64,000 nucleotides of DNA from Rhodococcus tibetensis (GTDB lineage: Bacteria > Actinomycetota > Actinomycetes > Mycobacteriales > Mycobacteriaceae), in assembly GCF_024438035.1 (NCBI RefSeq), contig NZ_JANFQF010000017.1, forward strand, positions 1 to 64,000. Direction: 5' to 3'. A program made the translations under genes and the position numbers. The notes beneath the pieces were generated by a model. That model saw only the letters and a list, made by a program, of their open reading frames with translations, did not search any database and was not told the DNA's origin. Of this stretch, positions 1 through 64,000 are shown one piece after another (position 1 is the first letter of the stretch; every line of letters starts with the position of its first letter).

Positions 1-642
1 AACGAGCTCTCCACACTGCTGGTATCCCTGACCGGGACGGGTGCGAGCACGGCCGACCTCCTGCAGACCAACGCCGAGTCGATCGTGAACATCGCCGCCG
101 ATTCCCGTGAAGCACTGCAGATTCTGGGCCGGTATTCGCCGAGCTTCGGCTGCACGTTCGCCGGTTTCGCGAAGACCGCTCCCATCGCGCGTGCACTGCT
201 GGCGCCGGACGACCCGCACCCGGGTGTGCGTGCCAGTGTGCAGTTCGTCAACCCGAAGGGTCGCTACTTGCCCAACCAGGACGAGCCGCGCCTGCTCGAC
301 AATCGTGGGCCCGCCTGCTACGACAACGTGACGGCGCCGGGCGGCAAGTTCCCGCAGTATCCGGGTGGGTCGTCGTACAACGACGGTGCCTACCAGGTGC
401 CTTCGCGTAACCCGGGACCGTCCACCATCGACTTCTTCCCGGCGCCCGCCGGCGTCCCCGATCAGGTCCCGGGGTACGGAGCCGAGGTCACCCCCGCCAG
501 CTACGCGGGTTCGAAGATGGAGCAGGACACGCTCGACGTCGTGTACGGCGAGGCAGGGGGCATGGCGCCGGAGGACGTGCCCAGTTGGACGACACTCGTC
601 GGTGCGCCGACCATGAGGGGGACTGAGGTGAGTTTCAAGTGA
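1..642 (+). CDS. mceA: Mce family protein MceA, C-terminal part (5' end outside window)
   Basis: The reading frame is open from base 1 to a TGA at 640-642, giving about 213 C-terminal residues without the membrane anchor or MCE domain. It is assigned to MceA because five genes in the order expected for mceB-mceF follow, the fifth protein in the series being the lipoprotein (MceE). The visible part is the variable Mce tail, rich in Pro, Gly and Asn. Mce proteins form hexameric or tunnel-like substrate-binding assemblies that feed lipids or sterols to YrbE permeases. The yrbE genes would lie upstream of the window. The stop overlaps the GTG start of mceB, implying translational coupling. Confidence 0.85.
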   Translation, partial: NELSTLLVSLTGTGASTADLLQTNAESIVNIAADSREALQILGRYSPSFGCTFAGFAKTAPIARALLAPDDPHPGVRASVQFVNPKGRYLPNQDEPRLLDNRGPACYDNVTAPGGKFPQYPGGSSYNDGAYQVPSRNPGPSTIDFFPAPAGVPDQVPGYGAEVTPASYAGSKMEQDTLDVVYGEAGGMAPEDVPSWTTLVGAPTMRGTEVSFK

Positions 643-1718
643 GGGGCCTCCTTGCGCCGCTGATCAAGCTGATCATCTTTGCCGTGGTCACGATCCTGGC
701 TACCGGTCTGCTCGCGGCCACCATTGCCAACCTCGGTGGTGGTGGCGGTACCAAGTTCAACGCGATTTTCTCTGATGTCACCTCCCTCAACGAGGGTGAC
801 GAAGTGCGCATCGCCGGTGTGCGTGTCGGCCAGGTCGAGAAGATCGCGATCGTCGACGATCGCGAGGCCGAGGTGCAGTTCACGGTGGCTGATCGAGACT
901 GGTTGCCTGCGAGCACCACCGCGACCATCCGGTTCCGGAACCTCGTGGGGCAGCGGTACATCTCGCTGCAGCAGGGCGAGGGCCAGCAGGGTATGAAGAT
1001 CACCGCCGGCGACACGATCCCCCTCGAGCGGACCAAGCCTGCCGTCAACCTGACGACACTGTTCAACGGATTCCGCCCGCTGTTCCAAACGCTCAGCGCC
1101 GAGGATGTCAACAAGCTGTCGTACCAGATCATCCAGGTGTTCCAGGGCGAGTCGGGGACCATCACCGAACTCGTGCGGAACACCGCGAGCCTCACCAACA
1201 CGGTGGCGGACAAGGATCGGGTGATCGGCGCGGTGATCAACAACCTCAACGATGTGCTCGCCACGGTGAATCAGCGTGACGACCAGCTCGATGCCCTGAT
1301 CGTGAACACGCAGCAGCTCGTCACCGGGTTGTCCGAAGAGCGCGGTACCGTCGGTTCGGCGGTGACGTCCCTCGCCGGCCTCACCGACGCGACCGCGGAT
1401 CTCCTCGAACCCACGAGGCCGTCCATCCAGGAATCCATCACTTCGCTCAATACGGTGGCGACCACGCTCAACCGCAACTCCGATACGATCAACGGCGTCC
1501 TCGAGACCCTCCCGGTGAAGCTCGAGAAGCTGGGGCGGGCAGCCAGTTACGGCTCCTGGTTCCAGTTCTACCTGTGCGGTATCGACATCGTTGCAGGCCC
1601 GGGAACGGCACCTCAACTGAACTTGCCCACCGGCCTGCCGACCGTGAATCAGCCGCTGTACACCAACTCGGCGAAACGGTGCTCGCTGGACGGCCTACGG
1701 GAGTTGCAAACACGATGA
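639..1718 (+). CDS. mceB: Mce family protein MceB
   Basis: This 359-residue protein starts with GTG overlapping the mceA stop (GTGA). Residues about 6-30 form one N-terminal membrane anchor or uncleaved signal. The MCE/MlaD domain follows at about 38-115 and contains the family signature GDEVRIAGVRVGQV. The rest is a long helical region rich in Gln, Asn and Thr that forms the needle in Mce complexes, ending in a short Pro-rich tail. The length is normal for MceB. It should act in the cell envelope in lipid or steroid import with YrbEAB and an MceG ATPase. The substrate cannot be read from the sequence. Confidence 0.93.
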   Translation: MRGLLAPLIKLIIFAVVTILATGLLAATIANLGGGGGTKFNAIFSDVTSLNEGDEVRIAGVRVGQVEKIAIVDDREAEVQFTVADRDWLPASTTATIRFRNLVGQRYISLQQGEGQQGMKITAGDTIPLERTKPAVNLTTLFNGFRPLFQTLSAEDVNKLSYQIIQVFQGESGTITELVRNTASLTNTVADKDRVIGAVINNLNDVLATVNQRDDQLDALIVNTQQLVTGLSEERGTVGSAVTSLAGLTDATADLLEPTRPSIQESITSLNTVATTLNRNSDTINGVLETLPVKLEKLGRAASYGSWFQFYLCGIDIVAGPGTAPQLNLPTGLPTVNQPLYTNSAKRCSLDGLRELQTR

Positions 1719-2710
1719 GAAAACGTCGCAGCCCGGCAGTGGCTGGTGCCCTGGGCATCCTCGTGGTGCTCTTGGCGACCCTGTCGGCATTCTTCCTCGA
1801 CTCGCTGCCCTTGATCGGCGCCGGATCGACCTACACCGCCCAATTCAGCGAGGCGGCAGGCTTGAAGCCCGCCAACGAGGTTCGCATCGCGGGTGTGAAG
1901 GTCGGCAAGGTCACCGCCGTCGAACTCGACGGAGACCACGTCAACGTCGACTTCAAGGTCACCGACGCGTGGGTGGGTAACGAAACCTCGGCGTCCATCC
2001 AGATCAAGACGATCCTGGGCCAGAAGTACCTGGCCCTCGACCCCCGGGGTTCGGACACGTTGAATCCCAACGACCCGATTCCGCTCGAGCGCACCACCTC
2101 TCCCTACGACGTGGTCGAAGCGTTCTCGGCAGCGGCGGAGACGGTGGGCGAAATCGACTCCGATCAGCTGGCCGAAAGTATGGTCACTCTGTCGCAGGCC
2201 TTCGAGGGCACACCCTCGGAGATTCGCGCTTCACTCGACGGTGTCAGCAGGTTGTCGGAGACCATCGCGAGCCGCGACCAGGAACTGCGGAAGTTGTTCG
2301 ATGCCACCGGGACGACGACCAAGGTGCTCGCCGACCGCAACACCGAATTCAACCGGTTGATCAGCGATGCGGGCCTACTGCTCGGCGAACTCAACAGTCG
2401 CCAACAGTCGATCTCTCAGCTGCTGACCGGAACCCAGCGGCTGTCGCAGCAGTTGACCGGTCTCGTACGTGACAACGAGGCCACGATCGGTCCTGCTCTC
2501 GAACAACTCAACGGGGTCGTCGAAATCCTCAAGGCCAACAACGAGAATCTGGACAGGGCGATGAAACTGTACGAACCATTCGTCCGCCTGTACACGAACG
2601 TGGTCGGCAACGGGCGCTGGTTCGACCAGGTCGTGGTCAACCTCCTCCCGCCGGGCCTGCCGGACATTCCCGGACCCCGTGATCCCGTCCGCACGTTGGG
2701 GGGCAACTGA
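1715..2710 (+). CDS. mceC: Mce family protein MceC
   Basis: The start chosen is ATG 1715, which overlaps the mceB TGA (ATGA) and begins with a basic Met-Arg-Lys-Arg-Arg segment followed by a hydrophobic anchor at about residues 9-31. The frame also extends upstream, but that part lies inside mceB. The 331-residue protein has the MCE signature ANEVRIAGVKVGKV near residues 52-65 and a long helical C-terminal part. It is one subunit of the Mce lipid-uptake assembly encoded by this operon. Confidence 0.93.
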   Translation: MRKRRSPAVAGALGILVVLLATLSAFFLDSLPLIGAGSTYTAQFSEAAGLKPANEVRIAGVKVGKVTAVELDGDHVNVDFKVTDAWVGNETSASIQIKTILGQKYLALDPRGSDTLNPNDPIPLERTTSPYDVVEAFSAAAETVGEIDSDQLAESMVTLSQAFEGTPSEIRASLDGVSRLSETIASRDQELRKLFDATGTTTKVLADRNTEFNRLISDAGLLLGELNSRQQSISQLLTGTQRLSQQLTGLVRDNEATIGPALEQLNGVVEILKANNENLDRAMKLYEPFVRLYTNVVGNGRWFDQVVVNLLPPGLPDIPGPRDPVRTLGGN

Positions 2711-3969
2711 TGACTGACGCCGACAACGGAGAAGCACAGGGAAGCAATCGCGGTCGGATCGCACTCGTCGCGGGAATCGTCATCGTCGCTCTGGTGATCG
2801 CCGGCGCCCTGTGGTGGGTGTTCACCCGCGCCGGCACCACCAAGATCACTGCCTATTTCGACAAGTCGGTGGGCATCTATGAAGGGTCCGACGTACGCAT
2901 CCTCGGAGTGAAGGTCGGATCGATCAACTCGGTGGAGCCGCAGGGCGATCAGGTGAAGGTCGAGATGCGGGTCGACCGCGGCATCGAGATTCCCGCTGAC
3001 GCAAAGGCCGCACAGGTCACACCGTCCGTGGTTGCCGACCGCTATGTCCAGCTCACTCCCGTCTACACCGGCGGGGAGACGATGGAGAGCGGCGCCGTGA
3101 TCCCTCGTGATCGCACCGCGACACCCGTCGAGGTGGACGAGTTGTACGCGAGTATCGAGAAGCTGTCCGCCGCATTGGGTCCGGAGGGTGCAAACAAGGA
3201 AGGTGCGCTGACCGAGTTCGTCGAGACCGGAGCTGCGAACCTCGGTGGCAACGGAGAGGCGCTGGGACAGAGCATCAACCAGCTCTCGGACGCCGCTCGG
3301 ACGCTCAACGAGAGTCGCGGCGATCTGTTCGACACGGTCAAGAACCTCCAGGTGTTCGTCAGTGCCCTGGCTGCCAACGACCAGCAGGTCCGCAACTTCA
3401 ACGCGCAGCTGTCCGACCTGTCCGGGTTCCTCGCCGGTGAACGCGAGAATCTCGGTGCGGCCCTGAACCAGCTTGCCATCGCCCTCGGTGACGTCTCGAA
3501 GTTCGTGGCCGACAACCGGGAGTTGCTCGCCGAGAATCTCGACGACCTAGTTCCGGTCACCCAGACACTGGCAGACAACCGCGACTCGCTGGTGAATTCG
3601 CTGACGTTGCTGCCGTTGGCCGTCAGCAACCTGGCCAACTCGTACGACGCGGAGTCCGGGAACCTGGCGTCCCGCCTGGCCTTACCCGATCTCCAGGACC
3701 CTGCCGGCGTGATCTGCAAGTTGATCGACCTCGGAAGGCTCGTGCCCGGTGATCCGCGTTTCGAAGCGCTCGGACGCCAGATGCAGCCGTTGATCGACAA
3801 CTGCAAGAACATCACGTCGCAAATCACGGCATCGGTGACCTCGCCGACGCTCGTTCTTCCGTTCGGAATCCTGAGCGGTGACAACATTCAGCGGACGGTC
3901 ACTCCCGGCACGGTGCCGGGTGTCGTGTCGCCACGGTTCGACGACGCAGTAGGCGGTGAGGGCGAATGA
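2710..3969 (+). CDS. mceD: Mce family protein MceD
   Basis: This 419-residue protein starts at an ATG whose first base is the last base of the mceC stop (TGATG). A hydrophilic N-terminus of about 17 residues precedes one transmembrane segment (about 18-38). The MCE domain with GSDVRILGVKVGSI follows, then a long helical region with regular Leu/Asn/Gln heptads. Length, domain order and position match MceD. The protein is envelope-anchored and part of the lipid-transport complex. Confidence 0.93.
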   Translation: MTDADNGEAQGSNRGRIALVAGIVIVALVIAGALWWVFTRAGTTKITAYFDKSVGIYEGSDVRILGVKVGSINSVEPQGDQVKVEMRVDRGIEIPADAKAAQVTPSVVADRYVQLTPVYTGGETMESGAVIPRDRTATPVEVDELYASIEKLSAALGPEGANKEGALTEFVETGAANLGGNGEALGQSINQLSDAARTLNESRGDLFDTVKNLQVFVSALAANDQQVRNFNAQLSDLSGFLAGERENLGAALNQLAIALGDVSKFVADNRELLAENLDDLVPVTQTLADNRDSLVNSLTLLPLAVSNLANSYDAESGNLASRLALPDLQDPAGVICKLIDLGRLVPGDPRFEALGRQMQPLIDNCKNITSQITASVTSPTLVLPFGILSGDNIQRTVTPGTVPGVVSPRFDDAVGGEGE

Positions 3970-5249
3970 AGCGGTCGGTAATTCTCGGTGCCGGGGCGTG
4001 CGCTGTCGCCTTGGCGGTGAGTTCCTGCTCGTCCGAGGGCATTTACGGTATTCCGCTGCCCGGCGGGCCGGACGTCGGTAGCGACCCCATGCACCTGACA
4101 ATCCAGTTCGACGACGTGCTCGACCTGGTTCCCCAGTCGGCCGTCAAGGTGGACGGTGTGCCGGTGGGTCGGGTGGAGTCGATCAAGGTAGCTCCGGACG
4201 GCTGGTCGGCAGACGTCGAGATCATTCTCGACTCGTCGGTCGACCTTGCCGCCAACGCGGTCGCGGCGATCGAACAGACCAACCTTCTCGGCGAGAAGTT
4301 CGTTCAGCTGTCCGAACCGCCGGAAGACAAGGATCCGGATCGGTTGCAGAACGGTGACACGATCAGCCTGGATCGCACACGCCACGCCACCGAGATCGAG
4401 CAGGTCCTCGGCGCGCTGTCACTGTTGCTCAACGGCGGCGGCGTCGGGCAGCTCCAGCCGATCGTGCACGAGCTGAGCACTGCCCTCGACGGTCGCGAAG
4501 ACCGGGTACGCAGCCTGCTGGAGCAGGCCAACACGCTTATCGACGGTCTCAATCAACAGCGTGACGACATCACCCGCGCGCTCGACGGCCTCGACGCCCT
4601 CACCACTCGGGTGAACGAGCAGAACGAGAAAATCGGGCTGATACTGGACGACCTGCCGATCGCTGCCCAGGTGCTCAATGAGCAACGCCCGCAGCTCACG
4701 CAGATGCTGGTGCAACTCGATCGGCTCGGTGCCGTCGGCACGGATGTGATCACCCGATCGAAGAACGATCTGATCGCCGACCTTCTGGCGCTTCGTCCGA
4801 CACTCAAGGCCCTGGCCGACGCCGGCGATGATCTGCCCAACTCGCTGGCGTTCATCCCGACGGTTCCGTTCCCGGACGGCGTCGAGCAGATTGCTCTCGG
4901 CGGCTCGGTCAACCTGTTCCTTTCGGTCGATCTCCAAATCGGTGACGCGCTGAGCGCACTCGGTGTCGGGCAGGGCAACCCGGTATACGTGCCGCCGAAA
5001 TTCGGTGAGCCGAAGCCGATCGTCGACCCGACCAACCCGTACTACAACGGCAACGGTCCGCGACCGGGTTGGCCGACGATCTCGCTGCTGCCGGTTCCCC
5101 CGATCGTTCCTGCACCGACGTCAGGTCTGCGGCTTCCGGCACTTCCCGGCACCGCGCCGGCCGGCGCGACCCCGGGTGCGGAGACACCGCCCTCGCAGAA
5201 CCCGATGGGGGGACTGCTCGAGCAGTTCGGAATTGGGGGTGGACAATGA
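3966..5249 (+). CDS. mceE: Mce family lipoprotein MceE (LprK-type)
   Basis: This 427-residue protein starts at an ATG overlapping the mceD stop (ATGA). The N-terminus is a lipoprotein signal: MKR, a hydrophobic stretch, then lipobox V-S-S-C with Cys21 as the predicted lipidated residue. The MCE domain follows, including PQSAVKVDGVPVGRV near residues 57-71. The C-terminal about 90 residues are Pro/Gly-rich. MceE is the lipidated subunit in characterised mce operons (LprK in the mce1 operon of Mycobacterium tuberculosis), which fixes the identities of the neighbouring Mce genes. Confidence 0.94.
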   Translation: MKRSVILGAGACAVALAVSSCSSEGIYGIPLPGGPDVGSDPMHLTIQFDDVLDLVPQSAVKVDGVPVGRVESIKVAPDGWSADVEIILDSSVDLAANAVAAIEQTNLLGEKFVQLSEPPEDKDPDRLQNGDTISLDRTRHATEIEQVLGALSLLLNGGGVGQLQPIVHELSTALDGREDRVRSLLEQANTLIDGLNQQRDDITRALDGLDALTTRVNEQNEKIGLILDDLPIAAQVLNEQRPQLTQMLVQLDRLGAVGTDVITRSKNDLIADLLALRPTLKALADAGDDLPNSLAFIPTVPFPDGVEQIALGGSVNLFLSVDLQIGDALSALGVGQGNPVYVPPKFGEPKPIVDPTNPYYNGNGPRPGWPTISLLPVPPIVPAPTSGLRLPALPGTAPAGATPGAETPPSQNPMGGLLEQFGIGGGQ

Positions 5250-6493
5250 GATCACGACTGGTCAAGATTCAGCTAGTCGCTTTTGCCGTGGTCGCGCTGG
5301 TGGGCCTCGTCTACGTGGGCGCCAAGTACGTCCGGCTCGACAATCTGCTCGGGTTCGGCGAGTACGACGTCAATGCACAGTTCAGGGACTCCGGCGGCAT
5401 CTTCACCAATGCGGAGGTGACCTACCGGGGCGTGCCCGTCGGGCGGGTCGGCGAGCTGTCGCTCACCTCGGACGGCCTGAACGTCGAACTCAAGATCAAG
5501 AAGGGTAGCCCCGAGATCCCGGCTTCGGCCAAGGCCGTCGTCGCCAACCGTTCCGCAATCGGTGAGCAGTACGTCGACCTCCAGCCGGAGAGCGCCGAGG
5601 GCCCGTATCTCGCCGAGGGCTCGGTGATCACCGAGGCCAACACCTCGACCCCCGTGCCGGTGGAGCAGGTGCTGATGAGCGTCAATGGACTCGTCCGGTC
5701 GGTTCCGACGGACGCTCTGCGTACGGTCACCACCGAACTGGGTGCGGCATTGAACGGCAAGGGTGAAGACCTTCAGACGCTGGCGGATGCCCTGTCCACG
5801 CTGACCGACGACGGGCTCGACGTCTTGCCGGAGACACTGACGTTGATCCGGGACAGCCAGACCGTCCTCGCAACGCAGTCGGATCAGTCGTCGGCGATCA
5901 TGCAGTTCAGCGCGGACCTCGACACCGTCGCCGCGCAGCTGCGTACCAGTGACCCCGATGTGCGCGCGGTCATCGACAACGGCATTCCTGCCAGCGACGA
6001 ACTCGGCCTGCTGGTCAATCGGACGGGGCCCAGTCTCACGACGGATCTGACAAACCTGTCGGCGTTGGGCCGGAAGCTGGCGCCGCAGGCGATCGCACTG
6101 CGACCGATCCTGATGTTCCTGCCCGCTATTGCCGCTTCCGCCTCGACCGTCGCGCCGAACGACGGAACGGTGCACCAGGGCATCGTGCTCGAGACGAACA
6201 ACCCGCCCCCGTGCACTATCGGTTACGAGGGAACGCACGAGATCCTGGCCGAGATGCAGCGCCAGGATCCGAACTTCGACGACACCCAGCAGGACTTCCC
6301 CTTCAACACGGAGGCCAATTGTGACGTGCCTCATGGGAGTGTGACCGGTGTGCGAAGTGCAGACCGAATCGTGTTCGCCGATCCGGACACGATTCAGCCC
6401 TGGGATTTCAAGCCGAAGGCCATGCCGGACGCCCTCAACTTGAATCCCATCGCAACGCAGCTCGCTCCGCTCCTCGGGGTTACCCCCAAGTAG
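5246..6493 (+). CDS. mceF: Mce family protein MceF
   Basis: The start chosen is ATG 5246, overlapping the mceE TGA. The upstream extension of the frame runs through mceE and is not coding. The 415-residue protein has a basic N-terminus, one membrane segment (about 8-25) and an MCE domain with NAEVTYRGVPVGRV, then a helical region. Its C-terminal part contains several Cys and Pro residues typical of MceF tails. It ends the six-gene mce set. The two downstream genes encode Mce-associated proteins. Confidence 0.93.
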   Translation: MRSRLVKIQLVAFAVVALVGLVYVGAKYVRLDNLLGFGEYDVNAQFRDSGGIFTNAEVTYRGVPVGRVGELSLTSDGLNVELKIKKGSPEIPASAKAVVANRSAIGEQYVDLQPESAEGPYLAEGSVITEANTSTPVPVEQVLMSVNGLVRSVPTDALRTVTTELGAALNGKGEDLQTLADALSTLTDDGLDVLPETLTLIRDSQTVLATQSDQSSAIMQFSADLDTVAAQLRTSDPDVRAVIDNGIPASDELGLLVNRTGPSLTTDLTNLSALGRKLAPQAIALRPILMFLPAIAASASTVAPNDGTVHQGIVLETNNPPPCTIGYEGTHEILAEMQRQDPNFDDTQQDFPFNTEANCDVPHGSVTGVRSADRIVFADPDTIQPWDFKPKAMPDALNLNPIATQLAPLLGVTPK

Positions 6494-6546
6494 CATCACG
6501 GGTTCCATTCGAGCGAGCCGAAGAAAACAATCAGTAGGGTATTGGT

Positions 6547-7245
6547 GTGACGCGAACTACCACGCCCCCGGAGTCGAGCTCATCGGCTCCGGGGAAGGAC
6601 AGAACTCTGAAGGCCTCGTTTGCTGCGGTGACCGCACTGGTGGTGGTCGCGGTGGTTGCGGCCGGATGGTTTGGCTTCGGGTGGGCGCGGGCGCTCTTCG
6701 TGGACAAGCCGATCGCCGACGCACGAGACTCGGCATTGAACGGTGCGCAGCAGGCCGCGATCAACCTCAATTCGGTCGACTCCGCCAACCTCGAGGGTTC
6801 CTTCGAGAACATGAGGTCGTCCATCACGGGCGAGAAGATGAACCAGGATCTTCAGGCGACGATGGACGGGTTCACCGACCAGATGCGCCAGTCGGGTGCG
6901 ACGAGCAAAGCCGAATTGATGCAGGGCACTTTGACGGAGCTGAACACGGACGACGGCCTCGCGAAGGCATTGGTCGTCGTGGCGGTCACCACCACGTGGC
7001 CCGATCGTTTCGACAAATCGAAGGTCACCATGAGGTTGGACGTGCAGGATGTCGACGGCGTCTGGAAGGCGTCCTCGGTCGAGCCGGTAGGCGCGCGTAT
7101 CCCCCTCGAGAACGGGTCACTGCCCGCAGACGGCGCGGCCCCGGCACCGACAGAGCAGGCTCCGGCCGCCCCGGCTCCGACCGAGGCCCCGGTCGTACCC
7201 GCGCCCGAGCAGGTTCCGGCGCCCGGTGACACCGGCGGTCAGTAG
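6547..7245 (+). CDS. Mce-associated membrane protein (first)
   Basis: This 232-residue protein starts at GTG 6547, 54 bases after mceF. A short polar N-terminus is followed by one transmembrane segment (about 24-46), an extracytoplasmic alpha/beta region of about 130 residues, and a Pro/Ala/Glu-rich tail with repeated PAPTE-like units. This architecture and position are those of the Mas (Mce-associated) proteins found downstream of actinobacterial mce operons, which stabilise or assist the Mce complex. There is no enzymatic motif. The low-complexity tail may span the cell-wall layer. Confidence 0.8.
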   Translation: MTRTTTPPESSSSAPGKDRTLKASFAAVTALVVVAVVAAGWFGFGWARALFVDKPIADARDSALNGAQQAAINLNSVDSANLEGSFENMRSSITGEKMNQDLQATMDGFTDQMRQSGATSKAELMQGTLTELNTDDGLAKALVVVAVTTTWPDRFDKSKVTMRLDVQDVDGVWKASSVEPVGARIPLENGSLPADGAAPAPTEQAPAAPAPTEAPVVPAPEQVPAPGDTGGQ

Positions 7246-7323
7246 TCCTGATGAGCCGCGCCGGACCTGTCGCCGCGGCGTCCACGTCGACGAGTTCGTC
7301 GTGCAATGAGAAAGTGGTGAATT

Positions 7324-8313
7324 ATGCCCCCCAAGCGCCGTAACAACGTGCCGGACAGCGCTGCAAAGGGCAGGCGTCCCCGGGTAGCGGGAACCCGCAA
7401 TCGTGCCAACGACCCGACGTCGCGAGTGACACCGCAGCCTTCGCCGACCGTGAACCTCCCGAAGAAGTCGTCGACCCCGCCAGGAACGGAGTCGACGCCG
7501 GAGAAGCCGGCGGCCGGACAAGACGATACGGCCGCAACCGCTGCCGTGGACACTCCAGAGGCCGCCGACACCAAGGCCGCCGACACGAAGGCCACAGAGA
7601 CGGCCACGACCGATACTGATACGGCGACGCCCGCAGATTCAGGCAAGCCGGTATCGATGGCGAAGTCGGCGCCGGCGTCAGCGAAGAAGACAGTGCCGGG
7701 GGCGAAGACCGCGTCCACGGCCAAGGCGAGTGCCGCAGGAAAAGCGAAGGTTCCCAACCTGCAGCCGCGTATCAGTACCCAGTCGGCCCAGAAGGCGACA
7801 CCGGAATCCGGCAGCAGCCGTATCACGTGGAAGCTGGTGGGGATTCTGGGTGCTGTCGCAGCGGTGCTGGGCATCTTCGCGGTCGTGGCGGCCTTCGAGC
7901 CGGGCGGTCAGGTCACCAATACTGCGTGGGTGGACGAGAGTGGCACCGCAGAGGTGACCAAGGCGGGCACCGAGGCGATCGAGTCGCTGTACACGTACAA
8001 CTACGAGACCATCGACCAGGACTTCGAGAAGGCCCGCGGTTACTTGAACGAGGCTAAGCGCGCCGAGTTCGATCAGACTGCGGCGACGACAAAAGACGCG
8101 GCCATCCAGACCAAGACGGCCACCGAGGCGTCGGTCACCGACATCGGAGTCACATTCCTCGAAAGTGACCGCGCGGAACTCCTGGCGCACATGAACGTCA
8201 GCGCGACGGGAGACGCTGTGGCGCAGGGCAGCGCTGCGACCCCGCTGTCGGTCAAGCTGGAGAAGGTCGACGGCAAGTGGGTGTTGTCCGACATCTCGGA
8301 TAGCGAAGGCTGA
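7324..8313 (+). CDS. Mce-associated membrane protein (second)
   Basis: This 329-residue protein starts at ATG 7324 after a GAGAAAGTGG-type ribosome-binding region. The first about 165 residues are a basic and Thr/Ala/Pro/Lys-rich disordered region with repeated AADTKA-like units. One transmembrane segment follows (about 175-198), then a folded extracytoplasmic domain of about 130 residues similar in layout to the preceding gene product. It most likely belongs to the same Mas family and completes the mce operon. The long cytoplasmic disordered region is the unusual element. Confidence 0.75.
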   Translation: MPPKRRNNVPDSAAKGRRPRVAGTRNRANDPTSRVTPQPSPTVNLPKKSSTPPGTESTPEKPAAGQDDTAATAAVDTPEAADTKAADTKATETATTDTDTATPADSGKPVSMAKSAPASAKKTVPGAKTASTAKASAAGKAKVPNLQPRISTQSAQKATPESGSSRITWKLVGILGAVAAVLGIFAVVAAFEPGGQVTNTAWVDESGTAEVTKAGTEAIESLYTYNYETIDQDFEKARGYLNEAKRAEFDQTAATTKDAAIQTKTATEASVTDIGVTFLESDRAELLAHMNVSATGDAVAQGSAATPLSVKLEKVDGKWVLSDISDSEG

Positions 8314-8576
8314 GCGCGATCACCGCTCCCCGGAGTGAACAGCTCGGGAAACAGTGCCGCGTCGAGAGTGGAAGTGGCGTAGCGCATCATCGGATGCCGC
8401 CTACACGCAAGATTCGGAAATGATTGAGCTAGAGGGGAGTGGGCCGGCGGCTGGTGTTCGTATTGCCGTGTGCGCGCCCTCGACGTGCTCGACGAATGTG
8501 GTTCGTCGCTACGTGACCAAGTGGGTTGAAGGGTGAACTAGCTACTGGCACAGTCGGAAATCGCGATCCTTCGCGC

Positions 8577-10748
8577 CTATCGTCGCGACGAGTCGACGGG
8601 AACCGACTGCGATGCAGCGGATTTCGCCCTTCCGGCCGAGCCGAGCGCTGCGCGACGCCGGGTGAGGAATGCGGGAGCCCACCAGTTCGCCTCACCCATC
8701 AGTGCGACGAGGGCCGGGACGAGCATCATCCGAATCACGGTGGCGTCGATGATCAAGGCCACGATCATGCCGAGGCCGATGAACCGCATCATCGTCAGGT
8801 CCGAGAGAGTGAAGGCTCCCGTGACGACGATCAGAAGCGCCGCCGCGGCTGTGACGATGCGCCCGGTGTGCGCGGTGCCGATCCGGACGGCGTCTTCCGT
8901 TGACGCCCCCTGCTCGTGTGCCTCGACCATCCGCGACATCAGGAAGATTTCGTAGTCGGTGGAGAGTCCGAACACCACGGCGATGATGAGGACGACCATC
9001 GTCGCGGGCAGTGGTCCCGGCGTCACGCCGAGTAGTTCCGCGCCGTGACCATCCTCGAAGATCCACGTGAGCACCCCGAACGAGGCGGCGAGGCTCAGGG
9101 CAGCCATCGCGATCGCCTTCAGGGGGAGGACGACGGAGCCGAAGGCCGGGACCATCAACGCGAAGGTGACGGCCACCATGATTCCGATCATCCACGGCAG
9201 TTTGGCGCCCATCGAGTTCAAGCCGTCGGCGGTGAGAGCGTTGAGGCCGCCGATGTGCTTCTCGGTGCCCGGCGGGGCGGGTAGATCGCGAAGAGTGGCT
9301 GCTGTCGTCATCGCGCCCTCCGTCCGATCGGCGTGGTCGAAGATTGCGCGGATCGCGGTGAAGTTTTCCGTGGTGCCGACCGGAACCACGCGCCGGACAC
9401 CGTCCACGGCTGCGGTCGCCTGATAGAACTCTGCCGTCGCAGACGCAGGCGGCGCCTTGCCGTCGGTGCCGAACAGGACGAGAGTCGCTCCGTTGTTGGC
9501 GAGCGGGAAGTCGGTGGCCAGATCGTCGACGGCGAGGCGGGCGGGGTGTCCCGCAGGCAGGCCGGTGTGATCCAGGTCGCCCAGCGAGGCGCCTACGAGC
9601 GGGGCGGAGAGGACGATCAGCCCGGCGACAATTCCGGTGGCGACGGCGACGGGCCGCTGCATCACCCGGGTGGCGACGCCACCCCAGAATCGGTGCGCCC
9701 GGTCCTCGCTGCGTTCGACTACTCCCCGGCGCCAGGTGAGGGAGTTGATCCGGGGCCCGAGCACGGTGAGGGCGGCCGGCAGCGCCGACAGTGAGAGGAC
9801 GGCAGCGATGCCGATAGCTGCCATGCCGCCGTAGGCGAACGACCGGACCAGCGCCTGCGGGAAGACGAGCATGCCCACGAAACCGCACACGAGCAGAAGT
9901 GCGGAGAACCCCACGGTTCGTCCCGCCGTGGCCAGGGTGCGCCGAACGGCGTCCGCGGTCTCGGCGCCCGACCGCAGTTCCTCACGGAAGCGGGTGACGA
10001 CGAACAGTCCGTAGTCGACGGACATGCCCAGCCCCACCAGGCTGGCGATATTGATCGAGAACGCGCTGACCTCGGTGAAATAGGAGATTCCCCGCAGCGC
10101 ACCGAGTGCGCCCAGGATGGCGAGGCCGCCGATGCACAGCGGGACCGCGGCCCCCGCCAGACCACCGAAAATGACGAGAAGCAGAACCAGGAGGATCGGG
10201 AAGGAAATGGTTTCGGCCGTGATCAGGTCGCTTTCGGACTCCTCGTTGTACGCATTCGCGATCACGCTGAACCCGCTGAACTCGGTGTGGACGCCGTCGA
10301 TGGCGAGAAGAGGTGCGACATCGTGGAACGCCGCGATCCTGGTGTTCTCGCTGCCGTGCAGGGATACGACGACGAGTCCCTCGGTGCCGTCGGTGGAGCG
10401 CAGGAACTCCTTGGCCTGCGCGGGCGCCGTCCAGTACGAGAGCGGTGTATTGGCGAGCACATCCGGATCGATCTGCGCGAGCCGTGCGGACACCTCCTGC
10501 CCCAGATCGTCGATCGACTCTCCGGGACGTGCCGTGTAGGTCACCGCGAGGTCGGGAGTCTGGCGGCCGAACTCCTTCTCGATCAGGCTCTCGACACCTG
10601 CGGACTCGCTTCCGGGGTCGGTGTAGCCACCCAGGCTGAGCCGCTCGAACACACCCGAGCCCCATGCGCCGCTCGCCAGCACGAGGAGAACCACCGCCAT
10701 CAGGACCAGCTTGGGGCGGGCAACGACGAGAGAACTCCAGCGCGTCAC
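8577..10748 (-). CDS. MmpL/RND-family transporter
   Basis: The start chosen is GTG 10748, because AAGGAG stands directly upstream. The open frame extends 56 codons further but that part lacks hydrophobic or conserved character. The 723-residue protein has one N-terminal membrane helix, an extracytoplasmic domain, then a helical bundle, and this pattern repeats, giving the 12-helix layout of MMPL (PF03176) proteins. MmpL proteins are proton-driven exporters of lipids, siderophores or drugs in mycolata. Conserved motifs include GLGMSVDYGLFVVTRFREEL and GLSTDYEIFLMSRMVEAHEQG, which carry the proton-relay Asp-Tyr pairs. It converges with the mce operon and diverges from rpoB. The substrate is unknown. 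Confidence 0.88.
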   Translation of the reverse strand: MTRWSSLVVARPKLVLMAVVLLVLASGAWGSGVFERLSLGGYTDPGSESAGVESLIEKEFGRQTPDLAVTYTARPGESIDDLGQEVSARLAQIDPDVLANTPLSYWTAPAQAKEFLRSTDGTEGLVVVSLHGSENTRIAAFHDVAPLLAIDGVHTEFSGFSVIANAYNEESESDLITAETISFPILLVLLLVIFGGLAGAAVPLCIGGLAILGALGALRGISYFTEVSAFSINIASLVGLGMSVDYGLFVVTRFREELRSGAETADAVRRTLATAGRTVGFSALLLVCGFVGMLVFPQALVRSFAYGGMAAIGIAAVLSLSALPAALTVLGPRINSLTWRRGVVERSEDRAHRFWGGVATRVMQRPVAVATGIVAGLIVLSAPLVGASLGDLDHTGLPAGHPARLAVDDLATDFPLANNGATLVLFGTDGKAPPASATAEFYQATAAVDGVRRVVPVGTTENFTAIRAIFDHADRTEGAMTTAATLRDLPAPPGTEKHIGGLNALTADGLNSMGAKLPWMIGIMVAVTFALMVPAFGSVVLPLKAIAMAALSLAASFGVLTWIFEDGHGAELLGVTPGPLPATMVVLIIAVVFGLSTDYEIFLMSRMVEAHEQGASTEDAVRIGTAHTGRIVTAAAALLIVVTGAFTLSDLTMMRFIGLGMIVALIIDATVIRMMLVPALVALMGEANWWAPAFLTRRRAALGSAGRAKSAASQSVPVDSSRR

Positions 10749-11197
10749 GGCTCTCCTTCCCCCAAGGTCCTCGGCGATCGCGTGGGCATATTGTTCACCG
10801 CTCCCGGGCTGCAGGGAAGGGACAGCGAAAAGGTGCGATGGGCTGTTCCCGACGACGCGATGACGGCGCGATGACGACGCGACACGCACACTGACTCTTG
10901 ACGCCAGGGTCATCACGCGTCACTCTGATGCGTGAACATGCGCTCGCGGCGCATGGCCGAGCGCCCGGCTGGGTGCTCCTTCGGCTGCCCGACTCGACAT
11001 CTACTGAGTTTGGGTGTACTTTTGGACGTTGCGCTGGCTGCCTCCTGTCCACCTCTCGTCTCAACTGCTGTGAAGTGTTCTGCTTCTCGCCACTGTGACG
11101 GGTTTCGTTCGGGTTGTAACCAGCGAAATTCAAAGCAGATACAGCGGCGGTCGCAACAGCACAGAGCGGCCCGCGTGAGGTGCTGGAAGGACGCATC
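10749..11197. other. Intergenic region between mmpL-like gene and rpoB
   Basis: No gene is supported in these 449 bases. It must hold the divergent promoters of the mmpL-like gene and of rpoB. Around 10850-10885 there is a short tandem GCGATGACG-like repeat, and TTGACG occurs near 10899 as a possible -35 element without a convincing -10 partner. The leader next to rpoB is long, as is usual for rpoB in this group. I could not place the transcription start. Confidence 0.5.
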
Positions 11198-14100
11198 TTG
11201 GCAGTCTCTAGCCAGACCAAGGCAGTTTCCGGAATCCCCGGAGCCCCGAAGAGGGTTTCGTTCGCGAAAATTCGCGAACCCCTCGAAGTTCCCGGGCTTC
11301 TTGATGTACAAACCGATTCGTTCGAGTGGTTGATCGGTGCGCAGAGCTGGCGCGAGCGCGCCGCCGCTCGTGGCGACAGCGCAATCTCCGGAGGTCTCGA
11401 GGACATTCTCGCGGAGCTTTCTCCGATCGAGGACTTCTCGGGCTCGATGTCTCTGTCCTTCTCGGACCCGCGCTTCGACGAGGTCAAGGCCTCGACGGAC
11501 GAGTGCAAAGACAAAGACATGACCTACGCGGCTCCATTGTTCGTCACCGCGGAGTTCATCAACAACAACACCGGTGAGATCAAGAGCCAGACGGTCTTCA
11601 TGGGTGACTTCCCGATGATGACCGACAAGGGCACGTTCATCATCAACGGCACCGAGCGCGTCGTCGTCTCGCAGTTGGTGCGTTCGCCTGGCGTGTACTT
11701 CGACCATTCGGTCGACAAGGGCACCGAGAAGGACCTGCACAGCGTCAAGGTCATCCCTGGCCGCGGTGCATGGCTCGAATTCGATGTCGATAAGCGCGAC
11801 ACCGTCGGTGTTCGCATCGACCGCAAGCGTCGTCAGCCCGTCACCGTGCTGCTGAAGGCCCTCGGCTGGACCACCGAGCAGATCACCGAGCGTTTCGGCT
11901 TCTCGGAAATCCTCATGGCCACGCTGGAGAAGGACAACACCGCCGGCACCGACGAGGCGCTTCTCGACATCTACCGCAAGCTGCGCCCGGGCGAGCCGCC
12001 CACCAAGGAGAGCGCCCAGACGCTCCTGGAGAACCTGTTCTTCAAGGACAAGCGCTACGACCTGGCACGCGTGGGTCGTTACAAGATCAACAAGAAGCTG
12101 GGCCTGAACACCGGGCAGCCGATCATCGCGTCGACCCTCACCGAGGAAGACATCGTCGCCACCATCGAATACCTGGTGCGCCTGCACGCCGGTGACACCG
12201 AGATGACCGCCCCCGGCGGCGTCACGGTCCCCGTCGAGGTCGACGACATCGACCACTTCGGTAACCGTCGCCTGCGCACGGTCGGTGAGCTCATCCAGAA
12301 CCAGATCCGCGTGGGCCTGTCCCGCATGGAGCGCGTGGTTCGTGAGCGCATGACCACCCAGGACGTCGAGGCCATCACGCCGCAGACGCTGATCAACATC
12401 CGGCCCGTCGTCGCTGCGATCAAGGAGTTCTTCGGAACCTCCCAGCTGTCGCAGTTCATGGACCAGAACAACCCGCTGTCGGGGCTGACGCACAAGCGTC
12501 GTCTGTCCGCCCTCGGCCCGGGTGGTCTGTCCCGTGAGCGCGCGGGCCTCGAGGTGCGCGACGTCCACCCGTCGCACTACGGCCGCATGTGCCCGATCGA
12601 GACCCCTGAGGGTCCGAACATCGGTCTGATCGGTTCGCTGTCGGTGTACGCCCGGGTCAACCCGTTCGGCTTCATCGAGACGCCGTACCGCAAGGTTGTC
12701 GACGGCCAGGTCACCGACCAGGTCGACTACCTGACCGCAGACGAAGAGGACCGCCACGTCGTCGCCCAGGCCAACTCGGCCATCGACGCCAACGGTCACT
12801 TCACCGACGACCGCATTCTGGTCCGTCGTAAGGGCGGCGAGGTCGAGTTCGTGTCGTCCGCCGACATCGACTACATGGACGTCTCGCCGCGACAGATGGT
12901 GTCCGTCGCTACCGCGATGATCCCGTTCCTCGAGCACGACGACGCCAACCGTGCCCTCATGGGCGCGAACATGCAGCGTCAGGCGGTGCCGCTCGTCCGC
13001 AGTGAGGCTCCGCTGGTCGGCACCGGCATGGAGCTGCGTGCTGCTGTCGACGCCGGCGACGTCATCATCACCGAGAAGACCGGTGTCGTGGAAGAGGTTT
13101 CCGCGGACTACGTCACGGTGATGGCCGACGACGGAACCCGTAAGACCTACCGGATGCGCAAGTTCGCGCGTTCGAACCAGGGCACCTGCGCCAACCAGCG
13201 TCCGATCGTGGACGAGGGACAGCGTGTCGAGACCGGACAGGTCCTCGCCGACGGCCCCTGCACCGAAAACGGTGAGATGGCCCTCGGAAAGAACCTGCTC
13301 GTGGCGATCATGCCGTGGGAAGGCCACAACTACGAGGACGCGATCATCCTGTCGCAGCGCCTCGTGGAAGAGGACGTTCTCACCTCGATCCACATCGAGG
13401 AGCACGAGATCGATGCCCGCGACACCAAGCTCGGTGCCGAGGAGATCACCCGTGACATCCCGAACGTCTCCGACGAGGTCCTCGCCGACCTCGACGAGCG
13501 CGGCATCATCCGTATCGGTGCCGAGGTTCGCGACGGTGACGTGCTGGTCGGAAAGGTCACGCCCAAGGGCGAGACCGAGCTGACCCCCGAGGAGCGCCTG
13601 CTGCGCGCCATCTTCGGTGAGAAGGCTCGTGAGGTCCGCGACACGTCGCTCAAGGTTCCGCACGGTGAGACCGGCAAGGTCATCGGCATCCGCGTGTTCT
13701 CGCGCGACGACGACGACGATCTGCCCCCCGGTGTCAACGAGCTGGTCCGTGTCTACGTGGCACAGAAGCGCAAGATCCAGGACGGCGACAAGCTCGCCGG
13801 CCGCCACGGCAACAAGGGCGTCATCGGCAAGATCCTCCCCCAGGAGGACATGCCGTTCCTGCCCGACGGCACCCCGGTGGACATCATTCTGAACACCCAC
13901 GGTGTTCCGCGTCGTATGAACATCGGCCAGATCTTGGAGACCCACCTCGGGTGGATCGGCAAGACGGGCTGGAACGTGCAGATCGCCGGCGACGGCTCGC
14001 GTCCCGATTGGGCCGAGCAGTTGCCGGAGGAGATGCTGTCCGCGCCCGCCGACTCCAACATCGCCACCCCCGTGTTCGACGGTGCCAAGGAAGACGAGCT

Positions 14101-14686
14101 CACCGGTCTCCTCGGTTCGACACTGCCGAACCGTGACGGCGAAGTGATGGTCGCGTCCGACGGAAAGGCCACCTTGTTCGACGGCCGTTCCGGCGAGCCG
14201 TTCCCGTACCCGGTGTCGGTCGGCTACATGTACATCATCAAGCTGCACCACCTGGTCGACGACAAGATCCACGCTCGCTCGACCGGTCCGTACTCGATGA
14301 TCACCCAGCAGCCGCTCGGCGGTAAGGCCCAGTTCGGTGGCCAGCGCTTCGGAGAGATGGAGTGCTGGGCGATGCAGGCCTACGGTGCGGCATACACGCT
14401 GCAGGAGCTGCTCACCATCAAGTCGGACGACGTGGTGGGTCGAGTCAAGGTGTACGAGGCGATCGTCAAGGGCGAGAACATCCCCGAGCCGGGTATCCCC
14501 GAGTCGTTCAAGGTGCTCCTGAAGGAGCTCCAGTCGCTCTGCCTCAACGTGGAGGTGCTGTCCTCGGACGGTGCGGCCATCGCGATGGCGGACGGCGACG
14601 ACGAGGACCTGGAGCGGGCCGCAGCGAACCTGGGCATCAACTTGTCCCGGAACGAAGCGGCGACGGTCGACGACCTCGCGAACTAG
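11198..14686 (+). CDS. rpoB: DNA-directed RNA polymerase subunit beta
   Basis: The catalytic beta subunit of RNA polymerase, about 1162 residues, is close to full length along all conserved regions. TTG 11198 is preferred because GGAAGGA lies six bases upstream. GTG 11180 in the same frame gives the N-terminus MLEGRILAV, also seen in annotated mycobacterial homologues. The rifamycin pocket ([20 protein letters not shown], with the key Ser at 12506-12508) carries the susceptible residues Asp, His and Ser at the three main resistance positions. The C-terminal region and the acidic tail with GDDEDLE are present. It is followed by rpoC after 119 bases, forming the standard operon. Confidence 0.98.
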
Positions 14687-14695
14687 GGTTCCGGT

Positions 14696-14726
14696 CCCCG
14701 GGTCCCTGAGGAATCAGGGCCCGGGG
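14696..14726 (+). other. rpoB-rpoC intercistronic RNA hairpin
   Basis: CCCCGGG plus CCCTGA (14696-14709, with a one-base bulge) pairs with TCAGGG plus CCCGGGG (14714-14726) around a GGAA tetraloop. There is no T-run after it, so it is unlikely to be a full intrinsic terminator. It may act as a processing site or a partial attenuator that sets rpoC dosage. Confidence 0.55.
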
Positions 14727-14805
14727 GCGTAGTTCACATTTGAATTGGCAGTCAGGTATCGGCGGCCACCGCTGATCCACAATCCCTCTGGGGAAAGGAA
14801 GTTAC

Positions 14806-18762
<3,957 letters not shown>

Positions 18763-18824
18763 GGGCGCAGCCCCTGTGAGTGGTTGACGAGTCCCAGGAC
18801 TCGTCGGCGACTCATCCCAGAGTT

Positions 18825-18862
18825 GGCCCCACCCCTCTCTCTTCGGGGGTGGGGCCTTTTCT
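18825..18862 (+). terminator. Intrinsic terminator after rpoC
   Basis: GGCCCCACCCC pairs with GGGGTGGGGCC around a short loop and is followed directly by TTTT and a T-rich stretch. It is the strongest intrinsic terminator in the window and ends the rpoBC transcript. Confidence 0.85.
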
Positions 18863-19034
18863 GTCTCTTGTCGGCGGAAGTCGGTGCCAGTCGACCATTC
18901 CCGGCCGGCCGGCCGGCTAGCGTGGCGCCGGCACGGGTCCGGGGTCCTGGTGGCTGCTCGGGTTCTGGAGTGCCCACCTGCTGATCGTGGTGCTGGGCAT
19001 TGTTGCCGTCGTGGGCCGAACGGTGTTCCGAGTT

Positions 19035-19547
19035 CTACCGCGGAACGTGAAACCTGGTCAGTGACGCCGCGCTCGAGGTCAGTTCGGCCCAGCTACACGG
19101 CACGGTGAGTACGGCGAGCGCGGACGTCGGAAACTTCTCGCGCATCGACGCAGCGTCCCCGGTATCGGGATTGCCCGCCAGATCGAGTGCGGTCGAGGGC
19201 ATTCCGGGGTCGTGTCCGACGACGAGCAAAGTGCGCACCGATGCGTCGGTCTGTGCGATCTCGGCCAGCACCTGTGCCGGGTACGCGCCGTAGAGCGCCT
19301 CGGTGAAGGTTGTCGGCGCCGCGACCCCGGTTTCGTCGAGGGTGTCGCGGGTGCGCACGGCTGTCGAGCACAACACCGCATCGACGGGTGGTTGCGTCGC
19401 CCGCAGCCAGTCGCCGGCCATCGCGGCCTGGCGTCGGCCCCGTGGGGCGAGGGGTCGGTCGTGATCGGCGACTCCCTCGGGGTATGCCGACTTCCCGTGC
19501 CGCATGAGGATGAGCGTGCGGCTGCGCGGCGTGTTGTGCGAGGCCAT
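19035..19547 (-). CDS. SixA-like histidine phosphatase
   Basis: This 170-residue protein has the histidine-phosphatase signature LMRHGKSAYP near its N-terminus, where the His of RHG is the phospho-acceptor. The second catalytic His is in VVGHDPGMP. The short length and motif spacing match SixA-type phosphohistidine phosphatases rather than longer phosphoglycerate mutases. It probably dephosphorylates a small phosphate ester or a phosphohistidine protein in the cytosol. The gene is convergent with rpoC and stands alone. Confidence 0.88.
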   Translation of the reverse strand: MASHNTPRSRTLILMRHGKSAYPEGVADHDRPLAPRGRRQAAMAGDWLRATQPPVDAVLCSTAVRTRDTLDETGVAAPTTFTEALYGAYPAQVLAEIAQTDASVRTLLVVGHDPGMPSTALDLAGNPDTGDAASMREKFPTSALAVLTVPCSWAELTSSAASLTRFHVPR

Positions 19548-19717
19548 GGCTAGACGCTAGAGCATGCCGGGGAGATGTCGAGACGGCCACGGCACCGGCG
19601 ATCCGCGGCCAGCCCGATGGCCCCGACGACACAGTTCCCCGGTCTCTCGGATTGCGGTTGATCACCGCGGACCGACCCGGCGTCGGTGGCATCACTCGAC
19701 CGGCGGGAAGCCGCGCA

Positions 19718-20737
19718 CTAGCCCTGCCCGACCGTGCTCCGTTCACTGTCGAGCTGGGCCATCTGAGCGGGCGCGTAGCGGTCTCCCGCGACCGCGGAAT
19801 CGGGAACCGCCGCAGCGAGGCTCGCCAGCTCCGCGGCGCTCAAATGCACGTCGAGGGCGCCGAGCGTTTCGGTGAGGCGGACGACCTTGCGCGCGCCGAC
19901 GACCGGCACGATGTCTTCGCCCTGCGCGAGAACCCAGGCGATCGCGAGCTGTGCGACAGTCACCCCGTGTTGCGCGGCGATCTCGGCCAGGGTCTCGACG
20001 AGGCGCAGATTCTGCCGGAGGTTCTCGCCCTGGAAGCGGGGACTGTGCGCGCGGAAGTCATCGAGTGCGAGCGTGGCACCGGCACGCAGCGAGTCGCTGA
20101 GCAGACCGCGGGAGAGCACCCCGTACGCGGTGATGCCGATACCGAGGTCGCGGCACAGGGGAAGGATCTCGTTCTCGATGCCGCGGGAGATCAGCGAATA
20201 CTCGATCTGCAGGTCGGCGATGGGGTGCTCCGCGGCCGCGCGGCGGATCGTCTCGGGGCCCACCTCCGACAGGCCGATGTGCCGAACGTAGCCGGCCTCG
20301 ACCAGTTCGCCGATCGCGCCGACGGTGTCCTCGATCGGCACGCTGGGATCGAGGCGGGCGGGACGTAGATGTCGATGTGATCGACGCCGAGCCGCTGCAG
20401 CGAGTACGCAAGGAAGTTGCGGATCGAGTCGGGCCGGGTGTCGACCCCGCCCCAAGTGCCTCCCGGTCCGCGCAGCCCACCGAATTTCACACTCAACGTC
20501 ACGCCCTCGCGCCTGCGGCCGGTAAGCGCCTTGCCGATCAGGGTCTCGTTGTGCCCGGACCCGTAGAAGTCGCCGGGTGTCGATGAGGTCGATTCCTGAG
20601 TCGAGAGCAGCGTGGATCGTTGCGGTCGATTCCGCGTCATCCGACTGGCCGTACGTCCCGGACATGCCCATGGCGCCGAGTCCGATCCGGCTGACGGTGG
20701 GGCCCGTGGTGCCGAGTGAGGTTCTGGTAGTCATCAT
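19718..20737 (-). pseudogene. Aldo/keto reductase interrupted by two compensating frameshifts
   Basis: The first about 50 and last about 215 residues, in one frame, match an NADPH-dependent aldo/keto reductase (N-terminal GLGAMGMSGTYG, later GITAYGVLSRGLL and QLAIAWVLAQG). The central segment reads correctly only in the next frame. That segment carries the expected GDFYGSGHNETLIGKAL, including the catalytic Tyr. An extra C near 20578 starts the shift and a missing C near 20360 restores the frame, so about 70 residues including the active-site Tyr are scrambled. This is either a real double mutation or two homopolymer sequencing errors. A good SD (AAGGAG) precedes ATG 20734/20737. Confidence 0.75.
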
Positions 20738-20869
20738 GTGCTCCTTGTGGTCGGTCTTGTTGTGGAACTGCCACCAGCTTGATCGGGGTGCGGCATGACA
20801 ACCAGAGACCCTTCATCGGGGGACCGGAGATCCCTGGCAGTGCACCTACGCGTGGGGCACAGTTTGTCC

Positions 20870-21702
20870 ATGGACCGCACCGAATTGGCCGACTTCCTCC
20901 GCCGTCGCAGGGAGCAGTTGGTTCCCGCGGATGTGGGCTTGCCGCCGGGTGTTCGGCGCCGGACACCGGGGCTACGGCGCGACGAGGTCGCATTGCTCGC
21001 CGGTCCACCGACTACTACACCCGGCTCGAACAGGCGCGCGGACCGCACCCGTCGACTCAGGTACTGGCCCCCCTCGCGCGGGCGCTGCGGCTGACCGATG
21101 ACCAGCGTGACCACCTCTACCTGTTGTCGGGGCACGTGCCACCGATGCGTGCGGCAGGGGACAAGCACGTCGGGCCGGGCCTGCCGCATTTGCTGGACAA
21201 GCTCGACGACACTCCGGCCTGCGTCATCTCCGACCTCGGTGAGGTGCTGATGCAGAACCGCATGCACGTCGCGCTGTTCGGTGATGCGTCCGCGTTTTCC
21301 GGTCTCGACCGCTACCTACCGTGGCGGTTCTTCGCGCACCCGGAGGAACGCTTGATGTTTCCTGAGGAGGAACGCGATCGGCTCGCCGCCAACCAGATCG
21401 CCGATCTGCGGGCCACGGCGGCCCGCCGGGCGGGGGACGCCGACGTGACGGAGTTGGTGAACCGATTGCACGAGTGCAGTCCAGAGTTCGCGGCGCTGTG
21501 GGACCGCCACGACGTGGCGGTCCGGCGCTCCGACACGAAGAGCGTGCTCCACGTGGGGGTCGGACGGGTCGATCTCGTGTGTGAGACGCTGCTGACCCTG
21601 AGCGCCTATCAGAATCTGCTGGTGTACCTGCCGCAGCCGGGCTCCGACGCCCGGGCGAAGCTCGACTTGTTGCGGGTGATCGGCACTCAGCAGATGGTCT
21701 GA
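20870..21702 (+). pseudogene. MmyB-like helix-turn-helix regulator, frameshifted
   Basis: ATG 20870 opens a typical Xre-type N-terminus (ELADFLRRRREQLVPADVGL) that runs into VALLAG and then changes frame near 21002. The continuation (DYYTRLEQARGPHPSTQVL and a full MmyB ligand-binding domain to 21702) is one frame away. Comparison with the family pattern LLAGVS(T)DYYTRLEQ suggests that about four bases are missing inside the HTH. The gene is divergent from the aldo/keto reductase, a common regulator-target pair, and both are broken. The C-terminal part could still be translated from an internal start but would lack the DNA-binding helix. Confidence 0.75.
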
Positions 21703-22482
21703 TCAGACGGAGAGGGGTCCTACCTTGGCCACTGCCCGCAGGGTGTCGTCGACGAGAAACCACACCGTCAACGACGTGTCGTCGCGGCGGGCGCGGAGAA
21801 GGATCTTGTCTGTCGACACGATGGGTGCCAGGTATTCGAGCACGGCGCGGTGTGGGTTGTCGACGAGGCGGCCGCCACCCGGATGCTCGTGATCGGCCAG
21901 CAACTCTTCGACGGCCTGCCAGTAGACGGCATTGTTGACGTGGTCGAACGGGTCGATGTCGGTGCGGCGCAGAGTGAATGCCGTCTCCTCGACGCCCTCC
22001 TCGTCGGCGGACGGAGCGTTCTCGACCAGCCAACGCTTCCACTTCAACCGTGTTTCGTTCGCGGACTCACCCAGAGCGTCGATGAACCCGTCCTCGATAC
22101 GCGTCGGCATCCCGGTTTCGGCGCTGATGTGAATCCAGAATCCTTCGGTCTCGATCAGGGCGCCTTTTTCACCTTCGATCTGTACGCGCATGTTCGTCCA
22201 GCGGGTCGACAACCCTGAGCACCAGCGGCGAAGGTGCACGCGTTCGGGCCACACCGCCGGACGCACGATGTCGATGACTGTGCGGCGGACGATCCACAAG
22301 GGGTGACTGTCGGCAGCGTCGACGGCCTCGAGGTTGTCCAGTCCGGCGTCCTGCAAGTAGCGGGCGATCCCGTCGAGCCGCAGTCGCTTCGCGGCGTCTA
22401 TGTCCCCGGTGCGTACGGGCCAGGAGGTCTCGAAAACGCGACCGCGATCGGGGAGCACGGCCAGTGGCTGATCGAGTGACAA
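21703..22482 (-). CDS. Acyl-ACP thioesterase (double hotdog)
   Basis: About 259 residues. TTG 22482 is preferred because GAAGGA lies seven bases upstream. ATG 22524 in frame has no SD. The protein matches the FatA/FatB-like acyl-ACP thioesterase family. The first hotdog contains FETSWPVRTGDIDAAKRLRLDGI, and the second begins near TAFTLRRTDIDPFDHVNNAVY, where Asp, His and Asn occupy typical active-site positions. It would release fatty acids from acyl-ACP in the cytosol. It is divergent from fprB, and the shared intergenic region holds several inverted repeats that could serve a TetR-type regulator. Confidence 0.85.
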   Translation of the reverse strand: MSLDQPLAVLPDRGRVFETSWPVRTGDIDAAKRLRLDGIARYLQDAGLDNLEAVDAADSHPLWIVRRTVIDIVRPAVWPERVHLRRWCSGLSTRWTNMRVQIEGEKGALIETEGFWIHISAETGMPTRIEDGFIDALGESANETRLKWKRWLVENAPSADEEGVEETAFTLRRTDIDPFDHVNNAVYWQAVEELLADHEHPGGGRLVDNPHRAVLEYLAPIVSTDKILLRARRDDTSLTVWFLVDDTLRAVAKVGPLSV

Positions 22483-22561
22483 GGGGCGTTCCTTCGCTCG
22501 TGGACAGTCTCCTGATTCTCGCATTTGCCGGCGAGGGTTGTTCGGGGACGCGTTTCTCAGT

Positions 22562-22628
22562 ACAGTTTCTATAACTGTTACTTCGTGTAACACAAACGAG
22601 CCTTGCATGACAAACGAGTATGCAAGGC
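22562..22628. promoter_or_regulatory. Cluster of inverted repeats in the thioesterase-fprB divergent promoter region
   Basis: Three perfect inverted repeats are packed here: ACAGTT-N5-AACTGT (22562-22578), TGTTAC-N5-GTAACA (22576-22592) and GCCTTGCAT-N11-ATGCAAGGC (22600-22628). ACAAACGAG is also repeated directly at 22592-22600 and 22610-22618. The first two have the size of TetR-family operators. The third could be an operator or a 5' leader hairpin of fprB. Function is inferred only from symmetry and position. Confidence 0.5.
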
Positions 22629-22669
22629 ATCCGAGCTCGATGGTCCGAACAGGTGTGAGGAAACCGCAA

Positions 22670-24331
22670 ATGGCATATGTCATCACTCAGGCGTGCTGCA
22701 ACGACGCGAGCTGTGTCTCCGCTTGCCCCGTGAACTGCATTCATCCGACGCCGGAGGAGCGGGAGTTCGCGCAGACCGAGATGCTCCACATCGACCCCGA
22801 AACCTGCATCGACTGTGGCGCGTGTGTCGACGCGTGTCCCGTCGACGCGATCTTCCCGGAAGACAAGCTGCTGGGGTCGCTCGCCCGCTACAAGGACATC
22901 AACGCCGATTACTACACGACCAACCCCATGCCGACGGGGTGGATTCCGCTCACTCCCGCCACCCCGCCGCGCCGCGACCTGGGAAAGCTGCGGGTCGCCG
23001 TCGTGGGTGCCGGTCCCGCTGCGTGCTACGCCGCCGGTGAGTTGCTCGAGCGCTCCGACGTCGAGGTGGAGATGTTCGAGAAGCTGCCTACGCCGTGGGG
23101 CCTCGTCCGTGCGGGCGTCGCGCCGGACCATCCCGGCACCAAGGAAGTGACGCGGATGTTCGAGTGGAGCCTCGACCGCCCGAACTTCGAGTTCCACCTC
23201 AACGTCGAGGTCGGCTCCCACATCACCCACGACGAGCTCCTCCAGAACCATCACGCGGTCATCTACGCCGTGGGCGCGTCGAGTGACCGTCGTTTGAACA
23301 TCCCCGGTGAGGACCTGCCCGGAGTGCACGCCGCCACCGAGTTCGTGGCCTGGTACAACGGCCACCCGGACTACGCGAACCGCACGTTCGACCTCTCCGG
23401 GAAGCGAGCAGTGATCGTCGGAAACGGCAACGTCGCGCTCGACGTCGCCCGCATTCTCACGCTGAACGTGGAGGAGCTGGAACGGACGGACATCGCCGAC
23501 CATGCTCTTGCTGCGCTGCGAAACAGCAACATCGAGGAGGTCGTTCTCCTCGGCCGCCGCGGCCCCGCTCAGGCCGCGTACAGCAATCCCGAGTTCCTTG
23601 CGCTCGGCGATCTCGAGAACGTGGACATCGTCATCGACGACGCCGAACTCGAGCTCGATGCGGGCAGTCGCGCGCTGCTCGACGACCCGGCCACCGCCAT
23701 GAAGGTCCGGCTCGCGCAGGAGTTCGCCGCGCGCACCCCGCGGCCCGGAAACAAGCGCATCGTGTTCCGCTATCTGACGTCTCCGCTCGAGATCACGGGT
23801 TCCGAGAGGGCAGAGGCCCTGTGCTACGGACGCAACGAACTCGTCGTCGACGAGTCCGGTGCTCTCATCGCCCGGCCTCTCGGCGAGTCCGGCTCGCTGG
23901 ACGCCTCTCTCGTGCTCCGCTCCATCGGCTACCGCGGCAAGCCCGTGGGTGGTGTCGCGTTCGACGAGAAGAGGGGCGTGATTCCCAACGAACGCGGACG
24001 GGTGTCCGACCGGGTGTATGTCACCGGGTGGATCAAGCGTGGTCCCAGCGGCGTCATCGGGACCAACAAGGCATGCGCCAAGGAAACGGTCGCCGCACTG
24101 CTCGCGGACTTCGAGGCGGGCAAGCTTCGCGGCGACGTCGGAACCCGTAAGGACGTCAAGAAGCTCGTCGAGCGCCGGCAACCGGAGCGGATCGGTTTCA
24201 CCGGCTGGCGGGCGATCGACAAGGTCGAGACCACGCGTGCGGAAGGCTCCGGCCGACCCCGGGTGAAGATGACGGACAAGGTCGAGATGGTGGCCGTCGC
24301 CCGCAAGCGGAAGCGTCTGTTTGCTCGTTGA
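22670..24331 (+). CDS. fprB: Ferredoxin/ferredoxin-NADP reductase fusion (FprB type)
   Basis: This 553-residue fusion starts at ATG 22670 after GTGAGG. Residues 1-75 are a 7Fe-type ferredoxin domain with Cys10, Cys15, Cys19 and Cys23 and a CxxCxxCxxxCP cluster at Cys46-Cys56. From about residue 105 an adrenodoxin-reductase-like domain follows, with the FAD-binding VAVVGAGPAACYAAGEL and the NADPH-binding VIVGNGNVALDVAR. It transfers electrons between NADPH and ferredoxins, for example to supply cytochromes P450. The whole protein is collinear with mycobacterial FprB. The C-terminus is basic. Confidence 0.93.
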   Translation: MAYVITQACCNDASCVSACPVNCIHPTPEEREFAQTEMLHIDPETCIDCGACVDACPVDAIFPEDKLLGSLARYKDINADYYTTNPMPTGWIPLTPATPPRRDLGKLRVAVVGAGPAACYAAGELLERSDVEVEMFEKLPTPWGLVRAGVAPDHPGTKEVTRMFEWSLDRPNFEFHLNVEVGSHITHDELLQNHHAVIYAVGASSDRRLNIPGEDLPGVHAATEFVAWYNGHPDYANRTFDLSGKRAVIVGNGNVALDVARILTLNVEELERTDIADHALAALRNSNIEEVVLLGRRGPAQAAYSNPEFLALGDLENVDIVIDDAELELDAGSRALLDDPATAMKVRLAQEFAARTPRPGNKRIVFRYLTSPLEITGSERAEALCYGRNELVVDESGALIARPLGESGSLDASLVLRSIGYRGKPVGGVAFDEKRGVIPNERGRVSDRVYVTGWIKRGPSGVIGTNKACAKETVAALLADFEAGKLRGDVGTRKDVKKLVERRQPERIGFTGWRAIDKVETTRAEGSGRPRVKMTDKVEMVAVARKRKRLFAR

Positions 24332-24367
24332 TCACTTCCGTCACCACTACGCGTCTAGTCTTCGAGA

Positions 24368-25342
24368 ATGCGCGCAGTGGTGGTAACGGAACTGTCCGGG
24401 CCGGACGGCATGACGGTGCGGGAGGTGCCCGAACCGCCGGCTGACGGTGCAGTGCTCATCGACGTCCGAGCTAGTGGGGTGTGTTTCCCCGACCTGCTGA
24501 TCAGCTACGGCAAGTACCAGATTCGGCCCGAGCCGCCTTTCGTTCCCGGGGCGGAGGTGGCGGGGGTTGTCGTGTCGGCGCCGCCGGACTGTGGGTTGGA
24601 ACCCGGCAGGCGGGTGCTGGCCGTCTCTCACGTCGGGGGATATGCCGAGCGGGTGGTGGTGCCACCCGCTCAGGTGTTGCCGATCCCCGACTCTTTGAGT
24701 TTCGAGGCTGCGGCGTCACTGATCGTCAACTACCAGACGATGGAGTTCGCACTGGAGCGGCGGGCGCAGTTGCGGTCCGGCGAGACGGTCGTGGTGCTGG
24801 GAGCGGCGGGCGGTGTCGGTACGTCGACGATCCAGCTGGCGAAGGCGCACGGCGCCCGGGTGATCGCCGTCGTCCGACGCGACGGTGCCGAGGACTTCCT
24901 CCGCGAATTGGGGGCGGACGAGGTCGTGCAACTCCAGGAGGGCTGGGGCGAGCATGTGCGCGCGCTGACCGGTGGTGTGGGCGCACAGGTGGTTGTCGAT
25001 CCGGTCGGCGGTGACGCATTCGACGAAGCGGTGCGGGTGCTGGCTCCGGAAGGCCGGCTGGTGGTCATCGGGTTCGCGGGTGGAGCGATCCCCGAGGTGA
25101 AGTTGAATCGTGTGCTCTTCCGCAACATCAGTATCGTCGGAGCTGCGTGGGGCGAGTTTCTCCGTACCGAACCCGGCGCATTGGCGGAGGTACACGCTGC
25201 GCTTCTCCGGCACGTCGAGCAAGGGTTGACGCCATTGGTGAAGAGTCGATATTTGCTCGACGATGCCGCTGAGGCCCTCCGCGACCTCGAGGCGGGGCGG
25301 GTATTGGGCAAAGCCGTGCTCGTGCAGGACCGCGAGCGCTAG
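24368..25342 (+). CDS. NADPH:quinone oxidoreductase family protein (zinc-less MDR)
   Basis: This 324-residue protein has the full medium-chain reductase layout: a GroES-like N-terminal half and a Rossmann domain with VVVLGAAGGVGTSTIQLAKAHG near residues 139-158. The structural and catalytic zinc Cys/His ligands of alcohol dehydrogenases are absent, as expected for quinone oxidoreductases and related enoyl reductases. It starts 36 bases after fprB on the same strand and may be cotranscribed. The substrate is not identifiable. Confidence 0.88.
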   Translation: MRAVVVTELSGPDGMTVREVPEPPADGAVLIDVRASGVCFPDLLISYGKYQIRPEPPFVPGAEVAGVVVSAPPDCGLEPGRRVLAVSHVGGYAERVVVPPAQVLPIPDSLSFEAAASLIVNYQTMEFALERRAQLRSGETVVVLGAAGGVGTSTIQLAKAHGARVIAVVRRDGAEDFLRELGADEVVQLQEGWGEHVRALTGGVGAQVVVDPVGGDAFDEAVRVLAPEGRLVVIGFAGGAIPEVKLNRVLFRNISIVGAAWGEFLRTEPGALAEVHAALLRHVEQGLTPLVKSRYLLDDAAEALRDLEAGRVLGKAVLVQDRER

Positions 25343-25381
25343 TGCCGGTGTGATTCCCGACACCGAGAATTCGGTTGCGTC

Positions 25382-25426
25382 ATAGTTGCTCTTGGGCAAT
25401 AGTTGCATAAGCGCTAGCATTTCGGG
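25382..25426 (+). promoter_or_regulatory. Putative marR promoter with direct-repeat operator and leaderless start
   Basis: TTGGGC (25392-25397) and TAGCAT (25415-25420) are spaced by 17 bases, and the GTG start codon at 25427 lies six bases after the -10. There is no Shine-Dalgarno sequence, so the message would be leaderless. ATAGTTGC occurs twice (25382-25389 and 25399-25406), a plausible autoregulatory MarR site overlapping the promoter. Confidence 0.5.
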
Positions 25427-25897
25427 GTGGCCGAGAACTCTCCTGCTCTTCTCTTCGATGTACTGAACGATTTCTTCTCGCAAGTGTTGAGTGTGGGGGA
25501 GTCGGAGTCCATGGACGCCCTGATCGAGCTGGACCTCACGTTCTCTCAGGTACGGATGCTCTTCGCGCTGTCGCAGCACGGTGAGCCACTTCCGATCAAC
25601 GAGGTGGCGGAACGGTTACGGCTCTCGGTGGCAGCAGCCGGTCGGAACGTCGACCAGCTCGTGAAACTCGGTCTCGTCGTTCGTCAGGAGGACGACCGTG
25701 ACCGACGGGTCAAGCGAGTGTCCTTGTCGGAGGCAGGAAACAAGGTGGCCAACCAGCACATCGAATGCAAGCGTGATCAGTTGCGACAGTTCGCATGGCG
25801 GGTTCCGGAGAATGAGCGGGCTCGACTGATCGAGGCCTTACGACCGATCCTCGCAGGAAACTGCCTGCGAGGACCCAACCAGGAGATACCCCGATGA
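25427..25897 (+). CDS. MarR family transcriptional regulator
   Basis: This 156-residue winged-helix regulator has its HTH near LPINEVAERLRLSVAAAGRNV and a wing with VVRQEDDRDRRVKRVSLSEAG, the classic MarR DxRxxR pattern. The GTG start lacks an SD and sits at the expected leaderless position. Its stop overlaps the ATG of the DHA2 exporter (ATGA), so the pair is an operon. It most likely represses the exporter until a ligand binds. Confidence 0.9.
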   Translation: MAENSPALLFDVLNDFFSQVLSVGESESMDALIELDLTFSQVRMLFALSQHGEPLPINEVAERLRLSVAAAGRNVDQLVKLGLVVRQEDDRDRRVKRVSLSEAGNKVANQHIECKRDQLRQFAWRVPENERARLIEALRPILAGNCLRGPNQEIPR

Positions 25898-27423
25898 CAT
25901 CGCCGAACGCCGCGCCCGCGGTGCCCGACAAGCTCGACGGCACGGTCCTCAAGATCGCGTCGGTGGTGGTGCTCGGCGCCATCATGTCGATTCTCGACGT
26001 CACGGTGGTCAGCGTGGCGCTGCCTACGTTCGCCTCCGAGTTCGACACCACCTACGCCACCGTGGCGTGGACGATGACCGGGTACACGCTCGCGCTCGCG
26101 ACCGTCATTCCCCTTACCGGGTGGGCGGCCGACAGGTTCGGCACCAAGCGTCTGTACATGACCGCACTGATCCTGTTCGTCCTCGGCTCGGTGCTGTGTT
26201 CCTTCGCCTGGGACATCACGACGCTGATCGGGTTCCGCGTGCTCCAGGGTCTCGGCGGCGGCATGTTGATGCCCCTCGGCATGACGATCATGACGCGGGC
26301 AGCCGGGGCGGATCGAGTCGGGCGCGTCATGGCGGTGCTCGGTATCCCGATGCTGCTCGGACCCATCGGCGGCCCGATCCTGGGTGGCTGGCTGATCGAG
26401 GCCGCCAGCTGGCACTGGATCTTCCTGATCAACTTGCCCATCGGCATCATCGCCCTGGCTGCTGCGTTCATCATCCTGCCGTCCGACAACGCGTCGCCGT
26501 CGGAATCTTTCGACTTTCTGGGGATGCTGTTGCTTTCGCCCGGCCTGGCGCTGTTCCTTTTCGGTGTGTCGTCCATTCCCGAGGTCGGGACCGTTGCCTC
26601 GGCGAGAGTGCTGGTGTCCGGCGGGATCGGGCTGGTGCTCATCATCGCGTTCGTGTTCCACGCGCTCCGCAAGGATCACCCGCTCATCGACCTCCGCCTG
26701 TTCAAGAACCGGCAGTTGTCGGTTGCGGTCATCACGACGTCGCTGTTCATCGTCGCGTTCATGGGTGCCGGGCTGCTCTTCCCGAGCTACTTCATTCAGG
26801 TCGGGGGTCACACCACCCTCGCTGCCGGCTTGCTGATGGCTCCGCAGGGTATCGGTGCAATGCTGACCATGCCGATCGCCGGACGGCTCGTCGACAAGAT
26901 CGGTCCGGGCAAGATCGTGCTCACGGGTCTTCCGCTGATTCTGATCGGTCTCGGGGTATTCACTCAGGTGTCGGCGGACTCGCCGGCATGGCTGCTGATG
27001 GGCGCACTGTTCGTGATGGGCCTCGGCATGGGTTGCACCATGATGCCGCTGATGACCGCAGCCATCGTCACGCTGTCCCACGAGCAGGTGGCGCGCGGTT
27101 CGTCGCTGATGAACATCGTTCAGCAGACCGCGGGTTCGATCGGTACCGCCGTCATGTCCGTGGTGTTGACCAACCAGCTGCTCGACCGTGGTCTCGACAA
27201 CCAGACCGTTGCCATGCAGCACGTTCCCGAGGTGGCCGCGCAGCAGCCCCCCGGCACGGTCGACAGCATTCTGAACGCCGCCGCCGACGCGTTCGGCAAC
27301 ACCTTTATGGTGGCAACAGTGCTCATCGCGCTGACCCTGATCCCGGCGTTCCTGTTGCCGCGCAAGAAGACGGTCAATCCGGCACTCGAAGACGAGAGCG
27401 CGCCGCAGGTCATGATGCACTGA
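25894..27423 (+). CDS. DHA2 family MFS drug:H+ antiporter (EmrB/QacA type)
   Basis: This 509-residue membrane protein has 14 predicted helices. Motif C-like GIPMLLGPIGGPILGGWL and the early SILDVTVVSVALPTF segment are typical of the EmrB/QacA subfamily. It exports hydrophobic toxic compounds in exchange for protons. It is translationally coupled to the upstream marR gene. Confidence 0.9.
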   Translation: MTSPNAAPAVPDKLDGTVLKIASVVVLGAIMSILDVTVVSVALPTFASEFDTTYATVAWTMTGYTLALATVIPLTGWAADRFGTKRLYMTALILFVLGSVLCSFAWDITTLIGFRVLQGLGGGMLMPLGMTIMTRAAGADRVGRVMAVLGIPMLLGPIGGPILGGWLIEAASWHWIFLINLPIGIIALAAAFIILPSDNASPSESFDFLGMLLLSPGLALFLFGVSSIPEVGTVASARVLVSGGIGLVLIIAFVFHALRKDHPLIDLRLFKNRQLSVAVITTSLFIVAFMGAGLLFPSYFIQVGGHTTLAAGLLMAPQGIGAMLTMPIAGRLVDKIGPGKIVLTGLPLILIGLGVFTQVSADSPAWLLMGALFVMGLGMGCTMMPLMTAAIVTLSHEQVARGSSLMNIVQQTAGSIGTAVMSVVLTNQLLDRGLDNQTVAMQHVPEVAAQQPPGTVDSILNAAADAFGNTFMVATVLIALTLIPAFLLPRKKTVNPALEDESAPQVMMH

Positions 27424-27457
27424 TCGGCTGCGCAGGCGATTTCGAGGTCTCACGTCG

Positions 27458-27490
27458 AAGGGCGGCAAGCACTCTGGTGCTTGCCCCCCT
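27458..27490 (+). terminator. Intrinsic terminator after the DHA2 exporter
   Basis: AAGGG and GGCAAGCAC pair with GTGCTTGCC and CCCTT around a TCTG loop. The 3' side ends in CCCCCCTT and not in a long T-run, so efficiency may be moderate. Confidence 0.65.
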
Positions 27491-27584
27491 TCGGTGTTGC
27501 CCGAAGGTTCCGGAATACCCGCACATGGTTGAATGTTGTATCAGATGCAGGTAAGCGCACGACGTTATGGTCGGGAGGACTCTC

Positions 27585-28682
27585 ATGCAGTTCGGAATCT
27601 TCACAGTCGGCGATGTGACGACGGACCCCACTACCGGTCGCACTCCCTCCGAGCACGAGCGCATCAAGGCGATGACCACGATCGCCGCGCATGCCGAAGA
27701 GGTCGGGCTCGACGTCTTCGCGACCGGCGAGCATCACAATCCGCCCTTCGTCCCGTCGTCTCCGACCACCATGCTGGGCTACCTCGCGGCGAGGACGGAG
27801 AAGATCATCCTGTCGACGTCGACAACGCTGATCACCACCAACGATCCGGTGAAGATCGCCGAGGACTACGCCATGCTGCAGCATCTCGCGGAGGGACGCG
27901 TGGATCTGATGATGGGCCGTGGCAATACGGCTCCGGTCTATCCGTGGTTCGGTCAGGACATTCGTCAGGGCATTCCGCTGGCGCTCGAGCACTACCGGTT
28001 GCTGCGCCGACTCTGGGACGAGGAAGTCGTGGACTGGAAGGGGCAGTTCCGTAGCCCGTTGCAGGGCTTCACCTCGACGCCGCGACCGCTCGACGGTATC
28101 GCGCCGTTCGTGTGGCACGGCTCCATCCGCAGCCCGGAAATCGCGGAGATCGCCGCATTTCACGGCGACGGCTTCTTCGCGAACAACATCTTCTGGCCGA
28201 AGGAGCACTACATCGCGCTGATCGATCTTTACCGCGAGCGCTATGAGCACTACGGTCACGGGCGCGGCGATCAGGCAATCGTCGGATTGGGTGGGCAGGT
28301 GTTCATGCGGAAGAACGCGCAGGACGCCGTCGACGAGTTCCGGCCCTACTTCGACAACGCCCCGGTCTACGGGCACGGTCCGAGCCTCGAGGACTTCGCC
28401 GACCAGACGCCCTTGACGGTCGGGACGCCGGAGCAGGTGATCGAAAAGACGCTGACGTTCGCCGACTTCTTCGGTGACTACCAGCGGCAGCTGTTTCTGG
28501 TCGACCACGCGGGGCTTCCCTTGAAGACGGTGCTCGAGCAGCTCGACCTGCTCGGAGGCGAGGTGGTTCCGGTGCTGCGCAAGGAGTTCGCGGCGCGCCG
28601 TCCGGCTCATGTGCCGGAGAATCCGCCGACACATGCGTCGATGACGGCCGATCGGGCGCTGACCGATGCCGCCCGTCTGTAG
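27585..28682 (+). CDS. Luciferase-like FMN-dependent monooxygenase
   Basis: About 365 residues. ATG 27585 is chosen because GGGAGGA lies just upstream. An in-frame ATG at 27567 has none. The bacterial-luciferase TIM-barrel fold is indicated by FGIFTVGD at the N-terminus, GLDVFATGEHHNPPFVPSSP and the central RVDLMMGRGNTAPVYPWFG flavin/phosphate region. Such enzymes use reduced flavin and oxygen on unknown substrates. It has its own spacing on both sides and is probably monocistronic. Confidence 0.88.
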   Translation: MQFGIFTVGDVTTDPTTGRTPSEHERIKAMTTIAAHAEEVGLDVFATGEHHNPPFVPSSPTTMLGYLAARTEKIILSTSTTLITTNDPVKIAEDYAMLQHLAEGRVDLMMGRGNTAPVYPWFGQDIRQGIPLALEHYRLLRRLWDEEVVDWKGQFRSPLQGFTSTPRPLDGIAPFVWHGSIRSPEIAEIAAFHGDGFFANNIFWPKEHYIALIDLYRERYEHYGHGRGDQAIVGLGGQVFMRKNAQDAVDEFRPYFDNAPVYGHGPSLEDFADQTPLTVGTPEQVIEKTLTFADFFGDYQRQLFLVDHAGLPLKTVLEQLDLLGGEVVPVLRKEFAARRPAHVPENPPTHASMTADRALTDAARL

Positions 28683-28770
28683 AACGGATGTGGCGCCTGT
28701 CGGCCGGTCGAGACTCGCAGCGTCACTACACTTCGTACCGCGCTGAGCCGACGAAAGGCACCATGGAACT

Positions 28771-29748
28771 GTGAGCAATCTGGAATCGAATTCGGTGGAG
28801 AAGCGGTGCGAGTCCCGTCCCGGGGACGAGGGGATCGAGGTGTTGAGCGCACGGGAGGTTCCGCTGGGCGGCCCTCGTGCGATGCCGGTCCGGCGCACTC
28901 TGCCGCAGCGCGGGCGTTCACTGATCGGGGCGTGGTGCTTTGCCGATCACTACGGCCCGGACGATGTCGGACTCACCGGTGGGATGAACGTCCCCCCACA
29001 TCCGCACACCGGGTTGCAGACCGTGAGCTGGCTGTTCACCGGGGAGATCGAGCACCGCGACAGCATCGGCTCACACGCCATGGTGAGACCGGGCGAACTG
29101 AATCTGATGACGGCGGGGCGGGGCATCGCACATTCGGAGGTGTCGACTCCGCAGACCCGCATTCTGCACGGTGCCCAGCTGTGGGTGGCGTTGCCCGCCT
29201 CGGCGCAGGACGCGCCGCCCGCTTTCGAAACCTATGCGCCCGAACCGGTCGAACGGGGCGGCGCAACGGTCCGGGTGTTTCTCGGTACGACGGCGGGGTC
29301 GACGTCGCCGGTCCGAACGTTCACGCCGCTGCTCGGGGCGGAGGTCTTGCTGGATCCGGGTGCCGACATCACGCTCGACATCGAACCCGGTTTCGAGGTC
29401 GGAGTTCTGGTCGACGAAGGTGATGTGCGGCTACGCGGAACACCGTTGAAGTGGTCGGAACTCGGTTATCAACCGCCGGGTTCATCGGTGGTGGCGTTGC
29501 GGAACACGGGGGAGACTCGCGCCCGGCTGCTGCTGCTCGGCGGCGAGCCACTCGGCGAGCAGGTGATCATGTGGTGGAACTTCCTCGGTCGTAGCCATGA
29601 CGACATCGTCGGCTACCGCCGGGACTGGCAGTCCGAACTCCGTGGCGCCGTGTCCACCGACCACAGGTTCGGGACCGTAGAGGGGTACGACGGACCCCCT
29701 CTTTCCGCGCCCGAACTACCGAACAGCCGGTTGAAACCCCGCGGGTGA
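28771..29748 (+). CDS. Pirin family protein
   Basis: This 325-residue bicupin contains the pirin metal-site sequence PPHPHTGLQTVSWLFTGEIEHRDS near residues 70-95 and the following GRGIAHSE motif, giving the His/His/His/Glu iron site. Pirins can act as quercetinases or redox-sensing regulators. The GTG start at 28771 overlaps the stop of a three-codon ATG-GAA-CTG micro-ORF at 28763, which has the better-placed AAAGG ribosome site. Reinitiation is possible but not proven. Confidence 0.88.
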   Translation: MSNLESNSVEKRCESRPGDEGIEVLSAREVPLGGPRAMPVRRTLPQRGRSLIGAWCFADHYGPDDVGLTGGMNVPPHPHTGLQTVSWLFTGEIEHRDSIGSHAMVRPGELNLMTAGRGIAHSEVSTPQTRILHGAQLWVALPASAQDAPPAFETYAPEPVERGGATVRVFLGTTAGSTSPVRTFTPLLGAEVLLDPGADITLDIEPGFEVGVLVDEGDVRLRGTPLKWSELGYQPPGSSVVALRNTGETRARLLLLGGEPLGEQVIMWWNFLGRSHDDIVGYRRDWQSELRGAVSTDHRFGTVEGYDGPPLSAPELPNSRLKPRG

Positions 29749-29758
29749 TCCCTCGCCC

Positions 29759-30712
29759 TCAGTAACTGGTGAGCGCGGTATTGGCACCACAGAGGACGAC
29801 ACAGAGTGGTCGGTCCGAAGGCGGCGCGAGTTCGCCGGTGATGATTGCCGCGAGTGCTGCCGCAGTGCCGTGTTCGACAACGATCCGGAACTCCTCCCAC
29901 AGGAGCGTCCGGGCGTCGAGCAGTGCACTGTCGTCCACGACGAGGCTTTCGACGGGCCGCGCCGACACCGTGGCCCAGGCGATCGAGCCGATCTGGGTGG
30001 CCCCGAGCGAGTCGCCCGCGATGCTGTCGATGTCGATGTCCACGGGACGGCGTGCGGCGACGGCCGTGTGCAGGGTTGCCGCGCCGCGCGGTTCCACTCC
30101 GACGATGGCGTCGTCGTCGCGGCTGCCGGCGACGATGCCCGAGAGTAGTCCGCCGCCGCCCACCGCGACCACGTAGGTAACCGGCTCGGGGATATCGTCC
30201 TGGACCTCCAGTGCGACCGTGCCCGCTCCCGCGACGATGTCCGGAAGGTCGTAGGCGTGCAGGGCCAATGCGTTCGACGATTCGGCGAGTTCTGCCGCGT
30301 ACGCTGCGGCTTCCGCGTAACGGTCTCCCACTGTGCGGACATCCGCGCCCAGCGCCCGGAGTTTCTCGATTTTGATGTCGGGTGCGGTGGTCGGTACCAC
30401 CACGGTGCACGTCACACCGCGGAGCCGTGACGCCCACGCTGCGCCGATCGCGGCGTTCCCGCCGGAGGCGATGACGACGCCCGCTTCCGCGAGCCGGCCC
30501 TCCTCCTCCGCGTGGAGCAAGGCGTTGAGACTGCCGCGGACCTTGAACGATCCGCCGTACTGGAGGAATTCGAGTTTGAAGATCACCGGGATGTCACCAT
30601 GGGCTGTCGGAACGGTGGCACGGAAGGTGGGAGTCCGCCGGATGAGCCCGTCGATGCGCGCGCCGGCGCGGATGACGGAAGCGTGGTCCATCGTGTCTGC
30701 CATGACATCCAT
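29759..30712 (-). CDS. PLP-dependent serine/threonine dehydratase-like enzyme
   Basis: This 317-residue fold-type II PLP enzyme has the Schiff-base Lys in YGGSFKVRGSLNALL near residue 57, the substrate loop ASGGNAAIGAAWA and the phosphate-binding Gly loop VAVGGGGLLSGIV. It lacks the regulatory ACT domain of biosynthetic threonine deaminases, so it is more like catabolic dehydratases or serine racemases. It converges with the pirin gene, with only ten bases between the stops. Confidence 0.85.
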   Translation of the reverse strand: MDVMADTMDHASVIRAGARIDGLIRRTPTFRATVPTAHGDIPVIFKLEFLQYGGSFKVRGSLNALLHAEEEGRLAEAGVVIASGGNAAIGAAWASRLRGVTCTVVVPTTAPDIKIEKLRALGADVRTVGDRYAEAAAYAAELAESSNALALHAYDLPDIVAGAGTVALEVQDDIPEPVTYVVAVGGGGLLSGIVAGSRDDDAIVGVEPRGAATLHTAVAARRPVDIDIDSIAGDSLGATQIGSIAWATVSARPVESLVVDDSALLDARTLLWEEFRIVVEHGTAAALAAIITGELAPPSDRPLCVVLCGANTALTSY

Positions 30713-30733
30713 CGTGTCATCTCGAGGTAGGCG

Positions 30734-30961
30734 CTAGCGCGACTGCTCGACCGTCGCCGTCCCCTGGGCGGCCGCGCACAGCACCGCCGAACCATCCTCC
30801 TGCACTGTGTAGAGGTCGCAGCGGCACAGTGCCTGGCGCCGGGTCGCGGAGTCGGCCCGCGCCTCGGCGCGGAGCGTCACACCCTGCGCGGGACGTAAGT
30901 AGGTGATGGTGAATCCCGCTGTCATATGTTCTGTCGGGTGGTCGGAGGAAAGCACTTCATG
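30734..30961 (-). pseudogene. Hotdog (PaaI-like) thioesterase C-terminal remnant
   Basis: The frame encodes a segment ending in HMTAGFTITYLRPAQG and about 50 further residues, typical of the C-terminal half of PaaI-type hotdog thioesterases. The N-terminal half with the catalytic loop is missing. The upstream continuation of the frame has no hotdog character and runs under the divergent cyclase gene. It appears to be a truncated relic, though an ORF of about 63 residues from ATG 30925 could be translated. Confidence 0.5.
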
Positions 30962-31004
30962 AAATCTTGGCGCTGACGACCGTGATGCCTGCGACGATGA
31001 GAAC

Positions 31005-32231
31005 GTGCTCAATCCCCGCACGAGACGACGGCTTCCGCGGCGACTCGGCGTACGGCTCGTGCCGCGACCGGGAGGGCTGGTGTCGCCGGCGCCTCGCTCG
31101 CTGCGCCATCCGGTTCCGCATCGCGCGCGGTGGGAGGATTTCGAACGCGCGGGTCTTCTCGACGGGCTGTCGGGTCCGGATCGTTCTACCCGGATCGGGG
31201 TACTCGAAACCCTGGTGGACGAGAACGTGACGATCGATGAACTACGCGCTGCGTCCCGAGACAACCGGCTCGCTCATCTGTTGCTCGAGCGTGCCTTGTC
31301 GCCGAAAGGCAGTTACGGCATCGAGGAAATCTCGCAGCTGGCCGGTGTCACCGTCGACGATGCCCGCCGGTGGTTTCGTGCCATCGGTAGAGGAGTGTCC
31401 GAGGACAATGCGTACTACAACGAGGGTGATGTGAGCCTTGCGCGGGGGCTGAAGCAGTACCGCGATCTGGGGCTCGACGAAGGCGGGGTGTTCGCGGCCG
31501 CGCGCGTTCTCGGCCGCAATATCTGGACTGCGGCCGATGCTGCGGAAGCCCTCCTCCAGGACCGTCTTGCGGCCGCGGGTGATCACCCGGAAGTCGCGCT
31601 GCGGTACGCGGTGGAGGTGCGCCGCATCGCAGATTTCGAGGCGCAGATACTCGCGCACATTCTCGCGACGAACCTGCGTCAGCAACTGCGTTCGGACGCG
31701 GTGGGTATCGCCGGTGACTCGAACCTGCACATCCGGGGTTCGCAGCAGATCGGGGTCTGTTTCGCAGACCTGGTCGGGTTTACGCTGCTCGGCGAACAGG
31801 GCGCGGCGGACGATCTGAGCCGGGTCGCCGAACGGCTCGACCGACTCGCCACTGACGTGGTGGCCTCACCTGTGCGGTTGGTGAAGACGATCGGGGACGC
31901 CGTCATGCTGGTGTCGTCGGATGCCACCGCGCTCGCGTGCGCCGCACTCGACCTCGTCGATGCCGCCCGCGTGGAGGGTCTGCCACCGCTTCGGGCAGGC
32001 ATCGCCTGGGGAACTGCTGTGCCGAGCGCGGGCGACTGGTTCGGTCGGCCGGTCAACATGGCGTCCCGCGTGGTTGCCGTCGCACCGGCCCACGAGGTGG
32101 TCGTCACCGGCGAGTTCTACGACGAACTGGAGACCGAGGAGTTCTGGTGCGAACCGGCCGGCAGCCACAGGTTGAAGGGCATCGATTCGCCTCAGAGGCT
32201 CTTCGGGATCGGCCGCCGATCCGTCGCGTGA
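31005..32231 (+). CDS. Class III adenylate cyclase with N-terminal regulatory domain (Rv1264-like)
   Basis: This 408-residue protein starts at GTG 31005. The N-terminal about 220 residues form an alpha-helical regulatory domain, including a MerR-like segment (YGIEEISQLAGVTVDDARRW). The catalytic domain begins at about 240 with CFADLVGFTLLGEQG, which supplies the first metal Asp. The second metal Asp is in KTIGDAVMLVS. A transition-state Arg lies in VNMASRVVAVA. This arrangement matches Rv1264 of M. tuberculosis, where the N-terminal domain confers pH-dependent autoinhibition. It converts ATP to cAMP as a cytosolic homodimer. The pH response here is inferred from family resemblance. Confidence 0.85.
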   Translation: MLNPRTRRRLPRRLGVRLVPRPGGLVSPAPRSLRHPVPHRARWEDFERAGLLDGLSGPDRSTRIGVLETLVDENVTIDELRAASRDNRLAHLLLERALSPKGSYGIEEISQLAGVTVDDARRWFRAIGRGVSEDNAYYNEGDVSLARGLKQYRDLGLDEGGVFAAARVLGRNIWTAADAAEALLQDRLAAAGDHPEVALRYAVEVRRIADFEAQILAHILATNLRQQLRSDAVGIAGDSNLHIRGSQQIGVCFADLVGFTLLGEQGAADDLSRVAERLDRLATDVVASPVRLVKTIGDAVMLVSSDATALACAALDLVDAARVEGLPPLRAGIAWGTAVPSAGDWFGRPVNMASRVVAVAPAHEVVVTGEFYDELETEEFWCEPAGSHRLKGIDSPQRLFGIGRRSVA

Positions 32232-32336
32232 GGGACAGCGGGAGTTCGACCTCGAATCGGTGTTGGTTTCAGAGATGTCGTTCCTGCCTACCGACACCCG
32301 GAAGCCGTACCTGAAAGACAGATATGCGGCAGTACG

Positions 32337-32424
32337 GTGCGCCACAACAACGCCGTGGTGCGCAGTTTCTACGAGTACCGGATCGAACGCGGCGAGGGCC
32401 CGTTGCTCAATCGGGCTAAACCCC
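32337..32424 (+). pseudogene. Tyrosine-recombinase (integrase) N-terminal fragment
   Basis: The frame beginning at GTG 32337 reads VRHNNAVVRSFYEYRIERGE and then GPLLN, which resembles the core-binding (SAM-like) domain of actinobacterial phage integrases (pattern N..V.RSFYEY...RG.GPL.NP). It then runs into unrelated sequence and overlaps the end of the sugar dehydrogenase gene. No catalytic domain follows. The assignment rests on pattern memory only. About 100 bases upstream of it hold nothing else recognisable. Confidence 0.35.
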
Positions 32425-32426
32425 GC

Positions 32427-33656
32427 TCATCGCCGGGTTGCGGGTGTCACGCGGAGCACCTTGTCGTCGTCCCCGTTGTCGGTGGTGAGGAGCATCGAGC
32501 CGTCGGGCTGGGCGGCAACGGTACGGATGCGACCGTATCGACCGGACAGTTCCGGTGGTGCGCTCTCGGCGCGAACACCGGTGCCGGCGGGGTCGAGTTG
32601 TAGGAACAGCACCTGTTGTCCCTTCAGTACGCCGACCGCGAGGGCGTTGTCCCACTCGCCCCAGCGGGGGCCGATGACGACGGCACTGCTGGCGGTGGCG
32701 ATGGTCGACGGACCCGAACTCCACACCGCCGCAATCGCCGAGGGGACGCGGTCGGGGTCGGTCATCGGGACGGATTCGTCGTAGTGGCCGTCGCCGGTGT
32801 CCGGTTTCCATCCGTAGTTTCCGCCGGGGGTCAGGAGGTTGACCTCGTCGTCGCGATGAGTTCCCTGCTCGACGGCATAGATCTCGCCGGTGCCGGGGCG
32901 GATCGTCAGCCCTTGGACGTTGCGGTGCCCGAGCGTGTAGACGGCGCTGCCGGGGAACGGGTTGCCGGCCGCGGGTGCCCCGGTGGCGGCGTCAATCCGC
33001 AGTACTTTGCCGCCCAGGGACCCGAGATCCTGCGGCGCCGCCGCATCGGTGGCATCGCCGGTGCCGATCAGGAGCGTTCCGTCCTGGTATGGGAGGACAC
33101 GGCAGCCGCCGTGCCGACCGCGTGTGCTCACCGGCAGGCCGTCGACGAGGACGGCGGTGGGTGTCAGCGCGGTCCACTGCGCGTCCACCGTCCAGGACTG
33201 CACCCGAATATCGGTCACCTCACCGGCGACATGGGTGCGGCACACGTACAGGGTACGGGTGAGATCGAAGTCGGGGGCGAGGGCGATTCCCATCAGACCG
33301 AGTTCACCGTGGACGACGAGGTCGGACAGATCCGCGGCGAGCACACCGGTGGAACCATCCGGCCGCTTGACTACGAACCGGCCGGAGCGCTCACCGGTCA
33401 GTAGGGTGCCGTCCGGCGCGGACACCACGTCCCAAGGATGGTCGAGACCGCCGATCTCGGTCACGACGTCCAACGCCGGGAACGGCGGTGCACTCTCCGG
33501 TGACGACGCACCACATCCCGTAGCTGCCACCGCGTAAACGGCGATCAAAGCCAATCGCGCCACCTGCCGCCGCGCTCGTGTCTGCCCTGGACAGTGACTG
33601 GGGCGGGGGTGCGGACGGAAAAACGAATCGACGTCGGCGCGCTGCGTGACGGGCAT
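32427..33656 (-). CDS. PQQ-dependent sugar dehydrogenase-like lipoprotein (GSDH family)
   Basis: About 409 residues from ATG 33656. GTG 33695 would add 13 residues and GTG 33563 would give a more compact signal peptide. The N-terminus ends in a hydrophobic segment with lipobox A-T-G-C, so the protein should be lipid-anchored outside the membrane. The body is a six-bladed glucose/sorbosone dehydrogenase propeller. Markers are GLDHPWDVVSAPDGTLLTGE, HGELGLMGIALAPDF with the catalytic His, HRNVQGLTIRPGTGEIYAVE and GGNYGWKPDTGDGHY. It oxidises a sugar with PQQ or serves as a related sugar-binding protein. The electron acceptor is not evident. Confidence 0.85.
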   Translation of the reverse strand: MPVTQRADVDSFFRPHPRPSHCPGQTRARRQVARLALIAVYAVAATGCGASSPESAPPFPALDVVTEIGGLDHPWDVVSAPDGTLLTGERSGRFVVKRPDGSTGVLAADLSDLVVHGELGLMGIALAPDFDLTRTLYVCRTHVAGEVTDIRVQSWTVDAQWTALTPTAVLVDGLPVSTRGRHGGCRVLPYQDGTLLIGTGDATDAAAPQDLGSLGGKVLRIDAATGAPAAGNPFPGSAVYTLGHRNVQGLTIRPGTGEIYAVEQGTHRDDEVNLLTPGGNYGWKPDTGDGHYDESVPMTDPDRVPSAIAAVWSSGPSTIATASSAVVIGPRWGEWDNALAVGVLKGQQVLFLQLDPAGTGVRAESAPPELSGRYGRIRTVAAQPDGSMLLTTDNGDDDKVLRVTPATRR

Positions 33657-33911
33657 CGCCGTCCGATCCTTCTCGATTGGACGAACCCCGCCCACTCATG
33701 GGACGGAGGCGGAGGCTCACTGCTGCACTTGCAGCTGATTGGACGGTAACCCGATCCAGAGTAATGTACAAGTAGATCTAAAGTAATGCTGAAGTAAATT
33801 CGCCGCGGGGATGGCCCGGCTCAGCGTTCCGCCGCCGTCGCTGATCCCGAGCTGTGACAGGCGAGTTCGCACTGGCATGGCTATCCATGTGTGTGCGGGC
33901 GGCGGCGCCTC

Positions 33912-33917
33912 TAGAAT
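33912..33917 (+). promoter_or_regulatory. Putative -10 element (TAGAAT) for the UPF0182 gene
   Basis: TAGAAT stands 46 bases before ATG 33964 in an otherwise GC-rich leader. No good -35 element is seen at the proper distance. An AT-rich patch with AGTAATG repeated (33761 and 33782 areas) lies further upstream. Confidence 0.35.
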
Positions 33918-33963
33918 GGGATTAATCGGACATCGCGAACTGGGCGAGCGCCGGGAGGCGAGC

Positions 33964-36900
33964 ATGGCATCCTCCGAGTCGGAGCGGTTGCTGTCGCGGC
34001 GCGCGTCGGTGTCGGTCGTGGTGCTCCTCGCCTTCGCGGCGTTGCTGGTAATCGGGCCACGGTTGGTGGCGGTGTACGTCGATTGGTTGTGGTTCGGGGA
34101 GGTCGGGTACCGGACGGTGTGGGGGACCGTCCTGGTGACCCGGTTGATTCTGTTCGTCGTGGTGACGCTCGCCGTGGCCGGTTTGATATTCGCGGTGCTG
34201 GTGTGGGCGTATCGGTCCCGGCCGCTGTTCGCCGCCGCGGCGTCGTCGAAGGACCCGATCGAAGAGTACCGGACGGTGGTGATGAGTCGGCCGCGGTTCT
34301 TCGCTATCGGTGTTCCGCTGCTGATTGCCGTGCCCTTCGGGTTGAGTGCCCAGGCGAACTGGGCCACGGTGCAGTTGTTTCTGCGCGGCGGCGATTTCGG
34401 GACGGTGGACGCGGAGTTCGGCCACGACATCGGCTTCTATGTGTTCGATCTGCCGTTCTACCGGTTGGTGCTGACCTGGCTGTTCGTGGCGACGTTCCTG
34501 GCGTTCGTGCTGAGCCTGGCAACGCATTACCTGTTCGGTGGGCTGCGGGTGTCGTTCAAGAACAAGGCCCAGAACCAGGACCAGGACCAGGACGACACCC
34601 GGGACAGGAGCCCGGGTCGGGGCCGGGACGGGGCCGGGACGGGCGCGAGTGCGCTGACCCGGGCGGCACGGATTCAGCTCGCGGTCCTGGCCGGGACGTT
34701 CATCGCGCTCAAAGCGGTCGCGTACTGGCTGGATCGGTACGCGTTGCTGTGGGGAAGCCGGAAGGAACCCACCTTCACCGGAGCCGGATTCACCGACATC
34801 AACGCGGTGCTGCCGGCGCGGCTGATCCTGTTCGCGATCGCCATCCTGTGTGCCGGTGCCTTCTTCGCCGCGATCTGGGTGCGGGATCTGCGCATCCCGG
34901 CGATGGCTGCCGCACTGTTGGTGCTGTCCTCGATCCTGGTCGGCGGGATCTTCCCCGCGCTGATGGAACAGTTCTCCGTCCGCCCGAACGCCGCCGACCG
35001 CGAGAGCCCGTACATCGAACGCAACATCGACGCCACCCGGCTGGCGTACGGAATCGGCGCCGACCGGGTCGAATACCGGGACTATCCAGGGGTGGGCACC
35101 CGACCGCCCCGGGATCTGCCCGCTGATGTCACCACCATCGCCAACGCCCGCCTGCTCGACCCGAACGTGCTCTCCCGCACGTTCACCCAGCAGCAACAAT
35201 TGAAGAACTTCTACGGCTTCACCCCCACCCTGGACATCGACCGCTACAGGATCGACGGTGAACTCGCCGACTACATCGTCGCGGTCCGCGAGTTGTCACC
35301 GAACAGTCTCAGCGGCAATCAAACGCAGTGGATCAACCGGCATCTCGTCTACACCCATGGCAACGGTTTCATCGCGGCACCGGCGAACCGGGTCAATGCC
35401 GCGGTGCGCGATGCGGCTGGTCAGAGCGCGAGCAGCGACAGTGGTTACCCCATCTACACCGTCAGCGACATCGCCTCCCAGGGCACCGACCGTCAACTGA
35501 TCCCGGTCGAGCAACCGCGCATCTACTACGGCGAACTCATCGCGCAGTCCGACAGCCCGGACTATGCCATCGTCGGTGCCGGGGCGGGAGCTACGCCGCG
35601 CGAGTACGACACCGACACCGCCACATACACGTACACCGGGACCGGTGGGGTGCCGATCGGGAACTGGGTCAACCGGCTGGCGTTCGCCGCCCAGTATGCA
35701 GAGCGGAACATCTTGTTCTCCGGCGCAATCGGGCCCGAGTCGAAGATCATCCTCAACCGCGACCCCGCGACCCGGGTCGAACACGTCGCCCCGTGGCTGA
35801 CCACCGACGCCAACCCCTACCCGGCCGTCGTCGATGGGCGGATCACTTGGATCGTCGACGCCTACACCACGCTCGAGCACTACCCGTATGCGCAGGCCGG
35901 GGCACTGAGTGAACCGGTCGTCACCGACCCCGACACCGGACGGATATTGCCCCGGGAGCAGGTCTCGTACGTCCGTAACTCGGTCAAGGCCACCGTCGAC
36001 GCCTACGACGGCACCGTCACCCTGTATCAGGTCGATCAGGACGATCCGGTCCTGTCCGCGTGGATGAGCGTATTCCCCGGCACGGTCAGGCCTGACGAGG
36101 CGATCTCCGACGACCTCCGCGCCCACTTCCGCTACCCCGAGGACCTGTTCCGGATCCAGCGTGAACGTCTGGCCAAGTACCACGTCAACGAGCCGCGAGA
36201 GTTCTTCACCAACAACGCCTTCTGGTCCGTTCCCAGCGACCCGACCACGGACACCGGCGGCCAGCAACCTCCCTACTACATCCTGATCGGGGACCAAGCC
36301 ACCGCTCAGCCGTCGTTCCGGCTCGCGAGCGCCATGGTCGGATTCAACCGCGAATTCCTCTCCGCCTACCTCTCGGTGCACTCGGATCCCGACAACTACG
36401 GCAGAATCGAGGTCCTGCAACTGCCGACGGATACCCTCACGCAGGGGCCGCAGCAGATCCAGAACTCGATGATTTCCGATACCCGGGTCGCGTCCGAGCG
36501 CACGCTGCTCGAGCGGTCGAACCGCATCCATTACGGCAATCTGCTGACGTTGCCGATCGCCGACGGCGGCGTCCTCTACATCGAACCCTTGTTCACCGAA
36601 CGATTGTCGACCGCCGCCGACGGGTCGACGTTTCCACAGCTCTCCCGCGTCCTGGTCAGCTACCGCGAACCCGGCACCGGCGGGGTCCGGGTCGGCTACG
36701 CGCCCACCCTCGCCGAAGCCCTCGACCAGGTCTTCGGGGCCGGCACCGGACGCGTCGCGACCGCACCCGGCGGTGACGCGGCCACCGCACCGCCACCACC
36801 CGCACCGGAGGCCACACCACCGGCCGACGGTGCGGAACCTGCACCGCCGCCCGCCCTCTCGGAGGAATTGACCACCGCCGTGCTCGAACTCAACGCGGCA

Positions 36901-37017
36901 CTGGGTAGCCTGCGCGAGGCCCAGCACACCGGCGACTTCACCTCCTACGGCACCGCTCTCGACCGCCTCCAGCGGGCCATCGACGGTTACCTGGCCGCTG
37001 GAGGAAGCCTGAATTGA
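33964..37017 (+). CDS. UPF0182 family large membrane protein
   Basis: About 1017 residues. ATG 33964 is chosen for its GGGAGG ribosome site and because the upstream frame has no conserved character. Seven or so N-terminal transmembrane helices (residues about 15-320) are followed by a large extracytoplasmic domain of about 600 residues with the family segments YIERNIDATRLAYGI and TFTQQQQLKNFYGF. A Gln/Asp/Arg-rich insert (about 201-226) sits in a loop between helices. The C-terminal about 100 residues contain a Pro/Ala linker and a helical end. Function of UPF0182 (for example Rv0064 and Rv3193c) is unknown. Most actinobacteria carry at least one copy, so this could be a paralogue. Confidence 0.9.
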   Translation: MASSESERLLSRRASVSVVVLLAFAALLVIGPRLVAVYVDWLWFGEVGYRTVWGTVLVTRLILFVVVTLAVAGLIFAVLVWAYRSRPLFAAAASSKDPIEEYRTVVMSRPRFFAIGVPLLIAVPFGLSAQANWATVQLFLRGGDFGTVDAEFGHDIGFYVFDLPFYRLVLTWLFVATFLAFVLSLATHYLFGGLRVSFKNKAQNQDQDQDDTRDRSPGRGRDGAGTGASALTRAARIQLAVLAGTFIALKAVAYWLDRYALLWGSRKEPTFTGAGFTDINAVLPARLILFAIAILCAGAFFAAIWVRDLRIPAMAAALLVLSSILVGGIFPALMEQFSVRPNAADRESPYIERNIDATRLAYGIGADRVEYRDYPGVGTRPPRDLPADVTTIANARLLDPNVLSRTFTQQQQLKNFYGFTPTLDIDRYRIDGELADYIVAVRELSPNSLSGNQTQWINRHLVYTHGNGFIAAPANRVNAAVRDAAGQSASSDSGYPIYTVSDIASQGTDRQLIPVEQPRIYYGELIAQSDSPDYAIVGAGAGATPREYDTDTATYTYTGTGGVPIGNWVNRLAFAAQYAERNILFSGAIGPESKIILNRDPATRVEHVAPWLTTDANPYPAVVDGRITWIVDAYTTLEHYPYAQAGALSEPVVTDPDTGRILPREQVSYVRNSVKATVDAYDGTVTLYQVDQDDPVLSAWMSVFPGTVRPDEAISDDLRAHFRYPEDLFRIQRERLAKYHVNEPREFFTNNAFWSVPSDPTTDTGGQQPPYYILIGDQATAQPSFRLASAMVGFNREFLSAYLSVHSDPDNYGRIEVLQLPTDTLTQGPQQIQNSMISDTRVASERTLLERSNRIHYGNLLTLPIADGGVLYIEPLFTERLSTAADGSTFPQLSRVLVSYREPGTGGVRVGYAPTLAEALDQVFGAGTGRVATAPGGDAATAPPPPAPEATPPADGAEPAPPPALSEELTTAVLELNAALGSLREAQHTGDFTSYGTALDRLQRAIDGYLAAGGSLN

Positions 37018-37117
37018 ACTCCCCGGCGCACTGTGAATCCTGGCGGGCTTCCCGTCCCGCTTTGCCCGCTTCCTCCGCATCCGGCAAGTTACGGTTCGAG
37101 TCGCGAAGGGACTAACC

Positions 37118-38776
37118 GTGGTGGACCTGCACGACTTCGCGTTGATCGCGGTCATCCTGGCCATCGCCGCCGTGGCCGGGTTGCTGGCTACCCGGCTGCG
37201 GCAGCCGATGATCGTCGCGTTCATCGGGGTCGGCATCCTGGTCGGGCCCGCGGGCACCGGATGGGTGGTCGCCGACAGCACGATCGAGCTCCTGGCCCGC
37301 TTGGGGATCGCCATCCTGCTGTTCCTCGTCGGTCTGAAGCTCGATCTGCATCTGATCCGCAGCACCGGTCCCGTTGCTCTCGCGACCGGTCTGGGGCAGG
37401 TCTTGTTCACCTCGGTGGTCGGGTACCTGATCGCGATCGCCTTGGGGATGGACTCGGTGACCGCGGTGTATGTGGCGGTCGCCCTGACGTTCTCGTCGAC
37501 GATCATCATCGTGAAGTTGCTGTCCGACAAACGCGAACTCGAACAACTCCACGGTCGTATCGCGATCGGATTCCTCATCGTGCAGGACATCGTCGTGGTG
37601 CTGGTGATGATCGCGCTCAACGTCTTCGGGCGGCAAACCGGGGACTCTCTGGCCGTGAGCATCACGTTGGTCGTCGCCAAGGGCATCGGCCTGCTCGCCG
37701 CCGTCGCCGTGTTGATGCGCTACCTGCTGCCGTGGCTGCTGCACCACATCGCCCGATCTCAGGAGTTGCTGGTGCTGTTCGGGGTGGCCTACGCCGTCTC
37801 GATCGCCGCGGTGAGCGATACGCTCGGTTTCAGCTCCGAGGTCGGGGCGTTTCTGGCCGGAGTCTCGTTGGCATCCACGCCGTACCGTGATGCGCTCGGG
37901 GCGCGGCTGGTGAGCCTGCGTGATTTCCTGTTGCTGTTCTTCTTCCTGGACCTGGGGTCGCGGCTGGAATTCACCCACGCGGCCGATCAGATCCCCGAGG
38001 CGCTGATCTTCTCGCTGTTCGTGCTCATCGGGAACCCACTGATCGTGGTGGTGATCATGGCTGCGATGCGGTACCCGGTGCGGGTCGGGTTCCTGGCCGG
38101 TCTGACCGTCGCCCAGATCTCGGAGTTCTCCCTCATTCTCGCGGCGCTCGGGCTCAGCCTCGGCCACATCACCAGCGCCACCGTCAGCCTGATTACCGTC
38201 GTCGGGCTGGTCACGATCGGCGGCTCGACCTACCTGATCTTGTACTCGCACCAGATCTACCACCGGATCGAACGGTGGTTGAAAGTGTTCGAGTGGACCG
38301 GCAGCCGCGCCACCGCGATTCCCGACACCGATTCCGAGGTGTATGCCATCCTCTACGGGCTCGGCCGGTTCGGCCGGCACGTCGCCGACCACCTCAGCCG
38401 CGCCGGTCACCGGGTGCTGGCTGTGGACTTCGACCCTCAGCACGTGGGGGGCAACACCCGGGACGGAGTCACCGCCGTCTATGGCAGCGCGGAAGATGTC
38501 CACTTCTTGGAAACGCTGCCACTGAAGCAGGCGCGGTTCGTGATCAGCACCATCCCGTTGCTCGAAACGAACAAGGCACTACTGCACGGTCTCCGGCACC
38601 ACGAGTACCAGGGGCGGATCGCACTCACGGCACATACCATTCACGACGCCGATCAACTACGGGCGGCGGGTGCCGAGATCGTCCTCGAACCCTTCTCGCT
38701 CGCCGCGGAGGCCACGACCGCTGTACTCAACCAACTCGTCGACGGCGACGACCCCCCCGGGGACGCGCCGAACTGA
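37118..38776 (+). CDS. CPA2 family cation:proton antiporter with TrkA-N domain (KefB/YbaL-like)
   Basis: This 552-residue protein starts at GTG 37118. The first about 390 residues form a 12-13-helix Na+/H+-exchanger-type domain, including IGVGILVGPAGTGW and the helix GFLIVQDIVVVLVMI with the transport Asp. A RCK/TrkA-N NAD-binding domain follows from about residue 408 (YAILYGLGRFGRHVADHL). It probably exports potassium or sodium in exchange for protons under nucleotide control. It is 100 bases downstream of the UPF0182 gene. Confidence 0.88.
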   Translation: MVDLHDFALIAVILAIAAVAGLLATRLRQPMIVAFIGVGILVGPAGTGWVVADSTIELLARLGIAILLFLVGLKLDLHLIRSTGPVALATGLGQVLFTSVVGYLIAIALGMDSVTAVYVAVALTFSSTIIIVKLLSDKRELEQLHGRIAIGFLIVQDIVVVLVMIALNVFGRQTGDSLAVSITLVVAKGIGLLAAVAVLMRYLLPWLLHHIARSQELLVLFGVAYAVSIAAVSDTLGFSSEVGAFLAGVSLASTPYRDALGARLVSLRDFLLLFFFLDLGSRLEFTHAADQIPEALIFSLFVLIGNPLIVVVIMAAMRYPVRVGFLAGLTVAQISEFSLILAALGLSLGHITSATVSLITVVGLVTIGGSTYLILYSHQIYHRIERWLKVFEWTGSRATAIPDTDSEVYAILYGLGRFGRHVADHLSRAGHRVLAVDFDPQHVGGNTRDGVTAVYGSAEDVHFLETLPLKQARFVISTIPLLETNKALLHGLRHHEYQGRIALTAHTIHDADQLRAAGAEIVLEPFSLAAEATTAVLNQLVDGDDPPGDAPN

Positions 38777-38800
38777 CCGCAGGTAACCCCGTCACGCCGT

Positions 38801-38974
38801 TCACTCCCGAAGATTGATTTGGTAGACGTCGGGGATTCCGTCGTGATTCTGGTCGACCGCTTCCTGTTCGGCGATGCGCCAGTACGCCTGATTCCGCAGC
38901 CGCAGGATGGCGGCGGCGAGGACCGCGGCGATCAGCGGGAACAGGGACGCTTTGGCGGTGGGATGGGTGCTCAC
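38801..38974 (-). CDS. Small membrane protein with C-terminal EF-hand-like loop
   Basis: This 57-residue frame is below usual gene-calling length limits. It starts at GTG 38974, overlapping the stop of the upstream hydrolase gene (GTGA), so it is probably translationally coupled. Residues about 9-22 (ASLFPLIAAVLAAAIL) form a short membrane helix. A soluble tail then carries DQNHDGIPD, which fits a calcium-binding D-x-N-x-D-G loop as in EF-hand, dockerin or thrombospondin-type repeats. No homologue is recognised. The overlap and the clean codon-position bias support it being real. Confidence 0.6.
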   Translation of the reverse strand: MSTHPTAKASLFPLIAAVLAAAILRLRNQAYWRIAEQEAVDQNHDGIPDVYQINLRE

Positions 38975-39873
38975 ACGGCTTCTCTCTGATTACTCGGAGC
39001 GGAGGTGATCAACTCGGCGACGGCGTCGGGGGACTCACGTAACGCCAGGTGTCCCACCTGGGGGAGGGTGTGTATGTCGACCCCGAGCAGCGACCGCACT
39101 CGTGGGCGCAGCAGCTGTGGAGGCACCAGTCGGTCGTGTTCCCCGGTGGCGACGACGACCGGAATACCTGACCAGCGGCGCACGATCCGGGCGGGCAGGC
39201 GGCGCGGCAGCCGGCACGGGAAACAGAGGTCGGCGACCATGCTGTACCAGGAGACCAGGCTCATGTCGGGGATGAACCGGGGCGACATCAGATACGACAG
39301 CAGTTGTTCGCTGTGCTCGAGTGTCGGGTGGAGTCTCCATTTCGTCCGCAGCCAGGTCAGCTCTCGGGTGCGCCGCATCGTGACGATACCCGCCGGGTTG
39401 AGCAGGATCAGCTTCGTGACACGGTCGGACGGCGTGGACGCCAGGGCGATGCCGGCGCCGAGGGAATGGCCGACCAGGGTCACCGGGTCGGGGCACAGCT
39501 GGGGGAGCAGCTCGTCGAGCCAGTGCCCATAGACCGGGAGCTGGTGCCGATACCGGTGCGGGCGCCGGGACGAACTCAGGCCCGGCGCACCGGGAATGTC
39601 CGGGACCAGTACACGGTGCTGTCCCCGCAGCGCGCACACGGTGGCCAGACTCATGGCCGCATTCAGGTCGGCGCCGGGCAGCAGCACCACCGGCGGACAC
39701 CCGGTACTCGTTCCGGCCGAGACGACGGTGGTGACGCCCAGGGAGGTGTCGAACCGGTGCAGTGCGTGGGGAACGTGCCATTGCTCGAGCCGGGCCCGGC
39801 AGGTGCGGCGCACCGGGACACTGCCCCCGCTCTCGTAGTAAATGCCGTGTGTGGCAAAGGGAAGGTGTTTCAT
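38971..39873 (-). CDS. Alpha/beta hydrolase
   Basis: About 300 residues from ATG 39873. An in-frame ATG at 39987 lies just after a conserved 5' element and would add 38 residues that look non-conserved. The protein has the oxyanion-hole segment VVLLPGADLN and the nucleophile elbow VGHSLGAGI with catalytic Ser. The acid Asp is in VVVATGEHDRLVPPQLL and the final His in LPQVGHLALRESP. It is an esterase or related hydrolase of unknown substrate, predicted cytosolic. It is coupled to the 57-residue membrane protein downstream and preceded by a 5' element shared with the GT87 operon. Confidence 0.82.
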   Translation of the reverse strand: MKHLPFATHGIYYESGGSVPVRRTCRARLEQWHVPHALHRFDTSLGVTTVVSAGTSTGCPPVVLLPGADLNAAMSLATVCALRGQHRVLVPDIPGAPGLSSSRRPHRYRHQLPVYGHWLDELLPQLCPDPVTLVGHSLGAGIALASTPSDRVTKLILLNPAGIVTMRRTRELTWLRTKWRLHPTLEHSEQLLSYLMSPRFIPDMSLVSWYSMVADLCFPCRLPRRLPARIVRRWSGIPVVVATGEHDRLVPPQLLRPRVRSLLGVDIHTLPQVGHLALRESPDAVAELITSAPSNQREAV

Positions 39874-39994
39874 CGCGCTCACCACGCCACCGCTGGCGAA
39901 GGGCCGGTCCGGTGTCGGAAGCTGACAGGCTGCAGAGATGATGTGATCCACATGATGCGGTCCTCGTCCGGTCGATAGCAACGACATTCTTTTT

Positions 39995-40030
39995 GCCGAC
40001 CAGACTTCCCGGCGCACCACTGTCACCCTA
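39995..40030 (-). promoter_or_regulatory. Conserved promoter/5'-leader element, copy 1
   Basis: On the minus strand this reads TAGGGTGAC, a short variable stretch, then GGTGCGCC running into GCCGGGAAGTCTGGTCGGC (19 bases, 39995-40013). The same 19 bases and the TAGRGTGAC part recur upstream of the GT87 gene. TAGGGT can serve as a -10 element, which would place the 19-base block at the start of the transcript. The ends GCCG/CGGC can pair. Confidence 0.5.
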
Positions 40031-40064
40031 TCGCGGCGGACGGCGTGTGCACGAACGCGGACTG

Positions 40065-42209
40065 CTACCACCAGCGGGTGGCTGCTCCGATCTGCCGGTC
40101 GAGTGCGGGGGCGAGGCTGCGCACGTAGGTCGCCGACAGGTGGTGGGAGTCGTGGTAGATGAGGATGTTGCCCTCGACGACACGGCAGATCGTCACGTCG
40201 CAGACGGCGTCGGACAGATCGATCAGATGCACGTCGGGGAAGTCCGCGGCAGCGGCCGCGGCGGGATTGTCCGCGGCCAGTACCGCGTCCCGGGGCATGC
40301 CACACGTGTCGGCGTCGCCGCCGTCGGCCAGGCAATCGATGGCCCGGTAGGGCACCCCGTCCCGGTGCAGCCAGGGGGTGTCGCGGATCCCCAAGAACGG
40401 CAGCCCGAAGTCGGCGTATTTCGTCCACACCTGGATGTAGTCGTCGGGGGTGATGTCGCCGGGCCCGTCGGGGTTGGGGCGGGTTGCGGTGGACAGCACC
40501 CAGTCCGGGCGGTCGTCGCGGAGTCGGTCGAGGACCTCGACGGACCAGTCCCGGCAGTCGGGGTAGGGCTGGTCCCCGAGCATCGGCTCACCCAGACTCA
40601 GCGGGCAACCCATCTTCAGATACGACACGATCCGGATGCCGCGAGATTTGCCGATGGCGTCGAGAGCGGTGAGCCAGTGTTCGGTGTGGGAACTGCCCAC
40701 CACCGCCAGTGTCCGCACCGCGTGGGGGTCACCATAGGTGCAGGCGATCACCGCCCGGGTGCTCATGTCCGAGATGCACCCGTCGAAACTCGACGGCGGC
40801 AGATCCCCGGGCGCCTCGAGCAGACTGGGCCGCATCTTCGCGTGCGGGGTGAAGGCACCGTCGAGCAGTTTCGCTGCCCCGGGGTAAATCTTCGGGTCGA
40901 GTTGACCGACCCGGGACGCGGTTTCCGGATTGTGCCTCAGATACCACTGCCAGGAACCGACCGCGACGATCATCGTGATCCCGACCGCGGTCACCGCCAC
41001 GACCACGATTCGGGCCCGCCGATGCCGGCTCTGCTCATGCTGCGCGGATGCGGGTGTGGACCGGGCGCGCAAGGGCGTTTCCACCCACACATGGGTCAGC
41101 CGCGCAAGGATCAGCGAGACGGTGAGCACGATGAGCCCGCCCACCAGACCTACGGCGGGCCGCTCACGCCAACCGAGATAGAAGATCAGAACCGGCCAAT
41201 GCCACAGATACAGCGCATAGGCGAGCGCACCGAGTTCGACGAGCGGCCGCGAGGCGAGCAGCCGTGTCGCAGTGGGTGCGCTGCGGGCGCGGGAATCGGC
41301 TCCGGCACCGGCCAGGATCAGCGCCACCGCCGCGCCGACCGGGATCAATGCGGCCGGTCCGGGGAACAGGTGCGCCCCGTCCACCATCAGCCCGCAGCCC
41401 GCGATCACCGCGAGGCCGGTGGTCGCGAGCACGGCACGAACGCCACGAGGGAGCGAGATCCGGCCGATCATGCACGCCAGCAGGGCACCGGCCAGGGGTT
41501 CCCACAGCCGGGCTGCCGTGTCGTAGTATGCCCAACCCTGGTGCCGGTGAGAGACCGCTGTCGCATACAGCAGTGACGCCCCACCGGCGACCACGACCAC
41601 CATGGTGATGACCGCCTGCAGCGCGGTAGGTCTACCGATCCGCCGGCACCCGGCGGCCAGCACCCCTACGAGCGCGAGAATCAGCAGGTAGAACTGGCCC
41701 TGCACGGACATCGACCACAGGTGTTGCATCGGGCTGACCGACGCGTCGGCGGCCTGGTAGTCGGCCGCGGTGCGCGCGAGTTCCCAATTCTGCACATACA
41801 GCAGGGAGGTGAGCACCTGATCCGCGGCCGCGCTCCACTGGGTGAACGGGCGCACAATCACGGTCATCGCCACCGTCGCTGCCAACACCACCACCAGGGC
41901 AGGCAGCAGCCTCCGCGCGGTGCGGCTGAGCACCTCCCGCACCGCAGGGCCACCGTCGCCGGACCTGCGCAGCAGCATGCCGGTGAAGAAGAACCCGGAC
42001 AGCACCAGAAACACATCGACCCCGCCGGACACCCGACCGAGCCACAAATGAAAGATGACGACCAGAGCGATGGCCAGTCCCCGCAGCCCATCGAGGTCAT
42101 ATCGGTAGCCGTCGGACACCGGGACAAGCGGCTGGGGCGAAGCGGCCGCCCCGGCAGCGGGGCGGTCGTGCCGAGCGGAGCCGTCACGGGTCTGGTGATC
42201 GGTATTCAA
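40065..42209 (-). CDS. Acyltransferase 3 fused to SGNH domain (OafA/YrhL type)
   Basis: About 714 residues from TTG 42209, whose TTGA overlaps the GT87 stop. The longer frame upstream runs through that gene. Ten or eleven membrane helices start with YRYDLDGLRGLAIALVVIFHLWLG, where the R-G-L and catalytic His of the acyltransferase-3 family are visible, and WSMSVQGQFYLLI follows. The C-terminal about 280 residues are an extracytoplasmic SGNH esterase-like domain with VVGSSHTEHWLTAL (Ser block) and DSHHLSATY (His block). Such proteins O-acylate cell-surface glycans using cytoplasmic acyl-CoA. Coupling to the GT87 gene suggests joint modification of an envelope polysaccharide. Confidence 0.88.
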   Translation of the reverse strand: MNTDHQTRDGSARHDRPAAGAAASPQPLVPVSDGYRYDLDGLRGLAIALVVIFHLWLGRVSGGVDVFLVLSGFFFTGMLLRRSGDGGPAVREVLSRTARRLLPALVVVLAATVAMTVIVRPFTQWSAAADQVLTSLLYVQNWELARTAADYQAADASVSPMQHLWSMSVQGQFYLLILALVGVLAAGCRRIGRPTALQAVITMVVVVAGGASLLYATAVSHRHQGWAYYDTAARLWEPLAGALLACMIGRISLPRGVRAVLATTGLAVIAGCGLMVDGAHLFPGPAALIPVGAAVALILAGAGADSRARSAPTATRLLASRPLVELGALAYALYLWHWPVLIFYLGWRERPAVGLVGGLIVLTVSLILARLTHVWVETPLRARSTPASAQHEQSRHRRARIVVVAVTAVGITMIVAVGSWQWYLRHNPETASRVGQLDPKIYPGAAKLLDGAFTPHAKMRPSLLEAPGDLPPSSFDGCISDMSTRAVIACTYGDPHAVRTLAVVGSSHTEHWLTALDAIGKSRGIRIVSYLKMGCPLSLGEPMLGDQPYPDCRDWSVEVLDRLRDDRPDWVLSTATRPNPDGPGDITPDDYIQVWTKYADFGLPFLGIRDTPWLHRDGVPYRAIDCLADGGDADTCGMPRDAVLAADNPAAAAAADFPDVHLIDLSDAVCDVTICRVVEGNILIYHDSHHLSATYVRSLAPALDRQIGAATRWW

Positions 42210-43528
42210 CGTCCGCCGCCGGGTGTCGTCGACCGAGTCCGCGGTGCGTGGCGGGTCTGGCCAGGTCGGGGGCGCGCCCGAGGACCGAACCGAAACCCTG
42301 ATCCCGTCACGGGGCCACCCCGTCCCCGGCCCTCGGGCACGCAGACCTCGGTCTGCCGCGCGGCGACCCGGCGGTGCAGCAGCACCCCGAAGATGACGAT
42401 CAGCAGCAAACTCCACCCGAAGGTGGTCTTCATGTATTCGGCGGCACGCCCGGCCTCGGGGAATCGGACCGAAAGCCAGCTGTCGTAACTGAGGAACCCG
42501 TAGGCAGCCAGCCAGGCCGGCCAGTTCCGCATCACCGAGTTCGGCAACACCACCGACAGCAACAGCGGTGCCAGCATCATCGAGTAGTACATCTGCCCGA
42601 GCGAGCCGAGCAGGAAAGACCCGGTCAACAGCACCCCGGAGGTGGTGGCGACGAAGAACACCTCATCACCACGGTGATACCGGCACAACAACCACACCGA
42701 GCCCATCACCAACAGCGCGAACAACACTCGCAACCCCGTGATCAGCAGCGGCGGAAGCCCGTAGTAGGTGCCGTTGCCGACGATGGCACTGTTGAAGTAG
42801 TCCCGCGACTGCATCAGATACGGGGCGGTGTGGGTGACAAACGCCCACGGGTCCGCCGCCAGCGGCCACGCCACCGCGGTCAGCACCAGAGGAATCCCGA
42901 GCGCGGTGACGAACACCCGCCACTGTCCCCGTACCAACGGCAGCAGCAGCAACGGCGCCAGGATCGGCTTCACCGCGAAGGTCAGCCCGATCGCCACCCC
43001 CGACCAGTAGTCGCGGCGGCGCAGTAACAGGAACAGGAAGGCGATCTCACCGAGCAGCACGAGACCGTTGATGTTGGTGAAGACCAGCGTGTTGGTCACC
43101 GCCTCCGAGGAAAAGGCAGCGAACAACAGAACCGGTGCGGCGACCGCTCGCAGGCCGAGGCCGAACATGCGCAACAACAGGTACAAGGCCACCACGATCG
43201 CCGCGGTGTTGGCGAGGATGAACGCCCACCTGGACAACTCCGGCGGCAGAACCGCGATCGGGGCGATCAGCAACGTCCCACTCGGCGGATACAGGTAGTG
43301 CGGATCGACCGAGGAGAAGTCTGCGGTATAGACCTCCCGGCCGTTCCAGAACTCCACCGCCGCCGCGTAGACCGGGGCGAAGTCGTCGGTGATGTAGCCG
43401 TTCACCGCCTTGATCAATACCCGATGCAACGCCGTCATCACCGCGACGGGCCACAACACCACAGCGACTAGTTCGGCCGTGCTCCGCGGGCGAGTAATGG
43501 ATGGGTGCACCAGAGACGGTGAATACAT
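42206..43528 (-). CDS. GT87 family polyprenyl-phosphate-dependent glycosyltransferase (AftC-like)
   Basis: This 440-residue integral membrane protein begins at ATG 43528 after AAGGA. The first periplasmic loop contains DDFAPVYAAAVEFWNGREVY followed by DPHYLYPPSGTLL, similar to the arabinofuranosyltransferase AftC (GT87), with acidic catalytic candidates in the D-D-F segment. About ten transmembrane helices follow. GT87 enzymes transfer arabinose or mannose from decaprenyl or polyprenyl phosphate to arabinogalactan, lipoarabinomannan or PIMs. The C-terminal about 45 residues are Arg/Gly/Pro-rich and look non-conserved. It forms an operon with the SGNH acyltransferase. Confidence 0.82.
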   Translation of the reverse strand: MYSPSLVHPSITRPRSTAELVAVVLWPVAVMTALHRVLIKAVNGYITDDFAPVYAAAVEFWNGREVYTADFSSVDPHYLYPPSGTLLIAPIAVLPPELSRWAFILANTAAIVVALYLLLRMFGLGLRAVAAPVLLFAAFSSEAVTNTLVFTNINGLVLLGEIAFLFLLLRRRDYWSGVAIGLTFAVKPILAPLLLLPLVRGQWRVFVTALGIPLVLTAVAWPLAADPWAFVTHTAPYLMQSRDYFNSAIVGNGTYYGLPPLLITGLRVLFALLVMGSVWLLCRYHRGDEVFFVATTSGVLLTGSFLLGSLGQMYYSMMLAPLLLSVVLPNSVMRNWPAWLAAYGFLSYDSWLSVRFPEAGRAAEYMKTTFGWSLLLIVIFGVLLHRRVAARQTEVCVPEGRGRGGPVTGSGFRFGPRARPRPGQTRHAPRTRSTTPGGGR

Positions 43529-43562
43529 GAGGAAGTCCTTGCCGTTGCGTCGCCGAATTCAC

Positions 43563-43599
43563 GCCGACCAGACTTCCCGGCACACCGTCGGTCACTCTA
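43563..43599 (-). promoter_or_regulatory. Conserved promoter/5'-leader element, copy 2
   Basis: On the minus strand this is TAGAGTGAC, then GGTGTGCC merging into GCCGGGAAGTCTGGTCGGC (43563-43581), ending 34 bases before the GT87 start codon. It is identical over 19 bases to the copy before the hydrolase gene, and both have a TAGRGT hexamer in the same relative place. Confidence 0.5.
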
Positions 43600-43812
43600 A
43601 CCCGTTCTCCACCCATCCCGAACCCGGGACTCGGCACACACCACCCGTCACCGACGGGGCAATGCGGGCAGGACGCGACACTCGTTTCACCATTTCCGGT
43701 CCCGGCTTCGGCTCCGCGCCGATCGTGGTTACCGCGTCAATCCTGTGGCGCCTTGTGGCGTCGTCGACTAGGGCACCGGCGTGTGCACGCGCCCGATGTG
43801 AACGGAGCTGTG

Positions 43813-44029
43813 ATGGCAGTACAACTCGACCCACCCGCGGAGACCATGTCGGTCCGGGCGGCGCTGCGGTCACCGCGCCGGTCCACCATGGACACGCTCT
43901 CGATCATCGCCCCCTACGCATTGGCGATGGCCTTGGTGGGGCTGCTCGAATCCCTGATGACCGCGAAGCTGGTCGACGACGTCACCGACACCCATTCGGA
44001 CAAGACCCGCAAGGGCTGGGGCAGGGGTG
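43813..44029 (+). pseudogene. SulP transporter copy with large internal deletion
   Basis: The frame encodes SVRAALRSPRRS, matching the N-terminus of the full SulP protein at 58.5 kb, joined directly to TLSIIAPYALAMALVGLLES and the following LMTAKLVDD region, matching its middle (around 59.19-59.33 kb). About 600 bases between these parts and everything after GWGRG are missing. The nucleotide match to the intact gene is high across both segments. The open frame runs on to 44181 with unrelated sequence. It cannot form a transporter. Confidence 0.8.
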
Positions 44030-44207
44030 ACAGATCATCGGTGCCCGTGAACCGCAGGCCGCTTTGCCGGTCGTGGTCACCCACTGTGGCGGGCAGGGCG
44101 GGCGACGGAGCGGATGCGCCGACGAGCAGCAGAGTGGTGGTCAGGGTCACCGTCGACGCGCGGGCGTGCGGACGAACGTAGAGAGCCGGTTGCCGGTATG
44201 TCGGCAC
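44030..44207 (-). pseudogene. Truncated secreted-protein gene sharing the Fur-family operator
   Basis: Reading left from GTG 44207 (or GTG 44150), the frame encodes a basic start, a hydrophobic segment TVTLTTTLLLVGASAPSPA and a signal-peptidase-like ALPA site, then ATVGDHDRQSGLRFTGTDDL. At 44029 it enters the antisense of the SulP relic and loses meaning. It looks like the first 50-60 residues of an exported protein cut off by the deletion scar. The start lies 15 bases from the Zur-like palindrome, so the original gene was probably under the same metal control as the operon to the right. Confidence 0.4.
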
Positions 44208-44213
44208 TCCGTA

Positions 44214-44242
44214 TTGCAAACGATAACGATTATCAGTAGCTT
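44214..44242 (+). promoter_or_regulatory. Metallophore operon promoter with Fur-family (Zur-like) operator
   Basis: TTGCAA (44214-44219) and TAGCTT (44237-44242) are 17 bases apart. Their spacer contains the perfect palindrome GATAA-CGA-TTATC (44222-44234), with partial symmetry further out. AT-rich palindromes of this type are bound by Fur-family proteins, and Zur sites of actinobacteria are close to it. DtxR/IdeR boxes have a different consensus (TTAGGNTAGGCTNNCCTAA type) and do not fit. Binding here would block RNA polymerase when metal is plentiful. Confidence 0.6.
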
Positions 44243-44287
44243 TTGCGGGGTCGGGAATTGCGGAAGAACGCGAGCGGAAGGTCACCT

Positions 44288-45574
44288 GTGGCACACCTGT
44301 TGCTGGTGGAGAGCTGGGTCGGCGCGATGGGAACGTTGTTGCCGAGGACGGTTGCCGATCAGGGGGTCGAGTTCACGTTCCTGACGCGACGACCGGAGCA
44401 CTACCCGGAAACCCTGACCGATGGATCTCCGCATCCGTTGCGCCTGGGCCGGGCCGTGGTCACGGCCGAGACCAATGACCCGGTCGCGGCCGTCGATGTG
44501 GCGCGCCGGATTCACGCCGAGGCGCCGATCGCTGGGGTTCTGACCAGCTGCGACTATTACCTGCCCACTGCCGCGAGAATCGCGCGGGGGCTGGGGCTTC
44601 CCGGTCCTGCGCTGGAGGCGGTAGAGATCGCCTGCGACAAGTCGCGTACCCGGGCGGCGTTGGATCGGATGGGGATCCCGGGGCCGCGCCACGCGACCGC
44701 GCCTGTGGCCGACTCGGCTCGGCTCCACGCCGCGGCCGAGGCCGTGGGATACCCCCTGGTGGTCAAGCCGACGGATCTGTGCGCGGGAATGTTCGTGCGA
44801 CGCGCCGACGACTGGCCGACGGTGAAGGATGCGGTCGATGACTTGCGGGGTTTCGCGGTGAATGCGCGTGGACAGCAGCGCAGTCCGGTGGTGTTGCTCG
44901 AGGAATTTCTCGACGGCCGAGAGTTCAGCGTGGAGAGCTGGATTCGGCAGGGCGATATCCACACGGTGGGGGTGACCGACAAGAGTTTGGGCGGGGTGTC
45001 GGGTTTCGTAGAGACCGGGCACATGTTCCCGGCCGACCTGGCCGCCGGGGACCGCGCAGTGTTGGTGGCCGCCGCCGAGGCCGCGATCGGTGCGATCGGG
45101 CTCGATCACGGGGTAGTGCACACCGAGCTGCGGTTGACGACCTTCGGTCCGCGGATCATCGAGATCAATCCTCGTCCGGCGGGCAATCAGATCACCGAGT
45201 TGATCAGGCACGTCACCGGCATCGACCTGCCGCGAGTGGCTGTCGAGCTCGCGCTCGGCCGTGAGCCCGCCACTGTGGCTTCGGAGGCCGAGAACGGTGT
45301 CGCGCGACCGCGCAGTGCCGCGGTGCGCATGCTGGTACCCGAAGAGGCGGGAATCGTCGCGGAACTGCACGGGGTGGATGCGGTCGCGGCGCACCCGGCG
45401 GTGGCGTCATCGGCGTTCAAGGCGCCCGGACATCACACGGGCGCCGGGGTGGACAACAACAGCTACCTGGGCAGTGTGGTCGTCGTTTCTCCGGATCGGG
45501 CCGGGGCCCGGCCACTTGCCGAGGAACTGTTGTCGTCGATCTCGGTCACCTACGGCGAGGTTTCCGCGCGATGA
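44288..45574 (+). CDS. ATP-grasp ligase, first gene of putative metallophore operon
   Basis: About 428 residues. GTG 44288 is chosen because GGAAGG lies six bases upstream. The N-terminal about 110 residues are a Rossmann-like preATP-grasp domain (AHLLLVESWVGAMGTLLPRT). The central part has ATP-grasp features: YPLVVKPTDLCAGMFV with the nucleotide-contacting Lys, VVLLEEFLDGREFSVESWI, and the magnesium motif RIIEINPRPAGNQITELI. Such enzymes (for example BL00235-type and biotin-carboxylase-like amino acid ligases) activate a carboxylate as acyl phosphate and join it to an amine. Here it probably builds a dipeptide or amino-acid amide for a metallophore. The remaining operon genes follow with stop/start overlaps. 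Confidence 0.85.
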   Translation: MAHLLLVESWVGAMGTLLPRTVADQGVEFTFLTRRPEHYPETLTDGSPHPLRLGRAVVTAETNDPVAAVDVARRIHAEAPIAGVLTSCDYYLPTAARIARGLGLPGPALEAVEIACDKSRTRAALDRMGIPGPRHATAPVADSARLHAAAEAVGYPLVVKPTDLCAGMFVRRADDWPTVKDAVDDLRGFAVNARGQQRSPVVLLEEFLDGREFSVESWIRQGDIHTVGVTDKSLGGVSGFVETGHMFPADLAAGDRAVLVAAAEAAIGAIGLDHGVVHTELRLTTFGPRIIEINPRPAGNQITELIRHVTGIDLPRVAVELALGREPATVASEAENGVARPRSAAVRMLVPEEAGIVAELHGVDAVAAHPAVASSAFKAPGHHTGAGVDNNSYLGSVVVVSPDRAGARPLAEELLSSISVTYGEVSAR

Positions 45575-46410
45575 CCATGAGCGCAGAGGCGAATACCGGC
45601 ACCATTGCGTCGCTGCTGGACCGTTATCGCACCGATCCGAGGCTTGTCCCGGCCAGTGATATTGCGGTGTCCGTCGCCTTCACCACTTATCAGGGGGTTC
45701 GGCACGGCGGGCGCAGCGGTGGCTACCGCAATCAGGTGCTCAGCCTGCGGGTGGGTGCGGCGACCGGCTCCTGCGCGGTCGAACCGGGGTCGATGGATCC
45801 GGAGGTGGTGCACGCCTGTGCGGGGGTGCCGGTCACCGATCTTCTCCACCATGAGGATTCGGCCGTGCGGGTCGCTGCTCTCGACGCATATCTGGCGCAT
45901 CTGCGTCCCCACACCAGCGATGCCCGCGTGGAGACGATGCAGGTACCCGCGGGCGATTCAGTGCAGCGCTCACTTGCCCGCGCATGGGCTGTTACCGGGT
46001 TGGTCAATTCTCCGCAGAACGGACAGGTGCTGGTCATCGGGGTGGTCAACTCGCTGCTCGCCTGCTTACGTGATCGCGGTCTGCGCTATGTGCCGTGCGA
46101 CCTGAAGGGCGGGGTCACCGAATGGGGCGAGGCGATCGTCACCGACTTCACCGAGGCACTCGACGACTGTGATGCGGTGCTGGCCAGCGGAATGATGCTC
46201 GGCAACGGCACCTTCGACCGGCTACTCGCCCTCGTGGCGGCGTCCGGCCGGCCGATTCCGATCGCGGTGTTCGCGCAGAGCGGGGCCGCGGTGGCCCGCG
46301 AGCTGCTCGGGCGCGGAGTCGATGCCCTCTCCGCGGAGCCGTATCCGTTCTTCTGGCTCACCGGAGAGGCCAGCCCGGTCCACCTGTATCGCGGGTCATG
46401 TCCGCGATGA
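45571..46410 (+). CDS. DUF4213/DUF364-type putative heavy-metal-chelation protein
   Basis: This 279-residue protein starts at an ATG overlapping the ligase stop. The N-terminal about 115 residues contain an enolase-N-terminal-like DUF4213 part (SVAFTTYQGVRHGGRSGGYRN) and a helix ending AVRVAALDAYLAHL, corresponding to the conserved Ala-x-x-N-A helix of the family. The C-terminal Rossmann-like DUF364 part includes GQVLVIGVVNSLLACLRDRG and ILDDCD-like DDCDAVLASGMMLGNGTFD. The one structurally studied member was proposed to have a role in metal chelation from fold and site only. In a metallophore context it may bind the metal, or it may be an enzyme acting on the chelator backbone. Confidence 0.7.
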   Translation: MTMSAEANTGTIASLLDRYRTDPRLVPASDIAVSVAFTTYQGVRHGGRSGGYRNQVLSLRVGAATGSCAVEPGSMDPEVVHACAGVPVTDLLHHEDSAVRVAALDAYLAHLRPHTSDARVETMQVPAGDSVQRSLARAWAVTGLVNSPQNGQVLVIGVVNSLLACLRDRGLRYVPCDLKGGVTEWGEAIVTDFTEALDDCDAVLASGMMLGNGTFDRLLALVAASGRPIPIAVFAQSGAAVARELLGRGVDALSAEPYPFFWLTGEASPVHLYRGSCPR

Positions 46411-47480
46411 CCGTGATCGGACCGCTGGCACGGGTCGGGCACAGCCCGCTCGTGCGGATCCACACCCCGGTGCCCCGGCCCCATCCAGGCTATTTCGCGA
46501 AGATCGAGTCGCTCGGCTTCGGCGGCCTCAAGGCACGGTCGGCGCTGTCGATGCTGGTCGGTGCCCGCCGGCGCGGTGAGCTGCGGGTCGGCGCGCGGAT
46601 CGTCGAATCCACCAGCGGCACCCTGGGAGTGGGATTGGCGTACGTGGCACAACCACTCGGTCACCCCCTCACCCTGGTGGTCGACCGCGAACTCGAACCC
46701 TCTATGCGCAATCTTCTGAAGGCGCTGGGCGCGACCCTCGAGATCGTCGAGACACCCCATCCCACCGGCGGGTGGCAACAAGCCCGACTCGACGCCCTGC
46801 ACCGCATCCTGGCAGCCGATCCGGGTGCGTACTGGCCCAACCAGTACGACAACCCCGACAACGCCGCCGGCTACCACGGCTTGGCCGACGAAATCGTCGA
46901 GGGCCTGGCCAGGCAAGGTATCGATCGGGTCGATGCACTGGTGTGCAGTGTCGGGACCGGCGGTCACAGCAGCGGTGTCGGACTGCGGTTGCGGCAGGTA
47001 TGGCCGGACCTGCGGATCATCGGGGTCGACGCGGTGGGGTCGGCAATCTTCGGTCAGCCTGCCGCCAGCCGGGTCATGCGTGGTCTCGGCAGCAACGTGC
47101 ACCCCGGCAACGTGCAGTACGGGATGTTCGACGAGGTCCACTGGGTGGGCCCGCGCGAGGCCGTGCACGCCTGCCGGGCCCTGGCCCGCGGCGGCTTCCA
47201 CACCGGCGGCTGGTCCACCGGTGCGGCCGCGACCGTCGCCGGGTGGGCCGCCGCCCGGTGGCCCGGCACTGTGGTCACCATCTTCCCGGACGGCCCGGAC
47301 CGCTACCTGCGCAGCATCTTCGATGACGACTGGTGCCACCGGCACCGTTTCCTCGACCCTCCACGCACATCACCACACGAGATCGACGACTGTCACGACC
47401 CCACCGGGTGCTGGACCCGATGCCAATCGGTGCAGCCGCCGCACCCGATCACCGATAAGGCGGAGGTATCGACGGTATGA
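46398..47480 (+). CDS. Cysteine synthase-like PLP enzyme (SbnA/CysM fold)
   Basis: This 360-residue fold-type II PLP enzyme starts at ATG 46398, or at ATG 46407, which overlaps the preceding stop as ATGA. Lys45 in FGGLKARSAL is the expected Schiff-base Lys, STSGTLGVGLA is the substrate loop and CSVGTGGHSSGVGLRL the PLP-phosphate loop. The family includes O-acetylserine sulfhydrylases and SbnA, which condenses O-phosphoserine and glutamate in staphyloferrin B synthesis. An analogous beta-replacement with an amino acid nucleophile would give an aminopolycarboxylate building block. The C-terminal about 50 residues are Cys/His/Asp-rich (DDCHDPTGCWTRC) and unusual for the family, possibly a metal site. 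Confidence 0.82.
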   Translation: MSAMTVIGPLARVGHSPLVRIHTPVPRPHPGYFAKIESLGFGGLKARSALSMLVGARRRGELRVGARIVESTSGTLGVGLAYVAQPLGHPLTLVVDRELEPSMRNLLKALGATLEIVETPHPTGGWQQARLDALHRILAADPGAYWPNQYDNPDNAAGYHGLADEIVEGLARQGIDRVDALVCSVGTGGHSSGVGLRLRQVWPDLRIIGVDAVGSAIFGQPAASRVMRGLGSNVHPGNVQYGMFDEVHWVGPREAVHACRALARGGFHTGGWSTGAAATVAGWAAARWPGTVVTIFPDGPDRYLRSIFDDDWCHRHRFLDPPRTSPHEIDDCHDPTGCWTRCQSVQPPHPITDKAEVSTV

Positions 47481-48502
47481 GGCTGACCTGGACCGTCGGG
47501 ACCCTCGACCTGGCAACCCCGTTCCGGATCAGCCGCGGGGTGATGTCCACGCGCGAGGCCGTCACGGTCACCGCGACCGATCCCGCGACAGGGTTGTGTG
47601 GCCGCGGCGAGGTCGTCACATCGGTATACGCGCGACTGGATGTAGCGCGCATCGACACCGAACTCCGTGCAGTCGACGTGCGGGACGACGACTCCATCAG
47701 CCTGGACGACGCTCTCGCCCAGATGCATCCGGCGGTCGCGGCAGCGGTGTGGTCCGCGATCGCCGACCTGCAATCCTGTATGGACGGCGTGGCGGTGGCC
47801 ACCCACCTCGGGTTGCCGCTGCCCGCTCAGGTGCCGATCGCCCGCACCGTCGGAATCGGGACACCGGAGGAGATGGGCGCAGAGGCGGCCGATCTGGTCG
47901 GGCACGGATTCGGCCTGTTGAAGGTCAAGGCGGACAGCGACGCGGCCGAGTCGGTGCGGCGGCTGACGGCGGTGGCTGTGGCAGCGCCCGGCGCTGAACT
48001 GATCGTCGACGCGAACGAGGCCTGGACCGTGGGAAGCGCCCTGTCTGTGCTTGCCGACATACGTGGGTTGCCGGTCGTGGCGCTCGAACAACCGCTGCCC
48101 GCCCGAGACCGCGACGGGATACGGGAGCTGCGCGGCCGCACCGAGATTCCGATCATCGCGGACGAGGGCCTCCACGCCATGGCCGATCTGGACGGGCTCT
48201 GCGGTCTGGCGGATGCGGTGAACATCAAGCTGCCCAAGTGCGGCGGCATCTACCGGGCCCACGAACTCGCCACCGCGGCCCGCGACCGCGGCATGGACGT
48301 GATGCTCGGCTGCCTGGTGAGCAGCTCGCTGAGCATAGCGCCCGCGGTGCATTTGGCGTCGCTGGCGCGGTGGTGCGATCTGGATGGGCACCTGCTGCTC
48401 GCCCGGGACCCGTGGACCGGGCTGGGCGGCGAAGACGGCGTGTTGCGCCCGAGCGGGCGGCCCGGCCTGGGCGTGCAGCGCCCCGGGAACGGGGGATCTT
48501 GA
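47477..48502 (+). CDS. Dipeptide epimerase-type enolase superfamily enzyme
   Basis: This 341-residue protein starts at ATG 47477 overlapping the previous stop. It belongs to the muconate-lactonising subgroup. Catalytic Lys149-x-Lys151 lies in LLKVKAD, metal ligands are Asp178 (DANEAW), Glu204 (LEQPL) and Asp229 (ADEG), and the second catalytic Lys251 is in NIKLPKCGG. Asp301-Leu-Asp303 near the end matches the D-x-D motif that binds the alpha-amino group in L-Ala-D/L-Glu and related dipeptide epimerases. All catalytic residues are present, so it should invert an alpha carbon in a dipeptide or N-substituted amino acid. That fits an ATP-grasp product in the same operon. Confidence 0.87.
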   Translation: MRLTWTVGTLDLATPFRISRGVMSTREAVTVTATDPATGLCGRGEVVTSVYARLDVARIDTELRAVDVRDDDSISLDDALAQMHPAVAAAVWSAIADLQSCMDGVAVATHLGLPLPAQVPIARTVGIGTPEEMGAEAADLVGHGFGLLKVKADSDAAESVRRLTAVAVAAPGAELIVDANEAWTVGSALSVLADIRGLPVVALEQPLPARDRDGIRELRGRTEIPIIADEGLHAMADLDGLCGLADAVNIKLPKCGGIYRAHELATAARDRGMDVMLGCLVSSSLSIAPAVHLASLARWCDLDGHLLLARDPWTGLGGEDGVLRPSGRPGLGVQRPGNGGS

Positions 48503-49758
48503 TGACCGAAACGCAGTCCGCTACAGGAACACTCGCGCTGCTGCGCAGCTTTCCCCGCTCGGTGCAGCTGCTGGTGCTCAACCAGTACGGCGTCAATACC
48601 GGCTTTTACATGCTGGTGCCCTATCTGTCGATGCACCTGACCGGGAATCTGGGCCTGTCCCTGGCGATCACCGGCCTCGTCCTGGGTGTCCGCACCCTCA
48701 GCCAGCAAGGATTGTTCCTGATCGGAGGCACCGCCGCCGACCGGCTCGGACCGCATCGGGTCATCATCGCCGGCTGCGCCCTGCGGTCGGTGGGTTTCGC
48801 GGTGTTCGCCTTCGGCACCAGCGTGCCGCTGCTACTGCTCGCCTCCGTCCTGTCGGGACTGGCGGGGGCACTGTTCAACCCGGCCGTGCGCTCCTACATC
48901 GCGGTCGCCGAACCGACCCGGCGCGCGGAAGCGTTCGCGGTGTTCAACGTTTTTGCCCAAGCCGGGGCGCTGTCCGGGCCGCTGATCGGCAGCGCCCTGC
49001 TGGCGGTGGACTTTCGCACCGTCGCGATCGCGGCGGCGGTGATCTTCGCCGCCCTCACGCTGGCGCAGCTGCGGTTCCTGCCCGCCCACCCGGTCGAACG
49101 CGCCGACACGACGGTGCTCCGCGGTTGGGGTGCGGTCCTGGCCAACCGCAGGTTCGTGCTGTTCACCGTTGCCATGCTCGGAATGTTCGCCCTGCAGACC
49201 CAGATGTATCTGGTGTATCCGGTACTGGCCGGGCGGATCACCGACTGGGGTGGTGCGGTCGCGGTGCTGTTTCTGAGCACCACGGTCTTCAGCCTGCTAG
49301 CTCAGGTTCGGCTGACCCGTTGGTTCGATCGCCGCACTCGCCGGGGCACCGCCATCACCGCGGGGCTGGCGTTGATGGGGGCCGCGTTCGTGGCAGTACT
49401 GCCAGTCCTGTGGGCCGACCGCGGTCACAGCGTCGGTGAGATCGTCCTGGCGTTGACGCCGTTGGTGCTCTCCGCCCTGATTCTCGAGGCGGGGATCATG
49501 ATCGCCCAGCCGTTCGTGATGGAACTGATTCCCTCGTACGGGGATTCGAGTATCTCGGGAACCCTGTTCGGAATGTTCTACCTCGTCTCCGGGATCGCCG
49601 CCGCCGGCGGCAACGCCCTGATCGGGTACGGCATCGACCTGGGCAACGGGTGGCCCGGCGCACTGGTGTGCATCACCCTTGCCTGGGGATCGGCGGCCGC
49701 AGTGTGGTTGCTGCACCGTCGCAATCTGCTCGCCGACCCGGCCGGAGCACCGATATGA
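48502..49758 (+). CDS. MFS transporter, probable metallophore exporter
   Basis: This 418-residue protein starts at ATG 48502, sharing one base with the upstream stop (TGATG). Twelve helices are predicted, with NQYGVNTGFYMLVPYLSMHL in helix 1 and the loop GGTAADRLGPHRVI after helix 2 (motif A-like, with the conserved Asp-Arg). It resembles multidrug exporters of the MdtH/YajR-like type. Because a complete importer follows, this gene is the natural candidate to secrete the metal-free chelator. Direction is inferred from context. Confidence 0.85.
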   Translation: MTETQSATGTLALLRSFPRSVQLLVLNQYGVNTGFYMLVPYLSMHLTGNLGLSLAITGLVLGVRTLSQQGLFLIGGTAADRLGPHRVIIAGCALRSVGFAVFAFGTSVPLLLLASVLSGLAGALFNPAVRSYIAVAEPTRRAEAFAVFNVFAQAGALSGPLIGSALLAVDFRTVAIAAAVIFAALTLAQLRFLPAHPVERADTTVLRGWGAVLANRRFVLFTVAMLGMFALQTQMYLVYPVLAGRITDWGGAVAVLFLSTTVFSLLAQVRLTRWFDRRTRRGTAITAGLALMGAAFVAVLPVLWADRGHSVGEIVLALTPLVLSALILEAGIMIAQPFVMELIPSYGDSSISGTLFGMFYLVSGIAAAGGNALIGYGIDLGNGWPGALVCITLAWGSAAAVWLLHRRNLLADPAGAPI

Positions 49759-50582
49759 CCGCAGCCGAGGCGCGGAACCTGCTGACCGACAACCCAGCAC
49801 TGTACGAGGCCCGCTTTCCCGACCCCGACCACACCGCTGCCAGGTTCGTCGACGACATCCTGCGGGCATATTTGCGCTCCGAGGTGGTCGGCGAGGGGAC
49901 CCGCCCGACGTCGGTGCTGGACCTGGGCTGCGGCACCGGCCGCGACCTGGGATACCTGGCCCGAAAGGGGTATCGCTGCCACGGCATCGACCAGTCCCCG
50001 GCGATGGTGCGCTACGCGCAGCAGAAATACGAGGGCGTCACCGCCGCGGTCGGTGACCTGCGGGACTTCCAGGTCGGTGCACGGTTCGACGCCATCACCT
50101 GCCTGGACAGTGCCCTGCTTTACTGCCACACCGACGACGAACTGGAATCGTGCCTGCGCTGCGCCCGGGCTCACCTGCGCGCCGGTGGGCTCCTGATCGC
50201 GGAGATGCGCAACGGCGCCTTCTTCCTCGGCAGCACCGAACTCCTCGACGCCCCCACCCACTCTTCCTTCACCTGGCACGGGCACAGCTGGCGGGCGGAG
50301 ACCACCCTGTGGATCGACCATGCCGCCCAGCTACTGCGCCGCCGCAGGCAGTGGCAGATCCCCGATTCCGTCGAACCGCTCGTCCAGACCTCGGCCTGGC
50401 GGTTGCTGTTCCCCGTGGAGCTGACCGGCCACCTGCGCCGCGCCGGATTCGCGGTGCGCGCCGTGTTCGACACACACGGGCCCCGCACCGAGACCGGCTG
50501 GCCAGGCCCAACCGCCCTGGCCGATGCCGGTGCGAGCACGTTGTCCGGCGACCGGATGCATGTGATCGCCGAGGCTATCTGA
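49755..50582 (+). CDS. Class I SAM-dependent methyltransferase
   Basis: This 275-residue protein starts at ATG 49755 overlapping the MFS stop. The SAM-binding motif I is SVLDLGCGTGRDLGYLARKG (residues 53-72), with an acidic loop (GIDQSP) after strand 2 and GDLRDF after strand 3. The C-terminal half is typical of small-molecule N- or O-methyltransferases. In the operon it would methylate an amine or carboxylate of the product. Tailoring may change metal selectivity or export. Confidence 0.85.
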   Translation: MTAAEARNLLTDNPALYEARFPDPDHTAARFVDDILRAYLRSEVVGEGTRPTSVLDLGCGTGRDLGYLARKGYRCHGIDQSPAMVRYAQQKYEGVTAAVGDLRDFQVGARFDAITCLDSALLYCHTDDELESCLRCARAHLRAGGLLIAEMRNGAFFLGSTELLDAPTHSSFTWHGHSWRAETTLWIDHAAQLLRRRRQWQIPDSVEPLVQTSAWRLLFPVELTGHLRRAGFAVRAVFDTHGPRTETGWPGPTALADAGASTLSGDRMHVIAEAI

Positions 50583-50632
50583 CCATTCCGCCGACCCCGC
50601 TTTCGAATTCACTGTTCAAGGAGAAACCCCCG

Positions 50633-52213
50633 ATGAATCCGGTCCCCCGATCCGCACTGCCCCCGCTGCCTCACCTGAGTCGGCGTTCGTTCCTCGGCCT
50701 CGGCGCCGCCGTCGGCGGCGCCGTGCTGCTCGGGGCCTGCAGCACCGGCGGTGACACCGCGCCCTCGACGACCGAGGTACCCCGGGACGGCGGCCGACTG
50801 CGGGCGGTATTCTCCGGCGGCGGCGCACAGGAAGTGCTGGACCCGCACAAAACCAACCTGTACGCCGACGTCGCCCGCGCGAACGCGCTCTACGACAAGC
50901 TCGTCGAATATGGCGACGACCTCGGCCCGGTTGCCAGGCTGGCGACCGCCTGGCGACCGAACGCCGACGCCACCATGTGGACCGTGGAGTTGCGCCCGGC
51001 GGTGTTCCACGACGGGCGCCCGGTGCGGGCCGCGGACGTGCTGTACTCCTACCAGCGGATCCTGGACCCGAAGAACGCGCTGCGGCCGCGGGCCTCGCTC
51101 GAAATGATCGACATCGGCCGCTCCCGTGCCATCGACGAGCGCACCATCGAATTCGTGTGCGCCCGCCCGTGCGGGGACCTGGCGAATGTGCTCGCCGCGT
51201 TCGGCGCCTACATCATTCCCGAGGGCACCACCGACTTCACCCGACCGGTCGGCTCCGGGCCGTTCACCTTCGTCTCGTTCGAGCCGGGCCGATCCTTCGT
51301 TGCCGCCCGGTTCGGTGATTACTGGGACGGTGCCCCACATCTGGAGGAACTGGAGATCCTCACCGCCCCGGACGAGACCGCGCGGATCAACGCCCTGCTC
51401 GGCGGGCAGGTGGAGTACGCCGACGACCTCGGGGTGACCTCGGCCCGCACCTACGCCACCGATGCCCGCGTGCAGATTCTGCGGTCGCCACGCAGTGCGA
51501 TGTCCGGGTTCGCGATGAAGGTGGACCGGCCGCCCTTCGACAACCTGGATCTGCGGCGGGCGATGTTCGCCCTGGTCGACCGCGACGAGCTGGTGTCCAC
51601 CGTGCTCGGTAGTACCGGTGTGGTCGGCAACGACCTGTTCGGTAAGGATGCCAAGTACTACGCCGATGATCTGCCCCAGCGCAGCCTGGACCTGGATGAG
51701 GCGAAGGCGCTGATCCGCAAGGCCGGCGCCCTGAACACCACCATCGACCTGCAGACCACCGGTGCCACCAACGGTTTCGTCGAGGCCGCGAACATCCTCG
51801 CCGAACAGGCCGGACGTGCCGGACTGAAGATCGACGTGAAAGTCGGTGAGGGCTCGACATATTGGACGCGGACCCTCGACGAGGGTGTGCTGTCGAGTTT
51901 CCGGTCCGGGGCCATGCCCATCGAAACTCATCTGGCGCAGCGGATGCTCACGTCGTCGTCGAAGAACTACACCCAGTGGCGTCGCCCCGGCTTCGATGCG
52001 TTGTTCGCCACCGCGAGTGAAACCACCGACGAGGACGCCCGGGCTGGCGCGTACCAGCAGATGCAGTCGCAACTACACAGCGAGGGTGGCCTGCTGGTGT
52101 GGGGGTTCTCCGACGGTCTGCACGGTCTGGCACCGAATCTGGCCGGGATGGCCCAGAATGCTCCCACCAACACCCTCGGGTACGCCCGATTCGACAAGGC
52201 CTGGCTGGGGTGA
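50633..52213 (+). CDS. Peptide/nickel-type ABC transporter substrate-binding lipoprotein, Tat-exported
   Basis: This 526-residue protein starts at ATG 50633 behind AAGGAG. The N-terminus has the twin-arginine motif SRRSFL (Arg17-Arg18), a hydrophobic stretch and lipobox L-G-A-C with Cys36. The rest is an SBP_bac_5 domain (LATAWRPNADATMWTVELRP, then GRPVRAADVLYSYQRILDP). Relatives bind oligopeptides, nickel complexes or opine metallophores (CntA). Tat export suggests folding, perhaps with a ligand, before secretion. In this operon the likely ligand is the loaded metallophore. The 50-base gap before it is the only sizeable one in the cluster. Confidence 0.9.
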   Translation: MNPVPRSALPPLPHLSRRSFLGLGAAVGGAVLLGACSTGGDTAPSTTEVPRDGGRLRAVFSGGGAQEVLDPHKTNLYADVARANALYDKLVEYGDDLGPVARLATAWRPNADATMWTVELRPAVFHDGRPVRAADVLYSYQRILDPKNALRPRASLEMIDIGRSRAIDERTIEFVCARPCGDLANVLAAFGAYIIPEGTTDFTRPVGSGPFTFVSFEPGRSFVAARFGDYWDGAPHLEELEILTAPDETARINALLGGQVEYADDLGVTSARTYATDARVQILRSPRSAMSGFAMKVDRPPFDNLDLRRAMFALVDRDELVSTVLGSTGVVGNDLFGKDAKYYADDLPQRSLDLDEAKALIRKAGALNTTIDLQTTGATNGFVEAANILAEQAGRAGLKIDVKVGEGSTYWTRTLDEGVLSSFRSGAMPIETHLAQRMLTSSSKNYTQWRRPGFDALFATASETTDEDARAGAYQQMQSQLHSEGGLLVWGFSDGLHGLAPNLAGMAQNAPTNTLGYARFDKAWLG

Positions 52214-53160
52214 TCCTCGCCCGCTACGCCGGCACCCGGCTCGCGGTGGGACTGGCCCAGGTCCTAGGGGTGGTCGTCGTCGTCTTCACCATCGCCGCCG
52301 CGCTGCCCGGTGATGCCGCGGTGGTCATCGCCGGTGACGACGCAGACCCGAAGCGGATCGCGCAACTGCGCGAGCTCCTCGGCCTGGACCGGCCGCTGCC
52401 GGTGCAATTCGGTCACTGGCTGACCGGGCTACTGCACGGTGACCTGGGCACCTCGGCGGTTTCCGGGCGACCCGTCGCCGACATGCTGGGGGTGGCGCTG
52501 GCGCCGACACTGACGCTCGCCGCCCTGGCGTTCGTGGTGCTCGTGCCGCTGGCGCTTCTCCTCGGGGTGGCGGCCGCGGCGCGCCGCGACCGCCCGGTCG
52601 ACCGAACCATCACCGCCCTGGCCGTAGCCCTCTACGCGGCACCGGAATTCGCGATGGCGATCGTGCTGGTCGCGGTGTTCGCGGTCTGGCTGGGATGGTT
52701 CGCCCCCACCGCCGTCGGCGCCGGCGGGTCGCTGCTGCTGCAACCCCAGTTATGGGTGCTGCCGGTGCTGGTGTTGGTGATCCGGCCTGTGTGCTCGCTG
52801 ACGCGGCTGGTGCGCGCGTCGATGATCACCACGTTGGAATCGGAGTACATCCGGCACACCCTCCGGCTCGGGGTACCGATGCGCCGGGTGATCTGGCGGC
52901 ACGCCCTGCCCGGCTCCCTGACCCCGGCCTCCCAGCACCTCGCGCGGGTCACGGACTGGCTACTCGGCGGCGTCGTGGTCGTCGAAGCGGTTTTCGCGCT
53001 GGGCGGACTCGGCCAGGTGCTGGTCGCTGCGGTCAGTAGCCGCGACCTCCCGTTGTTGATGGGGTTGGTGGCGGTGTTCGCCTTGGTCACGGTGACGGTG
53101 AACACGGTCGCGGACATTGTGGCCTACCAGCTCAATCCGGTGGCAGGAGTCGCCGCATGA
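52210..53160 (+). CDS. ABC transporter permease 1 (DppB/NikB type)
   Basis: This 316-residue protein starts at GTG 52210 overlapping the stop of the binding protein. Six helices are predicted. The first extracytoplasmic loop has the DppB-like LRELLGLDRPLPVQFGHWL followed by GDLGTS, and the cytoplasmic EAA-like loop reads RHALPGSLTPASQHLAR. It pairs with the next gene product to form the membrane channel of a peptide/nickel-class importer. Confidence 0.92.
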   Translation: MILARYAGTRLAVGLAQVLGVVVVVFTIAAALPGDAAVVIAGDDADPKRIAQLRELLGLDRPLPVQFGHWLTGLLHGDLGTSAVSGRPVADMLGVALAPTLTLAALAFVVLVPLALLLGVAAAARRDRPVDRTITALAVALYAAPEFAMAIVLVAVFAVWLGWFAPTAVGAGGSLLLQPQLWVLPVLVLVIRPVCSLTRLVRASMITTLESEYIRHTLRLGVPMRRVIWRHALPGSLTPASQHLARVTDWLLGGVVVVEAVFALGGLGQVLVAAVSSRDLPLLMGLVAVFALVTVTVNTVADIVAYQLNPVAGVAA

Positions 53161-54002
53161 GCGCCCCCGATCGGTCGCAGCATGTCCGCCGGCCGAAGAT
53201 CCCGGCACGGATGCTCGTCGGTGTCGGGCTGACCGCGGTCCCGCTCGCGGTCGCGGTACTCGGCCCCCTGATCGCCGGTGACACCAGCCGGGGCCCGGCG
53301 TTCACCCAAGGCGAGAAGTGGCTGCTCGGCACCGATTCCGAGGGCCGCGACGTCCTGACGCAGGTACTGCTCGGCGGACGCTCGCTGGTGATGGTGGCCG
53401 CGGCCGCGGTAGTGCTGACCTATCTGCTCGCCGTGCCCTGGGGAGTGGCGGCCGCGACCGCCCGCCGCCGGATCGTCGACGAGATGCTGATGCGACCGTT
53501 GGATCTGCTGCTGTCGCTGCCGTCGATGATGCTGCTCCTGCTGATCGTCGCGATCACTGACGCCGATCAGGTTGTGCTGGCGGCGGTGGTGGCGGTGCTG
53601 CTTTTCCCGGATGCCGCGCGTCTGGTGCGGGCCAGCGCGCTGCACGGCGCGCACACCCCGGCCATGGAAGCGCTGATCCTGCAACGCGAAACCTGGTGGC
53701 GCCGCCACCTCGGCTACCTGGGCCGCTCACTGTTGCCGGTCCTCGCCGCGGACGCCGGCCTGCGGTTCGTCGGCGCAATCTATCTGGTCGCCTCCGCCAG
53801 CTTCCTCGGTGTGAGCGCGGACTCCGCTGGCACCGACTGGGCGGTGATGATCGACCGCAACCGCGCCGGCCTCACCCTCGTCCCCTGGGGGGTGATCGTG
53901 CCCGCGGTGCTGATCATCACCCTCGCAATGGGCGTGAACCTGCTGTTCGACTCCGGGGCCCGCGCGGCCGCCCGCGAACTGCTGACAAGGAAACAGCATT
54001 GA
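53157..54002 (+). CDS. ABC transporter permease 2 (DppC/NikC type)
   Basis: This 281-residue protein starts at ATG 53157 overlapping the first permease stop. It carries the DppC signature LLGTDSEGRDVLTQVLLGGR near the N-terminal membrane segment and an EAA-like loop (RHLGYLGRSLLPVLAADAGL). Five or six helices are predicted. It is the second channel subunit. Confidence 0.92.
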   Translation: MSAPDRSQHVRRPKIPARMLVGVGLTAVPLAVAVLGPLIAGDTSRGPAFTQGEKWLLGTDSEGRDVLTQVLLGGRSLVMVAAAAVVLTYLLAVPWGVAAATARRRIVDEMLMRPLDLLLSLPSMMLLLLIVAITDADQVVLAAVVAVLLFPDAARLVRASALHGAHTPAMEALILQRETWWRRHLGYLGRSLLPVLAADAGLRFVGAIYLVASASFLGVSADSAGTDWAVMIDRNRAGLTLVPWGVIVPAVLIITLAMGVNLLFDSGARAAARELLTRKQH

Positions 54003-55453
54003 CCGACATTCTCCCGGCAGCCGCGTCCGCTCCTGCCCGTGACACCGCGATCCGGGTGCGCGGGCTCACCGCCCGCACCCGAGGCCGGATCCTCGTCGAC
54101 GATATCGACCTCGACATCCCCGCAGGTGTCGTCACCGCCCTCATCGGCGCCTCCGGCAGCGGAAAGACCACCACCGCACTGGCCCTGATCGGTGAGCACC
54201 GGCCCGGCGTCGAGGTGAGCACCAACAGCGTGCGCGCGGACGGGGTGCTGTTCGGGTACGTGCCCCAACAACCCTCCTCGGTGCTCAACCCGGCACTGCG
54301 GATCGGCACCGTACTCGGTGACATTGCCCGCGCCGCTCAGCGGCAAGGTAACCGGGCGAGCGTCCCCGACGCTCTCGAGCGGGCCGGATTCCCGTCGGAT
54401 CCGGGCATGCTGCGCCGCTACCCCCACCAACTCTCGGGCGGACAGCAACAACGCCTCGTCATCGCGCAAGCCCTGCTGACCAACCCTACGTGCCTGATCC
54501 TCGATGAGCCCACCACTGGACAGGACCCGATCAACCGGGCAGCCATCCTCGACGAAATGCTGCGACTGCGCGGCCAGGGGCTCACGATCGTGCTCGTCAC
54601 CCACGACCTGGACGCCGTTCACCAGGTAGCCGAGCACGTGATCGTCATGGCCGAGGGGCGCGTGATCAACGCCTGCGACACCACGATCCTGCCCGCCCCG
54701 GCCCCGTCACCGGTCCCACGGGCGGGCGCCGCGACGAGGAACCGCACCACCCCGGCCGCCAACCGACTGGAGCTGAACGCTGTCACCGCCGGGTATCGCG
54801 CGACCGCCGTACTGCAGGGCTTTTCGCTGTCGATAGAAGCGGGGGAATGCGTGGCCTTGGTCGGCCGGTCGGGGTGCGGCAAGTCCACCGCCGCGCGGGT
54901 GGCCGCGGGCCTGCACCCACCCACAGCCGGGGGCGTGTTCCTCGACGGGGTTCCGGTGGCGGGATCGGTGCGTCGGCGTACCCGCGATCAGCTGGCCGAT
55001 ATCGCGTACGTCTTCCAGGACGCCAAGGCCGCGTTCGACCCGTACCGCAGCGTGTGGGGACAGATCGTGCGCGGGCCGAGACGCCTGCGCGGCGACACTG
55101 ACCGGGAGGCGGCCGCGGCAGCCCGTCGCGCGCTCGATCGGGTCGGCCTTCACGAGCAGATCGCGCACCAGCGCCCCGGAGCCCTCTCCGGCGGCGAGGC
55201 GCAGCGCGCCGCGCTCGCCCGTGCCCTGGCAGCGGCACCGACGGTCCTGATCTGCGACGAAATCACTACCGGCCTCGACCCGATCTCCCAGCGGCGGGTG
55301 CTTGACGTTTTGGCGGATCTCACGCGCAGCCAACACCTGGCTCTGCTGGTGATCAGCCACGACGCGGCCGTGGTGGACCGGGTCGCCGACCGGGTCGTCG
55401 ACCTGCACAGCGGCGCCAGCGACCCCGGACGCCTCCGGTTCGTCGAGGAGTGA
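53999..55453 (+). CDS. Fused double ABC ATPase of the peptide/nickel-type importer
   Basis: This 484-residue protein starts at TTG 53999 (TTGA overlap). Two complete ATPase domains are joined by a Pro/Ala linker. Domain 1 has Walker A GASGSGKTT (residues 50-58), signature LSGGQQQR and Walker B CLILDEPTTG. Domain 2 has Walker A GRSGCGKST, signature LSGGEAQR and Walker B VLICDEITTG. It corresponds to DppD plus DppF (or CntD plus CntF) in one chain and powers the two permeases. It is the last gene of the operon. Confidence 0.92.
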   Translation: MTDILPAAASAPARDTAIRVRGLTARTRGRILVDDIDLDIPAGVVTALIGASGSGKTTTALALIGEHRPGVEVSTNSVRADGVLFGYVPQQPSSVLNPALRIGTVLGDIARAAQRQGNRASVPDALERAGFPSDPGMLRRYPHQLSGGQQQRLVIAQALLTNPTCLILDEPTTGQDPINRAAILDEMLRLRGQGLTIVLVTHDLDAVHQVAEHVIVMAEGRVINACDTTILPAPAPSPVPRAGAATRNRTTPAANRLELNAVTAGYRATAVLQGFSLSIEAGECVALVGRSGCGKSTAARVAAGLHPPTAGGVFLDGVPVAGSVRRRTRDQLADIAYVFQDAKAAFDPYRSVWGQIVRGPRRLRGDTDREAAAAARRALDRVGLHEQIAHQRPGALSGGEAQRAALARALAAAPTVLICDEITTGLDPISQRRVLDVLADLTRSQHLALLVISHDAAVVDRVADRVVDLHSGASDPGRLRFVEE

Positions 55454-55479
55454 CGACCCTGAGTCGAGGTTGTCGATCC

Positions 55480-55869
55480 AGTAGCGCGGACATGTTCGAT
55501 ACTGCGTCGTCGAGCATGTGCGGCGGTGACCGGGAGGTGCGGGTCCGCCTCACCCCGAGATCCCCGGCGCGCACTTGTACGGAGTGCTATGGGATTTCGT
55601 CCTTGGAACCAGCTTTCGACGACGGCGGGGGTGTCGCGTGCACCGATTCGTCGTGCGGTATCGAGGGCGACCTGGGGTCGGTTGAGGGCAGCTTGGTCGG
55701 GGAGCGGGCCGGTGCCGTCCACCCATCCGCGAAGGGTGGCGGTGTCGTGTGCTTCAGCCAGGTATGCAATGAGTTTCGTGCCCAGAAGTGATCTCAGCTC
55801 GGTGATAAGGGTGCGTGCTGTGGTTTCAGATCCGGTGTCTGAGTTGATCACTCGCATCTCCTCGGTCAA
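55480..55869 (-). pseudogene. DUF2384/MbcA-like antitoxin relic
   Basis: The start (ATG 55869 or 55857 after GAGGAG) leads to a segment of about 90 residues, including LRSLLGTKLIAYLAEAHDTA, LRGWVDGTG and AVVESWFQGRNP. This resembles the helical Xre/DUF2384 (MbcA-ParS) antitoxins of actinobacteria, which end in WF-G-NP followed by a conserved R-EGD-L segment. After NP the expected continuation appears in another frame (VRAGDLG), so the C-terminus is probably frameshifted. The open frame itself runs to 55150 deep under the ABC ATPase gene. No RES-domain toxin partner is seen nearby. Confidence 0.5.
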
Positions 55870-56012
55870 TCCTCGTGTGTGCTTTTCGCCTACTCGGGTT
55901 CAGGCCGAGGCCGTCAATTCGCGTTTGCGCACGGTTGCCTGGTCAAGGTTTCTTCCGGTGACCGAGCTGCGTTAGCGTGAAGGAATCGGAGGCTTGGTCT
56001 ATCCTCGTGGCG

Positions 56013-56726
56013 ATGAGCGCGCACTTCGAGGAGCTCGGTTGGCGGCAGACGCCGACGGGTGTGATCAGCTTGCGGCGCCGGTTCGATTCGACGGTGCGCG
56101 CCGACGTGTACGAGGTGAAGCTCGACGACGAGTTCCTGATGTCGAGCCTGTTCACCGTCGCCGAAAAGGAATTGGCGAGACTGGGTCTGGCGCGGACGCC
56201 GGGCGCGGATCTCGACGTGCTCGTCGGCGGTCTCGGTCTGGGTTACACGACGCGGGAAGCGCTGGCCGATCCCCGGGTTCGCTCGCTCACCGTCGTCGAA
56301 TACTCCGACGCGGTGATCGACTGGCACGAACGTAATCTGTTGCCGGACACCACCGGCCTGGCCGCCGACGACCGAGTCGTCATGGTATGCGCGGACTTCT
56401 TCGCCGCCGCAGGCACAGCGGGTTTCGATCCGGAGCATCCGGGCCGGGTCTACGACGCAATCCTGCTCGACATCGACCACTCGCCACGGCACGTGCTCGA
56501 TCAGGCCCACGCCGCGTTCTACACCGGGGACGGCTTGCGGGCGGCGTCCGCGCATCTCACCCCGGGCGGCACCTTCGCCCTGTGGTCCGACGACCCACCG
56601 GACGACGAGTTCTGCGCAGTTCTCGACACCGTGTTCGCCGACGTCGAGGCCCGCGAGGTGTCCTTCCACAACCCGTTGACCAAAGGGCGGTCCGCCAACA
56701 CCGTCTACCTCGCGACACGGCCGTGA
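56013..56726 (+). CDS. Spermidine synthase-like methyltransferase-fold protein
   Basis: About 237 residues from ATG 56013. GTG 55977 would add 12. A Rossmann methyltransferase-like core has DVLVGGLGLGYTTREAL as the nucleotide loop, VVEYSDAVIDWHE after strand 2 and DAILLDIDHSP after strand 4. This is the pattern of spermidine-synthase-like proteins in actinobacteria. The polyamine-binding residues cannot be confirmed, so the reaction is open. The gene stands alone between the antitoxin relic and an integrase fragment. Confidence 0.75.
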   Translation: MSAHFEELGWRQTPTGVISLRRRFDSTVRADVYEVKLDDEFLMSSLFTVAEKELARLGLARTPGADLDVLVGGLGLGYTTREALADPRVRSLTVVEYSDAVIDWHERNLLPDTTGLAADDRVVMVCADFFAAAGTAGFDPEHPGRVYDAILLDIDHSPRHVLDQAHAAFYTGDGLRAASAHLTPGGTFALWSDDPPDDEFCAVLDTVFADVEAREVSFHNPLTKGRSANTVYLATRP

Positions 56727-56747
56727 GGCGTCGCGCAGCCACGCTGT

Positions 56748-56960
56748 GTGGGGCCACCTCCCGATCGGTTTCCGCCCGGGAAGGTGTCGCTCGCGCACGG
56801 CGATCGACCGGCTCATCGCTCGCCGTGGCATCGGCTGCGCGAGCAGACCCAGCGGCGGATGGTCTACGAAACCTGCTCCCGCACAGAAGAACTGCTCCAG
56901 ATCAACATCGAAGAACTCGATCAGACCGGGCGGTGCGCCCCGGTGAAGTCCACGGGGTCA
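56748..56960 (+). pseudogene. Tyrosine-recombinase (integrase) catalytic-domain fragment
   Basis: The frame contains RSPWHRLREQTQRRMVYETC, then SRTEELLQINIEELD and APVKSTG. This matches the first part of the catalytic domain of actinobacterial phage integrases (pattern LW.MLYET.AR..E.L.LNIEDLD), where the Arg of the S-R-T-E-E segment would be the first catalytic Arg. The downstream His-x-x-Arg and Tyr parts are missing. The frame dissolves under the neighbouring acyltransferase gene. No attachment site could be identified. Confidence 0.5.
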
Positions 56961-56987
56961 TTTTCGGCGATTACGACCGGGACCCCG

Positions 56988-57878
56988 TCAGGCGGGGAGG
57001 CGAAACAGCCAGCCTTGCCGTAGGCGGGTGAGCAGGCTGTAGGTCAGCAACGAGCCGCCGATCGCGGCGGCGGTCACCAGGAGCGGGCCGAGCAGTAACC
57101 GGTGCCGGTCGGTGAGGTCGGCGCCCAGGTGTGTGGCACCGACGACGCGGATGCCGAGCGCGATCTCGTGGAGCAGGTAGACGGCGGCGAATCCGGTGGC
57201 GGCGAGGGCGGCGCGGGCCGCGGTGGAGGCGGCGGCGAGCAGGTGGATCAGGGTGGGCAGGTGTATCCCGAGGATGAAGAACACCAGGAGCGAGACGATG
57301 TTGTCCCAGGACCAGCTGAGGATTTCGATCCGGGAAGAGGACACCGCCAGCACGGTCGCTGCCAGTAGCTGTACCGGCGGGGCGATGCTGCGGGCGAGCC
57401 GGGTGAGAGCGGTGAAGACGATGAGGGCGTAGAGGAACCACAGACCGTTGTGCGGCACGATCAGGGCCGTCAGCAGATTCCAGGGACTCGATGTCTCACC
57501 GGTGCCGGAGGTGGCCGGGAACACCGTGAAGAACGCGAATCGCAGTGCCGTCCAGAGCAGGTACAGGTAGATCAGCGGCAGCAGCCGCCAGCGCAGCACC
57601 GTCGACCACGGCAACGCCAGCGTGGAGGCGGCGAACAACCCGGCGGTGAGGAAGAACAGGGGCATCCGGATGGGCTCGAGGGCGGCGTTGACCTCATGCC
57701 AGCGACCGTCGGCGAAGCCGCGGACCACCATGAAGTTGGTGCTGTGCAGCAGCACGACCAGCGCGATGCTCGCACCCTTGGCGACATCGACCCAAGGCAC
57801 CCGCACCGCGGTGGACCGGGCGGCGGGCAGGGAAGGAAGCGGGGGTGGGGTCGGGGCGCCGTTGGTGGCGGAGGGCAC
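56988..57878 (-). CDS. Acyltransferase 3 family membrane protein
   Basis: This 296-residue protein starts at GTG 57878. It begins with a Pro-rich stretch, then RVPWVDVAKGASIALVVLLH with the catalytic-type His of PF01757, and has eight to ten membrane helices (for example HNGLWFLYALIVFTALTRLA). There is no SGNH domain, unlike the enzyme at 40 kb. It would O-acylate a membrane or envelope substrate. It lies convergent to the spermidine-synthase-like gene and downstream of the broken merR on the same strand. Confidence 0.8.
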   Translation of the reverse strand: MPSATNGAPTPPPLPSLPAARSTAVRVPWVDVAKGASIALVVLLHSTNFMVVRGFADGRWHEVNAALEPIRMPLFFLTAGLFAASTLALPWSTVLRWRLLPLIYLYLLWTALRFAFFTVFPATSGTGETSSPWNLLTALIVPHNGLWFLYALIVFTALTRLARSIAPPVQLLAATVLAVSSSRIEILSWSWDNIVSLLVFFILGIHLPTLIHLLAAASTAARAALAATGFAAVYLLHEIALGIRVVGATHLGADLTDRHRLLLGPLLVTAAAIGGSLLTYSLLTRLRQGWLFRLPA

Positions 57879-57931
57879 AGCTGATCACAGTTCCTTGCCG
57901 GGGAAGGGGAGGGGGCGGTTGGCGGGTGTCT

Positions 57932-58282
57932 TCAGTGCGCGTCGAGGAAGCGGCGGGAGCGGTCGAGTTTGTCCTGCATCCGTTCCAGACGTTCGCGCGC
58001 CGACGTCAGCAGATGTCCACGCGGCGGCGTCCGGTGTCCGCGACCTCGGGGTCGGTGGCGGAGCGGCACTGTTCGATCCCGTCGATGATGTCCCCGACTT
58101 CGTCGATCCTCAGGCCGAGGAAGCGCAGGCATCGGACCTCCTCGAGTCGGTGCAGGTCGACTTCGGTGTAGAGCCGGAACCTGCCGTCGGATCGGGCGCT
58201 GGGGCGCACCAGTTCGACCTCGTCGTAGTGACGCAGTGTCGGCAGCGAGACTTTGGCGCGGGCGGCGGCCGATCTGCATCAT
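57932..58282 (-). pseudogene. MerR family regulator with two frameshifts
   Basis: ATG 58282 begins MMQIG as in MerR proteins, then the frame changes. The recognition-helix region and SARSDGRFRLYTEVDLHRLE continue in a second frame up to a stop near 58006. The dimerisation end (LTSARERLERMQDKLDRSR) is in the first frame again. Two indels, near 58265 and 58010, therefore break the gene. It is divergent from sulP, and a perfect palindrome lies between them. A similar intact MerR is at 61480. Confidence 0.75.
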
Positions 58283-58331
58283 GGTGCGGTCCTTCGAGAC
58301 GAGGTGGTGGGGTGAGGTGCTTCACCCCAAC

Positions 58332-58361
58332 TCGACCCTACCCTCCGGTGAGGGTAGGGTC
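58332..58361. promoter_or_regulatory. sulP promoter overlapping a perfect 12-4-12 palindrome (MerR-type operator)
   Basis: GACCCTACCCTC (58334-58345) and GAGGGTAGGGTC (58350-58361) are perfect inverted repeats separated by CGGT. TCGACC (58332-58337) and TAGGGT (58355-58360) form a possible -35/-10 pair with 17-base spacing for sulP. The arrangement is that of MerR-family operators sitting over the promoter. A second, 7-base inverted repeat (GGGGTGA/TCACCCC, 58309-58328) lies closer to the merR start. Confidence 0.6.
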
Positions 58362-58489
58362 TCGTGTCGTTGTGCGTCGCAGCGCCCGGTCGGTGCGTGA
58401 TCGGCCGCGACCCTTCTGCAAACACCCGGCGTAGCAGTACGCCTCGACGCCGCAGGCCGCATTGTGCCCGTGGTCGAATGGAGCTTTCG

Positions 58490-60031
58490 ATGGACAAGAG
58501 CACTGACGGTGCCGCGCCGAATGTGCGGGAGGCAGGGGAGGCCGACACCTCGGTGCGGGCGGCGTTGCGGTCCCCGCGCCGACTCAAGACGGAGGTCCTC
58601 GCCGGACTGGTCGTCGCGCTGGCGCTGATTCCGGAGGCGATCTCGTTCTCGATCATTGCCGGAGTCGACCCGCGGGTGGGATTGTTCGCCTCGTTCACCA
58701 TGGCGGTGACCATCGCGTTCGTCGGTGGCCGGCCGGCGATGATTTCCGCGGCCACCGGTGCGATCGCGTTGGTCATCGCCCCGGTTGCCCGCGAGTACGG
58801 GCTGGACTACTTCATCGCCACGGTCCTCCTCGCCGGTGTGTTCCAGATCCTGCTCAGCGTGCTCGGGGTGGCGAAGCTGATGCGGTTCATTCCGCGCAGC
58901 GTGATGGTCGGGTTCGTCAACGCGCTCGCGATCTTGATCTTCACTTCGCAGCTGCCGCACCTGCTCGGGGTGCCTGCCTTGGTGTACCCGATGGTCGCGG
59001 TCGGTCTGCTGATCATGATCTTCCTGCCCCGGCTGACCGCCGTGGTGCCGCCGCCGCTGGTGGCGATCGTGCTGCTGACCGCGGCGGCCATCGTCTTCAC
59101 GCTGAACGTCCCGAACGTCGGGGACGAGGGCGAGCTGCCGTCGTCGCTGCCGTCGTTGTTCTTCCCCGATGTGCCGCTGAATCTCGAGACGCTCTCGATC
59201 ATCGCCCCCTACGCGCTGGCGATGGCCCTGGTCGGGCTGCTCGAGTCGCTGATGACCGCCAAGCTGGTCGACGACATCACCGACTCGCATTCGAACAAGA
59301 CCCGCGAAGGCTGGGGCCAGGGTGTGGCGAATCTGGTGACGGGATTCTTCGGCGGCATGGGCGGCTGCGCCATGATCGGGCAGACCATGATCAACGTCAA
59401 GGTCTCCGGTGCCCGCACCCGCATCTCGACCTTCCTGGCCGGGGTGTTCCTGCTGATCCTGGTCGTCGGCCTCGGCGATATGGTCGCGCTGATCCCGATG
59501 GCCGCCCTGGTGGCGGTGATGATCATGGTCTCGGTCGGCACCATGGACTGGCACAGCCTGCACCCGAACACCCTGAAGATGATGCCGCGCAGTGAAACCG
59601 TGGTCATGTTGGTGACGGTGGCGGCCACGGTGATCACCCATAACCTGGCGATCGGGGTCATCCTCGGTGTGCTGACCGCGATGGTGGCGTTCGCCCGCCG
59701 GGTCGCGCACCTGACCAATGTCGAAAAGGTCGCCGAGGCCGACACCGACCACGATGGCGCCGTCGACACCCGCGTTTACCGGGTCACCGGGGAACTGTTC
59801 TTCGCCTCCAGCAACGACCTGATCTACCAGTTCGACTACGTCGACGATCCACGCAACGTGATCATCGACCTCACCGCCGCCGACATCTGGGACGCCTCCA
59901 CCGTGGCCACCCTCGACGCGATCCGGCACAAGTACGAGGCCAAGGGCAAGAACGTGACGATCGTCGGGCTCGACGGCGCCAGCCTGGAACGGCTGGACCG
60001 GATGTCTGGCAACCTCGGGGCCGGTCACTGA
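58490..60031 (+). CDS. SulP family anion transporter with STAS domain
   Basis: This 513-residue protein starts at ATG 58490 behind TGGAG. ATG 58478 is also in frame. Helices 1-3 carry AGLVVALALIPEAISFSIIAG, the SulP signature region. The mid part has ALAMALVGLLESLMTAKLVD and GFFGGMGGCAMIGQTMINVK. From about residue 410 a cytoplasmic STAS domain follows (VYRVTGELFFASSNDLIYQF). Family members move sulfate, bicarbonate or other anions, often with sodium or protons. Substrate is not determined. A deleted copy of this gene lies at 43.8 kb in the same orientation. Confidence 0.92.
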   Translation: MDKSTDGAAPNVREAGEADTSVRAALRSPRRLKTEVLAGLVVALALIPEAISFSIIAGVDPRVGLFASFTMAVTIAFVGGRPAMISAATGAIALVIAPVAREYGLDYFIATVLLAGVFQILLSVLGVAKLMRFIPRSVMVGFVNALAILIFTSQLPHLLGVPALVYPMVAVGLLIMIFLPRLTAVVPPPLVAIVLLTAAAIVFTLNVPNVGDEGELPSSLPSLFFPDVPLNLETLSIIAPYALAMALVGLLESLMTAKLVDDITDSHSNKTREGWGQGVANLVTGFFGGMGGCAMIGQTMINVKVSGARTRISTFLAGVFLLILVVGLGDMVALIPMAALVAVMIMVSVGTMDWHSLHPNTLKMMPRSETVVMLVTVAATVITHNLAIGVILGVLTAMVAFARRVAHLTNVEKVAEADTDHDGAVDTRVYRVTGELFFASSNDLIYQFDYVDDPRNVIIDLTAADIWDASTVATLDAIRHKYEAKGKNVTIVGLDGASLERLDRMSGNLGAGH

Positions 60032-60060
60032 TCTCGCGCCGCCCGCGGCGCCTTGCGCCG

Positions 60061-61272
60061 TCATCGGGCGGCCGGGGTGTTCTGCGTTCGGACGGGGGTG
60101 AGCGGTGTAGGTGTGGCGGCGGGTCCGCGCCGGCGGGCGGCGAGGACCGCCGCTGCCAGCAGGGCGAGCGCGGCCAGGCACTGGGCATTGCCGGCGACCT
60201 GCGCCCACACCGCCTCCGCCCACCCGGACGGCTCGCCGGTCAGCGCGAAGTGCGGGCCGACCAGGAAGATCACCAGCGCACAGGTGAGCAGCGGTCGCCA
60301 ACGGCGATATTGCGGGGCCAGGGTGAGCGGGATCAACAGCACGCAGTAGACCCAGTGGTGGGAGACCGCGAACGGTGCCGCGAGCAGGGCGGCCAGGGCG
60401 ACCACTCCCAGGGCGGCCATGTGGTCCCCGGAGGCGGTGAACCGGAGCGCCGCCCACCCCGCCGCGGCCACGATCACCACCGCGCTGATCAGCCACGGCA
60501 GATCTTTGACCAGTCCGCTCGCACCCCACCTGGCCAGCAGGCCCGTCACCGCCTGATTGCGGGAGAAGTCGTGGCCGCCGGCCCGGTCGGACCGGCAGCA
60601 CTCGGTCGCCCAGAACCAGATCGAGGCCTGGGGCAACAGCCAGAATCCGATCCCGGCGGTGGCCGCCACCGTCACGACCGCCCGGGCGATCGAGCGCAGG
60701 TCGCGGCGTACGAGCAGGACCAGCCCGAACGCGGCGGGGGTGATCTTGATGGCGGCGGCCACCCCGATCCCGATACCCCGAAGCCGGCGTGGCAGTACGC
60801 CGGCGCAATCGGCGACCACCAAGGCCATCAGAACGATGTTGATCTGCCCGAAACCGAAATTCGACCGCACCGGTTCGAGCAGCAGTGCAACACCGAGCGC
60901 CGCGGCCGCCACCAGTGGTGCCTTGCCGACTCCGAGACGGACGAGGAGCACCCGCAGAATCCACCAGACCAGTGCCGCGTTGAGCACGCTCCACAGCACC
61001 TGCAACACGTTCGGCTGCACCCACGCCAGCGGCGCGAACACAATCGCCGCGAAGGGGGCGTAGATGAACCGGAAGCCCGAGGTACTGGGGAAATCTTCCG
61101 AGTACAGCGGCAGGCCCTCCGTGAAGGCGACCCCGGCGTCCCGGAAGACCGACAGATCCAGCAGAAACCCGGTGCCCGCCTGCACCAGGTAGGCGGCGGT
61201 CACCACCGCCGACAGGACGAGACCGGCACCGAGGAGCACGCCGCCCGATCGAGCGCGCAGGATCTGCAGCAA
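60061..61272 (-). CDS. GT87 family membrane glycosyltransferase (second copy)
   Basis: This 403-residue protein has a start at 61272 and about ten membrane helices. The first loop has DLSVFRDAGVAFTEGLPLY followed by FRFIYAPFAAIVFAPL, the GT87/DUF2029 pattern seen in PimE-type mannosyltransferases, with Asp as catalytic base candidate. A conserved LAAPFAVSHHWVYCVLLIPL lies near the end. It would use polyprenyl-phosphate mannose or arabinose on the outer face of the membrane. It is convergent with sulP and divergent from an intact merR. Confidence 0.82.
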   Translation of the reverse strand: MLQILRARSGGVLLGAGLVLSAVVTAAYLVQAGTGFLLDLSVFRDAGVAFTEGLPLYSEDFPSTSGFRFIYAPFAAIVFAPLAWVQPNVLQVLWSVLNAALVWWILRVLLVRLGVGKAPLVAAAALGVALLLEPVRSNFGFGQINIVLMALVVADCAGVLPRRLRGIGIGVAAAIKITPAAFGLVLLVRRDLRSIARAVVTVAATAGIGFWLLPQASIWFWATECCRSDRAGGHDFSRNQAVTGLLARWGASGLVKDLPWLISAVVIVAAAGWAALRFTASGDHMAALGVVALAALLAAPFAVSHHWVYCVLLIPLTLAPQYRRWRPLLTCALVIFLVGPHFALTGEPSGWAEAVWAQVAGNAQCLAALALLAAAVLAARRRGPAATPTPLTPVRTQNTPAAR

Positions 61273-61323
61273 GAAGTTCTCCTCGTCGACGAAAGGCGTG
61301 TGGAAGCGACTAAACGGACAAAT

Positions 61324-61343
61324 CTACTCGGACGTCACAGTAG
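61324..61343. promoter_or_regulatory. Imperfect palindrome between GT87 and merR genes
   Basis: CTACT and AGTAG flank a central GACGTC palindrome in a 20-base unit. It lies in the divergent control region of the GT87 gene (start 61272) and merR (start 61480) and is a candidate MerR operator. Only symmetry supports it. Confidence 0.4.
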
Positions 61344-61479
61344 AGTTCATGAAGGGCTCAAGCGGCCCGTCCGGTGCGGGCAGGCGGTGTGGACGGACCC
61401 GATCGCTAGAGTGGACCGAACGGGAGTTGGTGTGTCGCATCAACCCACCGGGGCCGGTATGGAACGCGGAGGTGCACGG

Positions 61480-61896
61480 ATGCAGGTCGACGACGGCTCG
61501 CATATGCAGATCGGTGAGGTCGCTCAGCGCACCGAGCTGTCGATCCGCACGGTCCGCCATTACGACGACGTCGGGCTGGTGACTCCGTCGGCGCGCAGCG
61601 TGGGCGGTTTCCGGCTCTACACGCAGGCCGACGTCGAGCGGTTGCTGGTGATCCGTCGGATGAAGCCGCTGAACTTCACACTGGCCGAGATGAAGGACCT
61701 GCTCGCCGCCCTCGACGTTCTCGACGACCCCGAGGCGAGCGACAGCGCCCGCCGCAGCGCCGCAGAGTTTTTGCGTGAATGTCACGCGAAGGCGGAGCAG
61801 AGCTGCGCCACCCTGCGCCGGCATCTGACCTTCGCCGAGGAGCTGACCACCCTGCTCTCCACCCGCGGCGAGGCGATCTCCCACCCCGCGCGCTGA
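61480..61896 (+). CDS. MerR family transcriptional regulator
   Basis: This 138-residue protein starts at ATG 61480 after GGAGG. ATG 61504 is the family-typical start (MQIGEVAQRTELSIRTVRHY). The winged HTH continues with DDVGLVTPSARSVGGFRLYT and a dimerisation helix. No cysteine metal-site cluster typical of MerR, ZntR or CueR is seen, so it may respond to an organic or redox signal. It probably controls itself and the divergent GT87 gene. Confidence 0.88.
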   Translation: MQVDDGSHMQIGEVAQRTELSIRTVRHYDDVGLVTPSARSVGGFRLYTQADVERLLVIRRMKPLNFTLAEMKDLLAALDVLDDPEASDSARRSAAEFLRECHAKAEQSCATLRRHLTFAEELTTLLSTRGEAISHPAR

Positions 61897-61959
61897 TGCG
61901 CCCGGGCCGATCACAGGGGAAAGCAGTGCGTTCGCGGGCGTTCCGCCGGCCCGGTTCCG

Positions 61960-62190
61960 GGGTGGGTGAACAACACGCGCAGCGACTCGACGATCCCGGC
62001 GAGGGACACCCACGTGTTCGCGTCGGCGAACGCGACGTTGACCTCGGCGCAGCGGCGTACCTGGGCGATCACCGTGACTTCTCGTGGGCGAAGAACCGGA
62101 ACGTCCCGTCGAACTGCGGCAGCATCGGCTGGCTCACCAGCTGGTCGTCCTCGTCGGTCGTGGCGAGTAATGCCACAGTAGACGGTGCGA
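61960..62190 (-). pseudogene. PNPOx-like (general stress protein 26 type) fragment, frameshifted
   Basis: One frame reads TVALLATTDEDDQLVSQPML and then FDGTFRFFAHEKS. The next frame continues VIAQVRRCAEVNVAFADANT and WVSLAGIVES. Together these match the flavin-binding split-barrel of GSP26-type pyridoxamine 5'-phosphate oxidase-like proteins. The junction near 62075 is a frameshift, and both ends of the gene are missing. It is a relic. Confidence 0.6.
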
Positions 62191-62194
62191 GACA

Positions 62195-62455
62195 GTGCCA
62201 CAGCGTATTTCGGTGGCCCACCGCATGGCCGCCGAGTTCAGCTCACCCCTGGAACTCGGGCACCTGAACTACACCCTCGCCCGCCGCACCCACCCCACCG
62301 ACATCGCATTCCTCGACCAGCAACGGTCCGTCGAGGTCCTCACCCGCACCGACGGAGCCCTCCTGGCACTGTTCTCGGACCAGTGGCGACTGGCCTCGAT
62401 CGAACGCGAACATCCACACCTGCACCTCGACGAACTCGTCTCCGCCGCGAACTGA
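62195..62455 (+). CDS. Hypothetical protein
   Basis: The frame encodes 86 residues from GTG 62195, or 76 from ATG 62225. The product is hydrophilic and predicted alpha-helical at both ends, without membrane segment or recognisable motif. It contains several His and Arg residues (TLARRTHPTDIAFLDQQRSV). It lies in a stretch of relics and could itself be a fragment. No function is proposed. Confidence 0.4.
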   Translation: MPQRISVAHRMAAEFSSPLELGHLNYTLARRTHPTDIAFLDQQRSVEVLTRTDGALLALFSDQWRLASIEREHPHLHLDELVSAAN

Positions 62456-62588
62456 TCACCCGAACTCGACTGCCACGCCGCACACGGCCACGCCGCAGAA
62501 ACCACTACGGCCGAGACCTCGGTGCCTCGCGAGCTGGGCCGTCCACACCGATCGACGGGATATAGCGGCGAACCCATAGAATGGGTTC

Positions 62589-62804
62589 GTGCAGCTCAAG
62601 TACGCGACCGCCCGCAACGGCCCGGATGCTGCGCTGATCGACCCCGCCTCACCGGTGGCGACCACGGCGCCGATCAGGTTTCACGAGCCGTCGATGGTGT
62701 TCTTGGAGGAGAACCTGCGCCCCGGCGGCACCAACGGATACACCACCTCGTGGGGAACGAACGCGCACGGCAAACTCGCCGGCTGCCCACCCTCGACCCA
62801 CTGA
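62589..62804 (+). CDS. Hypothetical small protein
   Basis: GTG 62589 opens a frame of 71 residues ending GGTNGYTTSWGTNAHGKLAG plus CPPSTH. There is no clear SD and no membrane segment. Codon use is like that of real genes in the region, but no family is recognised. It may be a small protein or the remains of a longer one. Confidence 0.35.
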   Translation: MQLKYATARNGPDAALIDPASPVATTAPIRFHEPSMVFLEENLRPGGTNGYTTSWGTNAHGKLAGCPPSTH

Positions 62805-62924
62805 CCCGTCCATACCTGCGAGTGCGCCGAAAACTGTAGCGAGCGTGCAGCTCACCCCCCCGCCCGTCTCGTGGACCCTGGCCTGTCCTCCTGCGAACCG
62901 CATACCTACCGCGGTTCGTCGCCT

Positions 62925-62950
62925 GCGCACCCCCGAAGGGGGACGTGCGC
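62925..62950 (+). promoter_or_regulatory. Hairpin in the nhaA leader
   Basis: GCGCACCCCC pairs with GGGGG and GTGCGC (with an AC bulge) around a GAA loop, ending 18 bases before the nhaA start codon. No T-run follows, so it is not a terminator. It could be a leader structure controlling access to the start. An AACCGC/GCGGTT repeat precedes it. Confidence 0.4.
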
Positions 62951-62968
62951 CAACACCGAAAGTCCGTG

Positions 62969-64000
62969 ATGAACTCACCCTTGTCCCGTCTGCCGTTGCT
63001 CTCCCGTGGGTCTTGGCCGGAAACGCAGCGGATCGCGGAGATCCTCCGTAAAGAAACCGTCGGTGGCGTCTTGCTGCTGATCGCCGCGGCCGCCGCCCTG
63101 ATCTGGGCCAACACCCCCTGGTCGGACGCTTACCACTCGCTGCGCGAGGTCACGGTCGGCCCGGCGAGTCTGCACCTGAATCTGACCCTGGGTACCTGGG
63201 CCGCGGACGGATTACTCGCGATCTTCTTCTTCGTCGTCGGTCTCGAACTCAAACGTGAATTCGTCGCTGGGGACCTGCGCGATCCGCGCCGGGCTGCGCT
63301 GCCGGTGATGGCCGCGATCGGCGGGATGATCGCCCCGGCCCTGATCTACGTCGCGGTCAACACCGGTAGCGGCGGTGGCCTGAACGGATGGGCGATCCCC
63401 ACCGCCACCGACATCGCGTTCGCCGTCGCGATCCTCGCGGTGATCGGCTCACACCTGCCGACTGCGCTGCGCACCTTTCTGCTCACCCTCGCCGTCGTCG
63501 ACGATCTGCTCGCGGTGACCGTGATCGCGATCTTCTACACCGACGACCTCGACTTCACCTACCTCGGGCTCGCACTGATCCCGTTGGCCGCGTTCGGATT
63601 CGCGGCCCAGAAGCGGATCCGGTCGTTCTGGATTCTGCTGCCCCTGGCGGCAGCGACGTGGTGGCTGGTCCACGAATCCGGGGTGCACGCCACCGTCGCC
63701 GGGGTACTGCTCGGGTTCACCGTTCCCGTCATCCGCAGTGCCGCCGCCGGTGGCCCGGACGCCGGACCGGGACTGGCCGAACATTTCGAACACCGCATCC
63801 GGCCGCTGTCCGCGGGGTTCGCGGTGCCGGTGTTCGCGTTCTTCGCGGCCGGGGTCACCATCGGCGGGCTGGATGGGTTCGTCGACACTCTCGGGGACCG
63901 GGTCGCTCTCGGCATCGTCGCCGGCCTGGTGGTCGGCAAGGTTCTCGGCATCGTCGGGATGAGCCTGTTGACTGCGAAGTTCACCAGAGCCGAACTCGAT
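62969..64000 (+). CDS. nhaA: Na+/H+ antiporter NhaA (3' end outside window)
   Basis: The frame is open from ATG 62969 (GTG 62966 just before it) to the end of the window, 344 codons without a stop. It matches Nha[21 protein letters not shown], then [20 protein letters not shown] with the Asp of the transport site region, and [19 protein letters not shown] with the paired Asp-Asp that binds Na+ and protons. NhaA exports sodium in exchange for protons and is regulated by sodium and pH. The C-terminal part is cut by the window edge. Confidence 0.92.

Follow-up and report, generated by a model that had tools for sequence, protein, structure and literature searches.

A candidate Zur-controlled metallophore operon with a DUF364 and SbnA-like core in Rhodococcus tibetensis

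Which product is made by ten adjoining genes that combine an amino-acid ligase, a DUF364 protein and an importer of metal type, and which metal does it serve? The question is raised by the window analysed here, the first 64,000 nucleotides of contig NZ_JANFQF010000017.1 of Rhodococcus tibetensis. An earlier note, made from the sequence, had proposed that the genes make a small, non-NRPS, amino-acid-derived chelator, export it by an MFS protein and re-import the metal complex. With a probability of about 0.8, we likewise read the operon as one for the synthesis, export and re-import of a metallophore, placed under Zur. The best reading of the sequence is a non-NRPS metallophore system built on a DUF364 and SbnA-like core, with zinc as the probable metal at this locus.

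Operon layout and the upstream box

The ten genes, here called A to J, lie on the + strand between 44288 and 55453 and overlap at eight of their nine junctions, as the earlier note had described. Comparison loci, 85 in all, were collected via DUF364. Where there was room for the full type (65 loci), the complete A-J set was found in order in 59 and was incomplete in six. Consensus scans of both operon ends found neither a sigma-70 promoter nor a terminator.

About 50 nt 5' of gene A lies a predicted Zur-type operator, AAACGATAACGATTATCAGTA (44218..44238, + strand), which scores 35.1 bits and is the sole independent site above 12 bits in a matrix scan of the 64-kb window. Every one of the 71 sequences compared, 70 of them distinct, has such a box 5' of gene A. 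The matrix was derived from these operons' own boxes; 25 boxes outside its training set score 20 to 34, and in a control from which these 25 were excluded, three of 1000 random pieces reach 20, the 99th percentile being 6.6. A genome-wide pattern search, which allowed up to one mismatch, returned four other sites, three of them at L28/CobW-L31 genes or the AztC zinc importer and the remaining one put down to chance. Of these, the two at L28 / CobW-L31 score 28 and 24 bits; the AztC importer has one pattern match and two more boxes, with scores of 23, 22 and 20 bits. The operator of the operon resembles those that precede L28, L31 and zinc-importer genes in the same genome, and the Zur targets of S. 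coelicolor, as given in PMC6103462, include L28, L31, S18, CobW-type genes and a zinc importer. The Fur-type box is best read as a candidate Zur site, which refines the earlier note; with Zur as the likely regulator, zinc is the metal to consider first.

Biosynthetic enzymes and their relation to known classes

Gene A (44288..45574, 428 aa; PF13535, PF18603) encodes an ATP-grasp amino-acid ligase (LAL_C2) whose top PDB match is the L-amino acid ligase BL00235 (3vot, E 4e-32). Gene D (47477..48502, 341 aa; PF13378) encodes a dipeptide-epimerase-type enzyme of the enolase superfamily, with the L-Ala-D/L-Glu epimerase 1jpd as top PDB match (E 9e-40), the KxK, D, E, D/E and K motifs recognisable by eye, and NCBIfam matches that all stay under their cut-offs, while gene F (49755..50582, 275 aa; PF13649) encodes a class I SAM methyltransferase. 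The product of gene B (45571..46410, 279 aa) scores 22.9 against the PF04016 cut-off of 23 and has the DUF364 fold, enolase-N-like plus Rossmann-like, which it has in common with Dhaf4260 (DUF364, PF04016) over nearly its whole length. Solved structures of DUF364 proteins exist, and we know of no reaction assigned to them. A part in heavy-metal chelation was earlier proposed from structure and genome context; the proposal (PMC2954201) concerned flavins, pterins or other siderophores, whereas the DUF364 proteins of the present loci have an SbnA-like PLP enzyme as partner and stand under Zur-type or B12-riboswitch control.

That partner is gene C (46398..47480, 360 aa; PF00291), a PALP-family enzyme whose nearest solved structures, and top PDB matches, are those of the staphyloferrin B enzyme SbnA (5d84-5d87). 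Its PLP lysine K45 is invariant in 21 aligned sequences, and K45, R130 and Y150 correspond to the PLP lysine, R132 and Y152 of SbnA. A glycine, however, takes the position of SbnA Ser185, and STSGT stands in place of STSGN, so that the chemistry of SbnA may not apply. The score against the SbnA equivalog model TIGR03945 is 240 bits with a cut-off of 349.95; together with the substrate-loop differences this makes the enzyme SbnA-like rather than SbnA, a refinement of the earlier note. The ornithine-cyclodeaminase-type partner SbnB was not found among the ten operon proteins (Pfam, E 0.01), one ornithine-cyclodeaminase homologue being located elsewhere in the genome, on contig C20. We thus rejected an SbnA equivalog that would supply Dap with SbnB.

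The same Pfam search of the ten proteins at E 0.01 gave no match to nicotianamine synthase or opine dehydrogenase, no NRPS modules and no IucA/IucC synthetase, so that, along with that of ornithine cyclodeaminase, the absences listed in the earlier note hold within the operon. It accordingly falls outside the opine (staphylopine/pseudopaline), NRPS and NRPS-independent (IucA/IucC) metallophore classes. In the zinc-responsive Cnt opine systems, biosynthesis and export are encoded together, in staphylopine with an ABC importer; in place of their nicotianamine-synthase-like and opine-dehydrogenase enzymes, the core here consists of DUF364 and the SbnA-like PALP.

A further likeness is to [S,S]-EDDS and EDHA of actinomycetes, and the operon could be another member of that aminopolycarboxylate class: both are made by neither NRPS nor NIS enzymes, and EDDS is a Zur-controlled zincophore (PMC4993170, PMC6103462). 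The top NCBIfam match of gene A is, moreover, to the ATP-grasp half of the ATP-grasp/argininosuccinate-lyase model PRK02186 (200.8 bits, cut-off 625), and an SbnA-like enzyme working without SbnB could directly yield aminopolycarboxylates. Yet the operon has neither an argininosuccinate-lyase-type nor an ornithine-cyclodeaminase gene, and DUF364 is present in 85 of 85 loci, although this is because the loci were selected through DUF364. To our knowledge, which is of low certainty on this point, EDDS and EDHA are made with a C-N lyase and no DUF364 protein. We consider membership of the EDDS/EDHA class unlikely; the operon very probably leads to a small zinc chelator, by a route of which, among the matches listed in a search of open-licence literature, we found no earlier description.

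Transport genes and the sister operons

The proposed exporter is the MFS transporter encoded by gene E (48502..49758, 418 aa; PF07690). Gene G (50633..52213, 526 aa; PF00496) encodes a family-5 solute-binding lipoprotein with a lipoprotein signal read by eye as RRSFLG..LLGAC and NikA/CntA-like NCBIfam matches. It is followed by the Opp/Nik-type permease genes H (52210..53160, 316 aa; PF00528), with a match to the Opp2B nickel permease of 212 bits, and I (53157..54002, 281 aa; PF00528), with one to Opp2C of 104 bits, and by gene J (53999..55453, 484 aa; two stretches of PF00005), an ATPase with two ABC domains that resembles a NikD/NikE fusion (270 and 268 bits). All these matches lie under their cut-offs. 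Judged by them, the G-J importer is of Nik/Opp/Cnt type, a likeness to the Nik/Opp-type importer of the staphylopine system.

A sister clade in Saccharopolyspora, Actinopolyspora and Prauserella carries the operon in a form reduced to DUF364, PALP and MFS, in most loci together with the importer. All 13 reduced loci examined are immediately preceded, on the strand of the operon, by a cobalamin riboswitch (RF00174; 85-103 bits, gathering score 31.5), which was found neither in the window nor in loci L011, L012, L019, L084 and L085. The ligase and epimerase genes are missing from these riboswitch loci and DUF364, PALP and MFS are present in every one (13/13), so that the peptide enzymes are not core. 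This bears on whether the operon instead serves to make a dipeptide antibiotic or to use peptides, with a ligase like that of bacilysin synthesis, a dipeptide epimerase of murein type and a Dpp importer, as the kinship of genes A and D to L-amino acid ligases of the BL00235/BacD kind and to dipeptide epimerases, and an importer of oligopeptide type, could suggest. Unlike bacilysin-type pathways, the ligase here is accompanied by PALP, DUF364 and a metal-type importer under zinc-type regulation, and since all 71 sequences carry the Zur-type box we regard a dipeptide pathway as highly improbable.

Three of the riboswitch loci consist of DUF364, PALP and MFS alone, with no importer downstream, an arrangement that fits synthesis and export. 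It argues against metallophore piracy or catabolism, in which the operon would take up and alter a chelator synthesised by other organisms and the used ligand would leave through the MFS protein. The importer does lie in the same operon, and ligase, epimerase and methyltransferase could modify an imported ligand, but ATP-grasp ligases and SbnA-like enzymes are bond builders, and piracy appears improbable to us. Synthesis of a small chelator, its export by the MFS protein and its re-import, as the earlier note had them, thus gain support from the conserved boxes, the same core behind riboswitches and these three loci. On the other side, the lack of an importer in the three loci, the six incomplete full-type loci and the negative promoter and terminator scans count against the complete scheme.

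Control by a B12 sensor suggests that the sister operon scavenges cobalt, and from its sequence context we take the sister-clade system to be probably a cobalt metallophore. CobN is present in all 13 reduced-operon genomes, and CbiM, NicO and CbtA are all absent from 6 of the 13 as against 0 of 14 Zur-type genomes (raw counts). Zur-like boxes also precede 17 of 19 loci of a more distantly related DUF364-PALP type, one of which adjoins cobW, S18 and L28 genes.

Proposed pathway and implications

Under zinc shortage, Zur would leave the 44218-44238 box and the ten genes would be co-transcribed. PALP (C) may then couple activated serine to an amino-acid amine, giving a Dap-like aminopolycarboxylate, which DUF364 (B) would finish to a minimal chelator, B and C forming the minimal biosynthetic set. 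The ATP-grasp enzyme (A) could add a residue, the epimerase (D) invert an alpha-carbon and the methyltransferase (F) add a methyl group, tuning the product to zinc. Chelator export would fall to the MFS protein (E), and the zinc complex would be re-imported via lipoprotein G, permeases H and I, and ATPase J. The specific chemistry proposed for the three enzymatic steps is tentative, and we think it somewhat more apt to be wrong than right.

One could also speculate that DUF364 and the SbnA-like PALP are the two-enzyme core of a new metallophore class that evolution has re-targeted between metals, a proposal for which we see about even chances. The full Zur operon would then yield a zincophore, with ligase, epimerase and methyltransferase as a zinc-specific tailoring layer, and the reduced riboswitch operon a dedicated cobalt scavenger, or 'cobaltophore', replacing or backing up the CbiMNQO, NicO and CbtAB importers in B12-making cells. 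We found no papers on a cobaltophore or cobalophore in the open-licence literature.

If the reading is true, DUF364 would gain a defined pathway and a partner enzyme, both open to in vitro tests, and Streptomyces and Rhodococcus an added non-NRPS route to metallophores, in operons that present cluster rules may miss. If the riboswitch branch also holds, it would be, as far as the open-licence literature shows, the first metallophore system with regulation indicative of cobalt, and would offer a natural experiment in metal switching by a chelator and its importer.

Conservation and probable mobility of the operon

The ten-gene operon (genes A to J, 44288-55453) was traced through its DUF364 gene, gene B, which is present in 6 of 101 genomes made up of the window's own, itself among the six, and its relatives. 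In an even draw from the class, a DUF364 profile matched 31 of 394 genomes; of these, ten (above 420 bits) belong to the window's clade, 20 (245-286 bits) to a second clade, and one match is marginal. Two peptide patterns run over the genomes of 84,980 species returned 462 stretches encoding relatives, and the best 80 of these 462 lie in Rhodococcus, Streptomyces, Actinokineospora, Saccharopolyspora, Actinopolyspora, Nonomuraea and others. These 80 and five earlier loci gave 85 for comparison, 84 of them distinct (L010 and L059 are one locus): 70 carry gene A, the ATP-grasp ligase (full type), 13 lack it (reduced type), and two, L011 and L012, are of a different type. The earlier note had placed the ATP-grasp, DUF364 and epimerase genes in a single candidate metallophore operon. 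All ten genes are kept in order and strand at 59 of the 65 gene-A loci (of 70) long enough to hold the whole operon (58 of 64 without the duplicate). Two of the six incomplete loci lack the methyltransferase alone and four have larger losses. The operon appears naturally broken in Nonomuraea roseoviolacea (L085, 10714-11295), where the PALP is fused into permease I, and in Streptomyces sp. NRRL F-2580 (L019, 11814-14413), where genes past the epimerase are mostly absent or cut.

Gene B was also matched in 9 of 72,556 plasmid records, the strongest match (91% identity) coming from Rhodococcus sp. ZPP. Two plasmid regions were inspected, both with generic annotation, and since their neighbouring genes differ, the operon probably moves as a cassette. 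Just upstream of it in the window lies a SulP sulfate-permease gene fragment (43891-44029), whose counterpart (59186-59324; 139 bp, 88% identity) falls within a full SulP gene (58490-60031) 3 kb past the operon's end. The operon may have inserted into a duplicated SulP region or next to one. Acyltransferase-3 and GT87 glycosyltransferase genes occur on both flanks (40065-43528 and 56988-61272), as if a surface-glycan locus had been duplicated or split around the operon.

In the open-licence literature searched, which includes no EDDS or EDHA gene papers, we found no description of the operon among the papers matched or in passages of PMC12161575, PMC7438024, PMC10320115, PMC10920908, PMC10486106, PMC6103462, PMC4993170, PMC12971057, PMC4046660 and PMC2954201. 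The terms "cobaltophore" and "cobalophore" are not used in the open-licence papers searched.

Zur-type boxes

About 50 nt upstream of gene A lies a near-palindrome, which a regular expression recovered in 46 of 84 upstream regions. A matrix built from 24 distinct sites of these operons scored at least 20 in all 71 gene-A sequences (70 distinct), and at 25 of the 70 loci the box, scoring 20 to 34, was outside the training set. Among 600 random pieces the median was -7 and the 95th percentile 8, the highest scorers being real boxes; in a second control of 1000 pieces without those boxes, but with third-type boxes (e.g. L011, L012) left in, the 99th percentile was 6.6 and three pieces reached 20.

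As the matrix was trained on these operons, the window's own genome, which encodes four Fur-family proteins, serves as an independent test. A pattern search allowing one mismatch found five sites there, the operon's box included. Two (28 and 24 bits) sit in the gap separating an L28 gene from a CobW gene, with type B L31 after the latter and an S18 gene adjoining; one lies in a ZnuA/AztC zinc-importer region, where two further boxes occur (23, 22 and 20 bits); and one inside an ORF (13 bits) was taken as chance. In the 64 kb window, the matrix found no site above 20 bits except the operon's. We infer that the L28 and S18 genes at the boxes are zinc-independent copies. The Zur targets given for S. 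coelicolor in PMC6103462 include rpmB2, rpsR2, rpmE2, znuABC and yciC, and azt is absent from the target list.

A sister operon behind a cobalamin riboswitch

The 13 reduced loci, which all come from Saccharopolyspora, Actinopolyspora, Prauserella and one Pseudonocardiaceae bin, lack ligase, epimerase and methyltransferase. Nine of the 12 with room read DUF364-PALP-MFS-binding protein-permease-permease-ATPase; the other three hold DUF364-PALP-MFS alone, followed by genes unlike the operon's. None of the 13 has a Zur-type box within 600 bp (matrix scores below 4). At every one of them a cobalamin riboswitch (RF00174; 85-103 bits against a gathering score of 31.5) immediately precedes the operon, on its strand. 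Rfam found no such riboswitch in the window, L011, L012, L019, L084 or L085, nor did a signature search of the operon strand at the 70 gene-A loci. Cobalamin riboswitches usually govern the synthesis or uptake of B12, or the uptake of cobalt, and because the reduced operon holds no B12 gene, cobalt is its likeliest cargo.

We compared CobN and cobalt importers between the 13 reduced genomes and 14 full-type ones, picked from the 70 for taxonomic spread (27 genomes in total). CobN is encoded in 13/13 and 13/14, respectively, CbiM in 4/13 versus 12/14, CbtA in 3/13 versus 12/14, and NicO in 6/13 versus 5/14 above the cut-off (6/14 at E 0.001). CbiM, NicO and CbtA are all missing from six of 13 reduced genomes and none of 14 full-type ones (Fisher p = 0.006, the genomes being interrelated). 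This pattern points to a cobalt role but is only suggestive, because the genomes are interrelated, many are drafts, seven of the 13 possess another importer, and near sisters vary (CbiM and NicO both occur in Actinopolyspora alba, and neither occurs in A. righensis). A Cys-rich C-terminal tail (DPC...CxxC), possibly a metal site, is present in eight of the nine reduced-type PALPs shown (L020, L024, L027, L030, L032, L047, L067, L080) and in no full-type sequence among the 12 aligned.

A quick tree built from 59 DUF364 sequences (27 full, 13 reduced, 19 third type) makes the reduced and full types sister groups (SH-aLRT 91 and 80), the third type branching outside both (100), a topology that sets neither of the two as ancestral.

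A third type and a putative shared core

In the second clade, of which 19 of the 20 genomes were examined, DUF364 accompanies a distant PALP. The L011 and L012 copies of this PALP are about 28% identical to gene C, and that of L011 still matches the SbnA family model best. A GHMP-kinase-type protein was called in 15 of the 19 loci, and a small methyltransferase-like protein, a divergent MFS and a FecB/FecCD-type importer are often nearby. Seventeen of the 19 have Zur-type boxes scoring above 20 bits, the exceptions being L132 and L144, which lies at a contig end. Most of the boxes are at the MFS/operon promoter or ahead of the importer; L147 adjoins cobW, S18 and L28 genes. L132 (8013-15171) is a hybrid: beside third-type DUF364 and PALP it has a gene for a PhyH dioxygenase, and its importer is of the Nik/Opp type in place of FecCD. 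In L141 (2018-5371) a B12-riboswitch-like signature, seen by regular expression alone, stands ahead of a binding protein and FecCD permeases that adjoin the third-type DUF364 cluster. For the third-type binding protein of L011 (11429-12421) the closest NCBIfam model is "putative F420-0 ABC transporter substrate-binding protein" (177, cut-off 392), and relatives so named might import metallophores.

SbnA joins O-phosphoserine to glutamate, giving an N-linked Dap derivative, and such a product, made with no SbnB partner, could itself serve as chelator. Gene C retains the PLP lysine, R130 and Y150, the latter two corresponding to two of the three O-phosphoserine-recognising residues in SbnA; its substrates may differ, since it has Gly in place of Ser185 and STSGT in place of STSGN. 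For DUF364, condensation or hydrolysis in siderophore-like synthesis has been proposed from structure (PMC2954201).

What the types have in common, DUF364, PALP and MFS, points to a two-enzyme core plus exporter, all of the chemistry being inferred. The ligase and epimerase, which accompany Zur-type control and are missing from the riboswitch-controlled operons, would fit a tailoring layer; the methyltransferase tracks them, yet it alone is missing in two full-type loci. DUF364, an SbnA-like PALP and an MFS protein thus recur together with two kinds of importer and under two metal-linked controls.
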